Assembly: GCF_003626755.1 (NCBI RefSeq)
Contig: NZ_RBCJ01000004.1
Span: forward strand, 62,001 to 126,000
Source of the DNA: Ulvibacterium marinum
Lineage (GTDB): Bacteria; Bacteroidota; Bacteroidia; Flavobacteriales; Flavobacteriaceae
Direction: 5' to 3'
Length of the DNA stretch: 64,000 bases
The position numbers were made by a program, and so were the translations under genes. Positions 1 through 64,000 of the stretch are shown here, piece after piece. The notes under the pieces were generated by a model. That model ran no database searches. It saw only the letters and a list, made by a program, of their open reading frames with translations, and was not told the origin of the DNA. Each line of letters opens with the position of its first letter. The stretch's first letter is position 1.

Positions 1-273
1 GTGGATTCCTTTTTCAATTGGAATTTCTTTGATTCCATACTGCAAAGAAAAGAGGGCTTTTCGCCCTATGTTTTTGAGGACGTTGCGACTAAAATGCTAG
101 AAAATAATCAACAGCTCAAGGATGACTTTGACAATAAGAAAAAAGCCGATTTGGAATTTGCCAATAACTGGTATGCTCAATTGGATTGGTTATACCAAAA
201 GTCGGAATTTCATGAACCAGCCCATATGCAGTATCCCGTTTACCGTATAGCTTCTGGCAAAGGTATGCCATAA
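1..273 (+). CDS. C-terminal end of an M14-family zinc carboxypeptidase (partial)
   Basis: Only the last 90 codons lie in the window, and the gene continues upstream of base 1. The piece contains FFNWNFFDS and SPYVFED, which I recognise from the C-terminal part of long secreted M14 metallocarboxypeptidases of Flavobacteriaceae. Those enzymes remove C-terminal residues from peptides in the periplasm or outside the cell. The zinc ligands would sit upstream and cannot be checked, so the call rests on recalled similarity of the tail. The stop is TAA, one base before the stop of the convergent NUDIX gene. The GTG at base 1 is a normal internal codon of the frame, not evidence of a start. Confidence 0.6.
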   Translation: MDSFFNWNFFDSILQRKEGFSPYVFEDVATKMLENNQQLKDDFDNKKKADLEFANNWYAQLDWLYQKSEFHEPAHMQYPVYRIASGKGMP

Positions 274-274
274 T

Positions 275-862
275 CTATTCCCCGAAGAGTATTTTTATAT
301 TGGTATAGGAGTTTTCCAAGGCCTTTTGGATTTTTTTTGGGCCCTTCCATTTCACCTTTTCTATACCCTCGTTCTTTTGACCCTTCAGTTTACCCTCATA
401 ATTGGTTCGCATGGCGTACCAGTGTACTTCCTTTAATTTATATTTTCCATTCCTCTTAAAAACATGGTAGGTGGTCTGTAACACATTTTCAATCTTTAAC
501 CCCTTCACCCCGGTTTCCTCCTCTACCTCACGCAGGGCACATTCCTCTAAACCCTCATTCTTTTCCAGCTTTCCCTTGGGTAAATCCCACTTATCGTTCC
601 TGTAAATAAAAAGCACCTTTCCTGCTTTATTGGTTACAACACCTCCGGCCGCAACTTCCAATGGAATCTGTTTGCAGAATTTCTTAAGGATTTCTTCGTG
701 ATTGGGATGATAGATATAGGCTTCCTCCAACTTTTTCTTGGCCAGTGCGTCAATGGCCTCTTGTATAGCCTCTGCGTTAAGAGGGTAATATCTACTATTG
801 GCAATTTCAGAAAGTTTGTTGGTTAAAATAAGAGGCGCCTCTTTGACAAAAACTTTATACAT
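275..862 (-). CDS. NUDIX hydrolase
   Basis: This 195-residue protein has a complete Nudix box (G-x5-E-x7-RE-x-EE-x-G) at about residues 97-119, containing GKLEKNE and REVEEETGV. The family hydrolyses nucleoside diphosphates linked to another moiety. The substrate cannot be predicted, though the position next to pyrE fits nucleotide housekeeping. The N-terminal 70 residues are a helical extension seen in flavobacterial members. I chose the ATG giving MYKVFVKEAP. Another ATG three codons earlier (base 871) overlaps the divergent pyrE start codon. A longer 236-residue reading runs deep into pyrE and is unlikely. Any promoter must lie inside the neighbouring coding sequence. Confidence 0.85.
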   Translation of the reverse strand: MYKVFVKEAPLILTNKLSEIANSRYYPLNAEAIQEAIDALAKKKLEEAYIYHPNHEEILKKFCKQIPLEVAAGGVVTNKAGKVLFIYRNDKWDLPKGKLEKNEGLEECALREVEEETGVKGLKIENVLQTTYHVFKRNGKYKLKEVHWYAMRTNYEGKLKGQKNEGIEKVKWKGPKKIQKALENSYTNIKILFGE

Positions 863-869
863 TTGCTCC

Positions 870-1511
870 ATGATTTTGGACAAAAACACCGCCAAAAAAA
901 CAGCAGAGCTTCTGTTACAAATTAATGCAATAAAGTTGAGACCGGAAAATCCTTTTACATGGGCTTCCGGATGGAAATCTCCCATTTATTGTGACAATAG
1001 AATTATACTTTCCTACCCAATGATACGAAACTATATTAGGGAGGAAATGGCCAAGCAGTTGGAGTCCCTATACGGTAAACCTGATGTAATTGCAGGGGTC
1101 GCTACCGGGGCCATTGGAATTGGAATGTTGGTTGCAGATTATTTGGGCCTTCCCTTCATTTATGTTAGACCCGAGCCGAAATCCCACGGAAGAAAGAACC
1201 AGATAGAGGGTAGATTGGAAGCCAATCAGAATTTGGTAGTGGTAGAAGATCTAATAAGTACAGGGAAAAGTAGTTTAAACGCTGTGGAAGCACTCACTAA
1301 TGAGGGTGCGAATGTAAAGGGAATGTTGGCTATTTTCAATTATGGCTTTGATGTTGCCAAAGAAAATTTTGAGACGAGGGATATGGAATTGCATACGTTG
1401 GGGGATTATGACCATCTCATCCAAGAGGCATCGGAAACCGGATATATTAAAGAAGATCAGTTGAACACATTGTTGGAATGGCGAAAAAGTCCTTCCACAT
1501 GGCATCCGTAA
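870..1511 (+). CDS. pyrE: Orotate phosphoribosyltransferase
   Basis: This 213-residue enzyme transfers phosphoribose from PRPP to orotate to make OMP, a step in de novo pyrimidine synthesis in the cytoplasm. The PRPP-binding signature VVVEDLISTGKSS lies around residues 126-138. FTWASGWKSPIYCDNR near the N-terminus is the usual orotate-site region. The start MILDKNTAKK is preferred over a reading 24 codons longer, because it matches the family length and avoids covering the divergent NUDIX gene. The SRPBCC gene follows after 3 bases, suggesting co-transcription. Confidence 0.95.
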   Translation: MILDKNTAKKTAELLLQINAIKLRPENPFTWASGWKSPIYCDNRIILSYPMIRNYIREEMAKQLESLYGKPDVIAGVATGAIGIGMLVADYLGLPFIYVRPEPKSHGRKNQIEGRLEANQNLVVVEDLISTGKSSLNAVEALTNEGANVKGMLAIFNYGFDVAKENFETRDMELHTLGDYDHLIQEASETGYIKEDQLNTLLEWRKSPSTWHP

Positions 1512-1514
1512 AAA

Positions 1515-1913
1515 ATGTACATAGAAACACCAAAAAAAAATATTTCAAAAAGTCAGGAGCAGGTTTTCGACTTTCTCATCGAACTGAAAAATTTTGAGAA
1601 GTTGATGCCCAATAGCATTGACAAGTTTGAACTCATAAATGAAGATCGATTTCTGTTTGCCTTAAAAGGTATGCCCGAAATTGTACTGCAGCGCAAGGAA
1701 CAACATCCCCACAACAAAATTGTTCTGGGTGCCGCGAGTGATAAACTACCTTTTACCCTTACAGCCGATATCTTGTCTATAGCTGATAATGAAACCCAGG
1801 TTGCACTAAGTTTTCAAGGGGAATTTAATGCTATGATGGCCATGATGATCAAGACACCCATCACCAATTTTATGGATACCTTGTTGGAAAACCTTGGAGA
1901 AACTCTAGTATAA
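1515..1913 (+). CDS. SRPBCC (START-like) family protein
   Basis: This 132-residue protein has the layout of the polyketide-cyclase/START-like fold: an N-terminal strand, a helix with SQEQVFDFLIELKNFEKLMP, several strands, then a long C-terminal amphipathic helix. Such proteins bind hydrophobic ligands. No enzymatic residues can be assigned and the ligand is unknown. The gene follows pyrE by 3 bases, probably in one transcript, and its end overlaps the convergent birA gene by 9 bases. I recall the pyrE-SRPBCC-birA order from other flavobacteria, which supports a real gene but says little about its role. Confidence 0.8.
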   Translation: MYIETPKKNISKSQEQVFDFLIELKNFEKLMPNSIDKFELINEDRFLFALKGMPEIVLQRKEQHPHNKIVLGAASDKLPFTLTADILSIADNETQVALSFQGEFNAMMAMMIKTPITNFMDTLLENLGETLV

Positions 1914-2636
1914 AAGTGTTACTTCCTTAAACCCGAATTCTTTTTTTACATTATCCTCAAGCTCAATAATCAGTTTACCCTCGGCAGAGACGCCACGGAT
2001 AAATCCCATAATTTTTTTTTTATTGGAATCTTGAAAAGTCGATGGCTTATCCTTTCGAAACAAAATCTCCCCATACGCTTCCCATAATTCTTCACTTCCC
2101 TTTTTTTGGACATCCTGAAAAATAGATTCCAAACTATTCAAAAGCTCCTTTAAAAGCTCATCCAAATCCAAGGTTTTGCCCAGCAACAATTTCAGTGACG
2201 AAGCTTTAGGAACATTATGGAAAATTGTTTGGTTAGTATTAAGTCCTATACCAATAATAGAAGCCTTTATCTTATTTCCTGATATGATGTTTTCTATAAG
2301 AATGCCACAAATTTTGGATGTGCCTGACAGAATGTCGTTAGGCCATTTAATCTTTAAATCAGGAACCTGAAAACCCTTCAAACTATCGACAATGGCCAGT
2401 GATACTATGATATTCAACAAAAAAGAATCATCCGTGGAAAGGTCTTTATTTTTCTTTAAAACGCTAAAGGTTAGGTTCTTACCCTCTTCGGATATCCAAT
2501 GCGTTCCCATTTGCCCCCTACCCTTCAACTGGTTCCTAGCAACAACTACCGTGAAGTCTTGAGAGACGTTGGAAGCAATAAGTCTTTTTAAGTATGCATT
2601 GGTAGAGTCTGTGGCATCAAGTTTGATTATTGGCAT
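1905..2636 (-). CDS. birA: Biotin--[acetyl-CoA-carboxylase] ligase
   Basis: This 243-residue single-function biotin protein ligase makes biotinyl-AMP and attaches biotin to the carrier domain of acetyl-CoA and related carboxylases. Diagnostic motifs are DSTNAYLK near the N-terminus, the biotinyl-AMP loop GRGQMGTHW at residues 39-47, and KWPNDI near residue 100. There is no N-terminal winged-helix domain, so it is the monofunctional type and should not act as the biotin repressor. It runs convergent to the pyrE group with a 9-base overlap and divergent from rsfS. Confidence 0.93.
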   Translation of the reverse strand: MPIIKLDATDSTNAYLKRLIASNVSQDFTVVVARNQLKGRGQMGTHWISEEGKNLTFSVLKKNKDLSTDDSFLLNIIVSLAIVDSLKGFQVPDLKIKWPNDILSGTSKICGILIENIISGNKIKASIIGIGLNTNQTIFHNVPKASSLKLLLGKTLDLDELLKELLNSLESIFQDVQKKGSEELWEAYGEILFRKDKPSTFQDSNKKKIMGFIRGVSAEGKLIIELEDNVKKEFGFKEVTLLY

Positions 2637-2703
2637 GAGGCATCCTTTAGATCCTATCTTTAATCAATTGTTAAAAACTAGAGGTAAAAGAACAAAAAAA
2701 TAA

Positions 2704-2711
2704 TAACTTTG
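2704..2711 (+). promoter_or_regulatory. Bacteroidota-type -7 element for rsfS-ftsH
   Basis: TAACTTTG matches the TAnnTTTG -7 consensus and lies 19 bases before the rsfS ATG, predicting a leader of about 10-15 bases. No TTTG -33 element is seen at the usual 19-21 base spacing. Confidence 0.55.
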
Positions 2712-2730
2712 CTTAAACTAAAATTTTTGA

Positions 2731-3117
2731 ATGCAGAAAGGGAAAGCTAGCGCAGACGAGTTAATCACATTAATTTTACAGGGAATAGATGAAGTAAAAG
2801 GGAACGATGTTAGCTTGCTTGACTTAAGGGAAATTGAAAATACTGTTTGTGACTACTTTATAATTTGCAGTGGTACTTCCAATACACACGTTAATGCTAT
2901 AACGGGATCTATCCAAAAAACAGTTAGCAAAGCAATAAAAGACAAGCCTTGGCATGTAGAAGGCGAAGATAACGCCGAGTGGGTCCTAATGGATTACGTT
3001 AATGTAGTAGTCCATGTCTTCCAAAAACATATTCGGGAATTCTATGATATAGAAGGTCTTTGGGGTGATGCCAAGTTCACCGAAATCGAAAGTAGCATAA
3101 ATCAAGCCTTGAAATAA
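2731..3117 (+). CDS. rsfS: Ribosome silencing factor
   Basis: This 128-residue RsfS/Iojap/DUF143 family protein binds ribosomal protein uL14 and blocks joining of the 30S and 50S subunits, lowering translation in starvation. Recognised features are EVKGNDVSLLDLREI, the strongly conserved CDYFIICSG with a TSNTHV turn, and the PWHVEGEDNAEWVLMDY region. The length is normal. A -7 promoter element lies just upstream, and ftsH follows after 41 bases in the same direction, an order I recall from flavobacteria. Confidence 0.93.
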   Translation: MQKGKASADELITLILQGIDEVKGNDVSLLDLREIENTVCDYFIICSGTSNTHVNAITGSIQKTVSKAIKDKPWHVEGEDNAEWVLMDYVNVVVHVFQKHIREFYDIEGLWGDAKFTEIESSINQALK

Positions 3118-3158
3118 TCCCTAATGTAGGGTTACTAAAAAGGGCAAAAAATAAGATA

Positions 3159-5174
3159 ATGGCAAAAGAAAGCAATACAAATCCTAAAAAACCTAGATTC
3201 AGTTCCTGGTGGATTTATGGATTAATAGCAATTTTATTAATAGGGTTCCAGTTCTTTGGAAGCGGAAATCTTTCAAGCACCAAGAAAACTACTACTTCAG
3301 AGTTACAGGAATATCTCAGAAATGGGGATATCGAAAAAATCCTGATTATTACCAATACAAGGCAGGCAAAAGTCTTTTTAACGAATGAGGCGCTCCAGAA
3401 GGATGTTCATAAAGATGTCAAGGACCAGCCTTTTGCTTTAAGCCCTTCCGCTTCACCCCAATATGTTTTAGATTATGGGGATCTTCAGAATTTTGAAAAC
3501 GAGATAAAAGATCTAAAAACCGAGAACAATTTGGATACCATAGTGGACTATGATACGGAATCCAACTACCTCGGTGATTTTTTGATTGGGATTCTTCCTT
3601 TTGTTTTGATAATCGGCATTTGGATTTATTTAATGCGAAGAATGTCCGGAGGCGGAGGCGGAGGTGCCGGAGGTCAGATTTTCAATATCGGTAAATCCAA
3701 GGCCAAGCTTTTTGATGAAAAGACGGACACCCGTACATCGTTTAAAGACGTGGCCGGGTTGGAAGGGGCCAAAGAAGAGGTTGAGGAAATCGTTGAGTTC
3801 TTAAAGAATCCGGATAAGTATACCTCTTTGGGAGGTAAGATTCCAAAAGGCGCCCTTCTTGTAGGTCCTCCTGGAACAGGAAAGACACTATTGGCCAAAG
3901 CCGTTGCCGGGGAGGCTAAAGTACCCTTCTTCTCGCTTTCCGGTTCTGATTTTGTTGAAATGTTTGTCGGGGTAGGTGCTTCCAGGGTACGTGACCTTTT
4001 TAAGCAAGCCAAGGATAAATCTCCAGCCATAATTTTCATTGATGAAATTGACGCCATTGGTAGGGCAAGGGGAAAGAACAATTTCACGGGCTCCAATGAT
4101 GAACGTGAAAATACGCTAAATCAACTGCTTACCGAAATGGATGGTTTTGGCACCAATACCAATGTCATCGTACTTGCAGCGACCAACCGGGCGGATGTAT
4201 TGGACAAAGCCCTAATGCGAGCCGGTAGATTTGATAGACAAATCTATGTTGACCTACCCGATATTAGGGAACGAAAGGAAATCTTTGAAGTGCATTTGAG
4301 GCCCATTAAGACCGCAGAAACTTTGGACTTGGACTTTTTAGCGAGACAGACCCCTGGTTTTTCAGGTGCCGATATTGCCAATGTTTGCAACGAAGCGGCA
4401 CTTATTGCTGCGCGCAAGGAGAAAAAGGCGGTTACCAAACAAGATTTTTTGGATGCTGTGGACCGTATTGTAGGTGGCCTAGAAAAAAAGAACAAAATCA
4501 TTACCGCTGGCGAGAAAAAGACCATTGCCTATCATGAAGCAGGACATGCCACCGTTAGCTGGATGCTAGAACATGCCGCTCCTTTGGTAAAGGTAACCAT
4601 TGTCCCAAGGGGACAATCGCTGGGTGCCGCATGGTACTTGCCAGAAGAACGTCTTATAGTACGTCCGGAACAAATGAAGGACGAAATGTGCGCAACCTTA
4701 GGGGGGCGTGCTGCGGAAAAAGTGATTTTCGACAAAATCTCTACCGGTGCTTTGAGCGACTTGGAAAAAGTTACAAAACAGGCCCGGGCCATGGTTACCA
4801 TTTATGGACTTAATGAAGAAATTGGCAACCTTACCTACTACGATTCTTCTGGACAAAGTGAATATGGCTTCACCAAACCTTACAGTGAAGAAACCGCACA
4901 GCGCATTGATACGGAAATCTCAAAGATTATTGAGGAACAGTATCAGAGGGCGGTGGAAGTACTCGAAGCCAATAAAGACAAACTGATTACCTTGGCAGAG
5001 CGACTTTTGGAAAAGGAGGTCATCTTTAAGGAAGATCTCGAGAAAATATTCGGACAAAGGCCATTCGAAAAAGAATTCGATCAAAAAGGACAGGAAAATT
5101 TGAATGGAGAGAAAAAAACTGAAGAGATTACTGTAGAAGAAAAAGAGGAAGAAGAAAAAAAAGAAAATAAATAA
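3159..5174 (+). CDS. ftsH: ATP-dependent zinc metalloprotease FtsH
   Basis: This 671-residue inner-membrane AAA+ protease degrades misassembled membrane proteins and regulatory proteins. An N-terminal membrane segment at about residues 15-33 is followed by a periplasmic region and a second segment ([19 protein letters not shown]). Next come a Gly-rich linker, Walker A GPPGTGKT at residue 236, Walker [12 protein letters not shown], an SRH region, and the zinc site HEAGH at residue 459. The C-terminus is a charged Glu/Lys-rich tail of roughly 40 residues. In E. coli FtsH controls LpxC and so lipid A; the linkage here to cdsA and psd fits envelope homeostasis, but that is inference. Confidence 0.97.
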
Positions 5175-5231
5175 TAAACTTGGACGTTCATCATTAATGA
5201 CGGAATAGTATTAAGAAGTTTATCATGCAAA

Positions 5232-5840
5232 ATGGGGCTATTTGACAAACTATTTGGAGGTGGCAAAAAAGTTTCCAAGGAGACTGTGGAGACCAGAGGA
5301 GTGCATATGCCAGATCTTAACATCCCCGTTGATGAAAAATTTACCATCCACTTCAAAAAAAATGGTGGGAAATTCCTGTATTGCGATTCTTTTTCTGAAA
5401 TCTCCGAGGCCTTAAAAAATATCATTCAAGAAAATAACTGGCAGGAACATCCTTTCTTCGCCATGGACTCTAGATTAGAGGAAAGGTTCTCCAAAGAAGG
5501 AATTTCTTTTACCACGGACAATAAGAACAGTGAGGTATTTTTTACCACATGCGAACATCTAATTGCCCAAAATGGTTCTATATTGGTCTGCTCCAATCAA
5601 CTAAATGAAAAAAAGCTTCATGAGCTTCCCGCCAATGTCATTGTTTTTGCAACTACCAGTCAGTTAGTAGAATCCATTGGGGAGGGCCTAAAAACAATTA
5701 AAAAGAAATACGGTCACAGTATTCCGGCAAACATAACCACCCTAAAACACTTTCAAGCGACCGATCAAAACTCAAATGATTTTTTAACTTACGGAAGCAG
5801 TTCCAAAAATCTGTATCTTTTACTTCTGGAAGACCTTTAG
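5232..5840 (+). CDS. LUD-domain (LutC/YkgG-like) protein
   Basis: This 202-residue protein carries a LUD-type fold, recognisable by the middle FFTTCEHLIAQNGSILVCSNQ segment and the C-terminal region with VIVFATTSQLVESI. In LutABC the LUD protein belongs to lactate oxidation, but no lutA or lutB is present here. The gene sits between ftsH and cdsA, with 1 base between its stop and the cdsA start, so it is probably translated with the lipid genes. The N-terminal 35 residues begin MGLFDKLFGGGKKVSKE, which may be a membrane-targeting or flexible segment. Its function in this setting is unknown. Confidence 0.75.
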   Translation: MGLFDKLFGGGKKVSKETVETRGVHMPDLNIPVDEKFTIHFKKNGGKFLYCDSFSEISEALKNIIQENNWQEHPFFAMDSRLEERFSKEGISFTTDNKNSEVFFTTCEHLIAQNGSILVCSNQLNEKKLHELPANVIVFATTSQLVESIGEGLKTIKKKYGHSIPANITTLKHFQATDQNSNDFLTYGSSSKNLYLLLLEDL

Positions 5841-5841
5841 T

Positions 5842-6645
5842 ATGAGAGAGATTTTTAGACGCGCCCTTACCGGAGCTGTTTACATTATATTATTATTATC
5901 CGCTGTTTTTCTAAGCTCCGATGCCTTTGATTTTCTTTTTATGACATTTGGCCTTGCATGTCTCTATGAGTACAAACGGCTTGTACAATTGCGCGGATAT
6001 CATATTTTTCTCGCTTATTTGACACTTTGGTGGGCGTATATCTATTTGGTACATGACCTTTCATTGATATATGTACTATTGTTTCTTACCGTTATGGTAG
6101 ATTGTACACTTCTTTTTTTCCTATTCTCAAAAAACAAAAACTTATTCAGCACTTTTAGAAAATTCGTTGTTGGACTCTTTTATATAGGGGGCGGATGCAT
6201 TTTTTTGACCATGATTCCCTATAAGGACGATGATTTTGCCAAACTGCTCATTATGGGCATTTTTATTCTTATTTGGGTCAATGATACATTTGCGTATTTA
6301 GTAGGCAGTCTTTTAGGGCGTACAAAATTATATCCTTCAATTTCTCCAAAAAAAACCGTGGAAGGTACGGTCGGCGGTTTTATCTTTGCCATGGGCGCCG
6401 CCTATATAATCGGAAAGTATGAATCAATAATCAGTCCGATGCAGTGGATGATTTTGGCAATAGTCATTGTTATTTTTGGTAGCCTTGGAGATTTATTGGA
6501 ATCGAAATTGAAACGCACCGCAGGTGTAAAGGACAGTGGAGCTATTCTGCCCGGTCACGGTGGCATGTTAGATCGTTTGGATAGTCTCATATTTGCAGCA
6601 CCGTTCGCGTACGTAACCTTAATTATTTTCGCTTATGTTTCATAG
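5842..6645 (+). CDS. cdsA: Phosphatidate cytidylyltransferase (CDP-diglyceride synthase)
   Basis: This 267-residue integral membrane enzyme turns phosphatidic acid and CTP into CDP-diacylglycerol, the branch point for phosphatidylethanolamine and acidic phospholipids. Hydrophobic segments run through most of the protein. The C-terminal CDP-DAG synthase signature is present: SKLKRTAGVKD followed by LPGHGGMLDRLDS (about residues 222-249). An internal NDTFAYLVGSLLGRTK stretch is also typical. Its last 11 bases overlap the psd start, so the two enzymes of the phosphatidylethanolamine route are translationally coupled. Confidence 0.95.
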   Translation: MREIFRRALTGAVYIILLLSAVFLSSDAFDFLFMTFGLACLYEYKRLVQLRGYHIFLAYLTLWWAYIYLVHDLSLIYVLLFLTVMVDCTLLFFLFSKNKNLFSTFRKFVVGLFYIGGGCIFLTMIPYKDDDFAKLLIMGIFILIWVNDTFAYLVGSLLGRTKLYPSISPKKTVEGTVGGFIFAMGAAYIIGKYESIISPMQWMILAIVIVIFGSLGDLLESKLKRTAGVKDSGAILPGHGGMLDRLDSLIFAAPFAYVTLIIFAYVS

Positions 6646-7318
6646 GGAAGGTCAAAAAATTATTATTACAACTTTCTTTATAGTCTGCGCTGCAGTATTA
6701 CTGTCCCAATTTTATATTGATACGGTTTGGATACGGTTTGGACTTCAAATCATTGCTTTGGTACTTTTGATTCTGATACTTCAGTTCTTTCGAAACCCAA
6801 AACGAAAAGTCCCAAAAAACTTCGATGAGATTTTGGCACCTGTAGACGGAAAAGTAGTTGTTATTGAAGAAGTGGAAGAAAACGAGTATTTTAAGGATAA
6901 ACGCATCCAAGTTTCCATTTTTATGTCTCCTATAAATGTCCATGTAACCCGCTATCCTGTAAGCGGAAGCATAAAGTATTCCAAATACCATCCCGGAAAA
7001 TATCTGGTGGCTTGGCATCCCAAATCCAGTACTGACAACGAGCGTACCACAGTTGTGGTACGTACTCCTAAATTTGGGGATATCCTATACCGACAAATTG
7101 CAGGGGCTATGGCCAGACGCATCATAAATTACGCTGAAGAAGGTGAAAGTGTACAACAGGGCGATGATGCAGGGTTTATAAAATTTGGCTCAAGAGTGGA
7201 CTTGTTATTACCTTTGGATTGTGCCGTGACCGTTAAACTGAACCAAAAGGTAGTAGGTGCAAAAACCTGTATAGCCACAGTTGTGGACAAGGATGAAGAA
7301 GCAGAAATTACATACTGA
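6635..7318 (+). CDS. psd: Phosphatidylserine decarboxylase proenzyme family protein
   Basis: This 227-residue protein resembles the short PSD-A type. Such proenzymes cleave themselves at a Gly-Ser bond to form a pyruvoyl group and then decarboxylate phosphatidylserine to phosphatidylethanolamine. The likely cleavage site is GS in FIKFGSRVDLLLP near the C-terminus, where the longer E. coli enzyme has LGST. Also visible are two N-terminal membrane segments, LAPVDGKVV, and the histidine-containing SPINVHVTRYPVSG. It overlaps cdsA at the front and the ACBP gene at the back. The phosphatidylserine synthase gene is not in this window. Confidence 0.92.
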   Translation: MFHREGQKIIITTFFIVCAAVLLSQFYIDTVWIRFGLQIIALVLLILILQFFRNPKRKVPKNFDEILAPVDGKVVVIEEVEENEYFKDKRIQVSIFMSPINVHVTRYPVSGSIKYSKYHPGKYLVAWHPKSSTDNERTTVVVRTPKFGDILYRQIAGAMARRIINYAEEGESVQQGDDAGFIKFGSRVDLLLPLDCAVTVKLNQKVVGAKTCIATVVDKDEEAEITY

Positions 7319-7553
7319 TTTTTTGGAGGCCGTAGAGTTTGTGAACAACTATACAAAACCACTTCCTGCAGATCTTTTATTAAAGCTCTACGCCTATTAT
7401 AAAATTGCAAACAAAAACTTTAGCAACCCTGGAAGTAAGACCCCGCTTATAAATGCATTTAAGGCCAATGCCTTGATCCAGGCCAAAAACATTGATAGGG
7501 AGGAAGCCATGAAACAATATACCAAATTGGTTAATAAGGAAATTAGGAGGTAA
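7293..7553 (+). CDS. Acyl-CoA-binding protein (ACBP)
   Basis: This 86-residue four-helix acyl-CoA-binding protein has the conserved LLLKLYAYYKIA core in helix 2 and an AFKANALIQAKNIDREEAMKQY region for helices 3-4. The family binds medium- and long-chain acyl-CoA esters in the cytoplasm. The start MKKQKLHTDF at 7293 is preferred to an in-frame ATG four codons earlier. The first 26 bases overlap the end of psd in another frame, so it is the last gene of the cdsA-psd-ACBP lipid group. ACBPs are less common in bacteria than in eukaryotes but are frequent in this family. Confidence 0.88.
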   Translation: MKKQKLHTDFLEAVEFVNNYTKPLPADLLLKLYAYYKIANKNFSNPGSKTPLINAFKANALIQAKNIDREEAMKQYTKLVNKEIRR

Positions 7554-7604
7554 GCAAGTGGGTACAATGAAAAGACAAAGCCAAGAAATGAACCCCGTAA
7601 GGGC

Positions 7605-8366
7605 TTATTGATATAAGTCGTCAATATCCGCTTTACAAAGTTCGAAAAGAAAATTACCCATTTTTTCTGTTACATCCTTGTAAAAACGTTCTCCTTTTTC
7701 CGAGGTAGAATGCATAGGGTTGCCCACACCGGTATCCTCGCTGATTTGAGACCATTTGCGCTCCGCCCAGACCCAACCTTCGGAAAATGCCTTGATCTTG
7801 TATTTTTTTGAGGCTCCACTACCCCACTTCTCCTTTGGCAATACCAATTCCGGTTTAAGATGAAGCATAAGGCTTGTCTCCATTTCATCGGCATGGTCGC
7901 CGTTTTCTTGAAAATAATCCGATTTATCAACAGCTTGTGGCCAGTTGGAAAAGCTAATAAACATTTTTGGGAATTTTAGTCCCAATTCTCGGACCAAGGG
8001 CTTGAAATTATTTCCTCCATGACTGTTGAAAATCAATAACTTATAAATTCCTTGACGATTCAACACCTCTACAACATCGCATAAGATCGCGTACTGCGTA
8101 CTAGGATTTAGGTTAATGTCCAGGTAGATGTCGGATTGCCCCGTATTGACTCCAAAAGGAATAGTTGGGAGCACTATAACCTTACCTCCCTTTTCCCAAG
8201 CTACCTTCGCCGATCCTGCCGCAAGAGCATCTGCTTCAAAATTGTCCGTGGAATACGGCAAATGATAATTGTGGGCTTCAGTGGCACCCCAAGGCAGTAC
8301 GGCCAAATCGAATTTTGCATCCTTAAGGGCATTCCAATTGGTCTCGGCCAAAATATAGGGTCTCAT
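7605..8366 (-). CDS. Creatininase-family amidohydrolase
   Basis: This 253-residue protein has the creatininase layout: PWGATEAHNYHLPYSTD near residue 25 supplies Glu, His and Asp metal ligands, SHGGNN lies mid-protein, and GDHADEMETS carries a His and a Glu. Members include creatininase, the MftE peptidase and FAPy deformylase, all metal-dependent amide hydrolases, so the substrate cannot be set. It is transcribed alone, and CAAACTTA at 8386-8393, the minus-strand form of TAnnTTTG, sits 19 bases before the ATG. A link to kynurenine formylhydrolysis is conceivable given kmo and kynU in the window, but nothing in the sequence supports it. Confidence 0.85.
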   Translation of the reverse strand: MRPYILAETNWNALKDAKFDLAVLPWGATEAHNYHLPYSTDNFEADALAAGSAKVAWEKGGKVIVLPTIPFGVNTGQSDIYLDINLNPSTQYAILCDVVEVLNRQGIYKLLIFNSHGGNNFKPLVRELGLKFPKMFISFSNWPQAVDKSDYFQENGDHADEMETSLMLHLKPELVLPKEKWGSGASKKYKIKAFSEGWVWAERKWSQISEDTGVGNPMHSTSEKGERFYKDVTEKMGNFLFELCKADIDDLYQ

Positions 8367-8527
8367 AGTCTCAGGTTTTATTGCACAAACTTAAAAAGTC
8401 ATTCCTAAAATATAAATCAAATCGTTCAAAAAAATTAAAATACCATTGCTTCCAATTCTTCAAAACTAATCTGGTATCCCATTAAATCTATAAATTGAGC
8501 TAATCTTGATCAGTACACGCACAAAAT

Positions 8528-9313
8528 TTACTTTATATAAGGAATTGTTTTTAGGATATGATCAATAGCGTTGAGGCGTGCAATTGTCTTTTTATTAGCA
8601 TTTATAATCACCCAAGGGGCATGCGGAGTATTCGTTTTATCCAGCATTACTTCCTTGTACTTGGTATATTCCTCCCAAAGTTCTTGGGCCCGCTCATCTA
8701 CAGGGGACATTTTCCATCGCTTTAGATTACTTTCCTTGATGTCCTCAAAGCGTTTTTGCTGTTCTTCCTTGGTTATGGAAAAATAAAATTTGATCAAATA
8801 GGTATTTGATTGAATGATCATTTTCTCAAAATCGTTCACTTGGGACATAAATATGTTATACTCCTCAGGTGTACAAAAACCGTTTACGGGCTCGACCACG
8901 GCCCTATTATACCAACTCCGATCAAAGAAAACTATTTTACCTGGTTCTGGAAGGTTATTCACATATCTTTGAAAATACCACTGTCCTTTCTCATCTTCCG
9001 TGGGCTTGTTCAGTGCTACTATTCTATAGTACCTAGGATTAATGTAGGCAGAAATTCGGCGGATCGCTCCTCCCTTTCCGGCAGCATCACGACCCTCGAA
9101 AAGGACCACTATCTTTTTTCGATTCTCTATAGCCCAAGTCTGTAACTTTACCAGCTCAACCTGACGTCTCCTCAAATTGGTTTCATATTGCGTATCCCTT
9201 AACGCCTTTTCCAAATCCAAGTGTTTACTTGCAAAAAGACTCCGTAAACCTATTTTACTATTTAACAATTTCAGATTTTCCTCGGATAAATCCAGATCTT
9301 TAAGTGAATCCAT
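8528..9313 (-). CDS. Polyphosphate kinase 2 family protein (second of tandem pair)
   Basis: This 261-residue PPK2-family kinase transfers phosphate between polyphosphate and nucleotides. It has Walker A GRDAAGKGG at residues 74-82, the PPK2 Walker B/lid motif FFDRSWYNRAVVEP, and YFQRYVNNLPEPG between them. It is the downstream member of a tandem duplication; one base separates it from the stop of the upstream copy, so both should be on one mRNA. The two proteins share all active-site blocks but diverge at their N-termini, which suggests different nucleotide preference or mixed oligomers. The direction (NDP or NTP synthesis) cannot be told by eye. Confidence 0.92.
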   Translation of the reverse strand: MDSLKDLDLSEENLKLLNSKIGLRSLFASKHLDLEKALRDTQYETNLRRRQVELVKLQTWAIENRKKIVVLFEGRDAAGKGGAIRRISAYINPRYYRIVALNKPTEDEKGQWYFQRYVNNLPEPGKIVFFDRSWYNRAVVEPVNGFCTPEEYNIFMSQVNDFEKMIIQSNTYLIKFYFSITKEEQQKRFEDIKESNLKRWKMSPVDERAQELWEEYTKYKEVMLDKTNTPHAPWVIINANKKTIARLNAIDHILKTIPYIK

Positions 9314-9314
9314 A

Positions 9315-10163
9315 TCAAATATCTATTTGCTTTGCATTCCTATAATAGCGAACAATTACATTGGGATCAGGTTGAATCGGTATTTTTGAATAATCCTTCT
9401 CCCGGTAATCAAATTTTGAAAGTACATAGCGCATACTTTCTAAACGTGCTGTTTGTTTATCATTGGTCTTTACTATAATCCAAGGGCTAAAATCGGTGTG
9501 GGTTCTCGTAAACATTTGTTCCTTGTAGTAGGTGTACTTGTCCCAAAGTTCCTGGCCTTTCATATCGACCGGACTAAACTTCCACTGCTTTAGCGGATTT
9601 CTAAGTCGGGCGGTAAACCTTTTTTTCTGTACTTCCTTGGAGATGGAAAACCAGAACTTGATCAATATGACACCATCTTCGTAGAGCATATGTTCAAATC
9701 CGGGTACCTGGACCATAAATTGTGCATACTGTTCTTCATTGCAAAAACCCATTACAGGTTCTACTACAGCCCTATTATACCAGCTTCGGTCAAAAAAAAC
9801 GATTTCCCCAGGGTTGGGAAGTTCCTTGATATATCTTCTAAAATACCATTGTCCTTTTTCGTTTTCTGTTGGTTTGGAAAGGGCAACAACCCTTGCTGTC
9901 CTAGGGTTCAAATGCTCGTAGAAACGCTTTATGGAGCCCCCTTTTCCGGCAGCATCCCTACCCTCGAAAAGAATTGCAACGCGTAGATTGTTCTTGGAAA
10001 CCCACTGTTGTAGTGAAACCAATTCACTTTGAAGTTTTATGAGCTCCAATTCATACTTCAGTTTTTTAACAACATTGTCAATTTTTATGTTTTTCCTATT
10101 GGCAATATCAATTAAATCCTTTCTTGTTTTTACGCCCAATAGATCCTCAGAAGTGTATTGCAT
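9315..10163 (-). CDS. Polyphosphate kinase 2 family protein (first of tandem pair)
   Basis: This 282-residue PPK2-family enzyme has Walker A GRDAAGKGG at residues 68-76, FFDRSWYNRAVVEPVMGFC, and the WKFSPVDMKGQELW block also found in its neighbour. It has a longer C-terminus than the 261-residue copy, ending in a VIVRYYRNAKQIDI tail. It leads the two-gene unit. The 187 bases upstream separate it from the lipoprotein gene, and I see no clear -7 element there. No ppk1 or ppx gene lies in the window. Confidence 0.92.
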   Translation of the reverse strand: MQYTSEDLLGVKTRKDLIDIANRKNIKIDNVVKKLKYELELIKLQSELVSLQQWVSKNNLRVAILFEGRDAAGKGGSIKRFYEHLNPRTARVVALSKPTENEKGQWYFRRYIKELPNPGEIVFFDRSWYNRAVVEPVMGFCNEEQYAQFMVQVPGFEHMLYEDGVILIKFWFSISKEVQKKRFTARLRNPLKQWKFSPVDMKGQELWDKYTYYKEQMFTRTHTDFSPWIIVKTNDKQTARLESMRYVLSKFDYREKDYSKIPIQPDPNVIVRYYRNAKQIDI

Positions 10164-10350
10164 AGTGGTCGCTAGTTTTCAGAAACAATTATCTGTTTAA
10201 ACAATAGAAATATCACGAGTCCAAAAAAGTAATGGCACCTCGATTGTCCAATAATTCCTCAAAATAGTGTTTTTATGCAAATTTGATAGGGTATACCAAT
10301 AGAATTAAAAGGATTTTTGAGAAAAAGATAAATTAAAGATGGGAAAATTT

Positions 10351-10947
10351 TTATTTGAATGGTCCGATCATAATATGTGCACGGAAAGTTCCGGGATCCA
10401 TAAGCCATGGCATTCCTTTTTCGTGAGGTTTATCTGGTAGTCCGGTGGATTCCGTAGTCGCAAAAGGCGTGTAGATAACATAGCGATATTGACCGTCTTT
10501 AAGTTCTCCTGTAGCCTTGTCGTAGGCTGTATCACTTCCAAAATACACATACATCATACTAGGTTCTTTTGGCATTTGAATCTTACCGGCAGCCACTTCC
10601 GCCCCTCTGATTTCCCTTTTCTCCTTAAAATCCTTGCCCTGGGCCGAGAGTTCCCTTCCTCGTTTCATAAAGGGTTCCAGTTTTTTTGAATAGCAAGAGA
10701 CACTAATACCTTCCTTTTTAGGGTCATCGGCCAAACAGACCAGATTATTGGTGCCTTCGCGCAAAACGACGAACTCGCCCGATCCATTATAGCCATAAAC
10801 CATAGCCCCGTCCTTTTCAGCCTCGGGCGCAGGGAGTGTAGCCGTCTTTATTTGCACAGCTGCGGGAAGGATTTCAGGTTTCTCCATTTCTTGACAAGAA
10901 AGGGGGATAAAAGCCAGTATCAGGAGGAAGGAAGTTAAATTTTTCAT
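10351..10947 (-). CDS. Secreted lipoprotein of unknown function
   Basis: This 198-residue protein has a short basic start, a hydrophobic stretch (LTSFLLILAFI) and a lipobox-like PLSC with Cys at about residue 18, so it is probably an outer-membrane or periplasmic lipoprotein. The mature part includes MVYGYNGSGEFVVLREGTN, a VSCYSKKLEPFMKRG segment and a C-terminal FRAHIMIGPFK. I do not recognise an enzyme family. It is a single gene between the PPK2 pair and valS, all on the same strand but with long gaps. Confidence 0.75.
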   Translation of the reverse strand: MKNLTSFLLILAFIPLSCQEMEKPEILPAAVQIKTATLPAPEAEKDGAMVYGYNGSGEFVVLREGTNNLVCLADDPKKEGISVSCYSKKLEPFMKRGRELSAQGKDFKEKREIRGAEVAAGKIQMPKEPSMMYVYFGSDTAYDKATGELKDGQYRYVIYTPFATTESTGLPDKPHEKGMPWLMDPGTFRAHIMIGPFK

Positions 10948-11055
10948 GGTATTCTAGTTTTCCTTAAAGATAAATATACTGTAGGAGTTTTTCCATAAGC
11001 AGAGATAAAAAGAACAACAAATATCAAAAATTGAAATAAATTAAGAACATGAAAA

Positions 11056-11080
11056 TAGTTTACGCAACGACCGTAAACTA
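11056..11080 (-). terminator. Hairpin downstream of valS
   Basis: A perfect 9-bp inverted repeat (TAGTTTACG / CGTAAACTA, 7-base loop) starts 25 bases past the valS stop. On the minus strand it is followed by only a short T run (TTTTC), so it is a weak intrinsic terminator or an mRNA end-stabilising hairpin. Confidence 0.5.
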
Positions 11081-11105
11081 ATTCCATTTACCTAAAACAT
11101 ATAAT

Positions 11106-13739
11106 TTACCCCAAGCTGGCCAAACTCTTTTCCAAAGTCTCGATTTTGGCTTCGGCATCCGCAGCCTTCTTTTTTTCAATAGCCACTACCTGCTCCGGAG
11201 CATTGTTTACGAAACGTTCATTGGATAGTTTCTTTTGAACGGATTGCAAAAAACCTTTGGTGTAGTTCAACTCGTCCTCTATTTTCTTGATTTCGGCATC
11301 CACATCTATAGCCCCAGCAATAGGGATAAAATATTCATTGCTTTTGACACGAAAAGTCAATGCCCCTTCCAAACCGTTTTCTACATGAGAAACTTTGGAA
11401 ACATGGGTCAATTTCTGAATGATTACGTCCCAAGCGTTCGAAACCTTTTCTTGGTTCAGGATGGACAACTCCAAAGCTTCCTTCATAGGAATATTTTTTT
11501 CCTTTCGTATGGTCCGTATGCCCGAGATTACCTCGGAGGCAAAATCGAATCCCTTGATCAGTCCCTCATCCACTTCTTCCTCTATTTTGGGCCATTCGGC
11601 TATAATAAGTGCCTGTTGCGGGTCTCGCTTAGCGATATGTTGCCAAATCTCCTCGCTCAAAAACGGCATAAAGGGATGTAACAATTTCAAATTTTGCTCA
11701 AAGAGATGAATTATGGAATCAAAAGTGGTTTTGTCTATAGGTTGTTGATAAGCCGGTTTTGAGATTTCCAAAAGCCAAGAACAGAAATCCTCCCAGACCA
11801 ATTTGTACGTGGTCATCAACGCATCCGAAATACGATATTTACCAAAGTGATCCTCTATTTCCAACAATGTCTGGTTAAATTTGGCAGTATACCAGGCAAC
11901 ACCAAGCTTGGCAGCCTCCGGTTGGGGCAGGTCACTTACCTCCCATCCCTTCACCAAACGAAAGGCGTTCCAAACCTTATTGGCGAAGTTTTTTCCCTGC
12001 TGGCATAAAGTCTCATCGAACATAAGGTCGTTGCCAGCGGCAGAGCTCAACAAAAGTCCCACACGAACACCACCGGCGCCATACTCTTCTATCAATTTTA
12101 GGGCATCCGGCGAGTTTCCCAAGGATTTGGACATTTTACGGCGTTGTTTATCCCTAACGATTCCAGTAAAATATACATTCTTGAAAGGAGGTTCCTTACG
12201 ATATTCATAACCGGAGATAATCATTCGGGCTACCCAAAAAAATATGATATCCGGGGCCGTGACCAAATCACTTGTTGGATAATAATAGTTGATGTCCTTG
12301 CTATCAGGTTCCAAAATCCCGTTAAAAACGGTTATAGGCCATAACCAGGAGGAGAACCAGGTATCCACAACATCTTCGTCCTGCCTTAGATCGGCAATGG
12401 TCAAGTTAGGGTTATTGGATTTTTCTTTGGCCAACTGCAACGCATCATCAATATTTTCCGCCACTACAAAATCATTTTGCCCATCCCCGAAATAGTACGC
12501 CGGTATTTGTTGTCCCCACCATAGTTGGCGCGAAATGTTCCAATCGCGGATGTTCTCCATCCAATTGCGATATAGATTTTCGAACTTTTTTGGAAAAAAC
12601 TTTACCTCACCGGTTTCCAATACTGCACTTAAGGCCGGTTTTACTAGTTCCTCCATCTTCAAAAACCACTGATCGGACAATCGTGGTTCTATTATCGCTT
12701 TGGTCCTTTCCGAAGTTCCTACCTTATTTACGTAATTTTCAGTCTTTACCAAAAATCCTTTTTCTTCCAATTCCTTGGCAATTTCCTTCCGAACCAAAAA
12801 TCGATCTTTGCCTTCATAGTGAAGACCGTAGGAATTTAAAGACGCATCGGCATTAAAGATATCAATGACCTCCAAAATGTGCTTCACCCCTAATGCTTGG
12901 TCATTTACATCGTGTGCAGGGGTCACTTTTAAGCATCCCGTACCGAATTCCAAATCAACATACTCGTCTTCAATAATCGGTATGGTACGATTACAAATAG
13001 GCACTATGGCCTTCTTACCTTTCAAATGTTTATAGCGTTCGTCCTTAGGATTTATACAAATGGCCGTATCTCCCAGTATAGTCTCTGGACGCGTGGTAGC
13101 TATCGTTACTTTTTCCTCAGATCCTTCTATGGGATAGGATAAATAATACAGCAAACCCTGTCTTTCCTCATAGACCACTTCTTCATCGGAAAGGGTAGTC
13201 TGGGCCTCAGGATCCCAATTTACCATGCGATAACCCCTATATATCAATCCCTTATCAAAAAGGTCTACAAAAATCTTGATGACAGAGTCTGACATGTTGT
13301 CATTCATGGTAAAAGCAGTTCTTTCCCAATCACAGGAACATCCCAATTTCTTTAACTGCTCCAGAATCACCCCACCGTAATTATGGGTCCAATCCCAAGC
13401 ATGCTTTAAAAACTCTTCTCGGGATATGTCGGTCTTGTTAATTCCCTGTTCCTTTAGTTTGGCTACCACCTTTGCTTCGGTGGCAATGGAAGCATGGTCG
13501 GTTCCCGGAACCCAACAAGCATTCTTTCCTAAAAGTCGTGCTCTGCGTATTAGGACATCCTGAATAGTGTTATTGAGCATATGCCCCATGTGGAGTACCC
13601 CGGTCACATTAGGTGGAGGAATTACAATGGTATAAGGCTCCCTTTCGTCCGGCTCCGAATGAAAGTACTTATGTTGCATCCAGTAGTCATACCAATGGTT
13701 TTCCACGGTATTAGGCTCATATTTTGATGGGATATCCAT
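11106..13739 (-). CDS. valS: Valine--tRNA ligase
   Basis: This class I aminoacyl-tRNA synthetase has 877 residues from the chosen start MDIPSKYEPN. The HIGH-type motif is HMGH at residues 50-53 (in PPNVTGVLHMGH), and the KMSKS motif begins at residue 535. The editing domain includes TTRPETILGDTA and the catalytic core includes GRD-type contexts common to ValS/IleS. The C-terminal 70 residues form the tRNA-binding coiled coil typical of ValS. An in-frame ATG twelve codons upstream exists but lies outside the conserved part. A good -33/-7 promoter lies about 110 bases upstream, back-to-back with that of the DUF1573 gene. Confidence 0.97.
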   Translation of the reverse strand: MDIPSKYEPNTVENHWYDYWMQHKYFHSEPDEREPYTIVIPPPNVTGVLHMGHMLNNTIQDVLIRRARLLGKNACWVPGTDHASIATEAKVVAKLKEQGINKTDISREEFLKHAWDWTHNYGGVILEQLKKLGCSCDWERTAFTMNDNMSDSVIKIFVDLFDKGLIYRGYRMVNWDPEAQTTLSDEEVVYEERQGLLYYLSYPIEGSEEKVTIATTRPETILGDTAICINPKDERYKHLKGKKAIVPICNRTIPIIEDEYVDLEFGTGCLKVTPAHDVNDQALGVKHILEVIDIFNADASLNSYGLHYEGKDRFLVRKEIAKELEEKGFLVKTENYVNKVGTSERTKAIIEPRLSDQWFLKMEELVKPALSAVLETGEVKFFPKKFENLYRNWMENIRDWNISRQLWWGQQIPAYYFGDGQNDFVVAENIDDALQLAKEKSNNPNLTIADLRQDEDVVDTWFSSWLWPITVFNGILEPDSKDINYYYPTSDLVTAPDIIFFWVARMIISGYEYRKEPPFKNVYFTGIVRDKQRRKMSKSLGNSPDALKLIEEYGAGGVRVGLLLSSAAGNDLMFDETLCQQGKNFANKVWNAFRLVKGWEVSDLPQPEAAKLGVAWYTAKFNQTLLEIEDHFGKYRISDALMTTYKLVWEDFCSWLLEISKPAYQQPIDKTTFDSIIHLFEQNLKLLHPFMPFLSEEIWQHIAKRDPQQALIIAEWPKIEEEVDEGLIKGFDFASEVISGIRTIRKEKNIPMKEALELSILNQEKVSNAWDVIIQKLTHVSKVSHVENGLEGALTFRVKSNEYFIPIAGAIDVDAEIKKIEDELNYTKGFLQSVQKKLSNERFVNNAPEQVVAIEKKKAADAEAKIETLEKSLASLG

Positions 13740-13846
13740 TTTTTGGAATAGTTTTTGGTGAATTAACGGCGGCACTAAAAACTGTGCTGAAGGTGAATGT
13801 TAAATATTGATAAGTTTAGGGCCTTTTGCCCGAGTTAAATACGAAA

Positions 13847-13876
13847 CAAAAATAAGTAACGTTAATAGATAACAAA
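13847..13876 (-). promoter_or_regulatory. valS promoter (-33/-7)
   Basis: On the minus strand TATTTTTG (13847-13854, written CAAAAATA on the plus strand) and an upstream TTTG (13873-13876) are separated by 18 bases, matching the Bacteroidota housekeeping promoter. It predicts a leader of about 100 bases for valS. Confidence 0.6.
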
Positions 13877-13881
13877 AGGAT

Positions 13882-13913
13882 TTTGGAGGTTCATCTGAAA
13901 AGATTTACTTTTG
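13882..13913 (+). promoter_or_regulatory. DUF1573-gene promoter (-33/-7)
   Basis: TTTG at 13882-13885 and TACTTTTG at 13906-13913 are spaced by 20 bases, a good match to the TTTG/TAnnTTTG pattern. The start lies about 120 bases before the ATG at 14040. Only about 5 bases separate this -33 box from the divergent valS -33 box. Confidence 0.6.
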
Positions 13914-14039
13914 AGATTCACCCAAAACGAAAGATAGTAGCAATTGCAGTTATGGATTCCTGCCATAAATTTACTTAAAAGCAGGTTTTGACTAACAGGG
14001 AGTTGCACATGCCATTGAAAAACAATTAAAACCACGATT

Positions 14040-14429
14040 ATGAAAAAAATAGTACTTGTATTATTTATGGGCCTAATGGGTTTAGGCCTTACTGCTCAGG
14101 TAAAAGCCCCGAAAATTGAGTTTAAGGCCGAAACAGTAGACTATGGAACCATTGAAAAAGGCAGTGATGGTGTACGAGTCTTTGAATTCACGAACACTGG
14201 TGAAGCTCCATTGATCGTAAGCAAAGTAAGCTCTAGCTGTGGGTGCACGATTCCTAAAAAGCCAGAAGAGCCTATTTTACCGGGTAAGACAGGAGAAATC
14301 AAGGTGAAATACGACACCAATCGTGTTGGTCCCATACGAAAAGCCATTACGGTAATATCCAATGCGGACACACCTACAAAAGTCTTAAAGATAAAAGGGG
14401 AAGTTAAAGCTCCGGAAGGAAAGAAATGA
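14040..14429 (+). CDS. DUF1573 domain-containing secreted protein
   Basis: This 129-residue protein has a clear signal peptide (MKKIVLVLFMGLMGLGLTAQ) followed by one DUF1573 domain, an Ig-like beta sandwich with the family hallmark SSCGCTIP and GKTGEIKVKYDTNRVGPIRKAITV. The family is exported and very abundant in Bacteroidota; its role is not settled. The gene has its own promoter and ends in a strong bidirectional terminator shared with the convergent protease. Confidence 0.92.
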   Translation: MKKIVLVLFMGLMGLGLTAQVKAPKIEFKAETVDYGTIEKGSDGVRVFEFTNTGEAPLIVSKVSSSCGCTIPKKPEEPILPGKTGEIKVKYDTNRVGPIRKAITVISNADTPTKVLKIKGEVKAPEGKK

Positions 14430-14459
14430 TTCACTACAGAATCTAAATCTCTTAAAAAG

Positions 14460-14489
14460 AAAAACCCTGATTTTAAAATCAGGGTTTTT
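14460..14489. terminator. Bidirectional intrinsic terminator
   Basis: A 30-base perfect palindrome (arms AAAAACCCTGATTTT and its complement) carries an A run on one side and a T run on the other, so it can end transcription from both directions. It lies 31 bases past the DUF1573 stop and overlaps the stop codon of the convergent protease gene. Confidence 0.88.
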
Positions 14490-15828
14490 CTTTGAATAAA
14501 TCCTTCAGTACAAAGGTATAAAGCAAATCCTTATCCTGCCTTGCAATACGTACGCGAATACGCTTTCCTTCCTTTTCGTTTAGCATTTGCAAAATTTCCT
14601 GAAGTTTATATCTATGTACGCTTTTCCCGTTTACGGACAACACCACATCGCCCTCCTTTAGTCCCGCAATCTCGGCCGGGCTTCCAGCCCTAATTCCGGA
14701 TACCACAATTTCGGGAACCAAACTTAACCTTGTACGGTTTTCCAAAAGAATCTGTACGTCACCGAACGACTTTTTATTGCTTTGGACAACACCATTGCTA
14801 TTTGCTATACTCTCGGATACATAGCGTACGCCATCGTGTTGTAACTCTATACCGCTCATATTGTAATGGAAGGGCATTTTAAAATTCTTGTTCTTTCTAA
14901 GGGTGAACTTGTTATTGGTATAATCAAAAACAATATTGAACCGTTTTAACACCTCGCCCCCAATGCTTCCATTTCTATCCCCCAAATACCTGATTGCACC
15001 AAACGATTTACGTTCCGGGAAAGCGGCTTTGGCATCTTTTAGGGAAAAACTACCCAATTTTATACTGTTTATTTTGGTGCGCTTCCCAAAGATATCACCA
15101 CTTAGTCCTTTCCCAAGAAAATCATCATAATTCTTGTCCGGTATCCCTATTTCATCATTTTCAAAAAGCCAAACGGCATCGCTACTCCCAGTATCCAACA
15201 GAAGCCGAACGGGTAAATCCTCAGCGTCTTTTAGGAAAATACTTCCATCCACATAGGCTTTCTTGGCCGCGACCGATAGCGGAAGTGTTTCACTCCTTTT
15301 ATCCTTTTTATATACATAGGACGCAGGGTCATGAAATTTAATGACTTTTGAAGCATAGTTTATATCAACAACAAAATCCCTAAAAAGGTCATATCCAATG
15401 ATGCCATGTACTGTAATCCCCAGGCTTGGGGAAAAATTAAGGTCTTTGTCCAAGACCACATATAGGAGTTGGTCCCTATTTTGTACGTTTTTCAATGCAA
15501 ATGTGTTTCCCTTGGAACTTAGGGCCTTTATGGGCTCTCCATCGCCCAGTCCCCTAATGGTAATTTCGGAAACGTCTTTTATTTGAACCGAATCCTGATC
15601 GGAAAGATTAAACAATATGGGCTTGCTGACTCCGGAATCCAATATGAAGGATAGCTCGGTTCCATTCACCTCCATTGGGATGATAATGAGATTATTAATG
15701 AGTTCAAACCTTACTTTTTGGTATTTCTGTCCTTCGGGCAAATCAAATCCCTGGGCAATCCCAACTAGTGGAAAGCTCATTAACAAAAATGTAAAATAAA
15801 CAAGTATCCTGTTCAATTTCCTCAGCAT
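14479..15828 (-). CDS. Secreted retropepsin-like aspartyl protease with C-terminal PDZ domain
   Basis: The 449-residue product from the chosen start (MLRKLNRILVYF) has a signal peptide ending near GIAQG. Two aspartyl-protease halves follow, marked by FILDSG and LLLDTGSSDAVW. The PDZ domain (IRAGSPAEIAGLKEGDVVLSVNG) occupies the last 90 residues. Such enzymes act in the periplasm or at the outer membrane; the PDZ domain probably binds C-termini of substrates. The first half has DSG and the second DTGS, so both catalytic aspartates are present. A longer reading with 30 extra residues lacks signal-peptide character. The stop is buried in the shared terminator. Confidence 0.88.
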   Translation of the reverse strand: MLRKLNRILVYFTFLLMSFPLVGIAQGFDLPEGQKYQKVRFELINNLIIIPMEVNGTELSFILDSGVSKPILFNLSDQDSVQIKDVSEITIRGLGDGEPIKALSSKGNTFALKNVQNRDQLLYVVLDKDLNFSPSLGITVHGIIGYDLFRDFVVDINYASKVIKFHDPASYVYKKDKRSETLPLSVAAKKAYVDGSIFLKDAEDLPVRLLLDTGSSDAVWLFENDEIGIPDKNYDDFLGKGLSGDIFGKRTKINSIKLGSFSLKDAKAAFPERKSFGAIRYLGDRNGSIGGEVLKRFNIVFDYTNNKFTLRKNKNFKMPFHYNMSGIELQHDGVRYVSESIANSNGVVQSNKKSFGDVQILLENRTRLSLVPEIVVSGIRAGSPAEIAGLKEGDVVLSVNGKSVHRYKLQEILQMLNEKEGKRIRVRIARQDKDLLYTFVLKDLFKEKP

Positions 15829-15970
15829 TAATACTATATGACTATTAAATTTACATATTTTCCTGGTTGCTTCGTCATTTATTAACAAAATATTCGATAT
15901 ATCAAATAAAATCTCCATGTATTGTTTTGTCCATTAGGTTTTCCCATTTTTGTGGAAAACTAACAACGTT

Positions 15971-17161
15971 ATGCCCTCCATATCCCAAAAAGGACAAGTA
16001 ATGCCGGAATCACCAATACGAAAGTTGGTGCCTTTTGCCGAGGAGGCCAAAAGAAAGGGAATTAAGGTCATTCACTTAAATATTGGACAACCTGATATTA
16101 AAACGCCCCAAGTTGCACTTGATGCAGTAAAAAACAATACTTTGGAGGTCTTGGAATACAGCCGCACCGAAGGTTCGGAGGCCTATCGGGAAAAAATAGC
16201 CGATTATTACGCTGAAAAGGGTATTGAGGTTTCCGCTAATGAAATTATGGTTACTACCGGTGGTTCCGAAGCTTTGTCCTTTGCCATGGGCAGTATTGCC
16301 GATAATGGTGATGAAATTATAATTCCCGAACCGTTTTATGCCAATTACAATGGATTCGCGACAGCTTCAGGAATCAAAGTTTTGCCCGTAGTTTCCCAAA
16401 TAGAGGACAATTTCGCCCTTCCCGCTATTGAGGAATTCGAAAAGCTCATAACAAATAGCACCAGGGCCATTTTAATTTGTAATCCCGGTAATCCTACCGG
16501 ATATCTGTATACCAAGAAAGAGATACAAAAATTAGCAGAAATCGTAAAAAAGCATGACCTGTTTTTAATAGCCGATGAAGTATATCGTGAATTTGCCTAT
16601 GATGGTAGGGAACACCATTCCATTTTAAGGGAACCTGGACTGGATGAAAATGCTATCGTAATAGATTCCGTTTCCAAAAGATATAGTATGTGCGGGGCAC
16701 GAATAGGATATTTGGTTTCCAGAAATAACAAACTCATTAAGACTGCCTTAAAGTTTGCGCAAGCCCGATTATCACCCCCTACCTATGCCCAAATTGCCAG
16801 TGAGGCCGCTTTAAGCACCCCTCAAAGTTATTTTGATGAGGTAAATAAAGAATATACAGAAAGACGGGACGTCCTTATAGCCGAGTTGGAAAAAATAGAG
16901 GGTGTAAAGATAGGAAAGCCGCAAGGTGCTTTTTATTGTATCGTTGAGCTTCCTATAAAAGATGCGGATGATTTTGCCCAGTGGCTTTTGGAAGACTTTA
17001 GGATAAACAATGAAACCGTAATGGTTGCTCCAGCGGCCGGATTCTATGCTACCGAGGGATTGGGGAAGAACCAGGTACGAATTGCCTATGTGTTGGAGAG
17101 GGATAGCTTAAAAAGGGCGGTGAATATACTACAAGAGGCCCTCAAGAGTTATATAGGTTGA
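15971..17161 (+). CDS. Pyridoxal-phosphate-dependent class I/II aminotransferase
   Basis: This 396-residue fold-type I aminotransferase has the PLP lysine at K236 in DSVSKRYSMCG, the CNPGNPTGYLY segment, DEVYREF with the PLP-binding Asp and Tyr, and RIAYV with the carboxylate-binding Arg near the end. It belongs to the aspartate/aromatic aminotransferase group. The exact amino acid is uncertain; aspartate, aromatic amino acids or kynurenine are all possible. The start MPSISQKGQV is chosen over one seven codons earlier. Its TGA overlaps the murB ATG by one base, so the two are translationally coupled. Confidence 0.9.
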   Translation: MPSISQKGQVMPESPIRKLVPFAEEAKRKGIKVIHLNIGQPDIKTPQVALDAVKNNTLEVLEYSRTEGSEAYREKIADYYAEKGIEVSANEIMVTTGGSEALSFAMGSIADNGDEIIIPEPFYANYNGFATASGIKVLPVVSQIEDNFALPAIEEFEKLITNSTRAILICNPGNPTGYLYTKKEIQKLAEIVKKHDLFLIADEVYREFAYDGREHHSILREPGLDENAIVIDSVSKRYSMCGARIGYLVSRNNKLIKTALKFAQARLSPPTYAQIASEAALSTPQSYFDEVNKEYTERRDVLIAELEKIEGVKIGKPQGAFYCIVELPIKDADDFAQWLLEDFRINNETVMVAPAAGFYATEGLGKNQVRIAYVLERDSLKRAVNILQEALKSYIG

Positions 17162-18177
17162 TGGAAATACAGCAAGATATATCCCTTAAAGATTACAATA
17201 CCTTCGGTATAGATGCCAAGGCTAAATTTTTTATTGAAATAAATAGTACTAATGACCTAAGGGAAGCACTGCAACTGAATGGTTATCCCAAAATCTTTGT
17301 CATCAGCGGCGGCAGCAATATGCTAATTACCAAAGACATAGATGCTTTGGTACTCTATATAAATATAAAGGGCATTGAGATATCTACCCAAGATGACGAT
17401 ACGATAACCCTTAAGATAATGGCCGGGGAAAACTGGCACGAGCTTGTTCTTTGGACCTTGAAAAAAGGCTATGGTGGTCTCGAAAATATGTCCCTCATTC
17501 CCGGGAATATCGGTACCGCTCCCATACAGAATATCGGTGCATACGGTGTGGAGCTTAAGGATACCTTTGTTTGCTGCGAAGCCATGAGAATTGACGACCA
17601 GGCCATAAAGAGCTTCAACAAGAAGGATTGCAAATTCGGATACAGGGATTCCTATTTCAAGAATGAAGGCAAGGGAAAGTACATCATTGTCTCCGTAACC
17701 TTGCAGCTTACAAAGCAAAATCATCGAATTAATAGATCCTACGGCGCAATTGAATCTGAATTGAACAAGAAAAACATCGATAGGCCTACCATTACCGATA
17801 TCTCCAACGCCGTAATATCCATACGAAAAAGTAAATTGCCCGATCCGGCCAAATTAGGCAATAGTGGTAGTTTCTTTAAAAATCCGGTTATTAACCAAAC
17901 GAAATTCGATACTTTTACAAAAGACTATCCGGATGCTCCTTATTACAAAGTTTCCTCCAATGCATATAAAATTCCGGCTGGTTGGCTCATTGAACAATGC
18001 GGTTTTAAGGGCAAGCGTTTCGGCGATGCAGGTGTACATGAACACCAAGCCTTGGTTTTGGTGAATCATGGTAGGGCTACCGGAATGGAAATATTAAACC
18101 TTGCCCAAAAAATTATTGAAAGTGTTAGGGATAAATTTGTCATCACCATACATCCGGAGGTAAATATCATAAAATAA
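17161..18177 (+). CDS. murB: UDP-N-acetylmuramate dehydrogenase
   Basis: This 338-residue FAD enzyme reduces UDP-GlcNAc-enolpyruvate to UDP-MurNAc in peptidoglycan synthesis. Visible are the FAD-binding VISGGSNMLIT near residue 45, IPGNIGTAPIQNIGAYGVE, the proton-donor serine in SGSFFKNP, and the C-terminal HPEVN glutamate. Its length and the YRDSYFK loop make it the E. coli (type I) form. The true start is ATG at 17161, overlapping the aminotransferase stop; a TTG one codon earlier is also in frame. The coupling with an aminotransferase rather than cell-wall genes is noteworthy. Confidence 0.95.
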   Translation: MEIQQDISLKDYNTFGIDAKAKFFIEINSTNDLREALQLNGYPKIFVISGGSNMLITKDIDALVLYINIKGIEISTQDDDTITLKIMAGENWHELVLWTLKKGYGGLENMSLIPGNIGTAPIQNIGAYGVELKDTFVCCEAMRIDDQAIKSFNKKDCKFGYRDSYFKNEGKGKYIIVSVTLQLTKQNHRINRSYGAIESELNKKNIDRPTITDISNAVISIRKSKLPDPAKLGNSGSFFKNPVINQTKFDTFTKDYPDAPYYKVSSNAYKIPAGWLIEQCGFKGKRFGDAGVHEHQALVLVNHGRATGMEILNLAQKIIESVRDKFVITIHPEVNIIK

Positions 18178-18231
18178 CCCCCGAAAAAAGAATCCTCCGA
18201 GGGCTATACCAAACCAAACTAACCAAAAACT

Positions 18232-18258
18232 AAATGTACAGTTACCAATTGTACATTT
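18232..18258. promoter_or_regulatory. Inverted repeat between murB and sigma factor gene
   Basis: A 9-bp perfect inverted repeat (AAATGTACA / TGTACATTT) with a 9-base spacer lies 55 bases after murB and 133 bases before the sigma-factor ATG. There is no T run, so an operator for the sigma/anti-sigma unit is at least as likely as a terminator. The core TTGTACA also occurs once in the lipA-histidine kinase gap near 21710. Confidence 0.35.
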
Positions 18259-18390
18259 ATCTAATTAAAATATTGAGATGTTGCCTGCTATGGCAATCAA
18301 TTTAATAAATTAGCGTTTAAGGGATATACGGTAAAAAGATTGAATTGGATGTTCATCTATTTCGATTTTTTTAAGTATTCCGAACAATAT

Positions 18391-18957
18391 ATGAGTACAC
18401 TTCTTGAAAAACACATCGTAGAACTGCTCCAAGAGCGAAACGAAAAAGCAATCTCGCTTTTGTACGAGCACTATGGGGATACGCTCTATGGTGTGGCCCA
18501 AAAAGTAGTTCGCGATGAAGAAATGGCACAGGACGTGCTTCAGGAAAGCTTTGTGAAAATTTGGAAAAAATCGGATTCCTATGATTCCTCAAAGGCCAAA
18601 TTATTTACTTGGCTCTTCCGCATTACCCGTAATACGGCCATTGACAAATTGCGCAGTACGAACACAAAAACCGATAAGGAAATCCAAATGGATGTTTCCG
18701 ACGTATATAATTTAGGCATTGAAAGTATTAGGCCTGAATTTATGGATGTCCGGGAAAATCTGGAAAAGATAGAATCCAAATACCAAATTGTATTGGAAGC
18801 TTTATTTTTTCAGGGGATGACACAACAAGAAGCCAGTGAAGAACTGGATATTCCGTTGGGCACCATTAAGTCCAGGTTAAAAATTGGGCTTAGGGAACTA
18901 AAAAAGATTTATGGTCCCGCCATGTCTTTCCTGCCGCTATTAAATTTGATACAATGA
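18391..18957 (+). CDS. ECF-type RNA polymerase sigma factor
   Basis: This 188-residue sigma-70 family factor has region 2 with DVLQESFVKIWKKSDSYD, KLFTWLFRITRNTAIDKLR and region 4 with QEASEELDIPLGTIKSRLKIGLREL. The chosen start is MSTLLEKHIV; a reading 17 codons longer is less like the family. The stop overlaps the start of the following anti-sigma gene by 4 bases (ATGA), a coupled pair. This arrangement resembles SigK/RskA-type pairs, in which the membrane partner holds the sigma factor until a signal arrives. Confidence 0.93.
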   Translation: MSTLLEKHIVELLQERNEKAISLLYEHYGDTLYGVAQKVVRDEEMAQDVLQESFVKIWKKSDSYDSSKAKLFTWLFRITRNTAIDKLRSTNTKTDKEIQMDVSDVYNLGIESIRPEFMDVRENLEKIESKYQIVLEALFFQGMTQQEASEELDIPLGTIKSRLKIGLRELKKIYGPAMSFLPLLNLIQ

Positions 18958-19712
18958 AAGAAAAAATAAAAATATTTCTGGATTCAGACTTGCTCGAAAA
19001 GTATTTGTTAGGGACGGTTACAGATCAGGAGGCTTTGCAAGTGGAGCGATACATTGCCATGTATCCCGAGGTACGCGAAACCTATAACGAGCTTCAAGAA
19101 AATTTAGAGGCATTTGCAAAATTGCATGCCATAAAGACGCCAGAAGGCCTTAAAGAGCGAATCCTTGTAAGAATAAAGGCGGAAAACTCAACAAGAAAAA
19201 GATTCTTCAGATATGCCATTGCAGCAAGTTTTGCTACTCTTTTGTTTGCAGGAGCTTCCTATTTCTTCTGGAACCAGAACCAAAGCCTTCAAGAAGAAAA
19301 TACTATTGTCAGCAATAAAATAAAGGATTTGGAGGAGGATATGAGAGAGCAACTGGAAGATGTAAGAAACCAGTTCATAGTGCTCAATAATCCCCAGACC
19401 AAAAAGTATAGTGTAAAGGGTAACAAAAAGGCCAAAGAACTTAAGGCGGTCGCTTACATTAATCCGGTTAAAAAACTGTCCTATATCAATGTGGAGAAAC
19501 TGCCCAACTTACCTGAGAATCAATGTTTCCAAATGTGGGCCGAGGTTAATGGGAAAATGGTCAATTTGGGAGTTATTAAGGAAGCGGTAAGTCAAGAAAA
19601 ACTACTGGCACTACCTTATTCAGACAAAGCCGTAGGTTATATCACTATTGAACCTAAAGGAGGGAATCAAACACCCACAGTAGAAAATATTGTTGCCAAT
19701 ATTGCATATTGA
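18954..19712 (+). CDS. Membrane anti-sigma factor (RskA-like)
   Basis: This 252-residue protein has a cytoplasmic N-terminus (EKYLLGTVTDQEALQVERYIAMYPEVRE) typical of anti-sigma domains. A single membrane helix follows at about residues 84-103 (FRYAIAASFATLLFAGASYFF), then a coiled-coil stretch, then an extracytoplasmic anti-sigma-K C-terminal domain with FQMWAEVNGKMVNLGVI. It should bind the sigma factor encoded immediately upstream. No CxxC or HxxxCxxC zinc motif is present, so it is not a ZAS redox type. A terminator follows. Confidence 0.9.
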   Translation: MKEKIKIFLDSDLLEKYLLGTVTDQEALQVERYIAMYPEVRETYNELQENLEAFAKLHAIKTPEGLKERILVRIKAENSTRKRFFRYAIAASFATLLFAGASYFFWNQNQSLQEENTIVSNKIKDLEEDMREQLEDVRNQFIVLNNPQTKKYSVKGNKKAKELKAVAYINPVKKLSYINVEKLPNLPENQCFQMWAEVNGKMVNLGVIKEAVSQEKLLALPYSDKAVGYITIEPKGGNQTPTVENIVANIAY

Positions 19713-19736
19713 TAAAGAAATCTTACTTCCCATATG

Positions 19737-19768
19737 GCCCTGAAGCTAGCTTCAGGGCTATATTTTTT
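19737..19768 (+). terminator. Terminator after the sigma/anti-sigma pair
   Basis: A 22-base perfect palindrome (arms GCCCTGAAGCT/AGCTTCAGGGC, 19737-19758) is followed by TATATTTTTTA. It starts 24 bases after the anti-sigma stop. Confidence 0.85.
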
Positions 19769-19769
19769 A

Positions 19770-19777
19770 TATCTTTG
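19770..19777 (+). promoter_or_regulatory. -7 element for the small membrane protein and second sigma factor
   Basis: TATCTTTG matches TAnnTTTG and ends 17 bases before the ATG at 19795, directly after the preceding terminator. Confidence 0.5.
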
Positions 19778-19794
19778 CCTAAAATTCTGAAAAG

Positions 19795-20001
19795 ATGCTG
19801 ATTGTTTTGACTATAGGCTTACTAGCACTGGCTTTTGCCGGAATTGCCATAAAGATTTGGTCTCAAAAAGATGGCAAATTCGCAGGTACTTGTGCGAGCC
19901 AAAGCCCATTTTTGAACAAGGATGGACAAGCCTGTGGCATGTGCGGGAAACTTCCGAGTGAACAGGATTGCAAAAAGGATATTGCCCCAAAACTACAATA
20001 G
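19795..20001 (+). CDS. Small cysteine-containing membrane or secreted protein
   Basis: The 68-residue protein has an N-terminal hydrophobic segment (LIVLTIGLLALAFAGIAI) without a clear cleavage site. The short exposed tail carries four cysteines (C33, C47, C50, C59), two of them as CGMC. I recall homologues across Flavobacteriaceae labelled only membrane or secreted protein, next to a sigma-factor gene. The cysteines could bind metal or sense redox state. It precedes the sigma factor by 47 bases and no ordinary anti-sigma gene follows that factor, so a regulatory role is a reasonable guess, not a finding. Confidence 0.75.
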   Translation: MLIVLTIGLLALAFAGIAIKIWSQKDGKFAGTCASQSPFLNKDGQACGMCGKLPSEQDCKKDIAPKLQ

Positions 20002-20048
20002 AAAGCTAACCTTTTCTGCACTTAAACTTTTATTAATACCTACTACGA

Positions 20049-20612
20049 TTGGTCAAACGGGAAAACGGACTTCAAGATATAATCAAAAGGGCCAAATCCG
20101 GTAACCAAATTGCTTTTAGCACACTTTTGGACAACTTCTGGAACGACGTTTATGGTTTTCAGTTGAAACGCACGGAAAATGAAAACGATGCGGAAGATAT
20201 TACCGTTCAGACATTTTCCAAGGCTTTTGATCGCATTTCTACCTATGACGAATCTTATGAGTTCAAAACCTGGTTGATTGCCATTTCCAAAAATATTCAC
20301 ATAGATCTCATCAGAAAAAGAAAAAGAAGCCCTTTTGAGACCGATGGGAACAATGAAGTGATAAAAAAGGTTTTGGACGATGCCCCAACAGCAGAAGATC
20401 GTCTAATAACCGAACAGAATCTGGCCAACCTGCTTCAGCATATCAAAAAACTTAAGCCCCATTACCAAGAAGTTATTAATCTTAGATACTTCAATGAACT
20501 TAGCTATGCGGCCATAGCCAAAGAGCTTAATGAACCCATTAACAACGTTAAGGTGAAGTTACTAAGGGCAAAAAAACTACTGGCAGAAGTCATCAAAGGT
20601 GGTAAACAATAG
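20049..20612 (+). CDS. RNA polymerase sigma factor (sigma-70/ECF family)
   Basis: This 187-residue sigma factor has region 2 containing YGFQLKRTENENDAEDITVQTFSKAF and FKTWLIAISKNIHIDLIRKRKR, and region 4 with NELSYAAIAKELNEPINNVKVKLLRAKKLL. No ATG exists in frame before the conserved region, and the frame is closed upstream by a stop at 20034. The start is therefore TTG at 20049, which gives MVKRENGLQD. No adjacent anti-sigma gene of the usual kind is seen; the small Cys protein upstream is the only neighbour on the same putative transcript. Confidence 0.92.
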   Translation: MVKRENGLQDIIKRAKSGNQIAFSTLLDNFWNDVYGFQLKRTENENDAEDITVQTFSKAFDRISTYDESYEFKTWLIAISKNIHIDLIRKRKRSPFETDGNNEVIKKVLDDAPTAEDRLITEQNLANLLQHIKKLKPHYQEVINLRYFNELSYAAIAKELNEPINNVKVKLLRAKKLLAEVIKGGKQ

Positions 20613-20724
20613 GAGATGCACATTACAAAAAAAGGATTCGGGGCGTAGGATAAGGCCAAACTTAAATCGAAAAACCCATTATCCCTTGAAACCCTATAGT
20701 TCCCATAAACCATAATTTACTTCG

Positions 20725-20732
20725 TATATTTG
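20725..20732 (+). promoter_or_regulatory. -7 element for lipA
   Basis: TATATTTG matches TAnnTTTG and lies 14 bases before the lipA ATG, implying a very short leader. No matching -33 box is evident. Confidence 0.5.
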
Positions 20733-20746
20733 TTTAAATTTTCGCT

Positions 20747-21622
20747 ATGAGTGTAGAGACTTTGGGGAATGTTGCCCCTCCCAAGGGAAAACCTAAATGG
20801 CTTAGGGTAAAACTTCCTACAGGCAAGAAATATTCCCAACTCAGGGGATTGGTAGATAAATACAATTTACATACTATTTGCACCTCTGGTAGTTGTCCCA
20901 ATATGGGGGAATGTTGGGGAGAAGGAACCGCAACCTTTATGATTTTGGGAAATATATGCACGCGTTCCTGTGGTTTTTGCGGTGTTCAGACGGGGCGTCC
21001 GGAAAATGTAGACTGGTCAGAGCCCGAAAAAGTGGCCCGGTCCATAAAAATTATGGGCATTAGACATGCTGTCATTACCTCTGTGGATCGTGACGATTTA
21101 AAGGATATGGGATCCATTATCTGGGCCGAAACCGTCAAAGCGGTAAGGAGAATGAATCCAAACACCACTTTAGAGACGCTTATTCCTGATTTTCAGGGTA
21201 TTGAAAATCATATTAATCGTATAGTCCACGTAGCTCCGGAAGTGGTGTCCCATAACATGGAAACCGTAAAACGGCTTACCCGTGAAGTAAGGATCCAGGC
21301 GAAATACGACCGTAGCCTTGGTGTCCTAAAATATCTCAAGGACAGCGGTATAAATAGAACAAAATCCGGTATAATGTTAGGTCTTGGCGAGCAGGAAGAA
21401 GAGGTTATCCAAACCATGAAAGACCTAAGGAAAGTAAACGTAGACGTTCTAACGATTGGCCAATACCTTCAACCGTCCAAAAAACATTTACCGGTAAAGG
21501 AATTTATTTTGCCGGAACAATTCAAGAAATACGAAACGTTGGGGTTGGAAATGGGATTTAGATACGTGGAGAGCGGTGCATTGGTAAGATCGTCCTATAA
21601 AGCGCATAAGCATGTAGATTGA
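20747..21622 (+). CDS. lipA: Lipoyl synthase
   Basis: This 291-residue radical SAM enzyme inserts two sulfurs into protein-bound octanoate to make lipoyl groups for pyruvate and 2-oxoglutarate dehydrogenases and glycine cleavage. The auxiliary-cluster motif [12 protein letters not shown] (C-x4-C-x5-C) and the radical SAM motif CTRSCGFC (C-x3-C-x2-C) are intact. The C-terminal RSSYKAHKH, whose serine ligates the auxiliary cluster, is also present. The gene appears monocistronic; lipB is not in the window. Confidence 0.96.
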
Positions 21623-21874
21623 GACCCAAAAAACCAACATTGACCTTTGCAAAGGATGTTCCTAAAATTGTGGCAGTTTTAGTATAATTTCAAGAAATAA
21701 GCTAAAAATTGTACAGTTTATAAGAAAATTCCTATTAGATTGGTTCGGGTAAACAATAGTTACCATTCTTGTACGTTTCATTTTCAGGCCCCTCAACAAC
21801 AAAATTGAAGGGTGTTTTGCTATGTGACGGAATTTTTGATTTATATCGATATTGTGCATCACTAAAAAGTATAT

Positions 21875-24097
21875 TTGAGAATCGAAATATTACATAAACT
21901 ACTTCAAAAATGGGTATGGAGCTATCTTCTGTTAGTTGCCTTTAATGTATCCCATGGGCAAGATTCCTTGGCACAAAATGATTTACAGTCTTATTTCGAC
22001 AATGCCAGGGAATTAAAAAATCAGAGCAAAATGGATCTTGCTCTGGAGTCGTTGGAAAAAGCTGCCGAACTTGCGGAAAAAAATGAGGATGTAAAAGCCT
22101 TGGTAGACAGCTATCACAATCTTGCCCTGCTCTACCTAAAATTAGACAAGGAGGAAACTACACTTTTCTTTTGGGATCGGGCAAAATCAGTACTCAAGGA
22201 TATAGAATATCCATACGGTGACGCCATTCATAAGTTTATAGAGGCTATTTTGCTGTTTAGGGATGACAAGAACTTTCAGGCCATCTTCATGCTCAACGAA
22301 GCAAAGCAATTGAACAACGATCGTAATTTTTTCAACAATATCCTTTTGGTTGAGGGGAATATTTATTTGAATCTGGAAAAATATGATAGTGCTTCTAAAA
22401 ATTTTAACTCGCTCGTCATCAATACGGATCTGTACGAAAAGGAATATTTGGCTACTAGGGCGTATATCGGTTTGGCGCAACTGAACCAAAAAATCAAAAA
22501 TTTTGAGGAAGGGGCATTGAATGCCGAAAGCGCATTGAAGCTTTCCCGAGAAAATGACTTTTTTAAGGAAACCCTGGAAGCCAATCAATTATTGACCCAA
22601 CTATATGAAAGCCTCGGCCGCTTCGATAAGTCCTTGGTCCATAATAGAAATCTTTTAGAAATCCGGGACTCCCTGTTTACCATAGAAAAAGTGAAAACGG
22701 AGGCCAAGACCGCAGAAAAAATTCAATTTGATTTTATGAGCGATGAAATCAAGCGGATGGATCAGCGTATCGAGGAGCTAAATGAATCGCGAAATCGTTC
22801 CGAGATTGCCACGATTCTCACTTCAGCATTTTTGTCCATTATCTCGCTATTGGCCGTTTCCCTATACCGGAACAATCAGATAAAACTGAAAACAAACGAC
22901 CTATTACAGACCAAAAACAATGAGCTACAGGGTGCAAGGGATGCGGCCGTACAGGCCATGGAGGCCAAGACCAATTTCTTGTCCACTGTAAGCCACGAGT
23001 TGCGTACACCGCTCTATGCAGTTACCGGCCTGACCCATCTCCTGTTGGAGGAAAATCCAAGTGAAAATCAAAAGGAGCATTTAAAGGCGCTAAAATTTTC
23101 AGGGGACTACCTCCTGAACTTCATAAACGACATCTTACAAATCAACAAAATTGATGCGGAAAAGCTAGAACCTTTGAACATAGAATTCAATCTTAAAAAG
23201 ATTCTTCAAGAAGTTATAGACTCGCTTCAGCAAAGTGCCAAGGAAAATAACACCAAAATCATTTTAGAATATGATGAGAGCATTCCGGGCCATTTAATGA
23301 GTGATCCTTTGAAGCTTTCCCAAATATTCATGAATCTGGTAGGCAATGCCCTAAAATTTACAAAAGACGGTGAGGTAAAGGTAATAGCGCAGTTGATGAA
23401 AAAGGTGGAGGACGATGTTACTTTATATTTTGAAGTTAAGGATAACGGTATAGGAATATCCCAGGAGCAGCAAAAAGTGATTTTTGAAGGCTTTGAACAG
23501 GGCTCTATTCAAATTAATAGGGAATATGGCGGCACAGGGTTGGGTCTTACCATTGTAAAAAGCCTATTGGGCCTATTTGATAGTAAGATACAACTGCAAA
23601 GTGATTTGGGTGAAGGAAGTTCTTTCTTTTTTGAGCTTAAGCTAAAAAGTAAGGATAGTGTTGTGGACGACATTTCTTTTGAAATTACTCAAAAGGACTA
23701 TGACTTTAAAGGGCTTCACCTATTAATCGTAGAGGACAACAAAATCAATCAGGTCATAACGAAAAAAATGTTGACCAAAAAGGACATCACCAGTGACATT
23801 GCCAGTAACGGTATGGAAGCTGTTGAACTCGCCCGAAAAAACCCATACGATGCAATTTTAATGGACATCCATATGCCAGGTATTAGTGGTGAGGAAGCTA
23901 CCATTGAAATCCGCAAGTTCGATAGTCATACCCCTATTATAGCATTAACGGCCATCTCCCTGGATGACAGTTTGGAGAGTTTTTATGCAGCTGGGTGCAA
24001 TGATGTGGTAACCAAGCCCTTTAAACCAGAGGTTTTCTATCAAAAAATCGGGGAGAATATTTTTAGTAAAAAAGAGGTCAAGAACCCTGCATCATAA
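21875..24097 (+). CDS. Hybrid sensor histidine kinase with periplasmic TPR domain and receiver domain
   Basis: The 740-residue protein begins with a signal-like hydrophobic stretch. About 260 residues of TPR-type helices (residues 40-300) follow, then one membrane helix at about 311-332 and a HisKA domain with H374 in SHELRTPLYAV. The HATPase domain has GNALKFTKDGE and GGTGLGLTIVKSLL, and the receiver domain phosphoacceptor is D664 in ILMDIHMPGI. It should sense a periplasmic signal through the TPRs and relay phosphate His to Asp; no DNA-binding output is attached and no response regulator is adjacent. No ATG fits the start. TTG at 21875 is used, since an in-frame stop lies at 21863. The end overlaps convergent lpxK by 20 bases. 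Confidence 0.92.
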   Translation: MRIEILHKLLQKWVWSYLLLVAFNVSHGQDSLAQNDLQSYFDNARELKNQSKMDLALESLEKAAELAEKNEDVKALVDSYHNLALLYLKLDKEETTLFFWDRAKSVLKDIEYPYGDAIHKFIEAILLFRDDKNFQAIFMLNEAKQLNNDRNFFNNILLVEGNIYLNLEKYDSASKNFNSLVINTDLYEKEYLATRAYIGLAQLNQKIKNFEEGALNAESALKLSRENDFFKETLEANQLLTQLYESLGRFDKSLVHNRNLLEIRDSLFTIEKVKTEAKTAEKIQFDFMSDEIKRMDQRIEELNESRNRSEIATILTSAFLSIISLLAVSLYRNNQIKLKTNDLLQTKNNELQGARDAAVQAMEAKTNFLSTVSHELRTPLYAVTGLTHLLLEENPSENQKEHLKALKFSGDYLLNFINDILQINKIDAEKLEPLNIEFNLKKILQEVIDSLQQSAKENNTKIILEYDESIPGHLMSDPLKLSQIFMNLVGNALKFTKDGEVKVIAQLMKKVEDDVTLYFEVKDNGIGISQEQQKVIFEGFEQGSIQINREYGGTGLGLTIVKSLLGLFDSKIQLQSDLGEGSSFFFELKLKSKDSVVDDISFEITQKDYDFKGLHLLIVEDNKINQVITKKMLTKKDITSDIASNGMEAVELARKNPYDAILMDIHMPGISGEEATIEIRKFDSHTPIIALTAISLDDSLESFYAAGCNDVVTKPFKPEVFYQKIGENIFSKKEVKNPAS

Positions 24098-25082
24098 AAT
24101 TGGACAATTCCTTGGCCAATATGTCCTGTTCATTATTTAAGAAATGGTGGCGTACCGGAACATAGTATAGGTTTTTCAGCTTCCCGGTTAGACGGACATA
24201 GTCCTTTTCCGTAGTTAAAATACATTCCTTGGACTTAAAAAGAGCCAATTCGTTTTTAGTGAAATAGTGATGGTCCCCAAATCTTAAATGCTCAAAAACA
24301 AGTCCTTGGTTTTTAAGCCAAAGGATCAAAGGTTCGGGATAGGCAATTCCGGTGACCAGCGTAATTTTTAGGTTCCCCAAATCTTCCCAAGAAATCACTT
24401 TGGCATCGCCAATCGGAAAGTCATATGCCAAGCTACTGAAAAATATCTGCTGGTTTTTTATTGGTTTTATTTTACTTATAATGACATCCTTTTCTATTTG
24501 GGGCAATGAAGAAGGACATTTGGTGACTACAATGGCATTCGCCCGCCTCGCTTCTTTTTTGGCATCACGCAAATCACCTGTGGGCAAATACCAGTCGTCC
24601 GTATACAAATTGGAATAGGTGGTCAATAAAATTGTGTACCCCGGACGTACTTTCCTGTGTTGAAAGGCATCGTCCAAGAGGATAACATTAGGATTTACCC
24701 GCTTTTTCAATTCAAGAATTCCTCTGGTTCTGTTTGCGTCCACTGCAACCACGACCTGAGGAAATTTGGAATGGATCTGAAAGGGTTCATCGCCTAACTC
24801 CTCAACGGTACTTTCTGCTCTTCCAACAAGAAAACCTTTGGATTTCCGCTTATATCCCCTACTTAATACGGCAGTGCGATGGGAGTGCTGAAAATGGGAT
24901 ACCAAAAGCTCTATCATGGGTGTTTTCCCCGTTCCCCCAACACTCAGGTTACCGATGCAAATTATAGGAATGTCGAAAGACCTTGATTTCAAAAATCCGA
25001 CATCATACAAATAATTACGAATATGTACCACAAGGGCATATACCAAAGAAATGGGAAACGCTATTTTTCGTAAAAGTCGCAC
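24078..25082 (-). CDS. lpxK: Tetraacyldisaccharide 4'-kinase
   Basis: This 334-residue inner-membrane-associated P-loop kinase phosphorylates the 4' position of the lipid A disaccharide precursor to form lipid IVA. The N-terminal hydrophobic helix (IAFPISLVYALVVHIRNYLYD) anchors it. Walker A is GGTGKTPM in GNLSVGGTGKTP near residue 47, and LLDDAFQHR carries the conserved Asp and His residues of the active site. The gene is transcribed divergently from the Nif3 gene with 50 bases between starts, and its tail overlaps the histidine kinase gene. Confidence 0.95.
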   Translation of the reverse strand: MRLLRKIAFPISLVYALVVHIRNYLYDVGFLKSRSFDIPIICIGNLSVGGTGKTPMIELLVSHFQHSHRTAVLSRGYKRKSKGFLVGRAESTVEELGDEPFQIHSKFPQVVVAVDANRTRGILELKKRVNPNVILLDDAFQHRKVRPGYTILLTTYSNLYTDDWYLPTGDLRDAKKEARRANAIVVTKCPSSLPQIEKDVIISKIKPIKNQQIFFSSLAYDFPIGDAKVISWEDLGNLKITLVTGIAYPEPLILWLKNQGLVFEHLRFGDHHYFTKNELALFKSKECILTTEKDYVRLTGKLKNLYYVPVRHHFLNNEQDILAKELSNFMMQGS

Positions 25083-25103
25083 CGGAACGAAAATATAATA
25101 TTT

Positions 25104-25111
25104 TATCTTTG
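25104..25111 (+). promoter_or_regulatory. -7 element for the Nif3/zinc-ribbon unit
   Basis: TATCTTTG fits TAnnTTTG and lies 21 bases before the ATG of the Nif3-family gene, within the 50-base gap to divergent lpxK. Confidence 0.5.
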
Positions 25112-25132
25112 GTAGCCTTATAAAACCAAAAA

Positions 25133-26227
25133 ATGACCATCCTGGAAATAACCCAAATACTGGAAGAACTGGCCCCCCTGCACTATGCCGAGGATTTTGA
25201 TAATACTGGAATTTTAGTGGGCAACCCGGAAACAGAAGTCTCTGGGGTTTTAGTTACCCTGGATACTTTGGAAACAGTAATCGAGGAGGCTATTGCCCAT
25301 AACTGTAATCTCATTGTAAGCTTTCATCCTATAATTTTTGGTGGACTAAAAAAGCTGACCGGTTCTTCTTATGTTGAACGGACGGTAATAAAGGCCATCC
25401 AAAATCAGATTGCTATTTATAGTATGCACACGGCATTGGACAATTCACCCAAGGGTGTAAACGCCAAGATTTGTGAAATCTTGGGAATACAAAACCCTAA
25501 AATACTGATTCCCAAAAAGGGAACCCTCAAAAAATTAACGACCTATGTTCCAAAAAACGATGCAGAAAAAGTTAGAAAAAGTCTTTTTGCAGCGGGAGCG
25601 GGAAACATAGGAAAGTATAGTGATTGTAGCTTCAACACGGATGGAATCGGTAGTTACAAAGCAAATGACGGGGCAAACCCGGCCAAGGGCCAGATCGGAC
25701 AAATACATTATGAGGAAGAGACCCAAATAAACGTGGTTTTTTCAGCAATGAACGAGCCTAGAATAAAAATGGCATTGTTAAAACACCACCCTTACGAAGA
25801 GGTAGCCTATGAGATTCATACCTTGGACAATACCGATCTTACAATAGGTATGGGAATGGTAGGTCATCTAAAAAATCCTATGGAGGAAATGCAGTTTCTT
25901 GAGCTTATCAAGAAAAAAATGAAGGCATCCTGTATACGTCATTCAGAATTATTGGGAAAAAGGATACAAAAAGTAGCTGTACTTGGAGGTAGCGGAGCTT
26001 TTGCTATTTCTGCTGCAAAAGCCTCAGGGGCGGATGTTTTTATAACTGCCGATGTAAAATATCATCAGTTCTACGAGGCAGAGAACAGAATGATAATAGC
26101 GGACATTGGGCATTATGAAACAGAACAGTTTACAAAAAATCTTTTAGTAGATTATCTTACAAAAAAAATCCCTAATTTTGCAATCCGTTTATCGGAAAGT
26201 AAAACCAATCCTATCAAGTATTTATAA
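25133..26227 (+). CDS. Nif3-like dinuclear metal centre hexameric protein
   Basis: This 364-residue member of the NIF3/YbgI/DUF34 family has paired metal-site motifs: SFHPIIFGGLKKL and MHTALDNSPKGVN in the N-terminal half, and ITADVKYHQFYEAE and DIGHYETEQ in the C-terminal half. It is the long form with a central insert of about 120 residues between the halves (YVPKNDAEKVRKSLFAAGAG onward), which resembles a PII/CutA-like domain. Family members form hexameric rings; the biochemical role is unsettled. The coiled-coil zinc-ribbon gene follows after 5 bases, a pairing widely seen in bacteria. Confidence 0.92.
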   Translation: MTILEITQILEELAPLHYAEDFDNTGILVGNPETEVSGVLVTLDTLETVIEEAIAHNCNLIVSFHPIIFGGLKKLTGSSYVERTVIKAIQNQIAIYSMHTALDNSPKGVNAKICEILGIQNPKILIPKKGTLKKLTTYVPKNDAEKVRKSLFAAGAGNIGKYSDCSFNTDGIGSYKANDGANPAKGQIGQIHYEEETQINVVFSAMNEPRIKMALLKHHPYEEVAYEIHTLDNTDLTIGMGMVGHLKNPMEEMQFLELIKKKMKASCIRHSELLGKRIQKVAVLGGSGAFAISAAKASGADVFITADVKYHQFYEAENRMIIADIGHYETEQFTKNLLVDYLTKKIPNFAIRLSESKTNPIKYL

Positions 26228-26232
26228 AGCAT

Positions 26233-27012
26233 ATGGCTAAGAAGGTAGAAGCGACCGTAGAGGAAAAACTAAGGGCATTATACGATTTACAGTTAATTGA
26301 TTCCAGAGTGGATGAAATACGCAACGTTAGGGGAGAACTCCCTTTGGAAGTGGAAGACCTGGAAGATGAGGTATTAGGGCTTAAAACGCGAATGGACAAG
26401 CTTAAGACCGATGTTGAGACCATTAATTTTGAAATCGGCGCAAAGAAGAACCTCATCGAAGAGGCAAAAACGTTGATAAAGAAATATAGTGAGCAACAAA
26501 AAAATGTTCGAAATAGTAGGGAGTTCAATTCCATAAGCAAGGAATTGGAATTCCAGGAATTGGAAATCCAATTGGCCGACAAGAACATAAAGGAGTTCAA
26601 AGCCCAAATTGAACAAAAAAAGGAAGTCATAGCAGAGACCAAGGAAAAACTCACTGAAAGGGAGGCCCATTTAAAGCACAAGAAAAGTGAATTGGATGCT
26701 ATTTTGGCGGAGACCGAAAAAGAGGAAATGGCCCTATTGGACCAGTCCCAAAAATTCCAGAATGAAATAGAGGAAAGATTGATCAAGGCCTATACGCGAA
26801 TCCGAAGCAATGTAAAAAATGGTCTTGCCGTTGTTCCTGTTGAACGTGGCGCATCAGGAGGCTCTTTCTTTACCATTCCTCCACAGGTACAGGTAGAAAT
26901 CGCCTCGCGAAAAAAAATTATTACGGACGAGCACAGCGGCCGTATTTTGGTGGATCCCGTTTTAGCAGAGGAGGAACAGGAAAAAATGGAAAAAATGTTT
27001 TCCAGTTTATAA
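26233..27012 (+). CDS. Coiled-coil zinc-ribbon family protein (CT398-like) lacking its cysteines
   Basis: The 259-residue protein is mostly a long coiled coil (about residues 10-190) with a small C-terminal domain. In the CT398/zf-RING_7 family that domain is a C4 zinc ribbon carrying two CxxC pairs. Here the equivalent positions read GASGGSFF and DEHSGRILVD, with no cysteine at any of the four ligand positions, while the surrounding TIPPQ and SRKKI are kept. The fold may be stabilised without zinc. I recall similar Cys-less forms in other flavobacteria, so this is probably a lineage trait, not a mutation. It pairs with the Nif3 gene and ends at a terminator. Confidence 0.88.
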   Translation: MAKKVEATVEEKLRALYDLQLIDSRVDEIRNVRGELPLEVEDLEDEVLGLKTRMDKLKTDVETINFEIGAKKNLIEEAKTLIKKYSEQQKNVRNSREFNSISKELEFQELEIQLADKNIKEFKAQIEQKKEVIAETKEKLTEREAHLKHKKSELDAILAETEKEEMALLDQSQKFQNEIEERLIKAYTRIRSNVKNGLAVVPVERGASGGSFFTIPPQVQVEIASRKKIITDEHSGRILVDPVLAEEEQEKMEKMFSSL

Positions 27013-27032
27013 CCATTCTTTAGAAAGAGATT

Positions 27033-27066
27033 AAAAGGCCATCCACTCATGTGAGATGGCTTTTTT
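27033..27066 (+). terminator. Terminator after the zinc-ribbon gene
   Basis: Arms AAAGGCCATC and GATGGCTTT with a 13-base loop are followed by a T run. It starts 21 bases after the stop of the zinc-ribbon gene. Confidence 0.82.
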
Positions 27067-27089
27067 GTTCACAACAGAAAAATAGTAAT

Positions 27090-27524
27090 ATGACCACATT
27101 AAAACTTATTATGGCGGTTATTCTTTTGAGCACTTTTAAGGGTGGCGCCCAGCAACTAAAGGACTATCAATGGAAAAATAGGATTCTCCTTTTCTTCGAA
27201 GTATCCTGGGAGTCCGATGCCATAAACTCTCAATTGGAAAAGTTTTCCGGAGTACGGGAAGAAATGGTTGATCGACATCTAGTCCTATTTGTGGTAACTC
27301 CTAAAGGTATCTTTACGGAGCATGGTCATCCGCAGGATATGCACTTAAAAGATGTATACAATACCGTCAATGTTTCTGAAAAGTTTAAGGGAGCAGTTTT
27401 GATCGGAAAGGATGGTGGTGTTAAGCTAAAAAAGGATTTGGAAATAACTCCACAACTTGTCTTTGATTTAATCGACAGTATGCCCATGCGAAGGGCCGAA
27501 ATGCAGTCCGGAAAAAATCATTGA
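27090..27524 (+). CDS. DUF4174 domain-containing secreted protein
   Basis: The 144-residue product from MTTLKLIMAV has a signal peptide ending near KGGAQQ. The mature domain (LKDYQWKNRILLFFEVSWES, then LFVVTPKGIF, then GAVLIGKDGGVKLKK) fits DUF4174, a thioredoxin-like fold related to the YtfJ/DUF4174 group. It has no CxxC, so it should not be redox-active. A start 13 codons earlier would overlap the preceding terminator and is rejected. The 3' end overlaps convergent kmo by 7 bases. Confidence 0.82.
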   Translation: MTTLKLIMAVILLSTFKGGAQQLKDYQWKNRILLFFEVSWESDAINSQLEKFSGVREEMVDRHLVLFVVTPKGIFTEHGHPQDMHLKDVYNTVNVSEKFKGAVLIGKDGGVKLKKDLEITPQLVFDLIDSMPMRRAEMQSGKNH

Positions 27525-28861
27525 AGTAAATCCAAAATCATTTGTTCTACTTCAGGGCTATCCCATCTTTCCTCAATGTCGGGCACCTCCATTACTTCTT
27601 TCATAATTTCCTCTTGTGCATCACCAATTGCAAGGGCCTCAGCATAGGGTTTGTTGGAAAAAGTGACCCTGGAATATGCCGGAATCCACTTATCGGGATG
27701 CTTTTCCGCAAACCACTTTTCAATCTTTTTTTGTAATAGAAATCCCGGGTCTGCCGTTTTGCTGCTCATTTCCATAAAATTGCGATAGCTCAATTCCGCA
27801 ATAGCATCGGCATTAGGTTTCCGTTGTTCTTGATAGGTGCGGAAAATAGTCTCCCAATCATCACCATATTGCCCCATCAATTGATCAAGGAAATAAATAT
27901 CCTCGAACCCGGCATTCATTCCCTGTCCATAGAATGGTACTACGGCATGGGCCGCATCCCCCACAAGTGCAACCTTATCCCAATAGGTCCAGGGGTAGCA
28001 TTTCATAGTTACAAGGGCACTGGTTGGGTTGGCAAAGAAATCGGTAGTCAAATTTTCAATTTCTTTTTGTACGTTGGGGAAGTGAGTCTTAAAGAATTTT
28101 TCTGCTTCTTTTTTGGTCGTTATCTTTTCAAAAGATATCTCTCCTTCAAAGGGCATAAAGAGGGTACAGGTAAAACTCCCATCCAAATTAGGCATGGCGA
28201 TAAACATAAACCTCCCTCTTGGCCATATATGAAAGGAATTCTTATCCAATTTATGGGAACCATCCTCATTTGCCGGAATGGTCAGTTCCTTGTATCCTAC
28301 ATCGATAAAGTCTTGGGAATAATCAAAACGGCTCCTTCTTTGCATTTTGTGACGCACTCTTGAAAAAGCCCCATCACATCCAAAAACGATATCGAAATCG
28401 TATGCTTTCCATTCGCCTTTTTCCGTTTCCCCAGTATAGATTTTGGCCTGGGGCAAGTCCACGTCCCAAACTTTTTCCTCAAATCTGAATTCGACTCCGG
28501 TGCCTTCGGCCAAGTCGATCATCTTACGGTTTAGCACACCTCTGGAAATGGACCAAATGGCCTCACCTTCCTTACCGTATTTCTGAAAATAAAGGGGTTT
28601 TCCAACGACGTGCATAGCGCGCTTGTCCAAGGGAATGGCAAGTTTTTTAACCTCTTTTTCAATTTGAATTTGGCTTAAGGCCCTCCAACCCCTATCGCTC
28701 ATGGCCAAATTAATGGAACGGCCGGAAAATTTGATGGTCCTAATATCTGGCCTTCTATCGAAAACAGTAATGGAGTGCCCTCTTTTTTGTAGATAAATGG
28801 CCAATAATGACCCCACCAGCCCCGAGCCTACAATGGCAATTTTTTTGGGAGTCTGTGTCAT
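27518..28861 (-). CDS. kmo: Kynurenine 3-monooxygenase
   Basis: This 447-residue FAD monooxygenase hydroxylates L-kynurenine to 3-hydroxykynurenine using NADPH and oxygen. It has the dinucleotide-binding GSGLVG at residues 12-17, FDRRPDIR, the GRSINLAMSDRG region typical of KMO, and the second FAD motif GDAAHAVVPFYGQGMNAGFED. The C-terminus resembles the membrane-association tail of KMO. Kynureninase lies 7 kb away on the same strand but is not in the same operon. In Bacteroidota this pathway feeds de novo NAD synthesis. No dioxygenase (tdo) or formamidase is visible nearby. Confidence 0.93.
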   Translation of the reverse strand: MTQTPKKIAIVGSGLVGSLLAIYLQKRGHSITVFDRRPDIRTIKFSGRSINLAMSDRGWRALSQIQIEKEVKKLAIPLDKRAMHVVGKPLYFQKYGKEGEAIWSISRGVLNRKMIDLAEGTGVEFRFEEKVWDVDLPQAKIYTGETEKGEWKAYDFDIVFGCDGAFSRVRHKMQRRSRFDYSQDFIDVGYKELTIPANEDGSHKLDKNSFHIWPRGRFMFIAMPNLDGSFTCTLFMPFEGEISFEKITTKKEAEKFFKTHFPNVQKEIENLTTDFFANPTSALVTMKCYPWTYWDKVALVGDAAHAVVPFYGQGMNAGFEDIYFLDQLMGQYGDDWETIFRTYQEQRKPNADAIAELSYRNFMEMSSKTADPGFLLQKKIEKWFAEKHPDKWIPAYSRVTFSNKPYAEALAIGDAQEEIMKEVMEVPDIEERWDSPEVEQMILDLLQ

Positions 28862-29013
28862 AAATAACCTATAGGCTATGGGTTAAAGATGGTAAATGTA
28901 CTAAAATTTAAATATCCGTAATAAAAGCATTGAAAGCTCCCCAAAATTCCAATTTTAGAAATTAGTTAACATTTTTTGTTTAACATTTTATTATTTTTAT
29001 AAAACAAAAAGAT

Positions 29014-29655
29014 ATGTTGCATTACTCCAAGTCCGATTTGGACAAATTGCCTACCCGCTTTAAATCCAACCTCATCAACAGCTGTACAGGATATAAATCC
29101 TGCAACTTGCTTGGAACAATTTCTGAGAAGGGAGTCACTAACCTGGCAATTTTCAATTCCATTTTGCACATAGGAAGTAATCCACCGCTTTTAGGCTTTA
29201 TCCTAAGACCCCTTACGGTTAAACGGGATACCTACGAAAACATAAAGCTCAATGGGGATTTCACTGTAAATCATGTAAACAAATCCATTATAAGGCCAGC
29301 ACATCAAACTTCGGCAAAATATGAAAAGGAAATCTCCGAATTTGAAAAAACCGGGTTGGTCGCGGAGTATTTGGATGGCTTCCCAGCACCCTATGTTGAG
29401 GAAAGTACGATAAAATTGGGGTGCCGTTATGAAAATGCCTATGAAATAAAGGAAAATGGTTGCCTATTGATTATTGGAAGTATTCTACATATTTATCTAC
29501 CTAAAGAAACCCAGCACAAAGACGGATGGGTACAATTGGATAAAGCACAAAGCATCTCCGCCATAGGGTTAGACGGTTATGCCCTGCCAGAGTTATTAAT
29601 GCGCCTTGCCTATGCCAGACCGGATGAATTTGAGAATACTCCAAATGAACCGTAA
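29014..29655 (+). CDS. Flavin reductase-like FMN-binding protein
   Basis: This 213-residue protein has the flavin-reductase split-barrel layout: an N-terminal GTISEKGVTNLAIFNSILHIGSNPPLLGFILRP-type strand pair (cited here only in part, residues about 36-68), then FTVNHVNKS and an AHQTSAKYEKEISEFEKTG loop. Members reduce FMN or FAD with NAD(P)H or bind flavin for partner enzymes. Its last 11 bases overlap the DUF2256 gene, which is followed by two photolyase/cryptochrome genes, all in one direction. Supplying reduced flavin to the photolyases is a plausible role but is inference. Confidence 0.85.
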   Translation: MLHYSKSDLDKLPTRFKSNLINSCTGYKSCNLLGTISEKGVTNLAIFNSILHIGSNPPLLGFILRPLTVKRDTYENIKLNGDFTVNHVNKSIIRPAHQTSAKYEKEISEFEKTGLVAEYLDGFPAPYVEESTIKLGCRYENAYEIKENGCLLIIGSILHIYLPKETQHKDGWVQLDKAQSISAIGLDGYALPELLMRLAYARPDEFENTPNEP

Positions 29656-29800
29656 AAAAGCTGACCTTCCCATTAAAATCTGCAAGGTTTGTGGTTTGGC
29701 TTTTCGTTGGCGAAGAAAGTGGAGAAAAGACTGGGAAGAGGTTAAATATTGTAGCGCAAGATGCAGAAGAAATAAAAACTTAAAGGCTGATAGTAGTTGA
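29645..29800 (+). CDS. DUF2256 small zinc-finger-like protein
   Basis: This 51-residue protein begins MNRKKADLPIKICKVCGL and has CxxC (CKVC) near residue 12 and a second pair in KYCSARCRR, with the family core FRWRRKWRKDWEEVKYC between. DUF2256 proteins are usually found beside, or fused to, cryptochrome/photolyase genes, which is the case here. The start overlaps the flavin reductase stop, so the genes are coupled. A reading 13 codons longer lies inside the flavin reductase and is not favoured. Its molecular role is unknown. Confidence 0.88.
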   Translation: MNRKKADLPIKICKVCGLAFRWRRKWRKDWEEVKYCSARCRRNKNLKADSS

Positions 29801-29857
29801 TGGCACTAGTTTGTATTAAATAACGCCCAACTTGAACTTCATTCTTAAAATCTTAAA

Positions 29858-31153
29858 ATGAATAACCTGGTTTGGTTTAGGAACGATCTTAGGGTTAGGG
29901 ACAACATTTCCTTGGCCAAAGCATGTTCTGGAAATCAAGTATTGGGCATTTATTGTTTTGACCCAGTCCTTTTTAGAATAGGCGATTATGGGTTCAAGAA
30001 AACAGAAAGGTTCAGGGCCCGATTCTTGATTGAGACGATAATCCAACTTAAGGACAATCTAAAGAAGCTGAACATTCCCTTATTCGTTTATGTAGATAAC
30101 CCTGAAAAACGGATTCCAAAATTCATAGGGGAACATGACGTACACACTGTTTTCCTACAAAAAGAATGGACCCAGGAGGAAAATGAAACGCGGGATGCCG
30201 TAGTCGCCAAGGTTTCCAGCTCCGTGAATTTTGAGGAAAGCTATGATCAGTTTTTGTTTCATCCGGACGATATCCCCTATGTCAGCTTTCAACAAATTCC
30301 CAGAGTCTTTACCAAATTCAGAAAAAAGTGTGAAACATATACCAGGGTGAGACCGGTTCTGGAAAGCCCAAAGGCTAAGCCTTCAACAAATTTAATCGAA
30401 AATAACACCGTGGTTCCCAGTTTGCGGGATCTGGGATTAAGCAATCTTAGTAACGATACCAGAACGGCCTTCCCCTTTCAAGGCGGTGAGACCAACGCTC
30501 AAAAAAGGGTGCAGGACTATTTCTGGGAAACCCAAAAGTTGGCCTTTTACAAAAAGACACGTAACGGATTGGTGGGCCAGGGATATAGTTCCAAGCTTTC
30601 TCCTTGGTTGGCCAATGGTAGCATTTCAGCACGGACCATCTACTGGGAAGTTAAGGAATTTGAAAGGACCGTTAAAAAAAATCAAGATACATATTGGCTC
30701 GTCTTTGAACTGATTTGGCGCGACTTTTTCAAATATGTTTCTTTAAAACATGGCAACCAAATATTTCGGATTGAAGGTATTCTAAACAAAAAATACGACT
30801 GGAAAACATCCAAAAAAATAACGGAACAATGGATTTCCGGCCAGACGGAGGATCCCTTTATAAATGCCAACATGCGGGAAATAGCCCGGACCGGATGGAT
30901 GAGTAACCGAGGTCGGCAAAACGTGGCCAGTTTTTGGTCCCGGGTACTGGAACAGGATTGGCGCATAGGGGCAGCCTATTTTGAAAGTATGCTCTTGGAC
31001 TATGATGTACATAGCAATTGGGGCAATTGGATGTATAATAGCGGAGTCGGTAACGACCCACGCAATCGTATATTCAACAGTAAACGGCAAGCGGAGCGAT
31101 ATGACCCCAATGGAAAATTTCAAGCCCTTTGGCTTCAAGAAACGCTTTTTTAA
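29858..31153 (+). CDS. DASH-type cryptochrome / photolyase
   Basis: The 431-residue protein belongs to the DASH group: VWFRNDLRVRDN at the N-terminus, an antenna-domain region, GYSSKLSPWLANGSISAR, FELIWRDFFKY, and the FAD-domain block MREIARTGWMSNRGRQNVASF followed by DWRIGAAYFESMLLDYDVHSNWGNW. The C-terminus ends in KQAERYDPNGKFQALWL, typical of DASH proteins. These bind FAD and often MTHF and repair cyclobutane dimers in single-stranded DNA under blue light. The downstream Fe-S photolyase follows after 27 bases. Confidence 0.93.
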   Translation: MNNLVWFRNDLRVRDNISLAKACSGNQVLGIYCFDPVLFRIGDYGFKKTERFRARFLIETIIQLKDNLKKLNIPLFVYVDNPEKRIPKFIGEHDVHTVFLQKEWTQEENETRDAVVAKVSSSVNFEESYDQFLFHPDDIPYVSFQQIPRVFTKFRKKCETYTRVRPVLESPKAKPSTNLIENNTVVPSLRDLGLSNLSNDTRTAFPFQGGETNAQKRVQDYFWETQKLAFYKKTRNGLVGQGYSSKLSPWLANGSISARTIYWEVKEFERTVKKNQDTYWLVFELIWRDFFKYVSLKHGNQIFRIEGILNKKYDWKTSKKITEQWISGQTEDPFINANMREIARTGWMSNRGRQNVASFWSRVLEQDWRIGAAYFESMLLDYDVHSNWGNWMYNSGVGNDPRNRIFNSKRQAERYDPNGKFQALWLQETLF

Positions 31154-31180
31154 AATCATATTCCGAAATTCATTTAAACA

Positions 31181-32713
31181 ATGAACGTATTACGATTTAT
31201 TTTGGGAGACCAACTCAATTTAAACCATAGTTGGTTTAAAGAGGTAGATGACTCCACCACCTATCTTATGGCCGAAATGCGGCAGGAGACGGATTATGTA
31301 AAACATCATATTCAAAAAGTAGTGGCCTTCTTCATCTCAATGCGAAATTTTGCGGAGACACTGGAAAAAAAAGGACATCGGGTTATCTACTTAAAAATTA
31401 CAGATTCCGAAAACCCCCAGAACTTGGAAAAGTTGATTTCTCTCTATGTAGAAAAAACAGGAGTCGGAAAATTTGAGTATCAACTCCCCGATGAATACCG
31501 ATTGGACTCCCAATTACAATCCATATGCCAAATGCTTAAGATAGATAGCGAAGCTTTTGATACGGAACATTTCTATACCAAACGCCACGAGTTAAAGGAC
31601 TTCTTTAAAGGAAAGCAGCAATTGGTCATGGAAAGTTTTTATCGAATGATGCGTAAAAAACATGATGTCCTAATGAACAATGGGCAACCCGAAAGTGGTA
31701 AGTGGAACTTTGATCAAAGTAATCGAAAAAAATGGACAGGAAACCCGAAGATTCCCGAAGCAAAAACCTACAAAAAAGATGTTTCCTCGGTGGTAGAACA
31801 GATCAAGTCATCTGGCGTGGAGACCTTTGGCAATCTGGATGAAGCTCGTTTCCATTGGCCCACTTCACGAATAGATAGTATTTCATTACTGAATTATTTT
31901 TGCGGTCATCTTCTAAAATATTTTGGTGATTATCAAGACGCCTTACATACCTATGAGAAATTCTTGTTTCACTCGCGACTCTCCTTCGCAATGAACAGCA
32001 AGATGCTATCACCAAAGGAGGTCGTAGATCAAGTTTTGGAATATTATAACAATCACTCGGATGAAATCCATATTTCTCAGGTAGAAGGTTTTATACGGCA
32101 AATAATTGGATGGCGCGAATACATGCGCGGAATTTATTGGAAAGAAATGCCCGGTTATGCCAATCACAATAAATTGGAAAACTACAATAAACTACCCAGC
32201 TTCTATTGGACCGGCCATACCAAAATGAACTGTCTAAAACATGCCATAGGGCAAAGTTTGGACACCGCTTATGCTCACCATATCCAACGTTTAATGATAA
32301 CAGGAAATTTTGCCCTTTTGACCCAAACCCATCCGGATGAGGTAGACCAATGGTATTTAGGTATCTACATAGATGCCTTGGAGTGGGTGGAAATTACCAA
32401 TACCCGAGGTATGAGTCAGTTTGCCGATGGAGGTATCGTCGCCACCAAGCCCTACGTAAGCAGTGCCAACTACATCAACAAAATGAGCAATTACTGTACC
32501 GATTGCCACTATAGTCCAAAACAGAAAATCGGTGAACAAGGATGCCCTTTCAATGCCTTGTACTGGAATTTCTTGGATGAGAAAAAGAAACATTTTGCAA
32601 ACAACCCCAGGATGAGTATGATGCTAAATCTCTTAGAAAAAAAGGATAAACATGAGTTAAGGGATTTAAAGCGCAGGGCGAAAGACATTATCCAAAATCC
32701 CGAGAAGTATTAA
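31181..32713 (+). CDS. Fe-S bacterial cryptochrome/photolyase (PhrB-like)
   Basis: The 510-residue protein matches the FeS-BCP (CryPro/PhrB) class: it opens LRFILGDQLNLNHSWF and contains FYRMMRKKHDVLM, GKWNFDQSNRKKW and the FAD-binding block VEGFIRQIIGWREYMRGIYW. The C-terminal cysteines fit 4Fe-4S ligands (KMNCLKHAIG, then NYCTDCHYSPKQ and GCPFNALYW). Characterised members repair 6-4 photoproducts and use a ribolumazine antenna. Together with the DASH protein this would give both dimer and 6-4 repair. The four Cys are intact. Confidence 0.93.
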   Translation: MNVLRFILGDQLNLNHSWFKEVDDSTTYLMAEMRQETDYVKHHIQKVVAFFISMRNFAETLEKKGHRVIYLKITDSENPQNLEKLISLYVEKTGVGKFEYQLPDEYRLDSQLQSICQMLKIDSEAFDTEHFYTKRHELKDFFKGKQQLVMESFYRMMRKKHDVLMNNGQPESGKWNFDQSNRKKWTGNPKIPEAKTYKKDVSSVVEQIKSSGVETFGNLDEARFHWPTSRIDSISLLNYFCGHLLKYFGDYQDALHTYEKFLFHSRLSFAMNSKMLSPKEVVDQVLEYYNNHSDEIHISQVEGFIRQIIGWREYMRGIYWKEMPGYANHNKLENYNKLPSFYWTGHTKMNCLKHAIGQSLDTAYAHHIQRLMITGNFALLTQTHPDEVDQWYLGIYIDALEWVEITNTRGMSQFADGGIVATKPYVSSANYINKMSNYCTDCHYSPKQKIGEQGCPFNALYWNFLDEKKKHFANNPRMSMMLNLLEKKDKHELRDLKRRAKDIIQNPEKY

Positions 32714-32770
32714 TCCACTTTAATAAACATTTAACGGTACTATGAAATCCTTATAATATCTTTGAAACGT

Positions 32771-32850
32771 ATATAAATAAAATTTTCCGCTTAGGCGTCC
32801 ATATATATCCAGAAAGTCCTTCACATTAGGTTTGCGAAGGACTTTTTCAG
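32771..32850 (+). ncRNA. Candidate small RNA between photolyase and clpP
   Basis: A -7 element TATCTTTG (32757-32764) is followed about 50 bases later by an intrinsic terminator (arms at 32813-32822 and 32836-32845). The only ORF there would be a few codons long. Transcription would give an RNA of about 75-80 bases. The 5' end is inferred from the promoter and no conserved RNA family is recognised. The terminator could instead just serve the flanking genes. Confidence 0.3.
32813..32849. terminator. Intrinsic terminator between photolyase and clpP
   Basis: Arms AAAGTCCTTC and GAAGGACTTT with a 13-base loop are followed on the plus strand by TTCAG after a T run. It lies between two convergent genes and probably ends transcription from the plus side, possibly from both. 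Confidence 0.8.
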
Positions 32851-32886
32851 TATTATATATAACAGCTTTGACCAATTAGCCAAAAA

Positions 32887-33435
32887 CTACTCCAAAACTC
32901 CGTCTACAATTCCATATGCAACGGATTCTTCAGCGCCCATCCAATAGTCACGATCAAAATCCTTCATAACTTTTTCAAAGGTTTGCCCACAATTTTCAGC
33001 CAAAATCTTGGCTCCTAATTCCTTGGTCTTTATAATCTCCTTGGCCTGGATTTCTATATTGGACGCCTGTCCCCTTGCACCGCCACTAGGTTGGTGGATC
33101 ATTACCCGTGCATGGGGCTGGATAAACCTTCTACCCTTTTCGCCAACGGACAGTAAAATAGAACCCATTGAGGCAGCAAGGCCAGAACATACAGTGGATA
33201 CCGGGCTTTTTATTTGCTTGATGGTATCATAAATGGCAAAGCCCGAGGTGACATAGCCTCCAGGACTATTTATAATTAACTGTATTTCCTTGTTATTCTG
33301 AAGATCCAAATAAAACAAACGATCAATAACATGTTTGGCTGAATCATCGTCCACCATGCCCCATAGAAAGACTTTCCGTTCATCGAGCAATTTTTCTTGT
33401 ATGGCCTGCTGTACTTTTCCTTTTTTTGAACTCAT
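32887..33435 (-). CDS. Short ClpP-family serine protease paralogue
   Basis: This 182-residue ClpP-type protease has the catalytic triad Ser89 (GLAASMGS), His114 (VMIHQPSGG) and Asp163 (FDRDYW), with INSPGGYVTSG as the substrate-strand region. It is shorter at the N-terminus than the main flavobacterial ClpP, starting MSSKKGKVQQAIQEKLLDERK. The main clpP normally sits with tig and clpX, which are absent here, so this is probably a second copy. It could form mixed rings with ClpP1 or act alone. It is a single gene with no ATPase partner nearby. Confidence 0.9.
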   Translation of the reverse strand: MSSKKGKVQQAIQEKLLDERKVFLWGMVDDDSAKHVIDRLFYLDLQNNKEIQLIINSPGGYVTSGFAIYDTIKQIKSPVSTVCSGLAASMGSILLSVGEKGRRFIQPHARVMIHQPSGGARGQASNIEIQAKEIIKTKELGAKILAENCGQTFEKVMKDFDRDYWMGAEESVAYGIVDGVLE

Positions 33436-33527
33436 TTTTTATTTTCTTGTGAAGTGGTAAAATTAATCAAATTATTGGGAATCTTGACTCCCCTAAATGA
33501 ATGAATCGACATCTGGATAAAACTGAT

Positions 33528-33535
33528 TATCTTTG
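33528..33535 (+). promoter_or_regulatory. -7 element for the lipoprotein gene
   Basis: TATCTTTG matches TAnnTTTG and lies 13 bases before the ATG at 33549, in the divergent gap with the short clpP. Confidence 0.5.
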
Positions 33536-33548
33536 AAAAAATCAAAGT

Positions 33549-34229
33549 ATGAAACCATATCTATATTCCTTCATAGTTGCCTTTGCACTGATCATAGGCT
33601 GTAAAAACGAAAAAAAAACAACTACTACCGAAGTTGAAAAGGAATTGAGCATTTTAGAAAAATTAGCCTATGCCAATGGATTTGAAAATTGGAACAAAGT
33701 CCAAGAACTAAAATTTACCTTTAATGTGGATCGGGATACCAGTCATTTTGAACGCACCTGGATTTGGGAACCAAAGATAAATCAGGTTACTGCCATAACC
33801 GATGTCGATACCCTTACCTACCTCAGAAAGGATATGGATAGTGTGGCCCATAAGACCAATGGAGGGTTCATCAACGATAAATACTGGCTCATTGCTCCTA
33901 TCAACATTTTATGGGACAAGAATGGTATTGATTACGACCATTCCCAAAATGTAGAAGCACCGATCAGTAAAAAACCGATGCAAAAACTCACCGTGGTATA
34001 TAGCAACGAAGGGGGATATACACCAGGAGATGCCTATGATTTTTATTTTGGCGATGACCATATGGTAAAGGAATGGATGTTCCGCAAAGGAAATCAGGCG
34101 GAGCCTTCCTTGATCACAACTTGGGAAGACTATGTTGATATTGGTGGTTTGAAAATTGCCAAGATGCACCAAAAAGAGGATGGTAGTTTTAAACTGTATT
34201 TTACCGATGTAGCGGTAAAAACCAATTAA
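33549..34229 (+). CDS. Lipoprotein of unknown function
   Basis: This 226-residue protein has a signal peptide ending in the lipobox-like ALIIGC (Cys at about residue 17), so it is probably anchored in the outer membrane or periplasm. The mature part contains YANGFENWNKVQELKFTFNVD, ERTWIWEPK, and a late GDDHMVKEWMFRKGN, recalling a beta-rich family common in Flavobacteriaceae that handles an unknown ligand. I cannot assign a function. It is convergent with the MFS gene and its stop is 8 bases from that gene's end. Confidence 0.75.
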   Translation: MKPYLYSFIVAFALIIGCKNEKKTTTTEVEKELSILEKLAYANGFENWNKVQELKFTFNVDRDTSHFERTWIWEPKINQVTAITDVDTLTYLRKDMDSVAHKTNGGFINDKYWLIAPINILWDKNGIDYDHSQNVEAPISKKPMQKLTVVYSNEGGYTPGDAYDFYFGDDHMVKEWMFRKGNQAEPSLITTWEDYVDIGGLKIAKMHQKEDGSFKLYFTDVAVKTN

Positions 34230-34237
34230 TGGCCAAG

Positions 34238-35392
34238 TCAGGATTTTATCCTTTTCTTGTTCATTGTAAAGGTAGCCCCAAAAATTAGTAGGGCGCAACA
34301 AGTTAATACCACGAAGCAGGCTATTAAGGAAAATCTGTCCGCTAAAAACCCTAAGATAGGCGGGGCCAACAAAAATCCAGTATATCCCGTTCCGGCAATA
34401 AAGGATACCCCTTGGGATGAATCCACACCTTTTACGTTGCCTCCTATGCGAAAAATTTCAGGGACCATAACCGAAAATCCAAGGCCGCTCAATGCAAATC
34501 CGGAAATGGCCAAGTATGTATCGGTAGATAGCACCAAAGCATACCCGGCAATAACGATCAAGGTACCCAAGGATACCATTTTCACTGAACCGATTTTGGC
34601 GCTAATACCATCACCCAGGAACCGTCCCAAAGTCATCGTTATCTGAAAGCCAAGAAATCCAGCACCCCATAGTGCTTCCGGGGCAATGCTCACCTCTTTG
34701 AGATAAAGTCCGCTCCAGTCTACAATAGCGCCTTCGCTCCCCATGGAAACAAAGGAAATCAATCCCAATAACAATAAAGGTCTAAATAGTTTTAGGCTAA
34801 AAGGCTCCTTCTCTACAGGAGCAGCCGTTATATTCTTATAGCCGCCATAGAAAAAAAGGTTTACCAAAAAGACCAGGGCAATGGCAATACCCATATGCAA
34901 AGTGGGATTGCCCAATGGACCTATGAGAAAGCTTCCTAGGCCGGCCAAGACACCTCCCAGACTAAAAAAACCATGGGAAGCGGACATGAATTTCGTCCCA
35001 TCCTCCTTTTCCAATTCGGTAACCAAGGTGTTCATGGCTATATCCGTAAAACCATTGGTGGCACCAAAAAGGAATAAGGCGGCCATAAGTGTATAATAAC
35101 TTGGGGCCACAATGGGTAATATGCCTGTTAAACAAATGAGCAGCACACCATATCCCGTGGCCTTACCTACCCCTATCCTATTTATTATTGTGGAGGCTAT
35201 TGGAAATATGGTGAAAACCCCAAGGGATAGAAAAAAAATAGCGATTCCCAATTGGGCCTTATCAATGCCTAAATTCTCCTTTACCGTAGGAATATATATG
35301 GCCCATGTTCCGAATAAGATATTTAAGCTGGCAAAAACCCAAGCGGGACCAAAATAGCGGGCATTGGAAAGAATGAGTACTAGGGATTTCAT
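34238..35392 (-). CDS. Major facilitator superfamily transporter
   Basis: The 384-residue protein has about 12 hydrophobic segments and an MFS-like GRFLGDGISAKIG loop between helices. It resembles the sugar-type MFS branch (FucP/YbjJ-like), with HGFFSLGGVLAG as a marker. The substrate is not predictable. Upstream is kynureninase on the same strand with a 65-base gap, and a -7 like CAAAGCTA (35436-35443, minus strand) in that gap suggests its own start. A role in moving tryptophan metabolites is possible only by proximity. Confidence 0.85.
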   Translation of the reverse strand: MKSLVLILSNARYFGPAWVFASLNILFGTWAIYIPTVKENLGIDKAQLGIAIFFLSLGVFTIFPIASTIINRIGVGKATGYGVLLICLTGILPIVAPSYYTLMAALFLFGATNGFTDIAMNTLVTELEKEDGTKFMSASHGFFSLGGVLAGLGSFLIGPLGNPTLHMGIAIALVFLVNLFFYGGYKNITAAPVEKEPFSLKLFRPLLLLGLISFVSMGSEGAIVDWSGLYLKEVSIAPEALWGAGFLGFQITMTLGRFLGDGISAKIGSVKMVSLGTLIVIAGYALVLSTDTYLAISGFALSGLGFSVMVPEIFRIGGNVKGVDSSQGVSFIAGTGYTGFLLAPPILGFLADRFSLIACFVVLTCCALLIFGATFTMNKKRIKS

Positions 35393-35457
35393 CTAAGGTC
35401 GGTACTAGTATAGGTTGGCGGTTTGAAATAAACGGCAAAGCTACTAAAAACCCACAA

Positions 35458-36738
35458 CTATCCATTACTGATTCTCGTGAGGATTCCTTGTTTCAATAAT
35501 TGTCCAAATTGGTACATATCCGTAAAAGAACAATAGAAGGGAGCAGGTGCCAAACGGATGACATTAGGTTCCCGCCAATCGACGATTACGCCATTTTCCA
35601 TCAGAAAATCAAAAAGGGGTCGCCCCTCCCCGTGCAACAGAACGGATAGTTGACAACCTCTGTCCAAAGGGGTGATAATCTCAAAGGTGCTATCTACTTC
35701 CTTGTCAATTTCCTTTAAAATAAATTCGAGGTAAGTGGTTAACCGATTCCTTTTTTCGACTAGGGCGGTCATCCCTACTTCATTGAACATTTCCAAAGAA
35801 GCCAAATAGGGAGCTAACGCGAGAACAGGTGGGTTGCTTACTTGCCAAGCATCCGCATTGGGCATAGGTTCAAATTGGGGCTTCATTAAAAAACGGGTTT
35901 CTTTTTTGGTACCCCACCAGCCTTCCAACCGGGGTATGCCATCTTTTCCCAAATGCCTTTCATGCACAAAAATACCGGAAGCGTTACCCGGACCACTGTT
36001 CATATATTTATAGCTACACCACGCGGCAAAATCCACATCCCAGCTATGTAACTCCAGTTCCACGTTTCCTACAGCATGGGCAAGGTCCCACCCTACATTT
36101 GATCCCACGGACCTTCCCGCTTGGGTTATGGCCTGCATATCAAAAAATTGTCCGTTGTAGTAGTTTACACCACCAATGAGTATCAAGGCCAGCTCATCCC
36201 CGATTTCTTCAACTTTTGCAATGACATCCTCAGTTCGCCAAAAATGCTCTCCCTTTCTTTTTTTTACTGTTACGATTACCTTTTCCGGGTCCAGACCGTG
36301 CCACCTAACCTGACTCTGTAGCATATATTGATCCGAAGGAAAGGCCTTTTCCTCACACAAAATCTTAAATCTGTCCGGACTAGGTGTGTAAAAAGAAGCC
36401 ATTAAAAAATGAAGGTTCACGGTAAGCGTATTCAAAACGCATACTTCCTCTGGCTTTGCCCCAATAACCTTTGCCAAGGGTTCGGCCAGCCTTTCATGAT
36501 AATCCCACCAAGGTTTGTCGGCATGAAAATGGCCTTCGACGGCCAATTCCTTCCAATCTGTCATGATCTCATCTATATACCTTTGGGTGCGCTTGGGTTG
36601 TAATCCAAGGGAGTTGCCTGTAAAATAAATGACTTCCTTGCCATTTACCTTAGGGAAATAAAATTCGTCCCGATAGGGTCCAAGAGGATCTTCGGCGTCT
36701 AATTTTTGGGCGAATTCAAGGGAGTTGTGGAACAACAT
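35458..36738 (-). CDS. kynU: Kynureninase
   Basis: This 426-residue PLP enzyme splits kynurenine or 3-hydroxykynurenine into anthranilate or 3-hydroxyanthranilate and alanine. The PLP lysine motif WCSYKYMNSGPG is present, and DLAHAVGNVELELH carries the PLP-contacting Asp and His. Other family blocks are NSLGLQPKRT and PPVLALAPY. I take the start at ATG 36738 (MLFHNSLEFAQ); a TTG five codons upstream lacks support. CAAAACTA (36751-36758, minus strand) fits a -7 element and predicts a near-leaderless mRNA. With kmo it forms a route to 3-hydroxyanthranilate. Confidence 0.94.
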   Translation of the reverse strand: MLFHNSLEFAQKLDAEDPLGPYRDEFYFPKVNGKEVIYFTGNSLGLQPKRTQRYIDEIMTDWKELAVEGHFHADKPWWDYHERLAEPLAKVIGAKPEEVCVLNTLTVNLHFLMASFYTPSPDRFKILCEEKAFPSDQYMLQSQVRWHGLDPEKVIVTVKKRKGEHFWRTEDVIAKVEEIGDELALILIGGVNYYNGQFFDMQAITQAGRSVGSNVGWDLAHAVGNVELELHSWDVDFAAWCSYKYMNSGPGNASGIFVHERHLGKDGIPRLEGWWGTKKETRFLMKPQFEPMPNADAWQVSNPPVLALAPYLASLEMFNEVGMTALVEKRNRLTTYLEFILKEIDKEVDSTFEIITPLDRGCQLSVLLHGEGRPLFDFLMENGVIVDWREPNVIRLAPAPFYCSFTDMYQFGQLLKQGILTRISNG

Positions 36739-36796
36739 ACTAATTTTTTTCAAAACTACGACTTCAAAAAAGATATTGGAAAAGGGTTTAGAATAA

Positions 36797-37255
36797 TTAA
36801 GTTAAGCGCATCTCAATAATATGCCTTTTAAAACCAAACTTTTCATAGGCCCTAAGAGCTCCAGGATTATCTTCATAGACGGTAAGACGAATTTCCGTCA
36901 AGTCCTTGGAAATGGCCCAATTCTTTAAGGCGGAAAGAATCTTTTGATTTACTCCCCTCCCCCGAAACTCAGGATTTGTATACATAAAACCCAAGTAGGC
37001 ATAGTAGGTATGGTCTAAGTAATGTCTTGCCGTTTTTGCCATACCATAACCGGATGCCACAATCCTATCCTCGTACTCCGCCACCATTACGGCAACATCC
37101 TTATCCAATATCATGGATTCCAAGTCGTAATAATGTACGGGGTCTTTTTTAATGGTGGGGTCCAAAGGTCTTTCCGCTTGTATTACCCCCTGTTCAAATT
37201 TCTGGAGAACCGGTAAATCACTTAACAAGGCAGGTCGTATCTTAATTCCATCCAT
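36797..37255 (-). CDS. GNAT family N-acetyltransferase
   Basis: The 152-residue protein starting MDGIKIRPAL has a GNAT fold: YLGFMYTNPEFRGRGVNQKIL supplies the acetyl-CoA-binding R/Q-x-x-G-x-G/A turn and YEDNPGALRAYEKFGFKRH is the C-terminal motif. The acceptor is unknown. An ATG 20 codons upstream exists but would extend into the O-methyltransferase start region. The gene is divergent from that methyltransferase with 54 bases between starts. Confidence 0.85.
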   Translation of the reverse strand: MDGIKIRPALLSDLPVLQKFEQGVIQAERPLDPTIKKDPVHYYDLESMILDKDVAVMVAEYEDRIVASGYGMAKTARHYLDHTYYAYLGFMYTNPEFRGRGVNQKILSALKNWAISKDLTEIRLTVYEDNPGALRAYEKFGFKRHIIEMRLT

Positions 37256-37309
37256 CGTTTTTATTCTTTTTGATTTCAAGGTAATCCATATTTTTGTTAA
37301 AACCATTTT

Positions 37310-37951
37310 ATGCACTTTTTATCGCCCATATTGGAAGAATATATTGCGGCCCATTCCCAGGAAGAGCCAGAGGTATTGCAAGAGCTTACTCGGGAGACCC
37401 ACCTTAAAGTGGTACGGCCCCGTATGTTGACAGGGCATTTTCAAGGTAGGGTGCTGAGTTTGCTGTCAAAAATATTAGGCCCCAAAAACATTTTGGAAAT
37501 CGGTACCTATACGGGCTATTCGGCCATCTGTTTGGCGGAGGGCCTATCCAATCAGGGAAAATTGCATACTATAGATAAAAATGAAGAATTGTACGAGATA
37601 CAAAGACGATATTTTAACAAAAGTGGGTTCGGAGGCCAAATTGTACAGCATACCGGGGATGCCCTGGAAATCATACCGGAATTGGATATCGTTTTTGATT
37701 TGGTTTTTATCGATGCAGAAAAATTGGACTATCCTGCTTATTTTGAAGCCGTTCTTAAGAAAACACAGTCCGGAAGTGTTATTTTATCGGATAACGTACT
37801 ATGGTCCGGAAAGGTAGTAGACCCACTGGATCCCAAGGACAAAACCACAAAGGTAGTACTGGATTATAATAGGCAATTAAAGGATGATCCTAGGGTAGAA
37901 ACTGCACTTTTACCCATTAGGGACGGCCTAACTTTAAGTAGGGTACTATAA
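37310..37951 (+). CDS. O-methyltransferase (class I SAM, caffeoyl-CoA-type)
   Basis: The 213-residue protein has SAM motif I ILEIGTYTGYSAICLAEGL, DLVFIDAEKLDYPAYFE with the metal-binding Asp, and VILSDNVLWSGKVVDP. This is the family of COMT/caffeoyl-CoA and tRNA TrmR-like methyltransferases. The substrate is not clear. The C-terminus overlaps the convergent PAP2 gene by 35 bases. Confidence 0.9.
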   Translation: MHFLSPILEEYIAAHSQEEPEVLQELTRETHLKVVRPRMLTGHFQGRVLSLLSKILGPKNILEIGTYTGYSAICLAEGLSNQGKLHTIDKNEELYEIQRRYFNKSGFGGQIVQHTGDALEIIPELDIVFDLVFIDAEKLDYPAYFEAVLKKTQSGSVILSDNVLWSGKVVDPLDPKDKTTKVVLDYNRQLKDDPRVETALLPIRDGLTLSRVL

Positions 37952-38489
37952 ATCTAACGTAGATTGCATAAAAAAGCAAGGCAGACAGAACTCCGACCAT
38001 GGCGCCCACTATAATATCCACGGGATAATGAACTCCCACATATATACGGCTCAAAGCAAAAAGCAGTGGCCAAATATAAAATAACCAGCACCACTTAAAC
38101 CTATTTCTGAGAAAGAGCACTACCAGTGTTGTAACGGAAAACGAGCTTGACGCATGGCCCGAAAAAAAACTATAGGTGATCGGGGTTTTTAGAATCCGTA
38201 TCAACGTATTGACCTGAGGGTCATTGTTGGGCCGTAACCGGGCTACGTATTCCTTGGTTATATCCGTGGCGGTGGTAATAAAAAATACCAGGGCAATTAC
38301 CGTAAAGGAAACAAAAATTGCCTCCCGCTTCGGGTATTTTAGATAAATGATAATAAAAAATAGAATGAACAAGGGAATCCAAGTGGATATATCGGTAACC
38401 GTAGACCAAAAAAGGTCGTATTCTTCTATTCCGAGATTATTGAGGTAAATAAAAGTGTCCCTATCCCAATGAAGAATCTTTTCGAGCAT
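37917..38489 (-). CDS. PAP2-family membrane phosphatase
   Basis: The 190-residue protein has several membrane helices and the full acid phosphatase signature: C1 KEYVARLRP (K-x6-RP), C2 FSGHA with the catalytic-site His, and C3 SRIYVGVHYPVD with the second His. Such enzymes dephosphorylate undecaprenyl pyrophosphate or phosphatidic acid-type lipids at the membrane. It could be an undecaprenyl-PP phosphatase (BacA-independent) or a lipid A phosphatase. tatA precedes it on the same strand, with 8 bases between. Confidence 0.9.
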   Translation of the reverse strand: MLEKILHWDRDTFIYLNNLGIEEYDLFWSTVTDISTWIPLFILFFIIIYLKYPKREAIFVSFTVIALVFFITTATDITKEYVARLRPNNDPQVNTLIRILKTPITYSFFSGHASSSFSVTTLVVLFLRNRFKWCWLFYIWPLLFALSRIYVGVHYPVDIIVGAMVGVLSALLFYAIYVRFIVPYLKLGRP

Positions 38490-38497
38490 AAGTGCAA

Positions 38498-38836
38498 CTA
38501 TTGTCGCTTGATGGTGCCCGTAACCTCATCCACACTTTTTTTCACATCGCCCAACTCCTTTTTAATTCCATCACCCAAGTTAGTGCTGACGCTGTTTTTC
38601 ACATCATCAATATCTTTTTTGATATCAGATACCAAACTGGTGTCTATACCCTGTTTTTCTGCACTTCTCTGAATTTCTTGTTTAATATCTTCCGTGGCAT
38701 CCTTTAATTGTCGCATGCCCTTCCCCAATCCTTTGGCAATGCCTGGAATTTTATCGGCACCGAAAACCATGACCACGATAAACATGATGAAGAATATCTC
38801 CCCTCCGCTTATGAACAAAAAGTGTAAAACATACAT
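38498..38836 (-). CDS. tatA: Twin-arginine translocase subunit TatA/TatE
   Basis: The 112-residue protein starts MYVLHFLFISGGEIFF, with the short N-terminal membrane helix followed by the amphipathic FGADKIPGIAKGLGKGMRQLKDATEDI typical of TatA (quoted in part). The last 60 residues are a charged, repetitive helix-rich tail. It forms the pore of the Tat system, exporting folded proteins; a Tat-type signal is seen on the M15 protein at 53093. CAAATATA at 38841-38848, a minus-strand -7 element, is only 4 bases from the ATG, so translation may be leaderless. tatC is not in the window. Confidence 0.9.
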   Translation of the reverse strand: MYVLHFLFISGGEIFFIMFIVVMVFGADKIPGIAKGLGKGMRQLKDATEDIKQEIQRSAEKQGIDTSLVSDIKKDIDDVKNSVSTNLGDGIKKELGDVKKSVDEVTGTIKRQ

Positions 38837-38945
38837 ACTACAAATATAGTCAAGTTTGGATAGCAATCGAAAAGACCTCCAAGGTTTCCTATCCAAAAGA
38901 TAGACCAATTACTTGGGACTAAGCAGATTCATGCTTTTTTGTAGC

Positions 38946-41252
38946 TTATTTGCCCTTGATGTTCTTCTTAAATTTTTCAAAATCGGATTTTTCCTCTTTC
39001 TGGGGCCATGAATTATTGGTAATATCTATGTCCGCGGTTTCCATTTTTGGATCTACCACGACGCCCACCAATTCCTTATCAGAGGCAATGACCCTGCTGA
39101 CTTCGTCATCGTTTTTCCTCCATATTTCCGGTGGATAGGTGATGTTCTCCTTTGTACCGTCCGCATAGGTATATTCAACGATCAAAGGCATGGGAATTCC
39201 GCCTGGCTTATCAAAAGTAATTTCATAAAAGTATTTGGGCTCGCTTACACTTGCTCTTTCCTCCGCACTCATCTTGTCCATCATAAACTCCTTTAGGAAT
39301 GTTGAGTTTTGTGAAGCTTCCCTTCCCTTTAAGTTATCGTCAAAATCATCACTATCTTCCTCGGCCAGAAAAACCTGGGGCAATAAATCCGCCTCGGTAA
39401 TGTTCCTTTCCGCCATGTACTCGCGCATCACTTTTGTAGGCCCATTGTTTACAAAATACTTTTTAATACCCTTTACACCTATATCCACATGATCCGTGGT
39501 ATAGAACCAAGACCTCCAATACCAATCCAAATCCACGGCCGAGGCATCTTCCATGGTCCGGAAAAAGTCCTCAGGAGTAGGATGTTTAAACTTCCAACGT
39601 TGTGCATAGGTTTTAAAGGCATGGTCAAAAAGCTCCCTGCCCATAATGGTCTCCCGAAGAATATTTAAGGCTGTTGCTGGCTTGCCATAGGCATTCGGTC
39701 CTAGTTGGTATACATTTTCCGGATTGGACATAATGGGTGCCAATGTGCTTTGATCTCCCGCCATATAAGGAACCACTTTATGTGGTGCCCCCCTTTTGGA
39801 CGGATAAGCATCATGACCCGCTATTGCCCCAGGATATCGCTCTCCAAATTCTTGCTCTGCCATGTACTGCATAAAAGTGTCCAAACCTTCATCCATCCAA
39901 CCCCATTGCCGTTCATCGGAATTAACGATCATCGGGAAAAAGTTATGGCCCACCTCATGTATGATCACACTGATCATTCCAAATTTTACCTTATCCGAAT
40001 ACGAACCATCGGTATTGGGGCGGCCATAATTCCAACATATCATGGGATACTCCATACCCTGGTTTTTGGCATGCACCGAAATGGCCTTGGGATAAGGATA
40101 ATCAAACGTGTGCTCGGAATAGGATGTTAAGGTATGCGCCACTGCCTTGGTAGAATACTCCTCCCATAATGGATTTCCTTCCTTGGGATAAAGCGAAACG
40201 GCCATAACATCCTTGTTACTCATTTTAACGGCCTGCATGTCCCAAATGAACTTGCGGGACGTAGCAAAACCATAATCTCTTACGTTCTTTGCTTTGAAGC
40301 GCCAAGTTTTCTTTTTTTGCGAAAAACCTTTTTCGGCCGCCTCGGCCTCTTCCTGGGTAACAATCAATACGGGCTTGTCATAGGATTTTTTTGCTTGGTC
40401 ATAGCGTCTCAACATCTCCCTGGAAAACACCTCTTTTCTATTCTGTAGGGTTCCGGTAGCATCCAGAACATGATCCGCGGGCACGGTAATGTTCACCTCA
40501 TAATCCCCGAAGGGCAGGGCAAACTCACCACTTCCCCAAAACTGATGGTTCTGCCAACCTTCAACATCGCTATAAACAGCCATTCTTGGGAAAAACTGGG
40601 CGATAACATAGGCCCTATTCCCGTCCTTTGGAAAATACTCATATCCTGATCTTGCCCGATTCACCGTATGATCAGGAATATTAAAATTCCATTTAATGGA
40701 AAAGGAAATCTGTTCTTTACTTTTTAGCGGTTCGGGAATATCTATCCGCATCATGGTCTGATTGATGGTATATGAAAGGGGCTTCCCATTGGCATCTTTA
40801 ACAAATTCAATGTTGAAACCGCCATCAAAGGGCTCGGATATATACTTTTTCACAAAGTCCTGTACTCTCTCGGCCTGGGCAATTTTTGTTTCATTTCGTA
40901 AGGCGGATTTGGTATCCTTTGTCCGCACATTTTGATCCACCTGTAACCAAAGGTATTCCAGGTCATCCGGGGAATTGTTCGTGTAGGTAATGGTCTCCTC
41001 CCCGTACATTCTGGCATTCTTATCATCCAGTTCAATATCCATAACATAATCTGCCTGTTGTTGATAATAATCCGGGCCGGGAGCACCGGAAGCCGATCGA
41101 TACGTATTTGGCGTGGCAAACTCCTCGTAGAGCTGCTTAAACTTATTCTGGTTATAATGGCCAGGTTCACGGTTCTCATTATTATTTTGTGCGAGTGCCG
41201 TACCTATAAAAAGGAATAACAGTGAGGTTAAACCAAGGGAAATAGTCTTCAT
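38946..41252 (-). CDS. M1-family zinc metallopeptidase (secreted)
   Basis: This 768-residue protein has a signal peptide (FLFIGTALAQ), an N-terminal beta domain, and a catalytic domain with HEVGHNF followed by WMDEGLDTF. Its zinc ligands are thus H, H and the downstream E. The exopeptidase-like GMEYPMICW occupies the place of the usual GAMEN motif. It would act as a periplasmic aminopeptidase. A highly charged C-terminal stretch follows (EEKSDFEKFKKNIKGK). It is transcribed alone, divergent from nothing, with a DUF6702-like gene upstream. Confidence 0.92.
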   Translation of the reverse strand: MKTISLGLTSLLFLFIGTALAQNNNENREPGHYNQNKFKQLYEEFATPNTYRSASGAPGPDYYQQQADYVMDIELDDKNARMYGEETITYTNNSPDDLEYLWLQVDQNVRTKDTKSALRNETKIAQAERVQDFVKKYISEPFDGGFNIEFVKDANGKPLSYTINQTMMRIDIPEPLKSKEQISFSIKWNFNIPDHTVNRARSGYEYFPKDGNRAYVIAQFFPRMAVYSDVEGWQNHQFWGSGEFALPFGDYEVNITVPADHVLDATGTLQNRKEVFSREMLRRYDQAKKSYDKPVLIVTQEEAEAAEKGFSQKKKTWRFKAKNVRDYGFATSRKFIWDMQAVKMSNKDVMAVSLYPKEGNPLWEEYSTKAVAHTLTSYSEHTFDYPYPKAISVHAKNQGMEYPMICWNYGRPNTDGSYSDKVKFGMISVIIHEVGHNFFPMIVNSDERQWGWMDEGLDTFMQYMAEQEFGERYPGAIAGHDAYPSKRGAPHKVVPYMAGDQSTLAPIMSNPENVYQLGPNAYGKPATALNILRETIMGRELFDHAFKTYAQRWKFKHPTPEDFFRTMEDASAVDLDWYWRSWFYTTDHVDIGVKGIKKYFVNNGPTKVMREYMAERNITEADLLPQVFLAEEDSDDFDDNLKGREASQNSTFLKEFMMDKMSAEERASVSEPKYFYEITFDKPGGIPMPLIVEYTYADGTKENITYPPEIWRKNDDEVSRVIASDKELVGVVVDPKMETADIDITNNSWPQKEEKSDFEKFKKNIKGK

Positions 41253-41310
41253 TCTTGTTTAATTTAAAAGCGCGAAAGTTAAACTTTTTTTGGTTTTGGG
41301 AAGAAAAATG

Positions 41311-41826
41311 TTACAAATTTAACATTCCGTTAGTATCTGACTTGGTGAGTACAAAGCTTTTTTTCTTTCCATTCATCCGAAAGTGGACTATGTTCTGCTG
41401 TTCATCGAACAAATCCGTGAGTACTTCGTTTCGAATACGAATGCTACTTTTATTTTTTAAATCGATTTTGGGTATTTCTATATAACATATGACCACATCA
41501 TTGTCGTATCTTTTGCCCAAAAACTCATAGATCATATCTTCATCGTCTATCTGTACTGCAAATTTCGTTTTTAGATATCTTTCAATAAATGTATTAGCGG
41601 TCTCGGATTCCTTATCGGTTGCCAGATGCCCCTTAAAATCATAACGCTCTTCCAGGACACTTTCAAGGTCGTCGATGAAAATCCGGCAAGTTATCTGTAG
41701 GGCCTCATCCTTTTCCGAATACCCAATGTTAGTGACGCTTATATAAAACTTATGTGCCGTAACAAAGGCAAGTAGGGGTAGAAGAATCAATAGAAAAAGT
41801 CCTTTTTTAAGAATTTTCGTTTTCAT
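41311..41826 (-). CDS. DUF6702-like secreted protein
   Basis: This 171-residue protein has a signal peptide (LFLLILLPLLAFVTAHKF). The mature part contains KFYISVTNIGYSEKDEALQITCRIF, DDLESVLEERY and a Lys-rich C-terminus, matching what I recall of the DUF6702 family found beside M1 peptidases in Flavobacteriaceae. Its function is unknown; it may be a partner of the M1 peptidase encoded 58 bases downstream in the same direction. The upstream gap of 425 bases is a repeat patch, not promoter-like. Confidence 0.78.
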   Translation of the reverse strand: MKTKILKKGLFLLILLPLLAFVTAHKFYISVTNIGYSEKDEALQITCRIFIDDLESVLEERYDFKGHLATDKESETANTFIERYLKTKFAVQIDDEDMIYEFLGKRYDNDVVICYIEIPKIDLKNKSSIRIRNEVLTDLFDEQQNIVHFRMNGKKKSFVLTKSDTNGMLNL

Positions 41827-41889
41827 ACTTCAAAAATAAGCAAACCATATGCCAAAATGATATTTAGGGTTTGATGTTTAATGCTAGTG

Positions 41890-42245
41890 ACGGTTTCTGG
41901 TTACTTATAATTACCCTTCACCGTTTACCTCTCACCCTTTACTTTTCACTTTTCACTGCTTAATATTCACTGTTTATAAGGAGATAAGTTTTTGGACTTT
42001 GAGATTTGATGCTTCGACTGCGCTCAGCATGACAATTTTGGTGCTTCAATCCCAGCCCGACACGACATAGCAGTTAGTCGCTGATTGTTCATTGTTAATT
42101 GTTTACTGCTTACTGATTACTGCTTACTGATTACTGATTACTGATTACTGATTACTATAAGTTAAGCTTTCAAATTTTGATGCTTCCACTTCATTCAGCA
42201 CAACACTTTTGGGGTCCAGCACCTGGCACATAGTACCTAGTACCA
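41890..42245. repeat. Degenerate intergenic repeat patch
   Basis: This gene-free stretch holds short repetitive runs: CACTTTTCAC-type pieces near 41945, two related blocks starting GATGCTTC (near 42008 and 42179), and TAGTACC twice near 42230. The block with CTTCGACTGCGCTCAGCATG resembles an interspersed intergenic repeat I recall from other flavobacterial genomes. No ORF or terminator is seen. Confidence 0.55.
42104..42156. repeat. Heptamer tandem repeat (TACTGAT/TACTGCT)
   Basis: Seven full 7-base units (TACTGCT or TACTGAT) and a partial eighth lie head to tail. They sit about 280-330 bases upstream of the DUF6702-like gene, within the degenerate repeat patch. Confidence 0.85.
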
Positions 42246-42251
42246 TAAAAA

Positions 42252-43034
42252 TTAGTCCAATTCATTGTTACTCCGATAATACCTACTTTTTTTTCGCATG
42301 TATTCCCATATCTTTAGCCGGTCATGGGTGTTTACGATTACTTGAAAAGTAGAATCTACTTCACAGAAATACATAAAATCGGGTATGTTTTCTTCGGGTA
42401 TTTTCAAATCCTTTACAAAAAGGGAGTCAGGATAAAATTCCCTGACCCTTTGGGTGCGTTCATATTTTGCATTTCGTTTTAGCCGCTGTTTCAACATTTT
42501 GGTACGCCCCGAAATAGCGTTCAAGATAGGGTTTATCGGAACCAATCCCCCCCCGGTAGTAGCTTCATAAAACTTTCGTTCGGCCTGTGACGGGGGCTTC
42601 ACATAAGCGTTGGGCAATCCCAAGGTGGAAGCGGTAACCACGGGCTCCGTATCCAGGTTATTCAAATCCGTACCCACATCCCCGGATAAATTATAGAGAC
42701 GTACCACCACTTCATCCAATTCCGTAAGTGCTTCCTCCAAAGGGACCAGTAATGATGCGCTTTCGAAAATTTTTGTACTTACTACAATTTCCTTGCGTTT
42801 ATACTGAATGGCTGAAAATACCAAGGTATCATTGAGTTTGACGGAAATGGAAAAAGACCCGTTTACATCGGTTATGGTGGCCTTTTGAGCGGTAATATTC
42901 AATACATGGGTAGCCGCCACATCCCCATCTTTGCTATACACCCGTCCTTCCAATCTTTTGGAAAAAAGGGATTGGGCCTCCATGGCAATGGAGCATAAAA
43001 GAAAACCTATAAGAAGTGTACTACTTCCCTTCAT
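42252..43034 (-). CDS. Carboxypeptidase-regulatory-like domain secreted protein
   Basis: The 260-residue protein has a signal peptide (LLIGFLLCSIAMEAQ) and a CarboxypepD_reg-like beta-sandwich at about residues 28-110 (LEGRVYSKDGDVAATHVLNIT, ITDVNGSFSISVKLNDTLVFSAI, LDEVVV). The last 120 residues are helix-rich and end NELD. Such domains usually precede TonB receptors, but here there is no barrel, so it is a stand-alone secreted protein. Its start overlaps the end of a paralogue on the same strand by 14 bases, forming a duplicated pair. Confidence 0.82.
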   Translation of the reverse strand: MKGSSTLLIGFLLCSIAMEAQSLFSKRLEGRVYSKDGDVAATHVLNITAQKATITDVNGSFSISVKLNDTLVFSAIQYKRKEIVVSTKIFESASLLVPLEEALTELDEVVVRLYNLSGDVGTDLNNLDTEPVVTASTLGLPNAYVKPPSQAERKFYEATTGGGLVPINPILNAISGRTKMLKQRLKRNAKYERTQRVREFYPDSLFVKDLKIPEENIPDFMYFCEVDSTFQVIVNTHDRLKIWEYMRKKSRYYRSNNELD

Positions 43035-43767
43035 CCAAGGACTTACGGAATGTTTGGCTATGGGTTACCAGAAAATCGATCAACTGAAATTCGTTGTCTT
43101 TTCGCAGCAAGGATTGCGCCGGCATCTGGGAATCACAATAAAGCAAGAACGCATCAATCTTATCCTGAGGCAGCTTCAGGTCCAATACAAAAAACTCATC
43201 ATCATAGATCTGTCGTAAGGCTTCGCTAACCTTTAGCCTTGGCCTATCTTCTTCTTCCGCCTTTCCGGACTTCAACAATGCCCTGAAAATATTGGCAATA
43301 TTTAGGCCATCCCGCATTCCTCGATCCGTTTGCGACATAGCTATATTTTCCACCTCCGTGGAACGGTCTATTTCGTATTCAAAGCCTTTGAGTTGCTCGT
43401 TCTTAAGTTCCAAATAACGTTCTTGGTTCTCGGGGGATAGTACTACCTCGTCCAGTTCCGTAACTTTCTCGTTTACCTCTACCACCAAACGGTTGCGACT
43501 AAGTATTTCATCGGTAATCTTTACAATCTGCAATTGATAGTTTACCGCAGTAAACACCAGTTCATCACCTTCTTTGACCCGTATGGCAAACTCGCCATTT
43601 TCATTGGTGATCGTTGCCCGTTCCGATGTAGTATTAATTACATTTTCGTTAACAACACTACTGTTGCGATAGAGCACCTTTCCCCTAAGAATTGTCCGCG
43701 TATCGTCCTGTGCAAATCCAACGTTGACAAAAAAAATGCAAAGGAACAGCGATGCTAGGAGTTTCAT
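43021..43767 (-). CDS. Carboxypeptidase-regulatory-like domain secreted protein (paralogue)
   Basis: The 248-residue protein starting MKLLASLFLC has a signal peptide and the same architecture as its downstream neighbour: GKVLYRNSSVVNENVINT, TNENGEFAIRVKEGDELVFTAV and VTELDEVVLSP. Its helical tail ends FRKSLDEGK. The two share the layout but diverge in sequence, so the duplication is old. A start 15 codons earlier is possible but lacks signal-peptide character. It is transcribed divergently from the large fibre gene at 44038, with the putative regulatory half-site near 43918 between them. Confidence 0.82.
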   Translation of the reverse strand: MKLLASLFLCIFFVNVGFAQDDTRTILRGKVLYRNSSVVNENVINTTSERATITNENGEFAIRVKEGDELVFTAVNYQLQIVKITDEILSRNRLVVEVNEKVTELDEVVLSPENQERYLELKNEQLKGFEYEIDRSTEVENIAMSQTDRGMRDGLNIANIFRALLKSGKAEEEDRPRLKVSEALRQIYDDEFFVLDLKLPQDKIDAFLLYCDSQMPAQSLLRKDNEFQLIDFLVTHSQTFRKSLDEGK

Positions 43768-43994
43768 TATAGTTTTTTTAAGAAAGATAAAGAAAGTATA
43801 ACTTATCCTCATAAAAAAACCGACGTCTCTAAACTTTTGTTAATTTACGGAAAATCGACATTTTTATTAGGAACGATTGCCTTGGTTTTAATGCGTCCAG
43901 GCTAGCTCGGAGCACTTTTCACAACATTGTTTTCACTTCACCCCAATACCTGCGCATTTTAACCGCTAAAGTTAGGTATGTGGGTAGATAATTT

Positions 43995-44002
43995 TATTTT
44001 TG
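43995..44002 (+). promoter_or_regulatory. -7 element for the large fibre gene
   Basis: TATTTTTG matches TAnnTTTG and ends 35 bases before the ATG at 44038. No -33 box at the correct spacing was seen. Confidence 0.4.
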
Positions 44003-44037
44003 TTAGTCCCGCCAATCATGGCGTAAAGTGTCTTCCT

Positions 44038-47000
44038 ATGAAAGCGAACATAGTGCTCCTGTCCATTGGTCTTCTCGTCTGTAGTCTGGCGAACGGTCAG
44101 ATTAAAATTGGGGATAATCCTCAGAACATAGACCCTGCTTCTGTACTGGAATTGGAAAGCGACTCGCGGGTTTTGGTCATTACCCGAATCAATACGCAAC
44201 AAATGGAAAGTATTGTTCCCAATCCGGGGGCTTTGATCTATAATACGGACACCCAATGCATCCATTATTTTGATGGCACGCAATGGGCCAATTTATGCGA
44301 ATCCGCAGACCTTACGTTTACAGCCGACCCTATAGAGAACGCACTCAGCACCATAGTCATAACACGAAATGACGACAATATTAATTTGGAAGTAGCCCCC
44401 AATAGTATCCGTACCGAACAGATCGTAAACGGTGGTGTTAATGGGGTGGATATCCAAGATAATTCCATTGGCCCCAATAAATTGGCGGATGATGCCGTAG
44501 GCAGGGACGAGCTTTCCGAAAATGCCGTAGGTGTGGACGCCCTGGCCGTGGATGAGTTCAGTTTGGGCGATTTTGCCAACACCCCGGGCTTTATTACCGG
44601 TGCCGATATTGTAAGCAATGACCCGGACAATGCCATTACGGATAATGGCGGGGCGTTCTATGATGATAGTGCCTTACAGACAGCGGTGGCGACCAATACA
44701 ACGGCCATTGCCAACGATGGTGATACCAATGCAGCCAATGAAATTCAAAATCTGACCCTGATAGGCGATCAGCTATCAATTTCAGGTAGCAACACAGTAG
44801 ACCTAGGTCCATTTAACAACACGGGAAGTGATGAACAAAATTTGACGGGAGCCTCATTGAATAGTGCCAATATACTTCAGATCGACATTGAAAATGGAAA
44901 TTCTACTACAGTCGATTTATCTCCCTTGGCCGGGACAGGAACAGACAACCAAAACCTAATAGGTGCCTCATTAAATGGTGCCAACATACTGCAAATAGAC
45001 ATTGAAAATGGTAACTCAACAACTGTGGATTTAAGTCCTTTAGCCGGAACCGGAACGGACAGCCAAAATCTAACGGGAGCTTCCCTGAATGGTGCCAATG
45101 TGCTTCAGATCGATATTGAAAATGGAAATTCGACTACCGTGGATCTTAGTCCTTTGGCAGGTGGAGCGGCCGACGGAGTGATTACCAATGTTGTTCTCAA
45201 CACTACCAATTTACAGTTTACAGGTGTCAATGGAGGATTTAATGGTTCTGTGGACTTATCTCCCCTTAGTGGCACCGGGGCCGACGGTGTGGTGACAGGG
45301 GTAGCACTAAACGGGACGGACCTGGAGTTCTCAGGAACTGCACCCGGGTTTATCGGGACTGTGCCCTTAGGGGGTATTGACACTACGCTAGATGAGGCGG
45401 CAGTGGATGCATTTGTCAATAACAATGGATACCTTACTGCAGAGGTTGATGGTAGTATTACGAATGAAATTGAACTACCTCCAGGGGGTAATAATGGTCA
45501 AATTTTATCTACGGATGGGGCGGGCAACTATTCGTGGGCTACCCCTACTGGGGGAGGTATAGATACTAATAATTTTATCACAGGTGGTATTCTTAATGTA
45601 GAGAGCTTGGAACTAACGGGAACTGGTGGTGCAGGCGCAGTTATTGACCTTTCCGCCTTTGCTCTGGATACGGACATTGTGTCCACTACCATTGTCAGTA
45701 CTGACACACCCAATTCCATTACTCCAGGAACAGATGGTGGGGCATTATATGACGATCCAGATGCAGATTCCAGCAATGAGATACAGGCTTTTACCTCAAT
45801 CGATGGTTCCGTTACCATTACGCCCGTAGGAATTAATGACTTCGATTTATCTGTGCCTGCTGGCTCTGACAACCAGAACCTGGGCGCAGCAACGCTCACA
45901 GGGAGCGACCTGACCATAAACATAGAGGACGGGAACCCCACAACGGCCGACCTCTCGGCTCTGGCCACAGACCTCGAACTGGCCGCAGCCATCACCGCAT
46001 CGGAGGGACTCGACAACGACACCGACGACCAGAACGAGATACAGGCCATTACCTCCACCGACAACTCGGTGACCATAACCCAGACAGGGGACGATTTCGA
46101 CCTATCAGTGGCTGGAGGGGGAACGGACAACCAGAACCTGGGCGCAGCAACGCTCACAGGGAGCGACCTGACCATAAACATAGAGGACGGGAACCCCACA
46201 ACGGCCGACCTCTCGGCTCTGGCCACAGACCTCGAACTGGCCGCAGCCATCACCGCATCGGAGGGACTCGACAACGACACCGACGACCAGAACGAGATAC
46301 AGGCCATTACCTCCACCGACAACTCGGTGACCATAACCCAGACAGGGGACGATTTCGACCTATCAGTGGCTGGAGGGGGGACAACGGTATCCGTAAACGC
46401 ACCTTTAACGGGTGATGGTAGTGGGGGCAGTCCTTTGGGAATAGCCAATAATGGAATCACATCAGCCCTGATTGCCGTTGGCGCCATACAGGGAAGTTTT
46501 GGAGGAGGTCCCAGTGTCATTATTGCCAATACTATTGGTCAAGGTGACATAGGAGACAATGCCATTGGACCTGGGGAGATTCAATCAAATGCAGTTTCCT
46601 CTGATGAAATTGATGATGATAGCATTACAAATGCTGACATAAATACTGGTGCAGGAATAGAGGGAACTAAAATCGCCCCAAACTTTGGTAATCAGAATAT
46701 CACAACCAGTGGTAACCTATCAATTACTGGCGCTGGAACGGTTACGGTGCAAGGTAACCTAGAACACCCAGATTACGTTTTTGAAAAATATTTCAGAGGA
46801 TATTCCAACATTTATCCAAATTATGACTTTGAGGATTTATCAACAATTGAACGTTTTGTAAAAAAGAACTTTCATTTACCGGGTCTGCAGTCAGCAAAAG
46901 AAATTAAAAATCAAGGGTTTTGGGATCTTGGAGAAGCATCTCGAATAAACCTGGAAAAAATAGAGGAACTGTTCCTCCATACCATTGCTCAGGAAAAGAA

Positions 47001-47112
47001 GATTGAGAAGCTTCAAAATGAAAAGGACTCGCTGTCCCAAGAAGTCCAGGCGTTACGGAAAGATATCCAACAAATAAAGGCTATGCTCAAAAACAACAAA
47101 AGTAAAAAGTGA
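44038..47112 (+). CDS. Secreted tail-fibre-like repeat protein
   Basis: The 1024-residue protein starting MKANIVLLSI has a signal peptide and an opening domain (KIGDNPQNIDPASVLELES, then GALIYNTDTQCIHYF) shared with the fibre at 48426. Residues 265-378 hold three 38-residue repeats (NQNL-GASLN, LQIDIENGNSTTVDLSPLAG). Residues 611-782 hold two exact 86-residue repeats, encoded by a 258-base unit repeated identically. The last 110 residues (DYVFEKYFRGY, HLPGLQSAKEI, then a coiled coil) look like the S74-type intramolecular chaperone of trimeric fibres. It lacks a T9SS C-terminal domain. Its stop overlaps the GTG start of a T9SS type-B partner. Confidence 0.85.
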   Translation: MKANIVLLSIGLLVCSLANGQIKIGDNPQNIDPASVLELESDSRVLVITRINTQQMESIVPNPGALIYNTDTQCIHYFDGTQWANLCESADLTFTADPIENALSTIVITRNDDNINLEVAPNSIRTEQIVNGGVNGVDIQDNSIGPNKLADDAVGRDELSENAVGVDALAVDEFSLGDFANTPGFITGADIVSNDPDNAITDNGGAFYDDSALQTAVATNTTAIANDGDTNAANEIQNLTLIGDQLSISGSNTVDLGPFNNTGSDEQNLTGASLNSANILQIDIENGNSTTVDLSPLAGTGTDNQNLIGASLNGANILQIDIENGNSTTVDLSPLAGTGTDSQNLTGASLNGANVLQIDIENGNSTTVDLSPLAGGAADGVITNVVLNTTNLQFTGVNGGFNGSVDLSPLSGTGADGVVTGVALNGTDLEFSGTAPGFIGTVPLGGIDTTLDEAAVDAFVNNNGYLTAEVDGSITNEIELPPGGNNGQILSTDGAGNYSWATPTGGGIDTNNFITGGILNVESLELTGTGGAGAVIDLSAFALDTDIVSTTIVSTDTPNSITPGTDGGALYDDPDADSSNEIQAFTSIDGSVTITPVGINDFDLSVPAGSDNQNLGAATLTGSDLTINIEDGNPTTADLSALATDLELAAAITASEGLDNDTDDQNEIQAITSTDNSVTITQTGDDFDLSVAGGGTDNQNLGAATLTGSDLTINIEDGNPTTADLSALATDLELAAAITASEGLDNDTDDQNEIQAITSTDNSVTITQTGDDFDLSVAGGGTTVSVNAPLTGDGSGGSPLGIANNGITSALIAVGAIQGSFGGGPSVIIANTIGQGDIGDNAIGPGEIQSNAVSSDEIDDDSITNADINTGAGIEGTKIAPNFGNQNITTSGNLSITGAGTVTVQGNLEHPDYVFEKYFRGYSNIYPNYDFEDLSTIERFVKKNFHLPGLQSAKEIKNQGFWDLGEASRINLEKIEELFLHTIAQEKKIEKLQNEKDSLSQEVQALRKDIQQIKAMLKNNKSKK
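44830..45171 (+). repeat. Three 114-bp repeats with synonymous drift
   Basis: Units start at 44830, 44944 and 45058 and each encodes 38 residues. The proteins are nearly identical but many third codon positions differ, so these copies are older than the exact repeats further on in the same gene. Confidence 0.85.
45868..46383 (+). repeat. Two exact 258-bp GC-rich tandem repeats
   Basis: Units start at 45868 and 46126 and match base for base over about 250 bases by eye. I count 37 G or C of 60 in 45901-45960, against AT-rich flanks. The short antisense ORFs that run through here are by-products of the codon use. Confidence 0.9.
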
Positions 47113-48257
47113 AAGAGATTCTTTACATACTGGCACTTTTAAGTACCACAGGGTTAGCGGCCCAGACCGCGCTTTATAACAGTGGCAATATCCGTATCCA
47201 TGAGGAAGGGCAACTAGGCTTCCATACGGATCTGATCAATGATTCCACTTTTGACGAAAACTTGGGACTGGCCGGATTTTATGGCGTTGTCCCCCTTACC
47301 GTTTCCGGAGCTTTTATTCCCCTATTTTTTGATGTGGAACTGGCCAATGATAATGGCGTATTGCTCCAAGTGGGACTGGACAATGCCAACAATACCAATT
47401 TTATCTCAGGGGATTTTTTAACCCCTCGCAATCAGAGTGATGTTACTTATAATTTTTTGCCCGATGCCTTTTATGTCGGCGAGGGAAACTTCTCCAAGGT
47501 CAACGGCTATGCTGAGGTCATTAGCCAACAAAACTTTACCTTCCCTATCGGTGATAATCAACAATTACGACCCTTGATCTTAAATTCCGAAGGGGTCAAT
47601 CCCTCTGCGAAATGTGCTTATTTTTTGGAAGACCCCAATAACCCGACCTCCTTTAACGAAGGTTTTGATACGGAAAACAGGCCCAGGGACATGGGTGCCA
47701 TAAGTACAGTGGAGTTTTGGCGCCTAGTGGGCAATGTGTCCTCAACCATTAGTATTAGTTGGAACGAACGAAGTAATATGGGGGCATTGACCGACGATAT
47801 CAGCACAATAATCCCCGTGGGATGGAACAAAAGTACGGGGCGTTGGGAAAGACTTGGGGAAGGTGGCGCTGTCGGAGATCTTGATCAAGGTTTTGTAGTA
47901 TCCGCCCCTTTTATTCCCGATAACTATGAAATCCTCACCTTTGGAGCTTTGGGAGAACCTACGGACATACTCGATTTGGACAACTACCTGATTACACCTA
48001 ATGGCGATGGCCTAAACGATTTTTTGACCATTCCCGAGCTGGACCAATCGCCCAACAATATCCTTCGGATCTATGACCGGAATGGGTTAAAAGTATTCGA
48101 GAAAAGGAACTACGTAAATGAGTTTAACGGATTTTCCAATGTGGATAATATGGTCATTACCCGGGAAAAAGGGCTCCCGATCGGAATCTATTTTTATATT
48201 GTTTCCATGGAAGACTTAAATCTTGATTTTCAAGGGTTTTTGTACCTATCACGATAA
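47109..48257 (+). CDS. T9SS type-B (gliding-motility-associated) sorting-domain protein
   Basis: The 382-residue protein has a GTG start overlapping the stop of the fibre gene, so the two are coupled. A signal peptide (ILALLSTTGLAAQ) is followed by a beta-rich body with GQLGFHTDLIND, and then the C-terminal type-B T9SS domain with YLITPNGDGLNDFLTIPEL and LRIYDRNGLKVFEKRNY. The terminal GIYFYIVSMEDLN is typical. It would be exported through the type IX system and stay on the cell surface. Its paralogue is at 51356. No SprF/PorP-like partner is adjacent. Confidence 0.88.
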   Translation: MKEILYILALLSTTGLAAQTALYNSGNIRIHEEGQLGFHTDLINDSTFDENLGLAGFYGVVPLTVSGAFIPLFFDVELANDNGVLLQVGLDNANNTNFISGDFLTPRNQSDVTYNFLPDAFYVGEGNFSKVNGYAEVISQQNFTFPIGDNQQLRPLILNSEGVNPSAKCAYFLEDPNNPTSFNEGFDTENRPRDMGAISTVEFWRLVGNVSSTISISWNERSNMGALTDDISTIIPVGWNKSTGRWERLGEGGAVGDLDQGFVVSAPFIPDNYEILTFGALGEPTDILDLDNYLITPNGDGLNDFLTIPELDQSPNNILRIYDRNGLKVFEKRNYVNEFNGFSNVDNMVITREKGLPIGIYFYIVSMEDLNLDFQGFLYLSR

Positions 48258-48324
48258 CAAAATCGCATTCCATCACATCGATTAAGTGCCATTTTATCAG
48301 GTAATTTGTCGGTACTACCCCATT

Positions 48325-48357
48325 CACAACATTTTATAGCGACTACACAACATTTTA
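48325..48357 (+). promoter_or_regulatory. Direct repeat with 21-base period upstream of the second fibre gene
   Basis: CACAACATTTTA occurs at 48325-48336 and again at 48346-48357, a 21-base period (two helical turns). A related TTCACAACATT is found once at 43918-43928 upstream of the first fibre gene. It may be a binding site of a paired or LytTR-type regulator, but this is not demonstrated. Confidence 0.4.
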
Positions 48358-48425
48358 CGGACCTCCATCCCTTTGTCCTTTAATTTTACGGGGAATTATA
48401 CCATTTACCCCCAAATTATAGCCAA

Positions 48426-50219
48426 ATGGACTTTAAAAAACTCGGATGGATACTACTATTTATAGGAGTTAATTTCGCAACTGCACAGGTAAAAATAGGA
48501 GAAAACCCAAACACCATCAACGGGGCCTCCATCGTTGAGCTGGAAAGTACGGACAAAGCTTTGGTACTTACCCGGGTCTCCACTTCACAAATGCAAAGTA
48601 TTGTGCCTCTTCATGGAGCCATGGTGTACAATACAGATACCCAATGTATCCATTACTTCAATGGTGCACAATGGAACAATCTTTGCAACGGATCGGGTTC
48701 CACCGGAAACGTTTCATTTATAGATAATGGCAATGGTACTTTTACCTTAAACGATGGCAATGGAGGCACAATTACCTTTAATGGTGCTGCTGAGACCACA
48801 AGTACTTTGGTCGATAATTTTGATGGAACCTATACCTATACCAACGAAACTGGTGGCCAAACCGTAATCTCCTTTACTACAACAGATAGTCAAAATATTA
48901 GTACGGATGGTACGGCAGGAAATATTTCCATTGATAATGGCAATAGTATTACATTGAATGTTGATGATGGGGATGCCGATGACCAGAATGAGATTCAGGA
49001 CTTGCAATTTAATTCGGGAATCATCTCGCTAAGCAATGATCCGGATGCGACGACTATAAATCTTTCAAGTTATGACGATTCCGCAGCGATAGCGGCACTC
49101 CAGGCGGACGTGGACGCCAACGAGACCGACGCCGACAACGCAATAGCACTCAAGGAGGACGCCGCCAACAAGTCTACGGACGTGAACCTGGCGGACGCCA
49201 CCAACACCCTGTTCCCAACGGAGCTCGCAGTGAAGACCTATGTCGACGCACAGGTAGGGGGCATAGCACCCGACGACGATGTCTCAGCGGTTGACTTCGA
49301 CGGGACCAACCTGAGCGTGACCGAGGGAGGCAACACACTATCGGCAGACATTTCGGCACTGGACGATTCCGCAGCGATAGCGGCACTCCAGGCGGACGTG
49401 GACGCCAACGAGACCGACGCCGACAACGCAATAGCACTCAAGGAGGACGCCGCCAACAAGTCTACGGACGTGAACCTGGCGGACGCCACCAACACCCTGT
49501 TCCCAACGGAGCTCGCAGTGAAGACCTATGTCGACGCACAGGTAGGGGGCATAGCACCCGACGACGATGTCTCAGCGGTTGACTTCGACGGGACCAACCT
49601 GAGCGTGACCGAGGGAGGCAACACACTATCGGCAGACATTTCGGCACTGGACGATTCCGCAGCGATAGCGGCACTCCAGGCGGACGTGGACGCCAACGAG
49701 ACCGACGCCGACAACGCAATAGCACTCAAGGAGGACGCCGCCAACAAGTCTACGGACGGAACACTTTCGGGTAATTCGGATGTGGACTTCCCAACCGAAC
49801 AGGCCGTAAAAACTTATGTTGATACAGAGGTGGGAGCCATTAATACCGTAGGAGCTGAAACTAATAATAGCATTTCGGCCGGTGCCAATGGTGGAGCTTT
49901 TTACGAAAGTCCTATTAAAGCATTTGGTAAAATTGGTTCTAACGGAAGCGTTATTAGGGCTACCACAGGTGTAACCTCAACTAGGCTAAGTACCGGTCGT
50001 TATCGTGTCACATTACCTACGGGGGCCGTATCCGATGCGAATTATATCATACAACTGACCCAACCAGGAAGAGGCGGCGCCGGTAATGATGATCCTGGCA
50101 TCTCCTACTCCAATCAAACATCCACCACTTTTGAAGTGATTGTTGGCGATAATGACAATGGCGGAACGGACAGAAGCCGTTTCAATTCGGAATTTATGTT
50201 CACGATACTTGATTTATAA
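48426..50219 (+). CDS. Secreted tail-fibre-like repeat protein
   Basis: The 597-residue protein has a signal peptide and the same opening domain as the 44038 product (VKIGENPNTINGASIVELES). At residues 217-444 lie two full and one partial copy of a 96-residue unit with a phage-fibre-like core (PTELAVKTYVDAQVGGIAP), exact at the DNA level. The C-terminal 110 residues (FGKIGSNGSVIRATTG, STGRYRVTLPTG, VIVGDNDNGG) form a probable beta-jelly-roll tip domain. It has no T9SS domain. It lies in one direction with a smaller fibre protein and a T9SS type-B partner downstream. Confidence 0.85.
   Translation: MDFKKLGWILLFIGVNFATAQVKIGENPNTINGASIVELESTDKALVLTRVSTSQMQSIVPLHGAMVYNTDTQCIHYFNGAQWNNLCNGSGSTGNVSFIDNGNGTFTLNDGNGGTITFNGAAETTSTLVDNFDGTYTYTNETGGQTVISFTTTDSQNISTDGTAGNISIDNGNSITLNVDDGDADDQNEIQDLQFNSGIISLSNDPDATTINLSSYDDSAAIAALQADVDANETDADNAIALKEDAANKSTDVNLADATNTLFPTELAVKTYVDAQVGGIAPDDDVSAVDFDGTNLSVTEGGNTLSADISALDDSAAIAALQADVDANETDADNAIALKEDAANKSTDVNLADATNTLFPTELAVKTYVDAQVGGIAPDDDVSAVDFDGTNLSVTEGGNTLSADISALDDSAAIAALQADVDANETDADNAIALKEDAANKSTDGTLSGNSDVDFPTEQAVKTYVDTEVGAINTVGAETNNSISAGANGGAFYESPIKAFGKIGSNGSVIRATTGVTSTRLSTGRYRVTLPTGAVSDANYIIQLTQPGRGGAGNDDPGISYSNQTSTTFEVIVGDNDNGGTDRSRFNSEFMFTILDL
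49074..49757 (+). repeat. Exact 288-bp GC-rich tandem repeats (2.4 copies)
   Basis: Units begin at 49074, 49362 and 49650; the first two are identical by eye and the third stops after about 108 bases. I count 42 G or C of 60 in 49081-49140, against 24 of 60 in the preceding line. Confidence 0.92.
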
Positions 50220-50226
50220 GGCACCC

Positions 50227-51351
50227 TTGAAGAACTTCTATATCATACCACTACTTTTCTTGTGTTGGCATACATCCCATGCACAAATCGATGGTACCTT
50301 GTTAATGGGTCTTACCAACGCCACGACCAGTGAAATGAATACGGTTTCAAATCCTGTTACCGGCTCATTACTATATAACACAACGGAACAAAATGTGTTC
50401 CAATACAATGGTAGTACTTGGGAAAGTATAAGCAATACTTCGGGTTCCTGGAGTATGAGCGGTAATTCGGGGACATTGGCCACCACTGACTTTATTGGGA
50501 CGACCGATACGCAAGACTTTGTCCTGCGCTCCAACAATGTAGAAAAACTGAGATTGGTTCAAAACAAAGGCCAAGTTTTGGTCAATCAGGCCCCTTCATT
50601 TAATGACCATCCTTTGGTGATACGTGCCAATGGAATCGATGTGCTCGCCTTTCAGGACAATACAGGTACGGCCCAGTGGCATTGGAATCTTTTGGGAAAC
50701 GGATTGAACTTTGTGGAGTCGAACGTTGCGGACTACCGCCTTTTTCTAGAAAACGGAGGCCAAGTGGGAATCAATACCAATACCCCTTCCGAGCAGCTTG
50801 ATGTAAATGGTACTGCGAGAATACGAACCTTGGGAACAGCCACAAATACGGATGATATTTTGGCCGTAAATGCAACAGGGGTTCTACAAAGATCTAAAAT
50901 CAATTTTGGAGGCCGTTGGACCAACTCCAATACAAGTACCAATTTAAATGTAAACAATACAGTAGCTCCCATATTTGGAACACAGGACTATGCCGATGAC
51001 GGGACCAATTTATATCAGGTAAGTGGAAATACGCTTATTGTAAGGGAGTCTGGCAGATATGATATCCGAGCAAACTTGTCCTTGGTCGGCATTAATTCAG
51101 GAAATAATAGACAAAGGACCAACGTAAATGCACGCATTGCCATAAACGGGACCCCGGTGGGGGCCATAGCGGCCTCAGGATATATCCGATGGGCCAGTGG
51201 CCATGACCGTTCCAGTATTCACCTAAACGAAATTTTACAATTGAACGCCGATGATGTGGTCTCCATTATCACATATAGGGAAGCCAATTCAGGTACCGTG
51301 AATTTTAGTGGTACCGACGAATCTAGTTTTATGATCAATAAACTGCGATAA
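50227..51351 (+). CDS. Secreted fibre-like protein with C1q/TNF-like C-terminal domain
   Basis: The 374-residue protein starts at TTG (LKNFYIIPLL), which gives a signal peptide ending near SHAQ and avoids overlapping the previous gene. It carries the fibre-type opening LLYNTTEQNVFQYNG, an internal GGQVGINTNTPSEQLDVNG repeat-type motif, and a C-terminal jelly roll (YDIRANLSLVGINSG, ARIAINGTPVGAI, SSFMINKL) like C1q-type tip domains. A longer in-frame reading overlapping the 48426 gene has no signal peptide. The T9SS type-B partner follows after 4 bases. Confidence 0.75.
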   Translation: MKNFYIIPLLFLCWHTSHAQIDGTLLMGLTNATTSEMNTVSNPVTGSLLYNTTEQNVFQYNGSTWESISNTSGSWSMSGNSGTLATTDFIGTTDTQDFVLRSNNVEKLRLVQNKGQVLVNQAPSFNDHPLVIRANGIDVLAFQDNTGTAQWHWNLLGNGLNFVESNVADYRLFLENGGQVGINTNTPSEQLDVNGTARIRTLGTATNTDDILAVNATGVLQRSKINFGGRWTNSNTSTNLNVNNTVAPIFGTQDYADDGTNLYQVSGNTLIVRESGRYDIRANLSLVGINSGNNRQRTNVNARIAINGTPVGAIAASGYIRWASGHDRSSIHLNEILQLNADDVVSIITYREANSGTVNFSGTDESSFMINKLR

Positions 51352-51355
51352 GATT

Positions 51356-52522
51356 ATGAGAATCAAGATATTTATATTTTCTTGTTGCTGTTGCATCGGT
51401 CTATACGCCCAAGATGCCATACATAACTATGGTGCACTTCAATTACATGATGGCACATCGGTCGGATTTCACTTGAATCTTATTAATGATGGGGATTTGA
51501 ATCAAGACTTCGGTCTGGTCGGTTTTTACGGAGAAAATGAGAACTTGGATGTCTCTGGGAACCAAGCTCCGGTTTTTTTTGATACCGAAATCGCAGTAGA
51601 TAACGGATTACTTTTAAATATTCCCATTTACATTTCCAATAATGTAAATTTTATTTCGGGCCACATTATTACCCCAAAAAATGACCCCAACTTTTTTCTG
51701 AACTTTTTGGACAATGCCTTTTACGTTGGAGAAAACGATATTTCCATGATAGATGGCTACGCAGCGGCAACAAATACGGATAACTTTGTTTTTCCAGTGG
51801 GTGACGACGATAGGTTGCGTACGCTGCAAATAGAATCCGCAGCCACGAACGCCTTGGTAAAATGCGCTTATTTTAAAGAAGATCCCAATACCTCCCAGTC
51901 CTTGGGCAAAGGCTTTAGTACTTCACAAAAAGCCACATCCTATGTTTCAATCAGCCAACGGGAATTTTGGAAATTGGAAAGTGCCATGCCTTCACGGGTA
52001 ACCCTTACTTGGGATTCCCAGAGCAATATTAGTGCATTAGGAGAATTCATAAGCGATGTAAAAGTAGTCGGATGGAGCAAAGCTGAGAACCAATGGGTAA
52101 ATCTTGGAAATACACGGGTAGAGGGAAGTATGATCTCGGGATCCGTAACATCCGAGGAGTTTATTCCCAATGATTATGAAATAATTACGATTGGAGGAAA
52201 CGATGATCTTACGGAAACTTTTCAAACCATAGAACTGGATAACTATTTTCTTACACCTAACGGGGATGGCAAAAACGATTTTCTTGTTCTCGAAGGGATT
52301 GAAAATTCTCCTAATAACACCATGCAAATTTTTGACCGTTACGGGGTGCTGGTCTATTCAAAAACCAACTATAACAACGAGTTTAATGGGTTATCCAACC
52401 AAGGGGCCATAGTAAACAAAAATGCCGGACTCGCTTCGGGAGTATATTTCTATATCATTACGATGAACGATCTACGACAAAAACACCAAGGGTATTTGTA
52501 CGTTTCTTCTACTAAAAGATAA
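51356..52522 (+). CDS. T9SS type-B (gliding-motility-associated) sorting-domain protein, paralogue
   Basis: The 388-residue protein is a paralogue of the one at 47109. It has a signal peptide (IFIFSCCCCIGLYAQ), a beta-rich body with SVGFHLNLINDGDLNQDFG and SQREFWKLESAMPSRVT, and a C-terminal T9SS type-B domain (YFLTPNGDGKNDFLVLEGI, IFDRYGVLVYSKTNY). The pair lie behind two different fibre genes, and both follow the fibre with 4 bases or less, which suggests a repeated fibre-plus-partner module. Confidence 0.88.
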   Translation: MRIKIFIFSCCCCIGLYAQDAIHNYGALQLHDGTSVGFHLNLINDGDLNQDFGLVGFYGENENLDVSGNQAPVFFDTEIAVDNGLLLNIPIYISNNVNFISGHIITPKNDPNFFLNFLDNAFYVGENDISMIDGYAAATNTDNFVFPVGDDDRLRTLQIESAATNALVKCAYFKEDPNTSQSLGKGFSTSQKATSYVSISQREFWKLESAMPSRVTLTWDSQSNISALGEFISDVKVVGWSKAENQWVNLGNTRVEGSMISGSVTSEEFIPNDYEIITIGGNDDLTETFQTIELDNYFLTPNGDGKNDFLVLEGIENSPNNTMQIFDRYGVLVYSKTNYNNEFNGLSNQGAIVNKNAGLASGVYFYIITMNDLRQKHQGYLYVSSTKR

Positions 52523-52631
52523 AAGAAAATTTAAAATCTCTCCGTTTTTTGAAATCCAAAAATTCATTTCTTAACAAATAAAGGGATTAATTGGTTAATT
52601 TTAGAGGTAGTTAAGAGGAAGTCCCAAATGA

Positions 52632-53090
52632 ATGGGTTTTACAATGCACGGTTTTAAAGTCAAAGAAATTAGGGCAGAGGATACCTATCCGGTCAGACAT
52701 TCGGAACTTAGAAAAGGAAGGCCGGTGGAGGAATGTAAATTTGTAGGGGACGAAATAAAGACTACCATCCATATTGGGGGCTTTTATCAGAACCAATTGA
52801 TTGCCGTAGCTACCTTTTTAAAACAAGATCATACGGATTATGATTTTCAAAATGCCTACCAACTTCGTGGTATGGCGGTAGTACAAGAGTACCATAAAAA
52901 GGGTTTTGGAAAAATACTCCTTACCTTTGCGGAAACACTGCTTTTGCGGAAATCGATACGCTGTATTTGGATGAACGCGAGAATTAGTGCCGTAGCTTTT
53001 TACAAAAAGCTGGGATATAATACCGTTGGCGATGTTTTTGAAATTCCAAAAATAGGCGCACATTATGTAATGTTCAAAAAGTTAAACTAA
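52632..53090 (+). CDS. GNAT family N-acetyltransferase
   Basis: The 152-residue protein has the GNAT acetyl-CoA signature in RGMAVVQEYHKKGFGKILL and a C-terminal MNARISAVAFYKKLGYNTVGD. The acceptor is unknown. ATG at 52632 (MGFTMHG) is used, with another ATG four codons on. It lies 2 bases before the M15 peptidase, so the two are probably co-transcribed. Confidence 0.85.
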   Translation: MGFTMHGFKVKEIRAEDTYPVRHSELRKGRPVEECKFVGDEIKTTIHIGGFYQNQLIAVATFLKQDHTDYDFQNAYQLRGMAVVQEYHKKGFGKILLTFAETLLLRKSIRCIWMNARISAVAFYKKLGYNTVGDVFEIPKIGAHYVMFKKLN

Positions 53091-53092
53091 TC

Positions 53093-53827
53093 ATGGAGCG
53101 TAGATCTTTTATTAAAAAAAGTGGCCTTTCCGGTTTGGCCCTGTCATTGATGCCCAATTTGGGCTTAAGCAAAGAATTTGAATATTCCATTTTAGAACTC
53201 ATGGGCAAAGTGGATATTGAACTTTACGGGAAGGGTATCAATCTAAGGAAGAGGGCACACGACGCCTTTGTAGATATGAAAAAAGCCGCCTATAACGATG
53301 GGATAGACATAAAAATTGTATCTAGCTATCGTGATTTTTACCGCCAAGAAGGTATTTGGGAGCGTAAATTTCTAAGATATACGGAAGATGATGGCATGGA
53401 GCCTTTGGAGGCCATTGACAAGATTATCGAATACTCTACCATTCCAGGGACGAGCAGACATCATTGGGGTACCGATATTGACATTATAGATGGATACCGC
53501 AAGGTGGAGGGGGATGTCCTTGATCCTTCCAAGTTTGAAAACAACGGTCCCTTTGTCGATTTGAAAAAATGGATGGACGAAAACTCCAATGACTATGATT
53601 TTTATTTGGTCTACACGGACAATCCCGGGAGAAGAGGTTTCAAATATGAACCTTGGCACTACAGCTACGCCCCCATATCCATCCCTATGTTGACCGAATT
53701 TCGAAGAAAGAATATTTTAAAATTACTGCAAGAAGAAGATTTTATAGGAAGCGAGCATTTCACCAATGGGTTTATCAAAAATTACGTCCAGGATAATATT
53801 CTGGACATTAATCCAACTCTTTTATAA
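53093..53827 (+). CDS. M15-family (VanY-like) peptidase with Tat-type signal
   Basis: The 244-residue protein opens MERRSFIKKSGLSGLAL, a twin-arginine motif (RRSFIKK) for Tat export. The catalytic part has the zinc signature SRHHWGTDID near residue 121 and the second histidine in EPWHYSYAPIS near residue 190, typical of D-Ala-D-Ala carboxypeptidases and endolysin-type M15 enzymes. It should act on peptidoglycan stem peptides in the periplasm. It follows the GNAT gene after 2 bases. tatA is also encoded in this window. Confidence 0.9.
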   Translation: MERRSFIKKSGLSGLALSLMPNLGLSKEFEYSILELMGKVDIELYGKGINLRKRAHDAFVDMKKAAYNDGIDIKIVSSYRDFYRQEGIWERKFLRYTEDDGMEPLEAIDKIIEYSTIPGTSRHHWGTDIDIIDGYRKVEGDVLDPSKFENNGPFVDLKKWMDENSNDYDFYLVYTDNPGRRGFKYEPWHYSYAPISIPMLTEFRRKNILKLLQEEDFIGSEHFTNGFIKNYVQDNILDINPTLL

Positions 53828-53868
53828 GTTTTTTGGTATCTTGAAATTGAGATAGGACACTAATCATC

Positions 53869-54633
53869 ATGAGAAGGGGAAGTTGGAAAATTCGTATTTT
53901 CATTGGTTTGGCCATTGTGGGCTTTGCCTTTATCCAGCGCTGCAACAACAAAGAAGAAAATCCGTATACAGGAAGGGTACAGACCATTGACATGACCGCG
54001 GAACAAGAAATTGCCATTGGACTGCAAAGTGCTCCCGAGATGGCCCAACAACACGGGGGGCTTTATCCTGATGAACGCCTACAGTCCTTTGTAGATGCCG
54101 TTGGCACCAAACTCATAAGCAATAGCATAGCGCGGGAGACACCCTACAAATATGATTTTCATCTCTTAGCAGATGACCGTACCATAAATGCCTTTGCCCT
54201 GCCCGGGGGGCAGATATTCATTACCTATGCCCTTTTCTCAAAATTGAACGAAGCCCAATTGGCCGGTGTTCTTGGGCATGAGATAGGCCATGTAATCGGT
54301 AGGCATTCAGCGGAAAGAATCGCGGAAAGTAGCTTCTGGCGGACTGTTTCCATGGGAGCATCAGTTGGAGCGGATGCAGGGGGAATCGTGGGCAGTATTG
54401 GGCAAAACACCCTTTTAAAAAATGGAAGGGGCGATGAATTGGAAAGTGACGAATTGGGTGTATTATTCATGATTCGGTCCGGGTATGAACCTAGGGAGAT
54501 GATCAAGGTAATGGAAATCCTAAGAGACGCTGCCGGATCTAATCGAACACCAGAATTTCAAAGTACCCATCCCGATCCCGAGAATAGGATTCAAAAGATA
54601 AAGGAGGCCATCCAGAAGTACGAAGGACGGTAA
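53869..54633 (+). CDS. M48-family metalloprotease (BepA/YcaL-like)
   Basis: The 254-residue protein has a hydrophobic N-terminus with a Cys at about residue 25 that may be a lipoprotein anchor, and the zinc motif HEIGHVIGRHS with the third ligand in ELESDELG. The family acts in periplasmic quality control of outer-membrane proteins. FALPGGQIFITYALFSKL is the usual strand before the active site. It is probably a single gene. Confidence 0.9.
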   Translation: MRRGSWKIRIFIGLAIVGFAFIQRCNNKEENPYTGRVQTIDMTAEQEIAIGLQSAPEMAQQHGGLYPDERLQSFVDAVGTKLISNSIARETPYKYDFHLLADDRTINAFALPGGQIFITYALFSKLNEAQLAGVLGHEIGHVIGRHSAERIAESSFWRTVSMGASVGADAGGIVGSIGQNTLLKNGRGDELESDELGVLFMIRSGYEPREMIKVMEILRDAAGSNRTPEFQSTHPDPENRIQKIKEAIQKYEGR

Positions 54634-54701
54634 TAATGCCACTTCAACCTTAAGAAAGGTTAATTCAACCTGCAAGCCTAGGTTTTCACATCTGTTTTGT
54701 T

Positions 54702-54709
54702 ATATTTGT
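54702..54709 (+). promoter_or_regulatory. -7 element for the 55-residue membrane protein
   Basis: TATATTTG fits TAnnTTTG and lies 92 bases before the ATG at 54801. Confidence 0.35.
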
Positions 54710-54800
54710 TTCACAAATCTTTCCTGCCTCAGATTTAACCCCTTATAGCTTTAATTTAATAACTTGTGCTGGATTTGTTTCAGCATTTAAATGAAACTAT

Positions 54801-54968
54801 ATGGGAACACTTACACATTTTAAGAACCTTTACACGGAAGCTTTTGAGAATTGCAAGCCCGAAATAGTGGTGGTACTTCTTAAGGTATATTCCGTTTTTT
54901 GTGCCCTTATGATCCTTATGGCGGTATATGCTTTTATGCACAGAGCCTTAAATGGATTTGAATTTTAA
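54801..54968 (+). CDS. DUF6747-like small single-pass membrane protein
   Basis: A 55-residue ORF (MGTLTHFKNLYTEAF, then a hydrophobic VVVLLKVYSVFCALMILMAV segment, then FMHRALNGFEF) is bounded by a -7 element and a strong terminator. I recall small proteins of this layout as DUF6747 in Flavobacteriaceae, with the same FKxxYxEAFxxxKPE opening. It has a single membrane helix and no other domain. The function is unknown; conservation and clean ends make it a credible gene. Confidence 0.75.
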   Translation: MGTLTHFKNLYTEAFENCKPEIVVVLLKVYSVFCALMILMAVYAFMHRALNGFEF

Positions 54969-55025
54969 ACCCGGAATTTATTTGCTCTTTTACGTGAACA
55001 CTATTTGAAGTAAATAATGGGAATT

Positions 55026-55061
55026 AAAAAACCCTTCGGCCTGTCGGCCGAAGGGTTTTTT
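55026..55061 (+). terminator. Strong intrinsic terminator
   Basis: A 16-bp perfect stem (AAAAAACCCTTCGGCC and its complement) with the 4-base loop TGTC, an A run before and a T run after, lies 57 bases past the 55-residue gene and 20 bases from the end of the convergent ankyrin gene. It can act in both directions. Confidence 0.9.
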
Positions 55062-55081
55062 CTTTTGATTGATGAATTATC

Positions 55082-55474
55082 TTAGCTTCCCATGGCTGCC
55101 TCAATAACGGCCAAGGCATCAGTGGCCTTTGAAAGTTGTGCATATTTTTTGGCGGTATAACCTTTGTCACTTTTTAACCTTAGGTTAGCTCCATTTGCAA
55201 TAAGTAATTCAAGAATCTCCGCTTTATTGTAACGGGCGGCGAATATGGCCGGGGTCATTCCCAAAGATTTTTTGTTTACATCCTCGCCGAGCTCTATTAA
55301 GCGCTTAACGGTATCAATATCCCCTTGCATGATAGCTTTGCAAAAGGCACTGACTTCAACCTTGGCCACTACATTAGGGGTGGCTAGATTTGTTTGATGG
55401 GTTTCTGATTTGGCATTCGCGGTTGCGCCTACTAGCAATAATGCAGAGGCAAAGGTTAGAATTGTTTTTTTCAT
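55082..55474 (-). CDS. Secreted ankyrin-repeat protein
   Basis: The 130-residue protein from MKKTILTFAS has a signal peptide ending near TANA. Two to three ankyrin repeats follow: AIMQGDIDTVKRLIELGEDVN, TPAIFAARYNKAEILELLIANGANL and YTAKKYAQLS. Ankyrin proteins of this kind in the periplasm bind other proteins; no enzyme partner is adjacent. A start 14 codons earlier is less likely. Confidence 0.85.
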   Translation of the reverse strand: MKKTILTFASALLLVGATANAKSETHQTNLATPNVVAKVEVSAFCKAIMQGDIDTVKRLIELGEDVNKKSLGMTPAIFAARYNKAEILELLIANGANLRLKSDKGYTAKKYAQLSKATDALAVIEAAMGS

Positions 55475-55679
55475 GATGAATACATTTAATTGATGAAATA
55501 AATTTTGATTATACAAAGATAGACTGCTCTTATGCCCTTTTGTTACGTAATTAACAGTTAATTAATTAAACTTTAACAAATTCAAAAAATCCTTTATGGA
55601 TTTTTTCACATTCAATAAATCCGCTTATTTTCCTAGGGTTCATTACTTTATACATACAAAGCTCCACATTGGTTGCAAT

Positions 55680-56525
55680 TTATGCAATCCGTTTATTGCG
55701 CAATTGTACATTTTCAAAACCATTGATCAGGTATTTCTTGTCCTTGCCCCAACCATATCCGCCCATTTCGCCCGTTTCTCTGATTACCCTATGGCAGGGT
55801 ATCAAATAAGCAATAGGGTTCTTTCCTATGGCAGTTCCTACCGCGCGTACCGCATTGGGTTTGTTTATGGCCTTTGCAATATCCCCGTAAGCTACAAATT
55901 GAGCAGAGGGAACGGAAAGTAGAGCTTTCCAAACACTTACTTGGAACGGCGTGCCCCTAAGATCTAATACAATTTGTTTTTCCGGAATTTTCCAATTGGT
56001 AAAGTAATCCCTCACCATCTGGCCGTAGGTTCCCAATTCTTGACGAAAACAGGCTTCTGGAAATATGGACTCCAAAAGTTCAATAGGTGAAGTATTTTCC
56101 TTTAAAAATTCCATTTGGGTTATCCCCAAATCGGATTCCGCAATGACCAATTTACCAAAAGGAGAATCGATTACCTGATATTTCAAAACTAGTCCTTCTC
56201 CTCTTTTTTGAAACTCGCCTGGGGTACAAGATTCTATTTTAATGAACATGTCGTGCAAACGACCATTTCCCGAAAGTCCTACTTCGTAAGCAGTAGCCAG
56301 GGTAGATTGTCCTTCGTACAAGCACTTTTTTGCATGTTCCACCGTAATATATTGCAAAAACTGCTTCGGCGTAACGCCGGCCCATTCATGAAACAATCTT
56401 TGAAAATGATATTTACTTAAATGAACATGTTTGGAAACCTCCTCCAAACTGGGCTGAGACCTATAATTTTCTACGATATAGTGGATTGCTCTTTCTATGA
56501 TATGTCCGTGATATGTTTTTTCCAT
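55680..56525 (-). CDS. Ada-like AraC/methylated-DNA--protein-cysteine methyltransferase
   Basis: The 281-residue protein fuses an N-terminal AraC-type HTH domain (SLEEVSKHVHLSKYHFQRLFHEWAG, quoted in part) to an O6-alkylguanine methyltransferase with the acceptor Cys243 in IPCHRVIRETG. It lacks the N-terminal zinc domain of E. coli Ada that repairs methylphosphotriesters, so its activation would not work in the same way. It repairs O6-methylguanine and probably regulates its own or other repair genes. It is a single gene. Confidence 0.92.
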   Translation of the reverse strand: MEKTYHGHIIERAIHYIVENYRSQPSLEEVSKHVHLSKYHFQRLFHEWAGVTPKQFLQYITVEHAKKCLYEGQSTLATAYEVGLSGNGRLHDMFIKIESCTPGEFQKRGEGLVLKYQVIDSPFGKLVIAESDLGITQMEFLKENTSPIELLESIFPEACFRQELGTYGQMVRDYFTNWKIPEKQIVLDLRGTPFQVSVWKALLSVPSAQFVAYGDIAKAINKPNAVRAVGTAIGKNPIAYLIPCHRVIRETGEMGGYGWGKDKKYLINGFENVQLRNKRIA

Positions 56526-56605
56526 GTTTCAAAAGTAACTGAATTGGCCGCGTTGCACAATCCGTTTCTTGCTACTTCATATAGGTAAAAAAGAAGGTCG
56601 TATTA

Positions 56606-56637
56606 TTGGCAATTCGTACCAGATCATACTACTTTTG
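56606..56637 (+). promoter_or_regulatory. gpmI promoter (-33/-7)
   Basis: TTG at 56606-56608 and TACTTTTG at 56630-56637 are 21 bases apart, a good match to the Bacteroidota promoter. The ATG lies 22 bases further on. Confidence 0.6.
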
Positions 56638-56659
56638 AAGCTCCTATAAAAATCGAGAG

Positions 56660-58177
56660 ATGAACAAAAAAGTGATACTAATGATTTTGGATGGTTGGGG
56701 AAAATCCCCGGACCCCAAAGTCTCTGCCATAGATAATGCAAATACGCCATTTATTGATGGTCTTTATAAAAAATATCCCAGTGCCAATCTTCTTACCGAT
56801 GGCATGAACGTAGGACTTCCCGAAGGCCAAATGGGTAATAGTGAGGTAGGCCACATGAATTTGGGTGCAGGAAGAATTGTATATCAGGATCTCGCCAAAA
56901 TCAATTTGGCCGTAAAAGAGGATAAGCTTAAGGAAGAAAAAGTGTTACAAGAGGCATTTGCCTATGCTAATGCAAATAATAAGGCCGTACATTTTTTAGG
57001 GTTGGTGAGTGATGGAGGAGTACATAGCCATATATCCCACCTAAAAGGTTTGATCAATGCCGGGGAAAGTTACAACGTGCAAAATATGTATGTTCACGCC
57101 TTTACCGATGGAAGGGACGTTGACCCCAAAAGTGGTAAAGGGTTTTTACAGGATCTTGTGGATTTCTGTTCAGATAAAAATGCCTCATTGGCTTCTGTAA
57201 TTGGCAGGTATTTTGCCATGGACCGCGATAAAAGATGGGATCGCGTAAAACAGGCCTATGATTTAATGGTTCATGCCAAAGGGGAAAAGTCGTCCCAAAT
57301 ATCGGTAACCGTCCAAAAGAGTTATGATGACGGTATAACCGATGAGTTTTTAAAGCCGATAGTAATGGTCGATAAGAACAATGCACCCCTAACCAAAATT
57401 GAGGAGGACGATGTTTTGATTTTCTTCAATTTCAGGACGGATCGCGGGAGGGAGCTTACACAAGTGTTAAGCCAACAGGACATGCCCGGACACCAAATGA
57501 ATAAATTAAACCTGTATTATGTTACGTTAACCAATTATGACGATTCCTTTAAAGGTATCAAGGTGGTATATGACAAGGATAATATTAAGGAAACCCTTGG
57601 GGAGACCTTGGCGTTGGCAGGAAAAAAACAGATTCGTATTGCTGAGACTGAAAAATACCCACATGTGACTTTTTTCTTCAACGGTGGTCAGGAAGTTCCC
57701 TTCGAAGGGGAACAACGGATTCTATGCCCTTCACCCAAAGTGGCTACGTATGATTTAAAACCGGAAATGAGTGCCTATGAAATACGTGACGCTATTATAC
57801 CTGAATTGGAAAAGATGGAAGCGGGTTTTATATGTCTAAACTTTGCCAATCCGGATATGGTAGGTCATACCGGGGATATGAATGCGGCCATAAAAGCTTG
57901 TGAGACCGTAGATCAGTGCGCGGAATCTGTAATTACGGCCGGACTAGAGAATGGATATTCTACCATAGTCATTGCAGACCACGGCAATTGTGATACTATG
58001 ATTAATCCTGACGGCAGTCCCAATACCGCCCACACTACAAATCCTGTGCCCTTAATTATAGTTGATGAAGATATTAAGGAAGTAAAAGATGGCGTGCTAG
58101 GTGATATAGCCCCGACAATACTTAAACTCATGGGTATTCCCCAACCTCAATTGATGACCCAAAAGCCCTTAGTTTAA
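56660..58177 (+). CDS. gpmI: 2,3-Bisphosphoglycerate-independent phosphoglycerate mutase
   Basis: This 505-residue dimanganese enzyme interconverts 3- and 2-phosphoglycerate in glycolysis. The phosphoserine site Ser61 is in QMGNSEVGHMN. Also clear are MILDGWG at the start, HAFTDGRDVDPKSG in the middle, and the metal-binding ADHGNCD and HTTNPVP near the end. The length is normal. map follows after 33 bases in the same direction. Confidence 0.96.
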   Translation: MNKKVILMILDGWGKSPDPKVSAIDNANTPFIDGLYKKYPSANLLTDGMNVGLPEGQMGNSEVGHMNLGAGRIVYQDLAKINLAVKEDKLKEEKVLQEAFAYANANNKAVHFLGLVSDGGVHSHISHLKGLINAGESYNVQNMYVHAFTDGRDVDPKSGKGFLQDLVDFCSDKNASLASVIGRYFAMDRDKRWDRVKQAYDLMVHAKGEKSSQISVTVQKSYDDGITDEFLKPIVMVDKNNAPLTKIEEDDVLIFFNFRTDRGRELTQVLSQQDMPGHQMNKLNLYYVTLTNYDDSFKGIKVVYDKDNIKETLGETLALAGKKQIRIAETEKYPHVTFFFNGGQEVPFEGEQRILCPSPKVATYDLKPEMSAYEIRDAIIPELEKMEAGFICLNFANPDMVGHTGDMNAAIKACETVDQCAESVITAGLENGYSTIVIADHGNCDTMINPDGSPNTAHTTNPVPLIIVDEDIKEVKDGVLGDIAPTILKLMGIPQPQLMTQKPLV

Positions 58178-58196
58178 AGAACTTATTGCATTTGTT

Positions 58197-58204
58197 TACC
58201 TTTG
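58197..58204 (+). promoter_or_regulatory. -7 element for map
   Basis: TACCTTTG matches TAnnTTTG and lies only 6 bases before the map ATG, which would make the mRNA near-leaderless. No -33 box is clear. Confidence 0.35.
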
Positions 58205-58210
58205 CGGCCT

Positions 58211-59026
58211 ATGGTAAAAACAAAAACATCGGAAGAAATAGAATTAATGCGCGAGAGTGCATTGATCGTTTCCAAAACATTGGGTATGTTGGCCGGGGAA
58301 ATAAAACCCGGAATCACCTCTTTACATCTGGATAAACTTGCAGAGGAATTTATTCGAGACCATGGTGCGGAACCTGGTTTTTTGGGTATGTACGACTTTC
58401 CCAATACGTTGAATATGAGCCCCAATGCACAGGTCGTCCACGGTATCCCGAATAATGAGCCATTGCGGGATGGCGATATTATTTCAGTAGACTGCGGCGC
58501 ACTTAAAAATGAGTTTTATGGCGATCATGCCTATACCTTTGAAGTTGGGGAAGTTGCCGTAGAAACCAAAAAGTTGTTGCAGGTCACTAAGGAATCCCTT
58601 TATATCGGTATTCGCGAGTTCAGGATGGGAAACAGGGTTGGGGATGTAGGTTTTGCCATCCAAAATTACTGTGAAAGTCACGGCTATGGTGTAGTCCGCG
58701 AACTGGTCGGCCATGGTTTGGGCAAGAAGCTACACGAAAGTCCGGAAATGCCCAATTACGGAAAACGTGGGCGTGGTAAAAAATTTGTGGAAGGTATGGT
58801 CGTTGCCATTGAGCCAATGATAAATATGGGTACACGCAGAATAAAACAACTTAACGACGGATGGACCATTTTGACCGCAGACGGAAAACCCAGCGCACAC
58901 TTTGAACACAATGTTGCCCTAGTGAACGGCAAACCGGAATTATTGTCTACGTATCAGTATATCTACGATGCCCTAGGGATACAAAGTGATGAAGAAGCCG
59001 AGTTTCGGAGACACGAATTTCACTAA
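58211..59026 (+). CDS. map: Methionine aminopeptidase, type I
   Basis: The 271-residue enzyme removes the initiator methionine of new proteins. Metal ligands are visible: ISVDCGALKNEFYGD (two Asp), GHGLGKKLHE (His), VAIEPMIN (Glu) and FEHNVAL (Glu). It lacks the N-terminal zinc finger of the eukaryotic type. ATG at 58211 is preferred to a TTG three codons upstream. A GxxExxY protein and a methyltransferase follow in the same direction. Confidence 0.95.
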   Translation: MVKTKTSEEIELMRESALIVSKTLGMLAGEIKPGITSLHLDKLAEEFIRDHGAEPGFLGMYDFPNTLNMSPNAQVVHGIPNNEPLRDGDIISVDCGALKNEFYGDHAYTFEVGEVAVETKKLLQVTKESLYIGIREFRMGNRVGDVGFAIQNYCESHGYGVVRELVGHGLGKKLHESPEMPNYGKRGRGKKFVEGMVVAIEPMINMGTRRIKQLNDGWTILTADGKPSAHFEHNVALVNGKPELLSTYQYIYDALGIQSDEEAEFRRHEFH

Positions 59027-59043
59027 TTCCTCGAATTTCCGTT

Positions 59044-59418
59044 ATGTCCAACATCATTTACAAAGATGAATCCTATTATATAATTGGCCTTTGTATGGAT
59101 GTCCATAATGAATTAGGCAAGGGCTTTAGCGAAGCCGTATATAGCTCTGCCCTTGAAATTGAACTGAAGTCAAATGGTGTTCCCTATCAGAAGGAGGTAA
59201 AGTTCAAAATTGATTACAAAGGACAAACCTTGTCGAGTCATTATTATGCCGATTATGTAGTTGAAAACAAAATTATATTGGAACTCAAAGCTATAGAAAA
59301 GCTGACCAGTAGTCATGTAAAACAAACATTGAACTATTTGGCTGCATCAAAACTAAAGCTCGGATTGCTAATAAACTTTGGAGAAGATAGTTTGAGCTAT
59401 AAAAGAGTAGTATTATAA
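59044..59418 (+). CDS. GxxExxY family protein
   Basis: The 124-residue protein has the family signature GKGFSEAVY, where Gly, Glu and Tyr are conserved, and an ADYVVENKIILELKAIE segment with catalytic-looking Asp, Glu and Lys. Pfam places the family in the PD-(D/E)XK nuclease-like clan. The function is not known. I found no partner besides the flanking map and methyltransferase. Confidence 0.85.
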   Translation: MSNIIYKDESYYIIGLCMDVHNELGKGFSEAVYSSALEIELKSNGVPYQKEVKFKIDYKGQTLSSHYYADYVVENKIILELKAIEKLTSSHVKQTLNYLAASKLKLGLLINFGEDSLSYKRVVL

Positions 59419-59443
59419 AGCATAATGACAATTCGCGTAATTC

Positions 59444-60208
59444 GTGTCAAAATTTTTCAAATACATTCTCAACATCTTGCCCAGACCCCTCTTAATACAA
59501 TTGAGTTATTGGGTTAGGCCTATACTTGCCTTTTTTATGAAAGGTAGTTCCTATGTTGATCCCATAGACCAAAAATCCTTTAGGACATTTCTTCCCTATG
59601 GTTATGAAAATCCGAGGGAAAATGTTTTATCGCCCTCAACACTATCCCTGGAACGTCACCGTTTGTTATGGTTGTTCTTGCAAAATAAAACGGACTTCTT
59701 TTCCAAGAAATATAGCCTACTGCATTTTGCCCCAGAGCAGGCATTTCACAAACGCTTTCAAAAACTAAAAAACCTGGATTATGTTACTACGGACCTCAAC
59801 TCCCCCTTGGCCGATGTAAAGGCCGATATTTGCAATTTACCTTTTGAGGACAATTCATTCGATGTTATTCTTTGCAATCATGTTTTGGAACACATCCCAG
59901 ATGATACCAAAGCCATGCAAGAGCTTTATCGGATTCTTAAACCCAAAGGGTGGGGTATTTTCCAAATCCCCCAGGATCTGAAAAGGGAAAAGACCTTTGA
60001 GGATAATTCCATTACCGATAAGAGAAAGCGAGCAGAAATCTTTGGACAATACGATCATGTACGTATTTATGGGAGGGACTACTTTGACAAATTGCGCGAT
60101 GTCGGGTTTATGGTGGACGAAATAGATTATACGGCATCCCTATCCGATGAGGAAATAGAACGATATCGCTTGGCCAAAGGGGAAATCATTCCCTTGGTAA
60201 GGAAATGA
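59444..60208 (+). CDS. Class I SAM-dependent methyltransferase
   Basis: The 254-residue protein uses a GTG start (MSKFFKYILN) that lies 26 bases past the GxxExxY gene. A hydrophobic N-terminal stretch is followed by a Methyltransf_11-type core: LDYVTTDLNSPLADVKADI, FEDNSFDVILCNHVLEHIPDD and RILKPKGWGIFQIP. The substrate is unknown. A membrane-linked lipid or quinone methylase is one possibility. Confidence 0.85.
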   Translation: MSKFFKYILNILPRPLLIQLSYWVRPILAFFMKGSSYVDPIDQKSFRTFLPYGYENPRENVLSPSTLSLERHRLLWLFLQNKTDFFSKKYSLLHFAPEQAFHKRFQKLKNLDYVTTDLNSPLADVKADICNLPFEDNSFDVILCNHVLEHIPDDTKAMQELYRILKPKGWGIFQIPQDLKREKTFEDNSITDKRKRAEIFGQYDHVRIYGRDYFDKLRDVGFMVDEIDYTASLSDEEIERYRLAKGEIIPLVRK

Positions 60209-60241
60209 TACCCCGCGACCAGATTTTTTTTGGACATAACC

Positions 60242-61324
60242 TTATTCAAAGGTTTCAAGCTTGGTTTTCAATTCTTCGGCGGTGATATTTTTTGCAATAA
60301 TCCTACCCTCTTGATCTAACAAAAAATTCGCCGGAAGCGATGATAACAAATACTGCTTGTAAATGGTTTGATCTTTGTCTAGGATTTGATTCCAAACAAT
60401 TCCGTCTTTCTGGATGGCTTTTTCCCATACGCCTCTGTCCGAATCTATGCTGATTCCAATGATTTCAAATTTTACTCCCTCAAAACTTTTGTAAAGTTCA
60501 AGCAGTTTTGGGTTTTCCACCCTACAAGGTCTGCACCATGATGCCCAAAAATCCACAAGTATATAACTACCTTCATAATCAGAAAGATTTACCAAAACTC
60601 CCTCTTTGTTCGTAGCCTTAAAATTTGTCATTTTACTACCTATCGCAAGTTGAGCTGCTTTGTTTATCCGAACTTTTAATGACTTGCTCATTCCACTTGA
60701 TGGATATTCCGCTTCAAATCTTGTCATCATCTCTTCAAAAAAGTCGCTGTTTTTATTAAGATCAAAATAGCCCAGGGCATCGTAAGCTTTGGCCGATGGT
60801 CCCATTTGCATCACCAGATTCTCCATGGATCTTATAAACTGCAATAAAACTTTGTCTTTCTCTTTTTCAAGCTCTGCTATCCTTTGCTGATTGTTTTCTT
60901 TCATGGCCTTATCAAAATCCTGAATCATCCCTGCAAAAAACTGATTGTTAAGATTTTCAATGCTCTTGTTGAAATCCAGATTAGAGGCGATCTTTGATTC
61001 CAGTTTTATCCCATCCTCCATTTTGATATGTACCATTCCGCCTTGCTCAACTGCTATTTTTATCCCTTTTCCCGTATTCAGTTTTAGGGCATAGATAGAT
61101 GGTTCTAAAAACTCATCCGTTGTTTGGTAGGTTTTTTGGGGAATGAGATTATCCAAGGATTTCCATTCAACCATTTTCTCCAAATCATAATTATACTTGG
61201 AAATGGTAACCGAAGTGATTTCTTCCGATTTTACTTCAAAGGAAAATGTAATTTCCGGGCCTTGTTGGGATCTACAACCATTGCTAAAAATGCATATCAA
61301 TACTAAAATCTTGATCGTCCTCAT
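60242..61324 (-). CDS. TlpA-like thioredoxin-family lipoprotein
   Basis: The 360-residue protein from MRTIKILVLI has a lipobox-like FSNGC (Cys at about residue 17), a helical middle region of about 170 residues (DUF4369-like at the front), and a C-terminal thioredoxin domain with WASWCRPCRVE, the CxxC active site. It is probably a periplasmic thiol-disulfide oxidoreductase or reductase attached to the outer membrane. It is co-directional with, and 99 bases downstream of, a membrane AraC-type regulator. Confidence 0.88.
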   Translation of the reverse strand: MRTIKILVLICIFSNGCRSQQGPEITFSFEVKSEEITSVTISKYNYDLEKMVEWKSLDNLIPQKTYQTTDEFLEPSIYALKLNTGKGIKIAVEQGGMVHIKMEDGIKLESKIASNLDFNKSIENLNNQFFAGMIQDFDKAMKENNQQRIAELEKEKDKVLLQFIRSMENLVMQMGPSAKAYDALGYFDLNKNSDFFEEMMTRFEAEYPSSGMSKSLKVRINKAAQLAIGSKMTNFKATNKEGVLVNLSDYEGSYILVDFWASWCRPCRVENPKLLELYKSFEGVKFEIIGISIDSDRGVWEKAIQKDGIVWNQILDKDQTIYKQYLLSSLPANFLLDQEGRIIAKNITAEELKTKLETFE

Positions 61325-61423
61325 AACTGATGTATTTAAAGTTTGCCCCAAAAATATGTGGATGGCAAACGCTAGTCGTCTGAAAACGCGAATCCGAACC
61401 CTTTTTAAAAGGTGATAGAAATG

Positions 61424-62497
61424 TTATTTGAACTTAGATTTAAACTCCGAAGGTGTAATTCCAGTCTTTTTCTTAAAAGCAGTGTTAAAAGATGATTTTG
61501 AATTGAATCCCACCTCATACAATACTTCCAATATAGTTTCGGCATGACTTTTAGGATTCATAAACCTCTCCTTGGCACTATTAATTCGATAAGTATTGAT
61601 AAAATCCACAAAATTTTGATCATAATGGTCATTTATCAATTCGGAAAGTTTTCTTTTGGGTATATCCATCTCCTTGGCCAAGGTGGCAATCGTTAGGTCA
61701 TAGTCTTTGAAGGATTCGTGGGTAAGCATATGATTTTCCAACTTCGCTATAAGTTTTTTGTTTTCTCCCAGCGTAGTGTTGATTCGTTTACGAGATGTTA
61801 AGGCAGCAGTAAACAACAGATCTTCCTTGCTGTAACCAAAAGGTTTTCTAGAGGAGGTAAATCCATAGAAATAGAGTAAATTAATGGTCACAAGTATCAA
61901 GAGAAACACTGTATTCTCCAAAAAATACGTATTCAAACCCAAAAAGAACGCAATGAATTGTGCAATATCCGTAAGAACAATGAGGCAAAATACAATAAAG
62001 ACCCCATGCAGCCATCCTACATTCAACCACTCCAATTGTGAATAGTTGACCTTCATTATCTGCTTATATTTTTTTACCTGAATAAAACATAAAAAGATGT
62101 AAAAAAGAATATGGACCACATATCCGATATAGGTTTCTGGACTACATATCTTCCCATTTGTAAACCAAATACCAAAACAAACGACAAGGAAAGGAAAAAA
62201 ATGAAGGAAGTTCATCTTTGAAAAAACAAACTGTTTTTGGGTTATGCACCTGATATAAAAAAACAGTAAAGGCCCGTACAAAAAGCCATATGCACAATTA
62301 ACACTCTGAAAGAAATCATTGGCGACACCCCTATTCACGAAGAAAAGTCCTAAAATCTGTACGGTAAGGGCCCCAATTATTGTAGCCAAAAGACGATCTC
62401 CCTTGCTTTTTTTGTTACTTGAGACCAAAATATAAATGGCAAGTAAGGTCCCTTGAAAAATGATGATAATATGAATTACATTGGTAAAGGAAAACAT
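61424..62497 (-). CDS. AraC-family regulator with N-terminal membrane domain
   Basis: The 357-residue protein has about seven hydrophobic segments over the first 220 residues (VIHIIIIFQGTLLAIYIL, then several more). A C-terminal AraC-type DNA-binding domain follows (SFKDYDLTIATLAKEM, INTYRINSAKERFM, LYEVGFNSKSSFNTAFKKKTG). Such 7TM-AraC proteins sense a membrane-borne signal and act directly on DNA. The target may be the TlpA-like gene downstream. Confidence 0.9.
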   Translation of the reverse strand: MFSFTNVIHIIIIFQGTLLAIYILVSSNKKSKGDRLLATIIGALTVQILGLFFVNRGVANDFFQSVNCAYGFLYGPLLFFYIRCITQKQFVFSKMNFLHFFPFLVVCFGIWFTNGKICSPETYIGYVVHILFYIFLCFIQVKKYKQIMKVNYSQLEWLNVGWLHGVFIVFCLIVLTDIAQFIAFFLGLNTYFLENTVFLLILVTINLLYFYGFTSSRKPFGYSKEDLLFTAALTSRKRINTTLGENKKLIAKLENHMLTHESFKDYDLTIATLAKEMDIPKRKLSELINDHYDQNFVDFINTYRINSAKERFMNPKSHAETILEVLYEVGFNSKSSFNTAFKKKTGITPSEFKSKFK

Positions 62498-62585
62498 GCT
62501 AAATAGCCCGAGTAAATAGATTGATGAAGGCTAAATATACAAAGGGTGTTCTAGACTATTGAAAACACCAATGGTTTTTCACACT

Positions 62586-63605
62586 TTAATCATTGGGGTT
62601 TACTACCATGGCTTCAAAACCCTCCGTCATAAATTCTTGGGCCTCCCCTTGTTCATCCAGATAAACAATATAGCCATCTAGTTCTCGCTGCTCGGTCAAA
62701 AAATTACGGGCATCCGCGAGATCCATGGCCATAAAAGCGGTTGCATAAGCATCCGCTTCACCACAGGTACTTGCCAAAACCGTGGTTCCCAAAGTGCTTC
62801 CGTTCTTAGTGAATCCGGACTTTGGATCTACTGTATGTACATATTTTTTCCCTGTAATGGAATCTATTCGAAACTTTCTATAGTTTCCCGAGGAAGCCAA
62901 TGCCCTATCTTTTAATTGTATCAGAATTTTAAGGCGCCTTCCTTTTTCAATTTGCGGATCATCGATACCAACGACCCATGGTTTTCCCTTTATCCGATTT
63001 TCACCTTTGCCTACAAGCTCCCCCCCCACCTCAATGAGATAATTGGAAATTTCCTTTTCATCCAGAAAAGCGGCCAATCGATCAATTGCATATCCTTTGG
63101 CTATGGCATTGAAATCTATGTAAATATTGGGATTTGCTTTTTTGATTCGATTAGATTCTGTCAAATCTATCTTTTCAAATCCAACAAAGGTCAGAAGACT
63201 GTCCACAGCTGTACTATCCATTACGATTGCGGAGCTTGGACCAAACCCCCATGCATTGACCAAAACCCCAACAGTTGGATCAAAATAGCCATTCGTGTTA
63301 TGGTTTACCGTTTTGGAAAGCTCAAATACTTCCCTGAACATTTTATCCACCACTATGGTAGTATCTCCCTGATTGATCTTGGATATATCCGAATCCGGGA
63401 GATAAGTGGATAGGGATTTGTTGACCGCCTTGAATACAGAATCGATTTCTTTTTGAAAATTCTGTTTTTCTACAGACAAATAAATGATGCTATACGAAGT
63501 ACCCAAAGCACCCCCGGCATTTCTGTTCTCCACCAATTTGGAGTAGTCCGGTGCGCAAGAAACCATAAAAACGGCAGATGCAAAGAGTAATCCAATCCTA
63601 TTCAT
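62586..63605 (-). CDS. apbE: FAD:protein FMN transferase
   Basis: This 339-residue lipoprotein (lipobox VFMVSC, Cys near residue 16) covalently attaches FMN to threonine or serine of target proteins such as NqrB and NqrC. Marker blocks are AIAKGYAID, ASSGNYRKF, HTVDPKSGF and STCGEADAYATAFMAMD. The start MNRIGLLFAS is chosen over one eight codons earlier. It overlaps the upstream NqrF-annotated gene by 8 bases, consistent with maturation of an Nqr complex encoded just outside the window. Confidence 0.94.
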   Translation of the reverse strand: MNRIGLLFASAVFMVSCAPDYSKLVENRNAGGALGTSYSIIYLSVEKQNFQKEIDSVFKAVNKSLSTYLPDSDISKINQGDTTIVVDKMFREVFELSKTVNHNTNGYFDPTVGVLVNAWGFGPSSAIVMDSTAVDSLLTFVGFEKIDLTESNRIKKANPNIYIDFNAIAKGYAIDRLAAFLDEKEISNYLIEVGGELVGKGENRIKGKPWVVGIDDPQIEKGRRLKILIQLKDRALASSGNYRKFRIDSITGKKYVHTVDPKSGFTKNGSTLGTTVLASTCGEADAYATAFMAMDLADARNFLTEQRELDGYIVYLDEQGEAQEFMTEGFEAMVVNPND

Positions 63606-63966
63606 CACAAATTTCAATAAGTCCGTCATAGTCCACTATATAGGCTTCATTTAAAAATACCGGTAATTTTTGATTGCTTGCATTGGAAAGCCCCACTCCG
63701 GCATAATAGGTACGTGCCTCAAACTTTTCGGCATGTGTCCGTACCTTATGCATTAACTTCAAGTCATAGTCCTTGGGGTCATTGGGGTAATCCACATTTC
63801 GGACTACTACAAAGTGTAATTTTTTCTCCTTAAGACAAACAAATTGGGGGTTTTTCTTAGGTTTACTATTGACTCCCATGAATTCATAACCATCAGATTC
63901 TAGCTGCCTACCCACAATGTTCATGGCAAGGTTGTGAAGTTCCTGTTCCGTCAATGGTTTGCCCAT
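63598..63966 (-). CDS. Small protein of the Nqr locus (annotated NqrF-like)
   Basis: The 122-residue protein (MGKPLTEQELHNLAMNIVG, KEKKLHFVVVRNVDYPND, TYYAGVGLSNASNQKLPVF) matches a short protein that is often labelled Na-translocating NADH-quinone reductase subunit F in flavobacteria. It has no 2Fe-2S or FAD-binding motif, so it is not NqrF itself. In flavobacteria it lies between nqrF and apbE. The overlap with apbE supports a role in the same system. Confidence 0.75.
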   Translation of the reverse strand: MGKPLTEQELHNLAMNIVGRQLESDGYEFMGVNSKPKKNPQFVCLKEKKLHFVVVRNVDYPNDPKDYDLKLMHKVRTHAEKFEARTYYAGVGLSNASNQKLPVFLNEAYIVDYDGLIEICDE

Positions 63967-64000
63967 GTCTCAAAAAATATATCAAAAAAAACCTGACCGG

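Follow-up and report, generated by a model that had tools for sequence, protein, structure and literature searches.

The window, a stretch of 64,000 nucleotides of the Ulvibacterium marinum genome, contains a locus of three fibre-like genes and two T9SS type-B partner genes, with gaps of a few base pairs inside each cassette (Table 1). A previous reading of the DNA from its letters alone (the sequence-only reading) had proposed these five genes, and all of the open reading frames were confirmed, with the two paralogous partners being 44% identical over their whole length. Each type-B gene had also been placed no more than 4 bases from the preceding fibre gene, and this was seen as an overlap of 4 bp between partner 1 and the end of fibre 1, and as a gap of 4 bp between fibre 3 and partner 2. 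Signal peptides of the fibres and partners were judged by eye only. An additional in-frame ATG is present at 43978, upstream of the start used for fibre 1. The head of fibre 1 was matched at 5e-38 in a search of its own genome, and fibre 3 showed a partial head match (1e-8, positions 50311-50436). When the head domain was compared with NCBIfam, only two unrelated matches were obtained, with E values of 0.04 or worse. The locus is best read as two cassettes, the first made up of fibre 1 and partner 1, and the second of fibre 2, fibre 3 and partner 2; several relatives have one longer fibre, with the canonical head and the fibre-3-type tip, where the window has fibres 2 and 3.

Table 1. Features of the fibre locus and its divergent neighbours (positions in the window)
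Feature	Position	Strand	Description	Evidence
BamP-family relative	42252..43034	-	Flanking neighbour	NF053692, 105.5 bits
BamP-family relative	43021..43812	-	Flanking neighbour	NF053692, 150.4 bits over residues 16-257
Fibre 1	44038..47112	+	1024 aa from ATG at 44038; signal peptide (by eye), canonical head, repeat stalk, coil-type tip	ORF
Fibre 1 head domain	44101..44304	+		Alignment A9 of 33 heads; own-genome search
Fibre 1 stalk	44836..45155	+	114-bp repeats, 2.8 copies	76% matches
Fibre 1 repeat	45868..46379	+	258-bp repeat, 2 copies, GC3 0.75	100% matches
Fibre 1 C-terminal tip	46720..47109	+	Coil type	22 homologues aligned
Partner 1	47109..48257	+	382 aa, clade B1; signal peptide (by eye), own N-domain, T9SS type-B CTD	CHU_C 9.7e-24; tree
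Partner 1 T9SS type-B CTD	47976..48248	+	Residues 290-380	PF13585
Fibre 2	48426..50219	+	597 aa; signal peptide (by eye), canonical head, repeat stalk, WFFTV-type tip	
Fibre 2 canonical head	48489-48689	+		Head match 6.6e-37
Fibre 2 repeat	49074..49762	+	288-bp repeat, 2.4 copies, GC3 0.75	99% matches
Fibre 3	50227..51351	+	374 aa, TTG start; signal peptide (by eye), partial (short) head, C1q/BclA_C-like tip	
Fibre 3 tip	50959..51348	+		Alignment A4
Partner 2	51356..52522	+	388 aa, clade B2; signal peptide (by eye), own N-domain, T9SS type-B CTD	CHU_C 1.2e-26
Partner 2 T9SS type-B CTD	52232..52504	+	Residues 293-383	PF13585

The partners are predicted type-B T9SS substrates by their C-terminal signal, since both matched CHU_C (PF13585; 83.7 bits for partner 1 and 93.1 bits for partner 2, cut-off 27), and partner 2 also passed TIGR04131 (49.5 bits, cut-off 35), with partner 1 lying just below (32.7 bits). 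No T9SS domain was detected in the fibres with the Pfam and NCBIfam profiles at E<=1, in agreement with the sequence-only reading. SprA and 12 PorP/SprF genes are present in the genome; none of the 12 lies beside either partner, and both partners were therefore classed as orphan type B. According to PMC12618676, 9 of the 12 type-B substrates of F. johnsoniae have a PorP/SprF gene directly downstream, an arrangement that is usual and not universal. A seven-row model of the partner structure had a pLDDT of 57.9 and was poor outside residues of about 130-283, and a fold search of this poor model against the PDB retrieved no solved structure at E<=0.001. Cys170 is found in 75 of 97 partners, and a disulphide with the head was considered; at least two cysteines were present in 46 of the 52 heads with a Cys170 partner and in 13 of the 13 others, indicating that Cys170 and head cysteines are not associated, and the idea was dropped.

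The end of fibre 1 had been taken for an S74-like intramolecular chaperone. This assignment could not be upheld, as Peptidase_S74 was matched neither in fibre 1 (Pfam, E<=1) nor among the matches listed (25 of 38 families) for 22 homologous tails at E<=0.1. The tip of fibre 1 falls in tip family A3, of which it is itself a row. Nearly all matches of the coil tip to PDB profiles were coiled coils (best 0.0025). The final 170 residues gave a poor two-row model (pLDDT 51.8), in which a long C-terminal helix was the better portion. Jelly-roll tips had been suggested for both fibres 2 and 3. For fibre 3 a jelly roll is plausible, because weak but repeated similarity to BclA_C (8 of 14 homologues), TNF (4 of 14) and C1q (1 of 14) was seen for tips of this type in Pfam at E<=0.1. 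The fibre 3 tip of the window scored 20.4 bits for BclA_C (cut-off 38), and other members of its family reached 2.9e-6 (BclA_C) and 3.7e-6 (C1q); against PDB profiles the C1q-like tip matched two cyanovirin dimers at about 0.01. The suggestion gained no such support for fibre 2, whose tip is of another family and matches tip family A6 at 8.5e-21 without being a row of it. Any one Pfam family matched at most one of the 16 members of the WFFTV type, to which the fibre 2 tip belongs, and at most one of the 19 members of the LQSDG type, and the 11 members of the YTAYK type had no Pfam match.

We searched 397 Flavobacteriaceae genomes and found strong partner homologues (E<1e-60) in 93. A gene on the same strand was called directly upstream of 96 of the 98 partners examined, with a gap of -35 to +30 bp in 88 of these 96, and the upstream gene ended in a tip type common to at least two cassettes in 92. 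Heads (E<=1e-28) and partners (E<1e-60) occurred together in 90 genomes, the partner alone in 3, the head alone in 3 and neither in 301 (phi 0.96); in the three head-only genomes, a contig end cuts the head gene, which lies beside the usual BamP-like pair. The pairing of fibre and type-B partner beyond chance is thus confirmed by recurrence and co-occurrence. Seven head genes in six genomes, all partner-positive, are distant from any partner, indicating that a fibre gene need not adjoin a partner gene. Weaker head relatives (1e-12 to 1e-24) are present in genomes that lack a strong partner.

Heads were also found to vary with their partners. In 60 of 65 cases, the nearest head from another locus belonged to a partner of the same clade, near-copies within 0.1 being excluded, and head and partner distances were correlated (Mantel r of 0.68 overall, and 0.70 and 0.74 within clades). 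The covariation was still present once neighbouring genes were corrected for, with partial correlations of 0.46-0.66 in six tests (two clades and three neighbouring genes as genome proxies). Where a locus has both clades, the (median) distance to heads of the same clade elsewhere was smaller than that to the head of the adjacent cassette for only 20 of 29 heads, and linkage can be an alternative source of the covariation. Partners of the two clades are found together, for example, at locus L010 of Muriicola jejuensis KCTC 22299. The objection that the pairs do not recur in other genomes fails in view of the recurrence, the near-perfect co-occurrence and the head-partner covariation, and the link proposed in the sequence-only reading between the fibre and its type-B partner is strongly supported. 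Mere co-expression, in which the partner would be a T9SS surface protein in its own right and the fibre would be periplasmic or released by another route, would be in keeping with the lack of a known T9SS signal on the fibres and with the existence of unlinked fibres. However, the phi of 0.96, the presence of all seven unlinked heads examined in partner-positive genomes, and a covariation that survives the correction for neighbouring genes argue against this explanation, which we regard as unlikely.

Exchange affects the C-terminal tips, whereas the N-terminal head goes with the partner. Different tips were seen under closely related partners in 3 of 13 independent close pairs (L078/L082, L090/L093 and L069/L074; partner identity 76-83%), the same tip being kept in the other 10, and tip labels changed 43 times on the partner tree. 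Tip class follows partner clade in part, with coil and WFFTV tips accompanying B1, and C1q and YTAYK tips accompanying B2. In phages, the gene for a tail-fibre assembly protein directly follows the fibre gene, and the partner gene likewise starts a few bases from the tip-coding end. The partner could then be exported by T9SS to fold or cap the tip, rather than to anchor the head, and the partial tracking of clade by tip class, along with the tip type retained in 10 of 13 close pairs, would fit such a role. Since partners as similar as those of the three swapped pairs serve different tips, and since it is the head that covaries with the partner, we consider a tip factor improbable.

Up to three consecutive cassettes occur in one array, and a single chromosomal site, with at least one flank recognised, was found in 65 of 73 stretches. 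Two genomes (L177 and L178) have the site without the array. The divergent genes, described earlier as carboxypeptidase-regulatory-like, are relatives of BamP by NF053692 (Table 1), and were not assigned as BamP as both lie below its cut-off of 230 bits. These genes, and the GNAT, VanY-type and M48 genes, were rejected as parts of the system because they flank the arrayless site in L177 and L178. Phage tail fibres resemble the cassettes in having a repeat stalk, swapped tips and a small gene directly downstream, and two of the fibres, 2 and 3, had matches to tail-fibre families in PHROG (fibre 3 at 6e-14). A domesticated phage tail or a prophage remnant is nevertheless very improbable. Fibre 1, the only query used for tblastn, was unmatched in 50,697 phage records, and viral contigs yielded no partner relative; on these grounds a phage origin was rejected. 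The recurrent chromosomal site also argues against it, as does the lack of any further virion gene in the set of window proteins scanned. Unlike phage fibres, the cassettes have signal peptides and a T9SS partner, with no particle genes among the proteins scanned.

In our view the locus probably encodes surface fibres of two components, arranged as an array of cassettes, with the head of each tip-exchanging fibre held by an anchor that is exported through T9SS. One product of the cassette would be a long repetitive fibre consisting of an N-terminal head, a repeat stalk and an exchangeable C-terminal tip, and the second, encoded directly downstream, a partner of ~385 aa with its own N-domain and T9SS type-B signal. 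Both would enter the periplasm through their signal peptides, T9SS would take the partner across the outer membrane, and a PorP/SprF-like shuttle, acting in trans, would retain it at the surface. Binding of the conserved fibre head by the partner N-domain would result in display of the fibre with its variable tip outwards, perhaps as an adhesin or receptor-binding fibre. The best reading of the partner is that it would place or hold the fibre on the cell surface.

PorP/SprF has been proposed as the surface anchor of type-B substrates in PMC9143113 and PMC12618676. As described in excerpts on F. johnsoniae, orphan type-B proteins resemble the window partners in having no adjacent shuttle gene and are served by a shuttle in trans; a SprB fusion with the Fjoh_1123 CTD gave mostly static foci, some (3% of cells) moving on the gliding track, and these excerpts do not mention a fibre pairing for the orphan proteins. 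SprB/SprF, Fjoh_3952/3951 and PG1035-PorP-PorE share the type-B CTD with the window partners, but in systems of the SprB/SprF type the adhesin itself bears the CTD, whereas here a fibre without a CTD is paired with a small CTD-bearing protein, and the PorP/SprF gene is not adjacent. The T9SS cargo described in the excerpted sources carries its own C-terminal signal. We raise, more tentatively, the possibility of a two-partner mode of T9SS, in which a small signal-bearing carrier, bound to the head, brings a signal-less fibre to the surface, and arrays of cassettes permit fibre tips to be exchanged through recombination with the match of carrier and head preserved. A large fibre without a signal, together with a dedicated small signal-bearing protein, would extend T9SS by a route or an anchor that depends on a partner. 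The pairing would also give a role to a class of small type-B proteins that have no shuttle gene next to them, and it would delimit a family of exchangeable tips, probably adhesive, in Flavobacteriaceae. Judged by titles and the beginnings of abstracts, no description of a pairing of fibre and secreted anchor was found in the open-licence literature.

The C-terminus of GhpA, the Aureispira grappling hook protein, was the sole solved-structure sequence to match the partner profile at E<=0.1 (2.5e-6); GhpA differs in being a single protein of 5898 residues, and the match is confined to the C-terminal signal. Trimeric autotransporter adhesins are head-stalk fibres and have this idea in common with the fibres described here, but the C-terminal YadA-type membrane anchor that defines them was not one of the families matched by the fibres in Pfam at E<=1. 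In the L129 genome, the signal that accompanies the partner N-domain is of type A (TIGR04183, 23.2 against a cut-off of 23) and the fibre lies downstream, indicating that the signal type was switched and the pairing retained. A related type of operon was also seen, in which type-B proteins of 410-434 aa occur with PorP/SprF and PorE-like proteins, and fibre-like genes lie upstream.

The array comprises genes for three secreted fibre-like proteins, the full form having an N-terminal head, a repeat stalk and an exchangeable C-terminal tip, and for two partners, whose own N-domain is joined to a T9SS type-B C-terminal domain (CTD); fibre(s) plus partner form a cassette. Along their whole length the two partners share 44% identity, and domain profiles placed the type-B signal at the C-terminal end of both. 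By eye, the N-termini of the fibres resemble signal peptides, and domain profile searches found no known T9SS domain in them. A head of ~68 residues is common to fibres 1 and 2, and that of fibre 3 is partial. The stalk repeats, of 258 bp (45868-46379, 100% matches) and 288 bp (49074-49762, 99%), have a GC3 of 0.75; in seven genes of the window other than the fibres, both partners included, it is 0.40-0.48. Copy identity and GC3 would fit a recent duplication or uptake from elsewhere.

Genes of the fibre-partner array in the window
Gene	Position	Strand	Type
Fibre 1	44038-47112	+	ORF
Partner 1	47109-48257	+	ORF
Fibre 2	48426-50219	+	ORF
Fibre 3	50227-51351	+	ORF
Partner 2	51356-52522	+	ORF

A profile built from the two window partners was searched over 397 genomes of the family, scoring up to four candidates per genome, so that copy numbers are lower bounds. 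It matched 145 genomes at E<=1e-20 and 93 at E<1e-60. A search of 395 genomes sampled from the phylum, the make-up of the sample being only partly listed, gave 10 with a match at E<=1e-40, all of them from the same family. Regions picked by hand from the listed matches (77, preferring those with room around the match) yielded, with the window, 98 partners (E<1e-60) in 73 stretches, which held one (50), two (21) or three (2) each. A same-strand gene was called directly upstream of 96 partners, at a gap of -35 to +30 bp in 88 (median 3), and the C-terminal end of 92 of these 96 fell in one of eight tip clusters with at least two members (BLAST, single linkage). With the partner of region L129 set aside, 75 of 97 partners have a head (>25 bits) among the four genes upstream, 66 of them in the directly adjacent gene; many of the 22 without a nearby head lie at contig ends. 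For comparison, the window's genome has 12 other CHU_C matches; the fetched stretches allowed a judgement on nine of them, the frame running off the stretch in three. Only one of the nine (C10:478318) directly followed a gene that was fibre-like by eye and head match, and PorP/SprF came next.

Six partners (in L083, L121, L082, L103, L107 and L129) are not covered by the count of upstream genes with shared tips. In L083 the upstream gene was uncalled because the gene caller requires a start codon; a collagen-like frame, 4929 aa or longer (3214-18000, minus strand), reaches to ~95 bp before the partner, and the head profile matched at the far end of this fibre frame, 5385 aa (G397:C1, near 2645062). 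The head-bearing gene lies ~565 bp upstream of the partner L121_4, lone tips stand upstream in L082 and L103, where a head is present, and a different protein lies directly upstream in L107. This protein (L107_3) and that at L156:5808-6719 represent a further family of secreted proteins of 303-321 aa, directly upstream of the partner and after the fibre genes; the L156 protein had no Pfam match at E<=0.001. In L129 the fibre is downstream, and the partner N-domain is joined to a putative type-A signal (TIGR04183, 23.2 bits, cut-off 23; the Pfam model scored below its cut-off). Since the score is marginal, this possible type-B to type-A swap is only a lead.

The same 397 genomes were searched with a head profile of 33 rows, with up to 15 candidates scored in each. 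Head (E<=1e-28) and partner (E<1e-60) occurred together in 90 genomes, partner only in 3, head only in 3 and neither in 301. In the three head-only genomes a contig end cuts the head gene beside a BamP-like pair, indicating that the array begins there and the assembly breaks. At 1e-12 the head matched 117 of 397 genomes, so that some genomes lacking a strong partner carry weaker head relatives. In six genomes, all partner-positive, seven head genes were seen at a distance from any partner, an argument against their being inherited together merely as neighbours. Of these seven, L172_13 extends past the end of its stretch, the only listed partner of that genome being 430 kb away. Another is on a different contig of the genome from which the window comes (C11:103526), where L170:4606-5883 encodes a lone 425-aa fibre that has a canonical head, a tip judged by eye to be of the WFFTV type, and no adjacent partner.

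One or both flanks of the window's site were seen in 65 of the 73 stretches. The flank of BamP-like, DUF6702 or M1 peptidase genes was present in 41, the opposite one, of VanY-type, M48 or phosphoglycerate-mutase-like genes, in 54, and the BamP-like pair together with the right flank in 29. The remaining 8 have neither, and some cassettes are thus sited elsewhere. The flank gene pair lay within a few kb in 2 of 20 genomes searched; these two, partner-negative, have the same flanks without the array, and the flank genes are therefore neighbours. Two tandem BamP-family relatives border the site (42252-43812), also where the array is missing; BamP is described as an accessory that serves the BAM complex in the periplasm of Flavobacterium johnsoniae, a species with three homologues (PMC12611786). 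On the opposite side (53869-54633) is a BepA-like M48 protease relative that scored under the cut-off and whose name is also one of outer-membrane assembly.

A tree of the partners, built by a quick method from 97 rows without L129, separates into two main clades. In B1 (48 rows, support 81) the tips are of the coil, WFFTV and LQSDG types; in B2 (46 rows, support 97) they are C1q-like, YTAYK, LQSDG, RRRP and others, plus a single WFFTV. Tip changes within clades were frequent (43, where at least 6 are needed; shuffling gave a mean of 60.2, and 0 of 200 shuffles had so few). Among 13 independent close partner pairs, the tip was the same in 10 and differed in 3, whose heads are 0.07-0.27 apart. 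Heads followed the partner: the nearest head in another locus shared the partner clade in 60 of 65 cases (68 canonical heads, minus 3 with a partner in neither clade; near-copies within 0.1 excluded), and head and partner distances were correlated (Mantel r 0.68-0.74; 0/2000 permutations as high). Plain linkage predicts the reverse order, as the tip-coding end adjoins the partner gene and the head is far off. Counter-evidence comes from loci with both clades, where for only 20 of 29 heads the median distance to same-clade heads elsewhere was below that to the head of the neighbouring cassette. With the distances of three neighbouring genes corrected for one at a time, partial correlations were 0.46-0.66 between head and N-domain (six tests, n=13-29; 0-3/1000 permutations) and 0.37-0.56 between head and CTD. 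Recombination limited to the cassette middle could give the same covariation.

Pairing, conservation, signal, tip exchange and covariation are all established at the level of the genes; we infer fibre-partner contact, the export route and surface display. The partner would act as a surface anchor holding the fibre head. We found no description of the pairing in the open-licence literature, and an earlier one may exist elsewhere. None of the 12 PorP/SprF genes in the window's genome adjoins the window partners, a feature shared with three orphan type-B proteins of F. johnsoniae, reported to have Fjoh_1677 in common (PMC12618676). More distant type-B proteins of 410-434 aa were found in 10 regions (L122-L126, L153-L155, L157 and L158). 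In 9 of these, PorP/SprF-like and PorE-like (OmpA-type) genes follow (confirmed by profile for L122, the rest by eye), and in 9, by eye, fibre-like genes lie upstream, either adjacent or separated by one or two genes, with head matches in L122 and L153. These operons suggest an anchoring chain of fibre, type B, PorP/SprF, PorE and cell wall, the last links of which have been proposed for PG1035-PorP-PorE (PMC9143113) and Fjoh_3952 (PMC12618676). Of the operons with this gene set (L122-L126, L153, L155, L157, L158), some have an extra ~800-aa protein between the fibre and the type-B gene.
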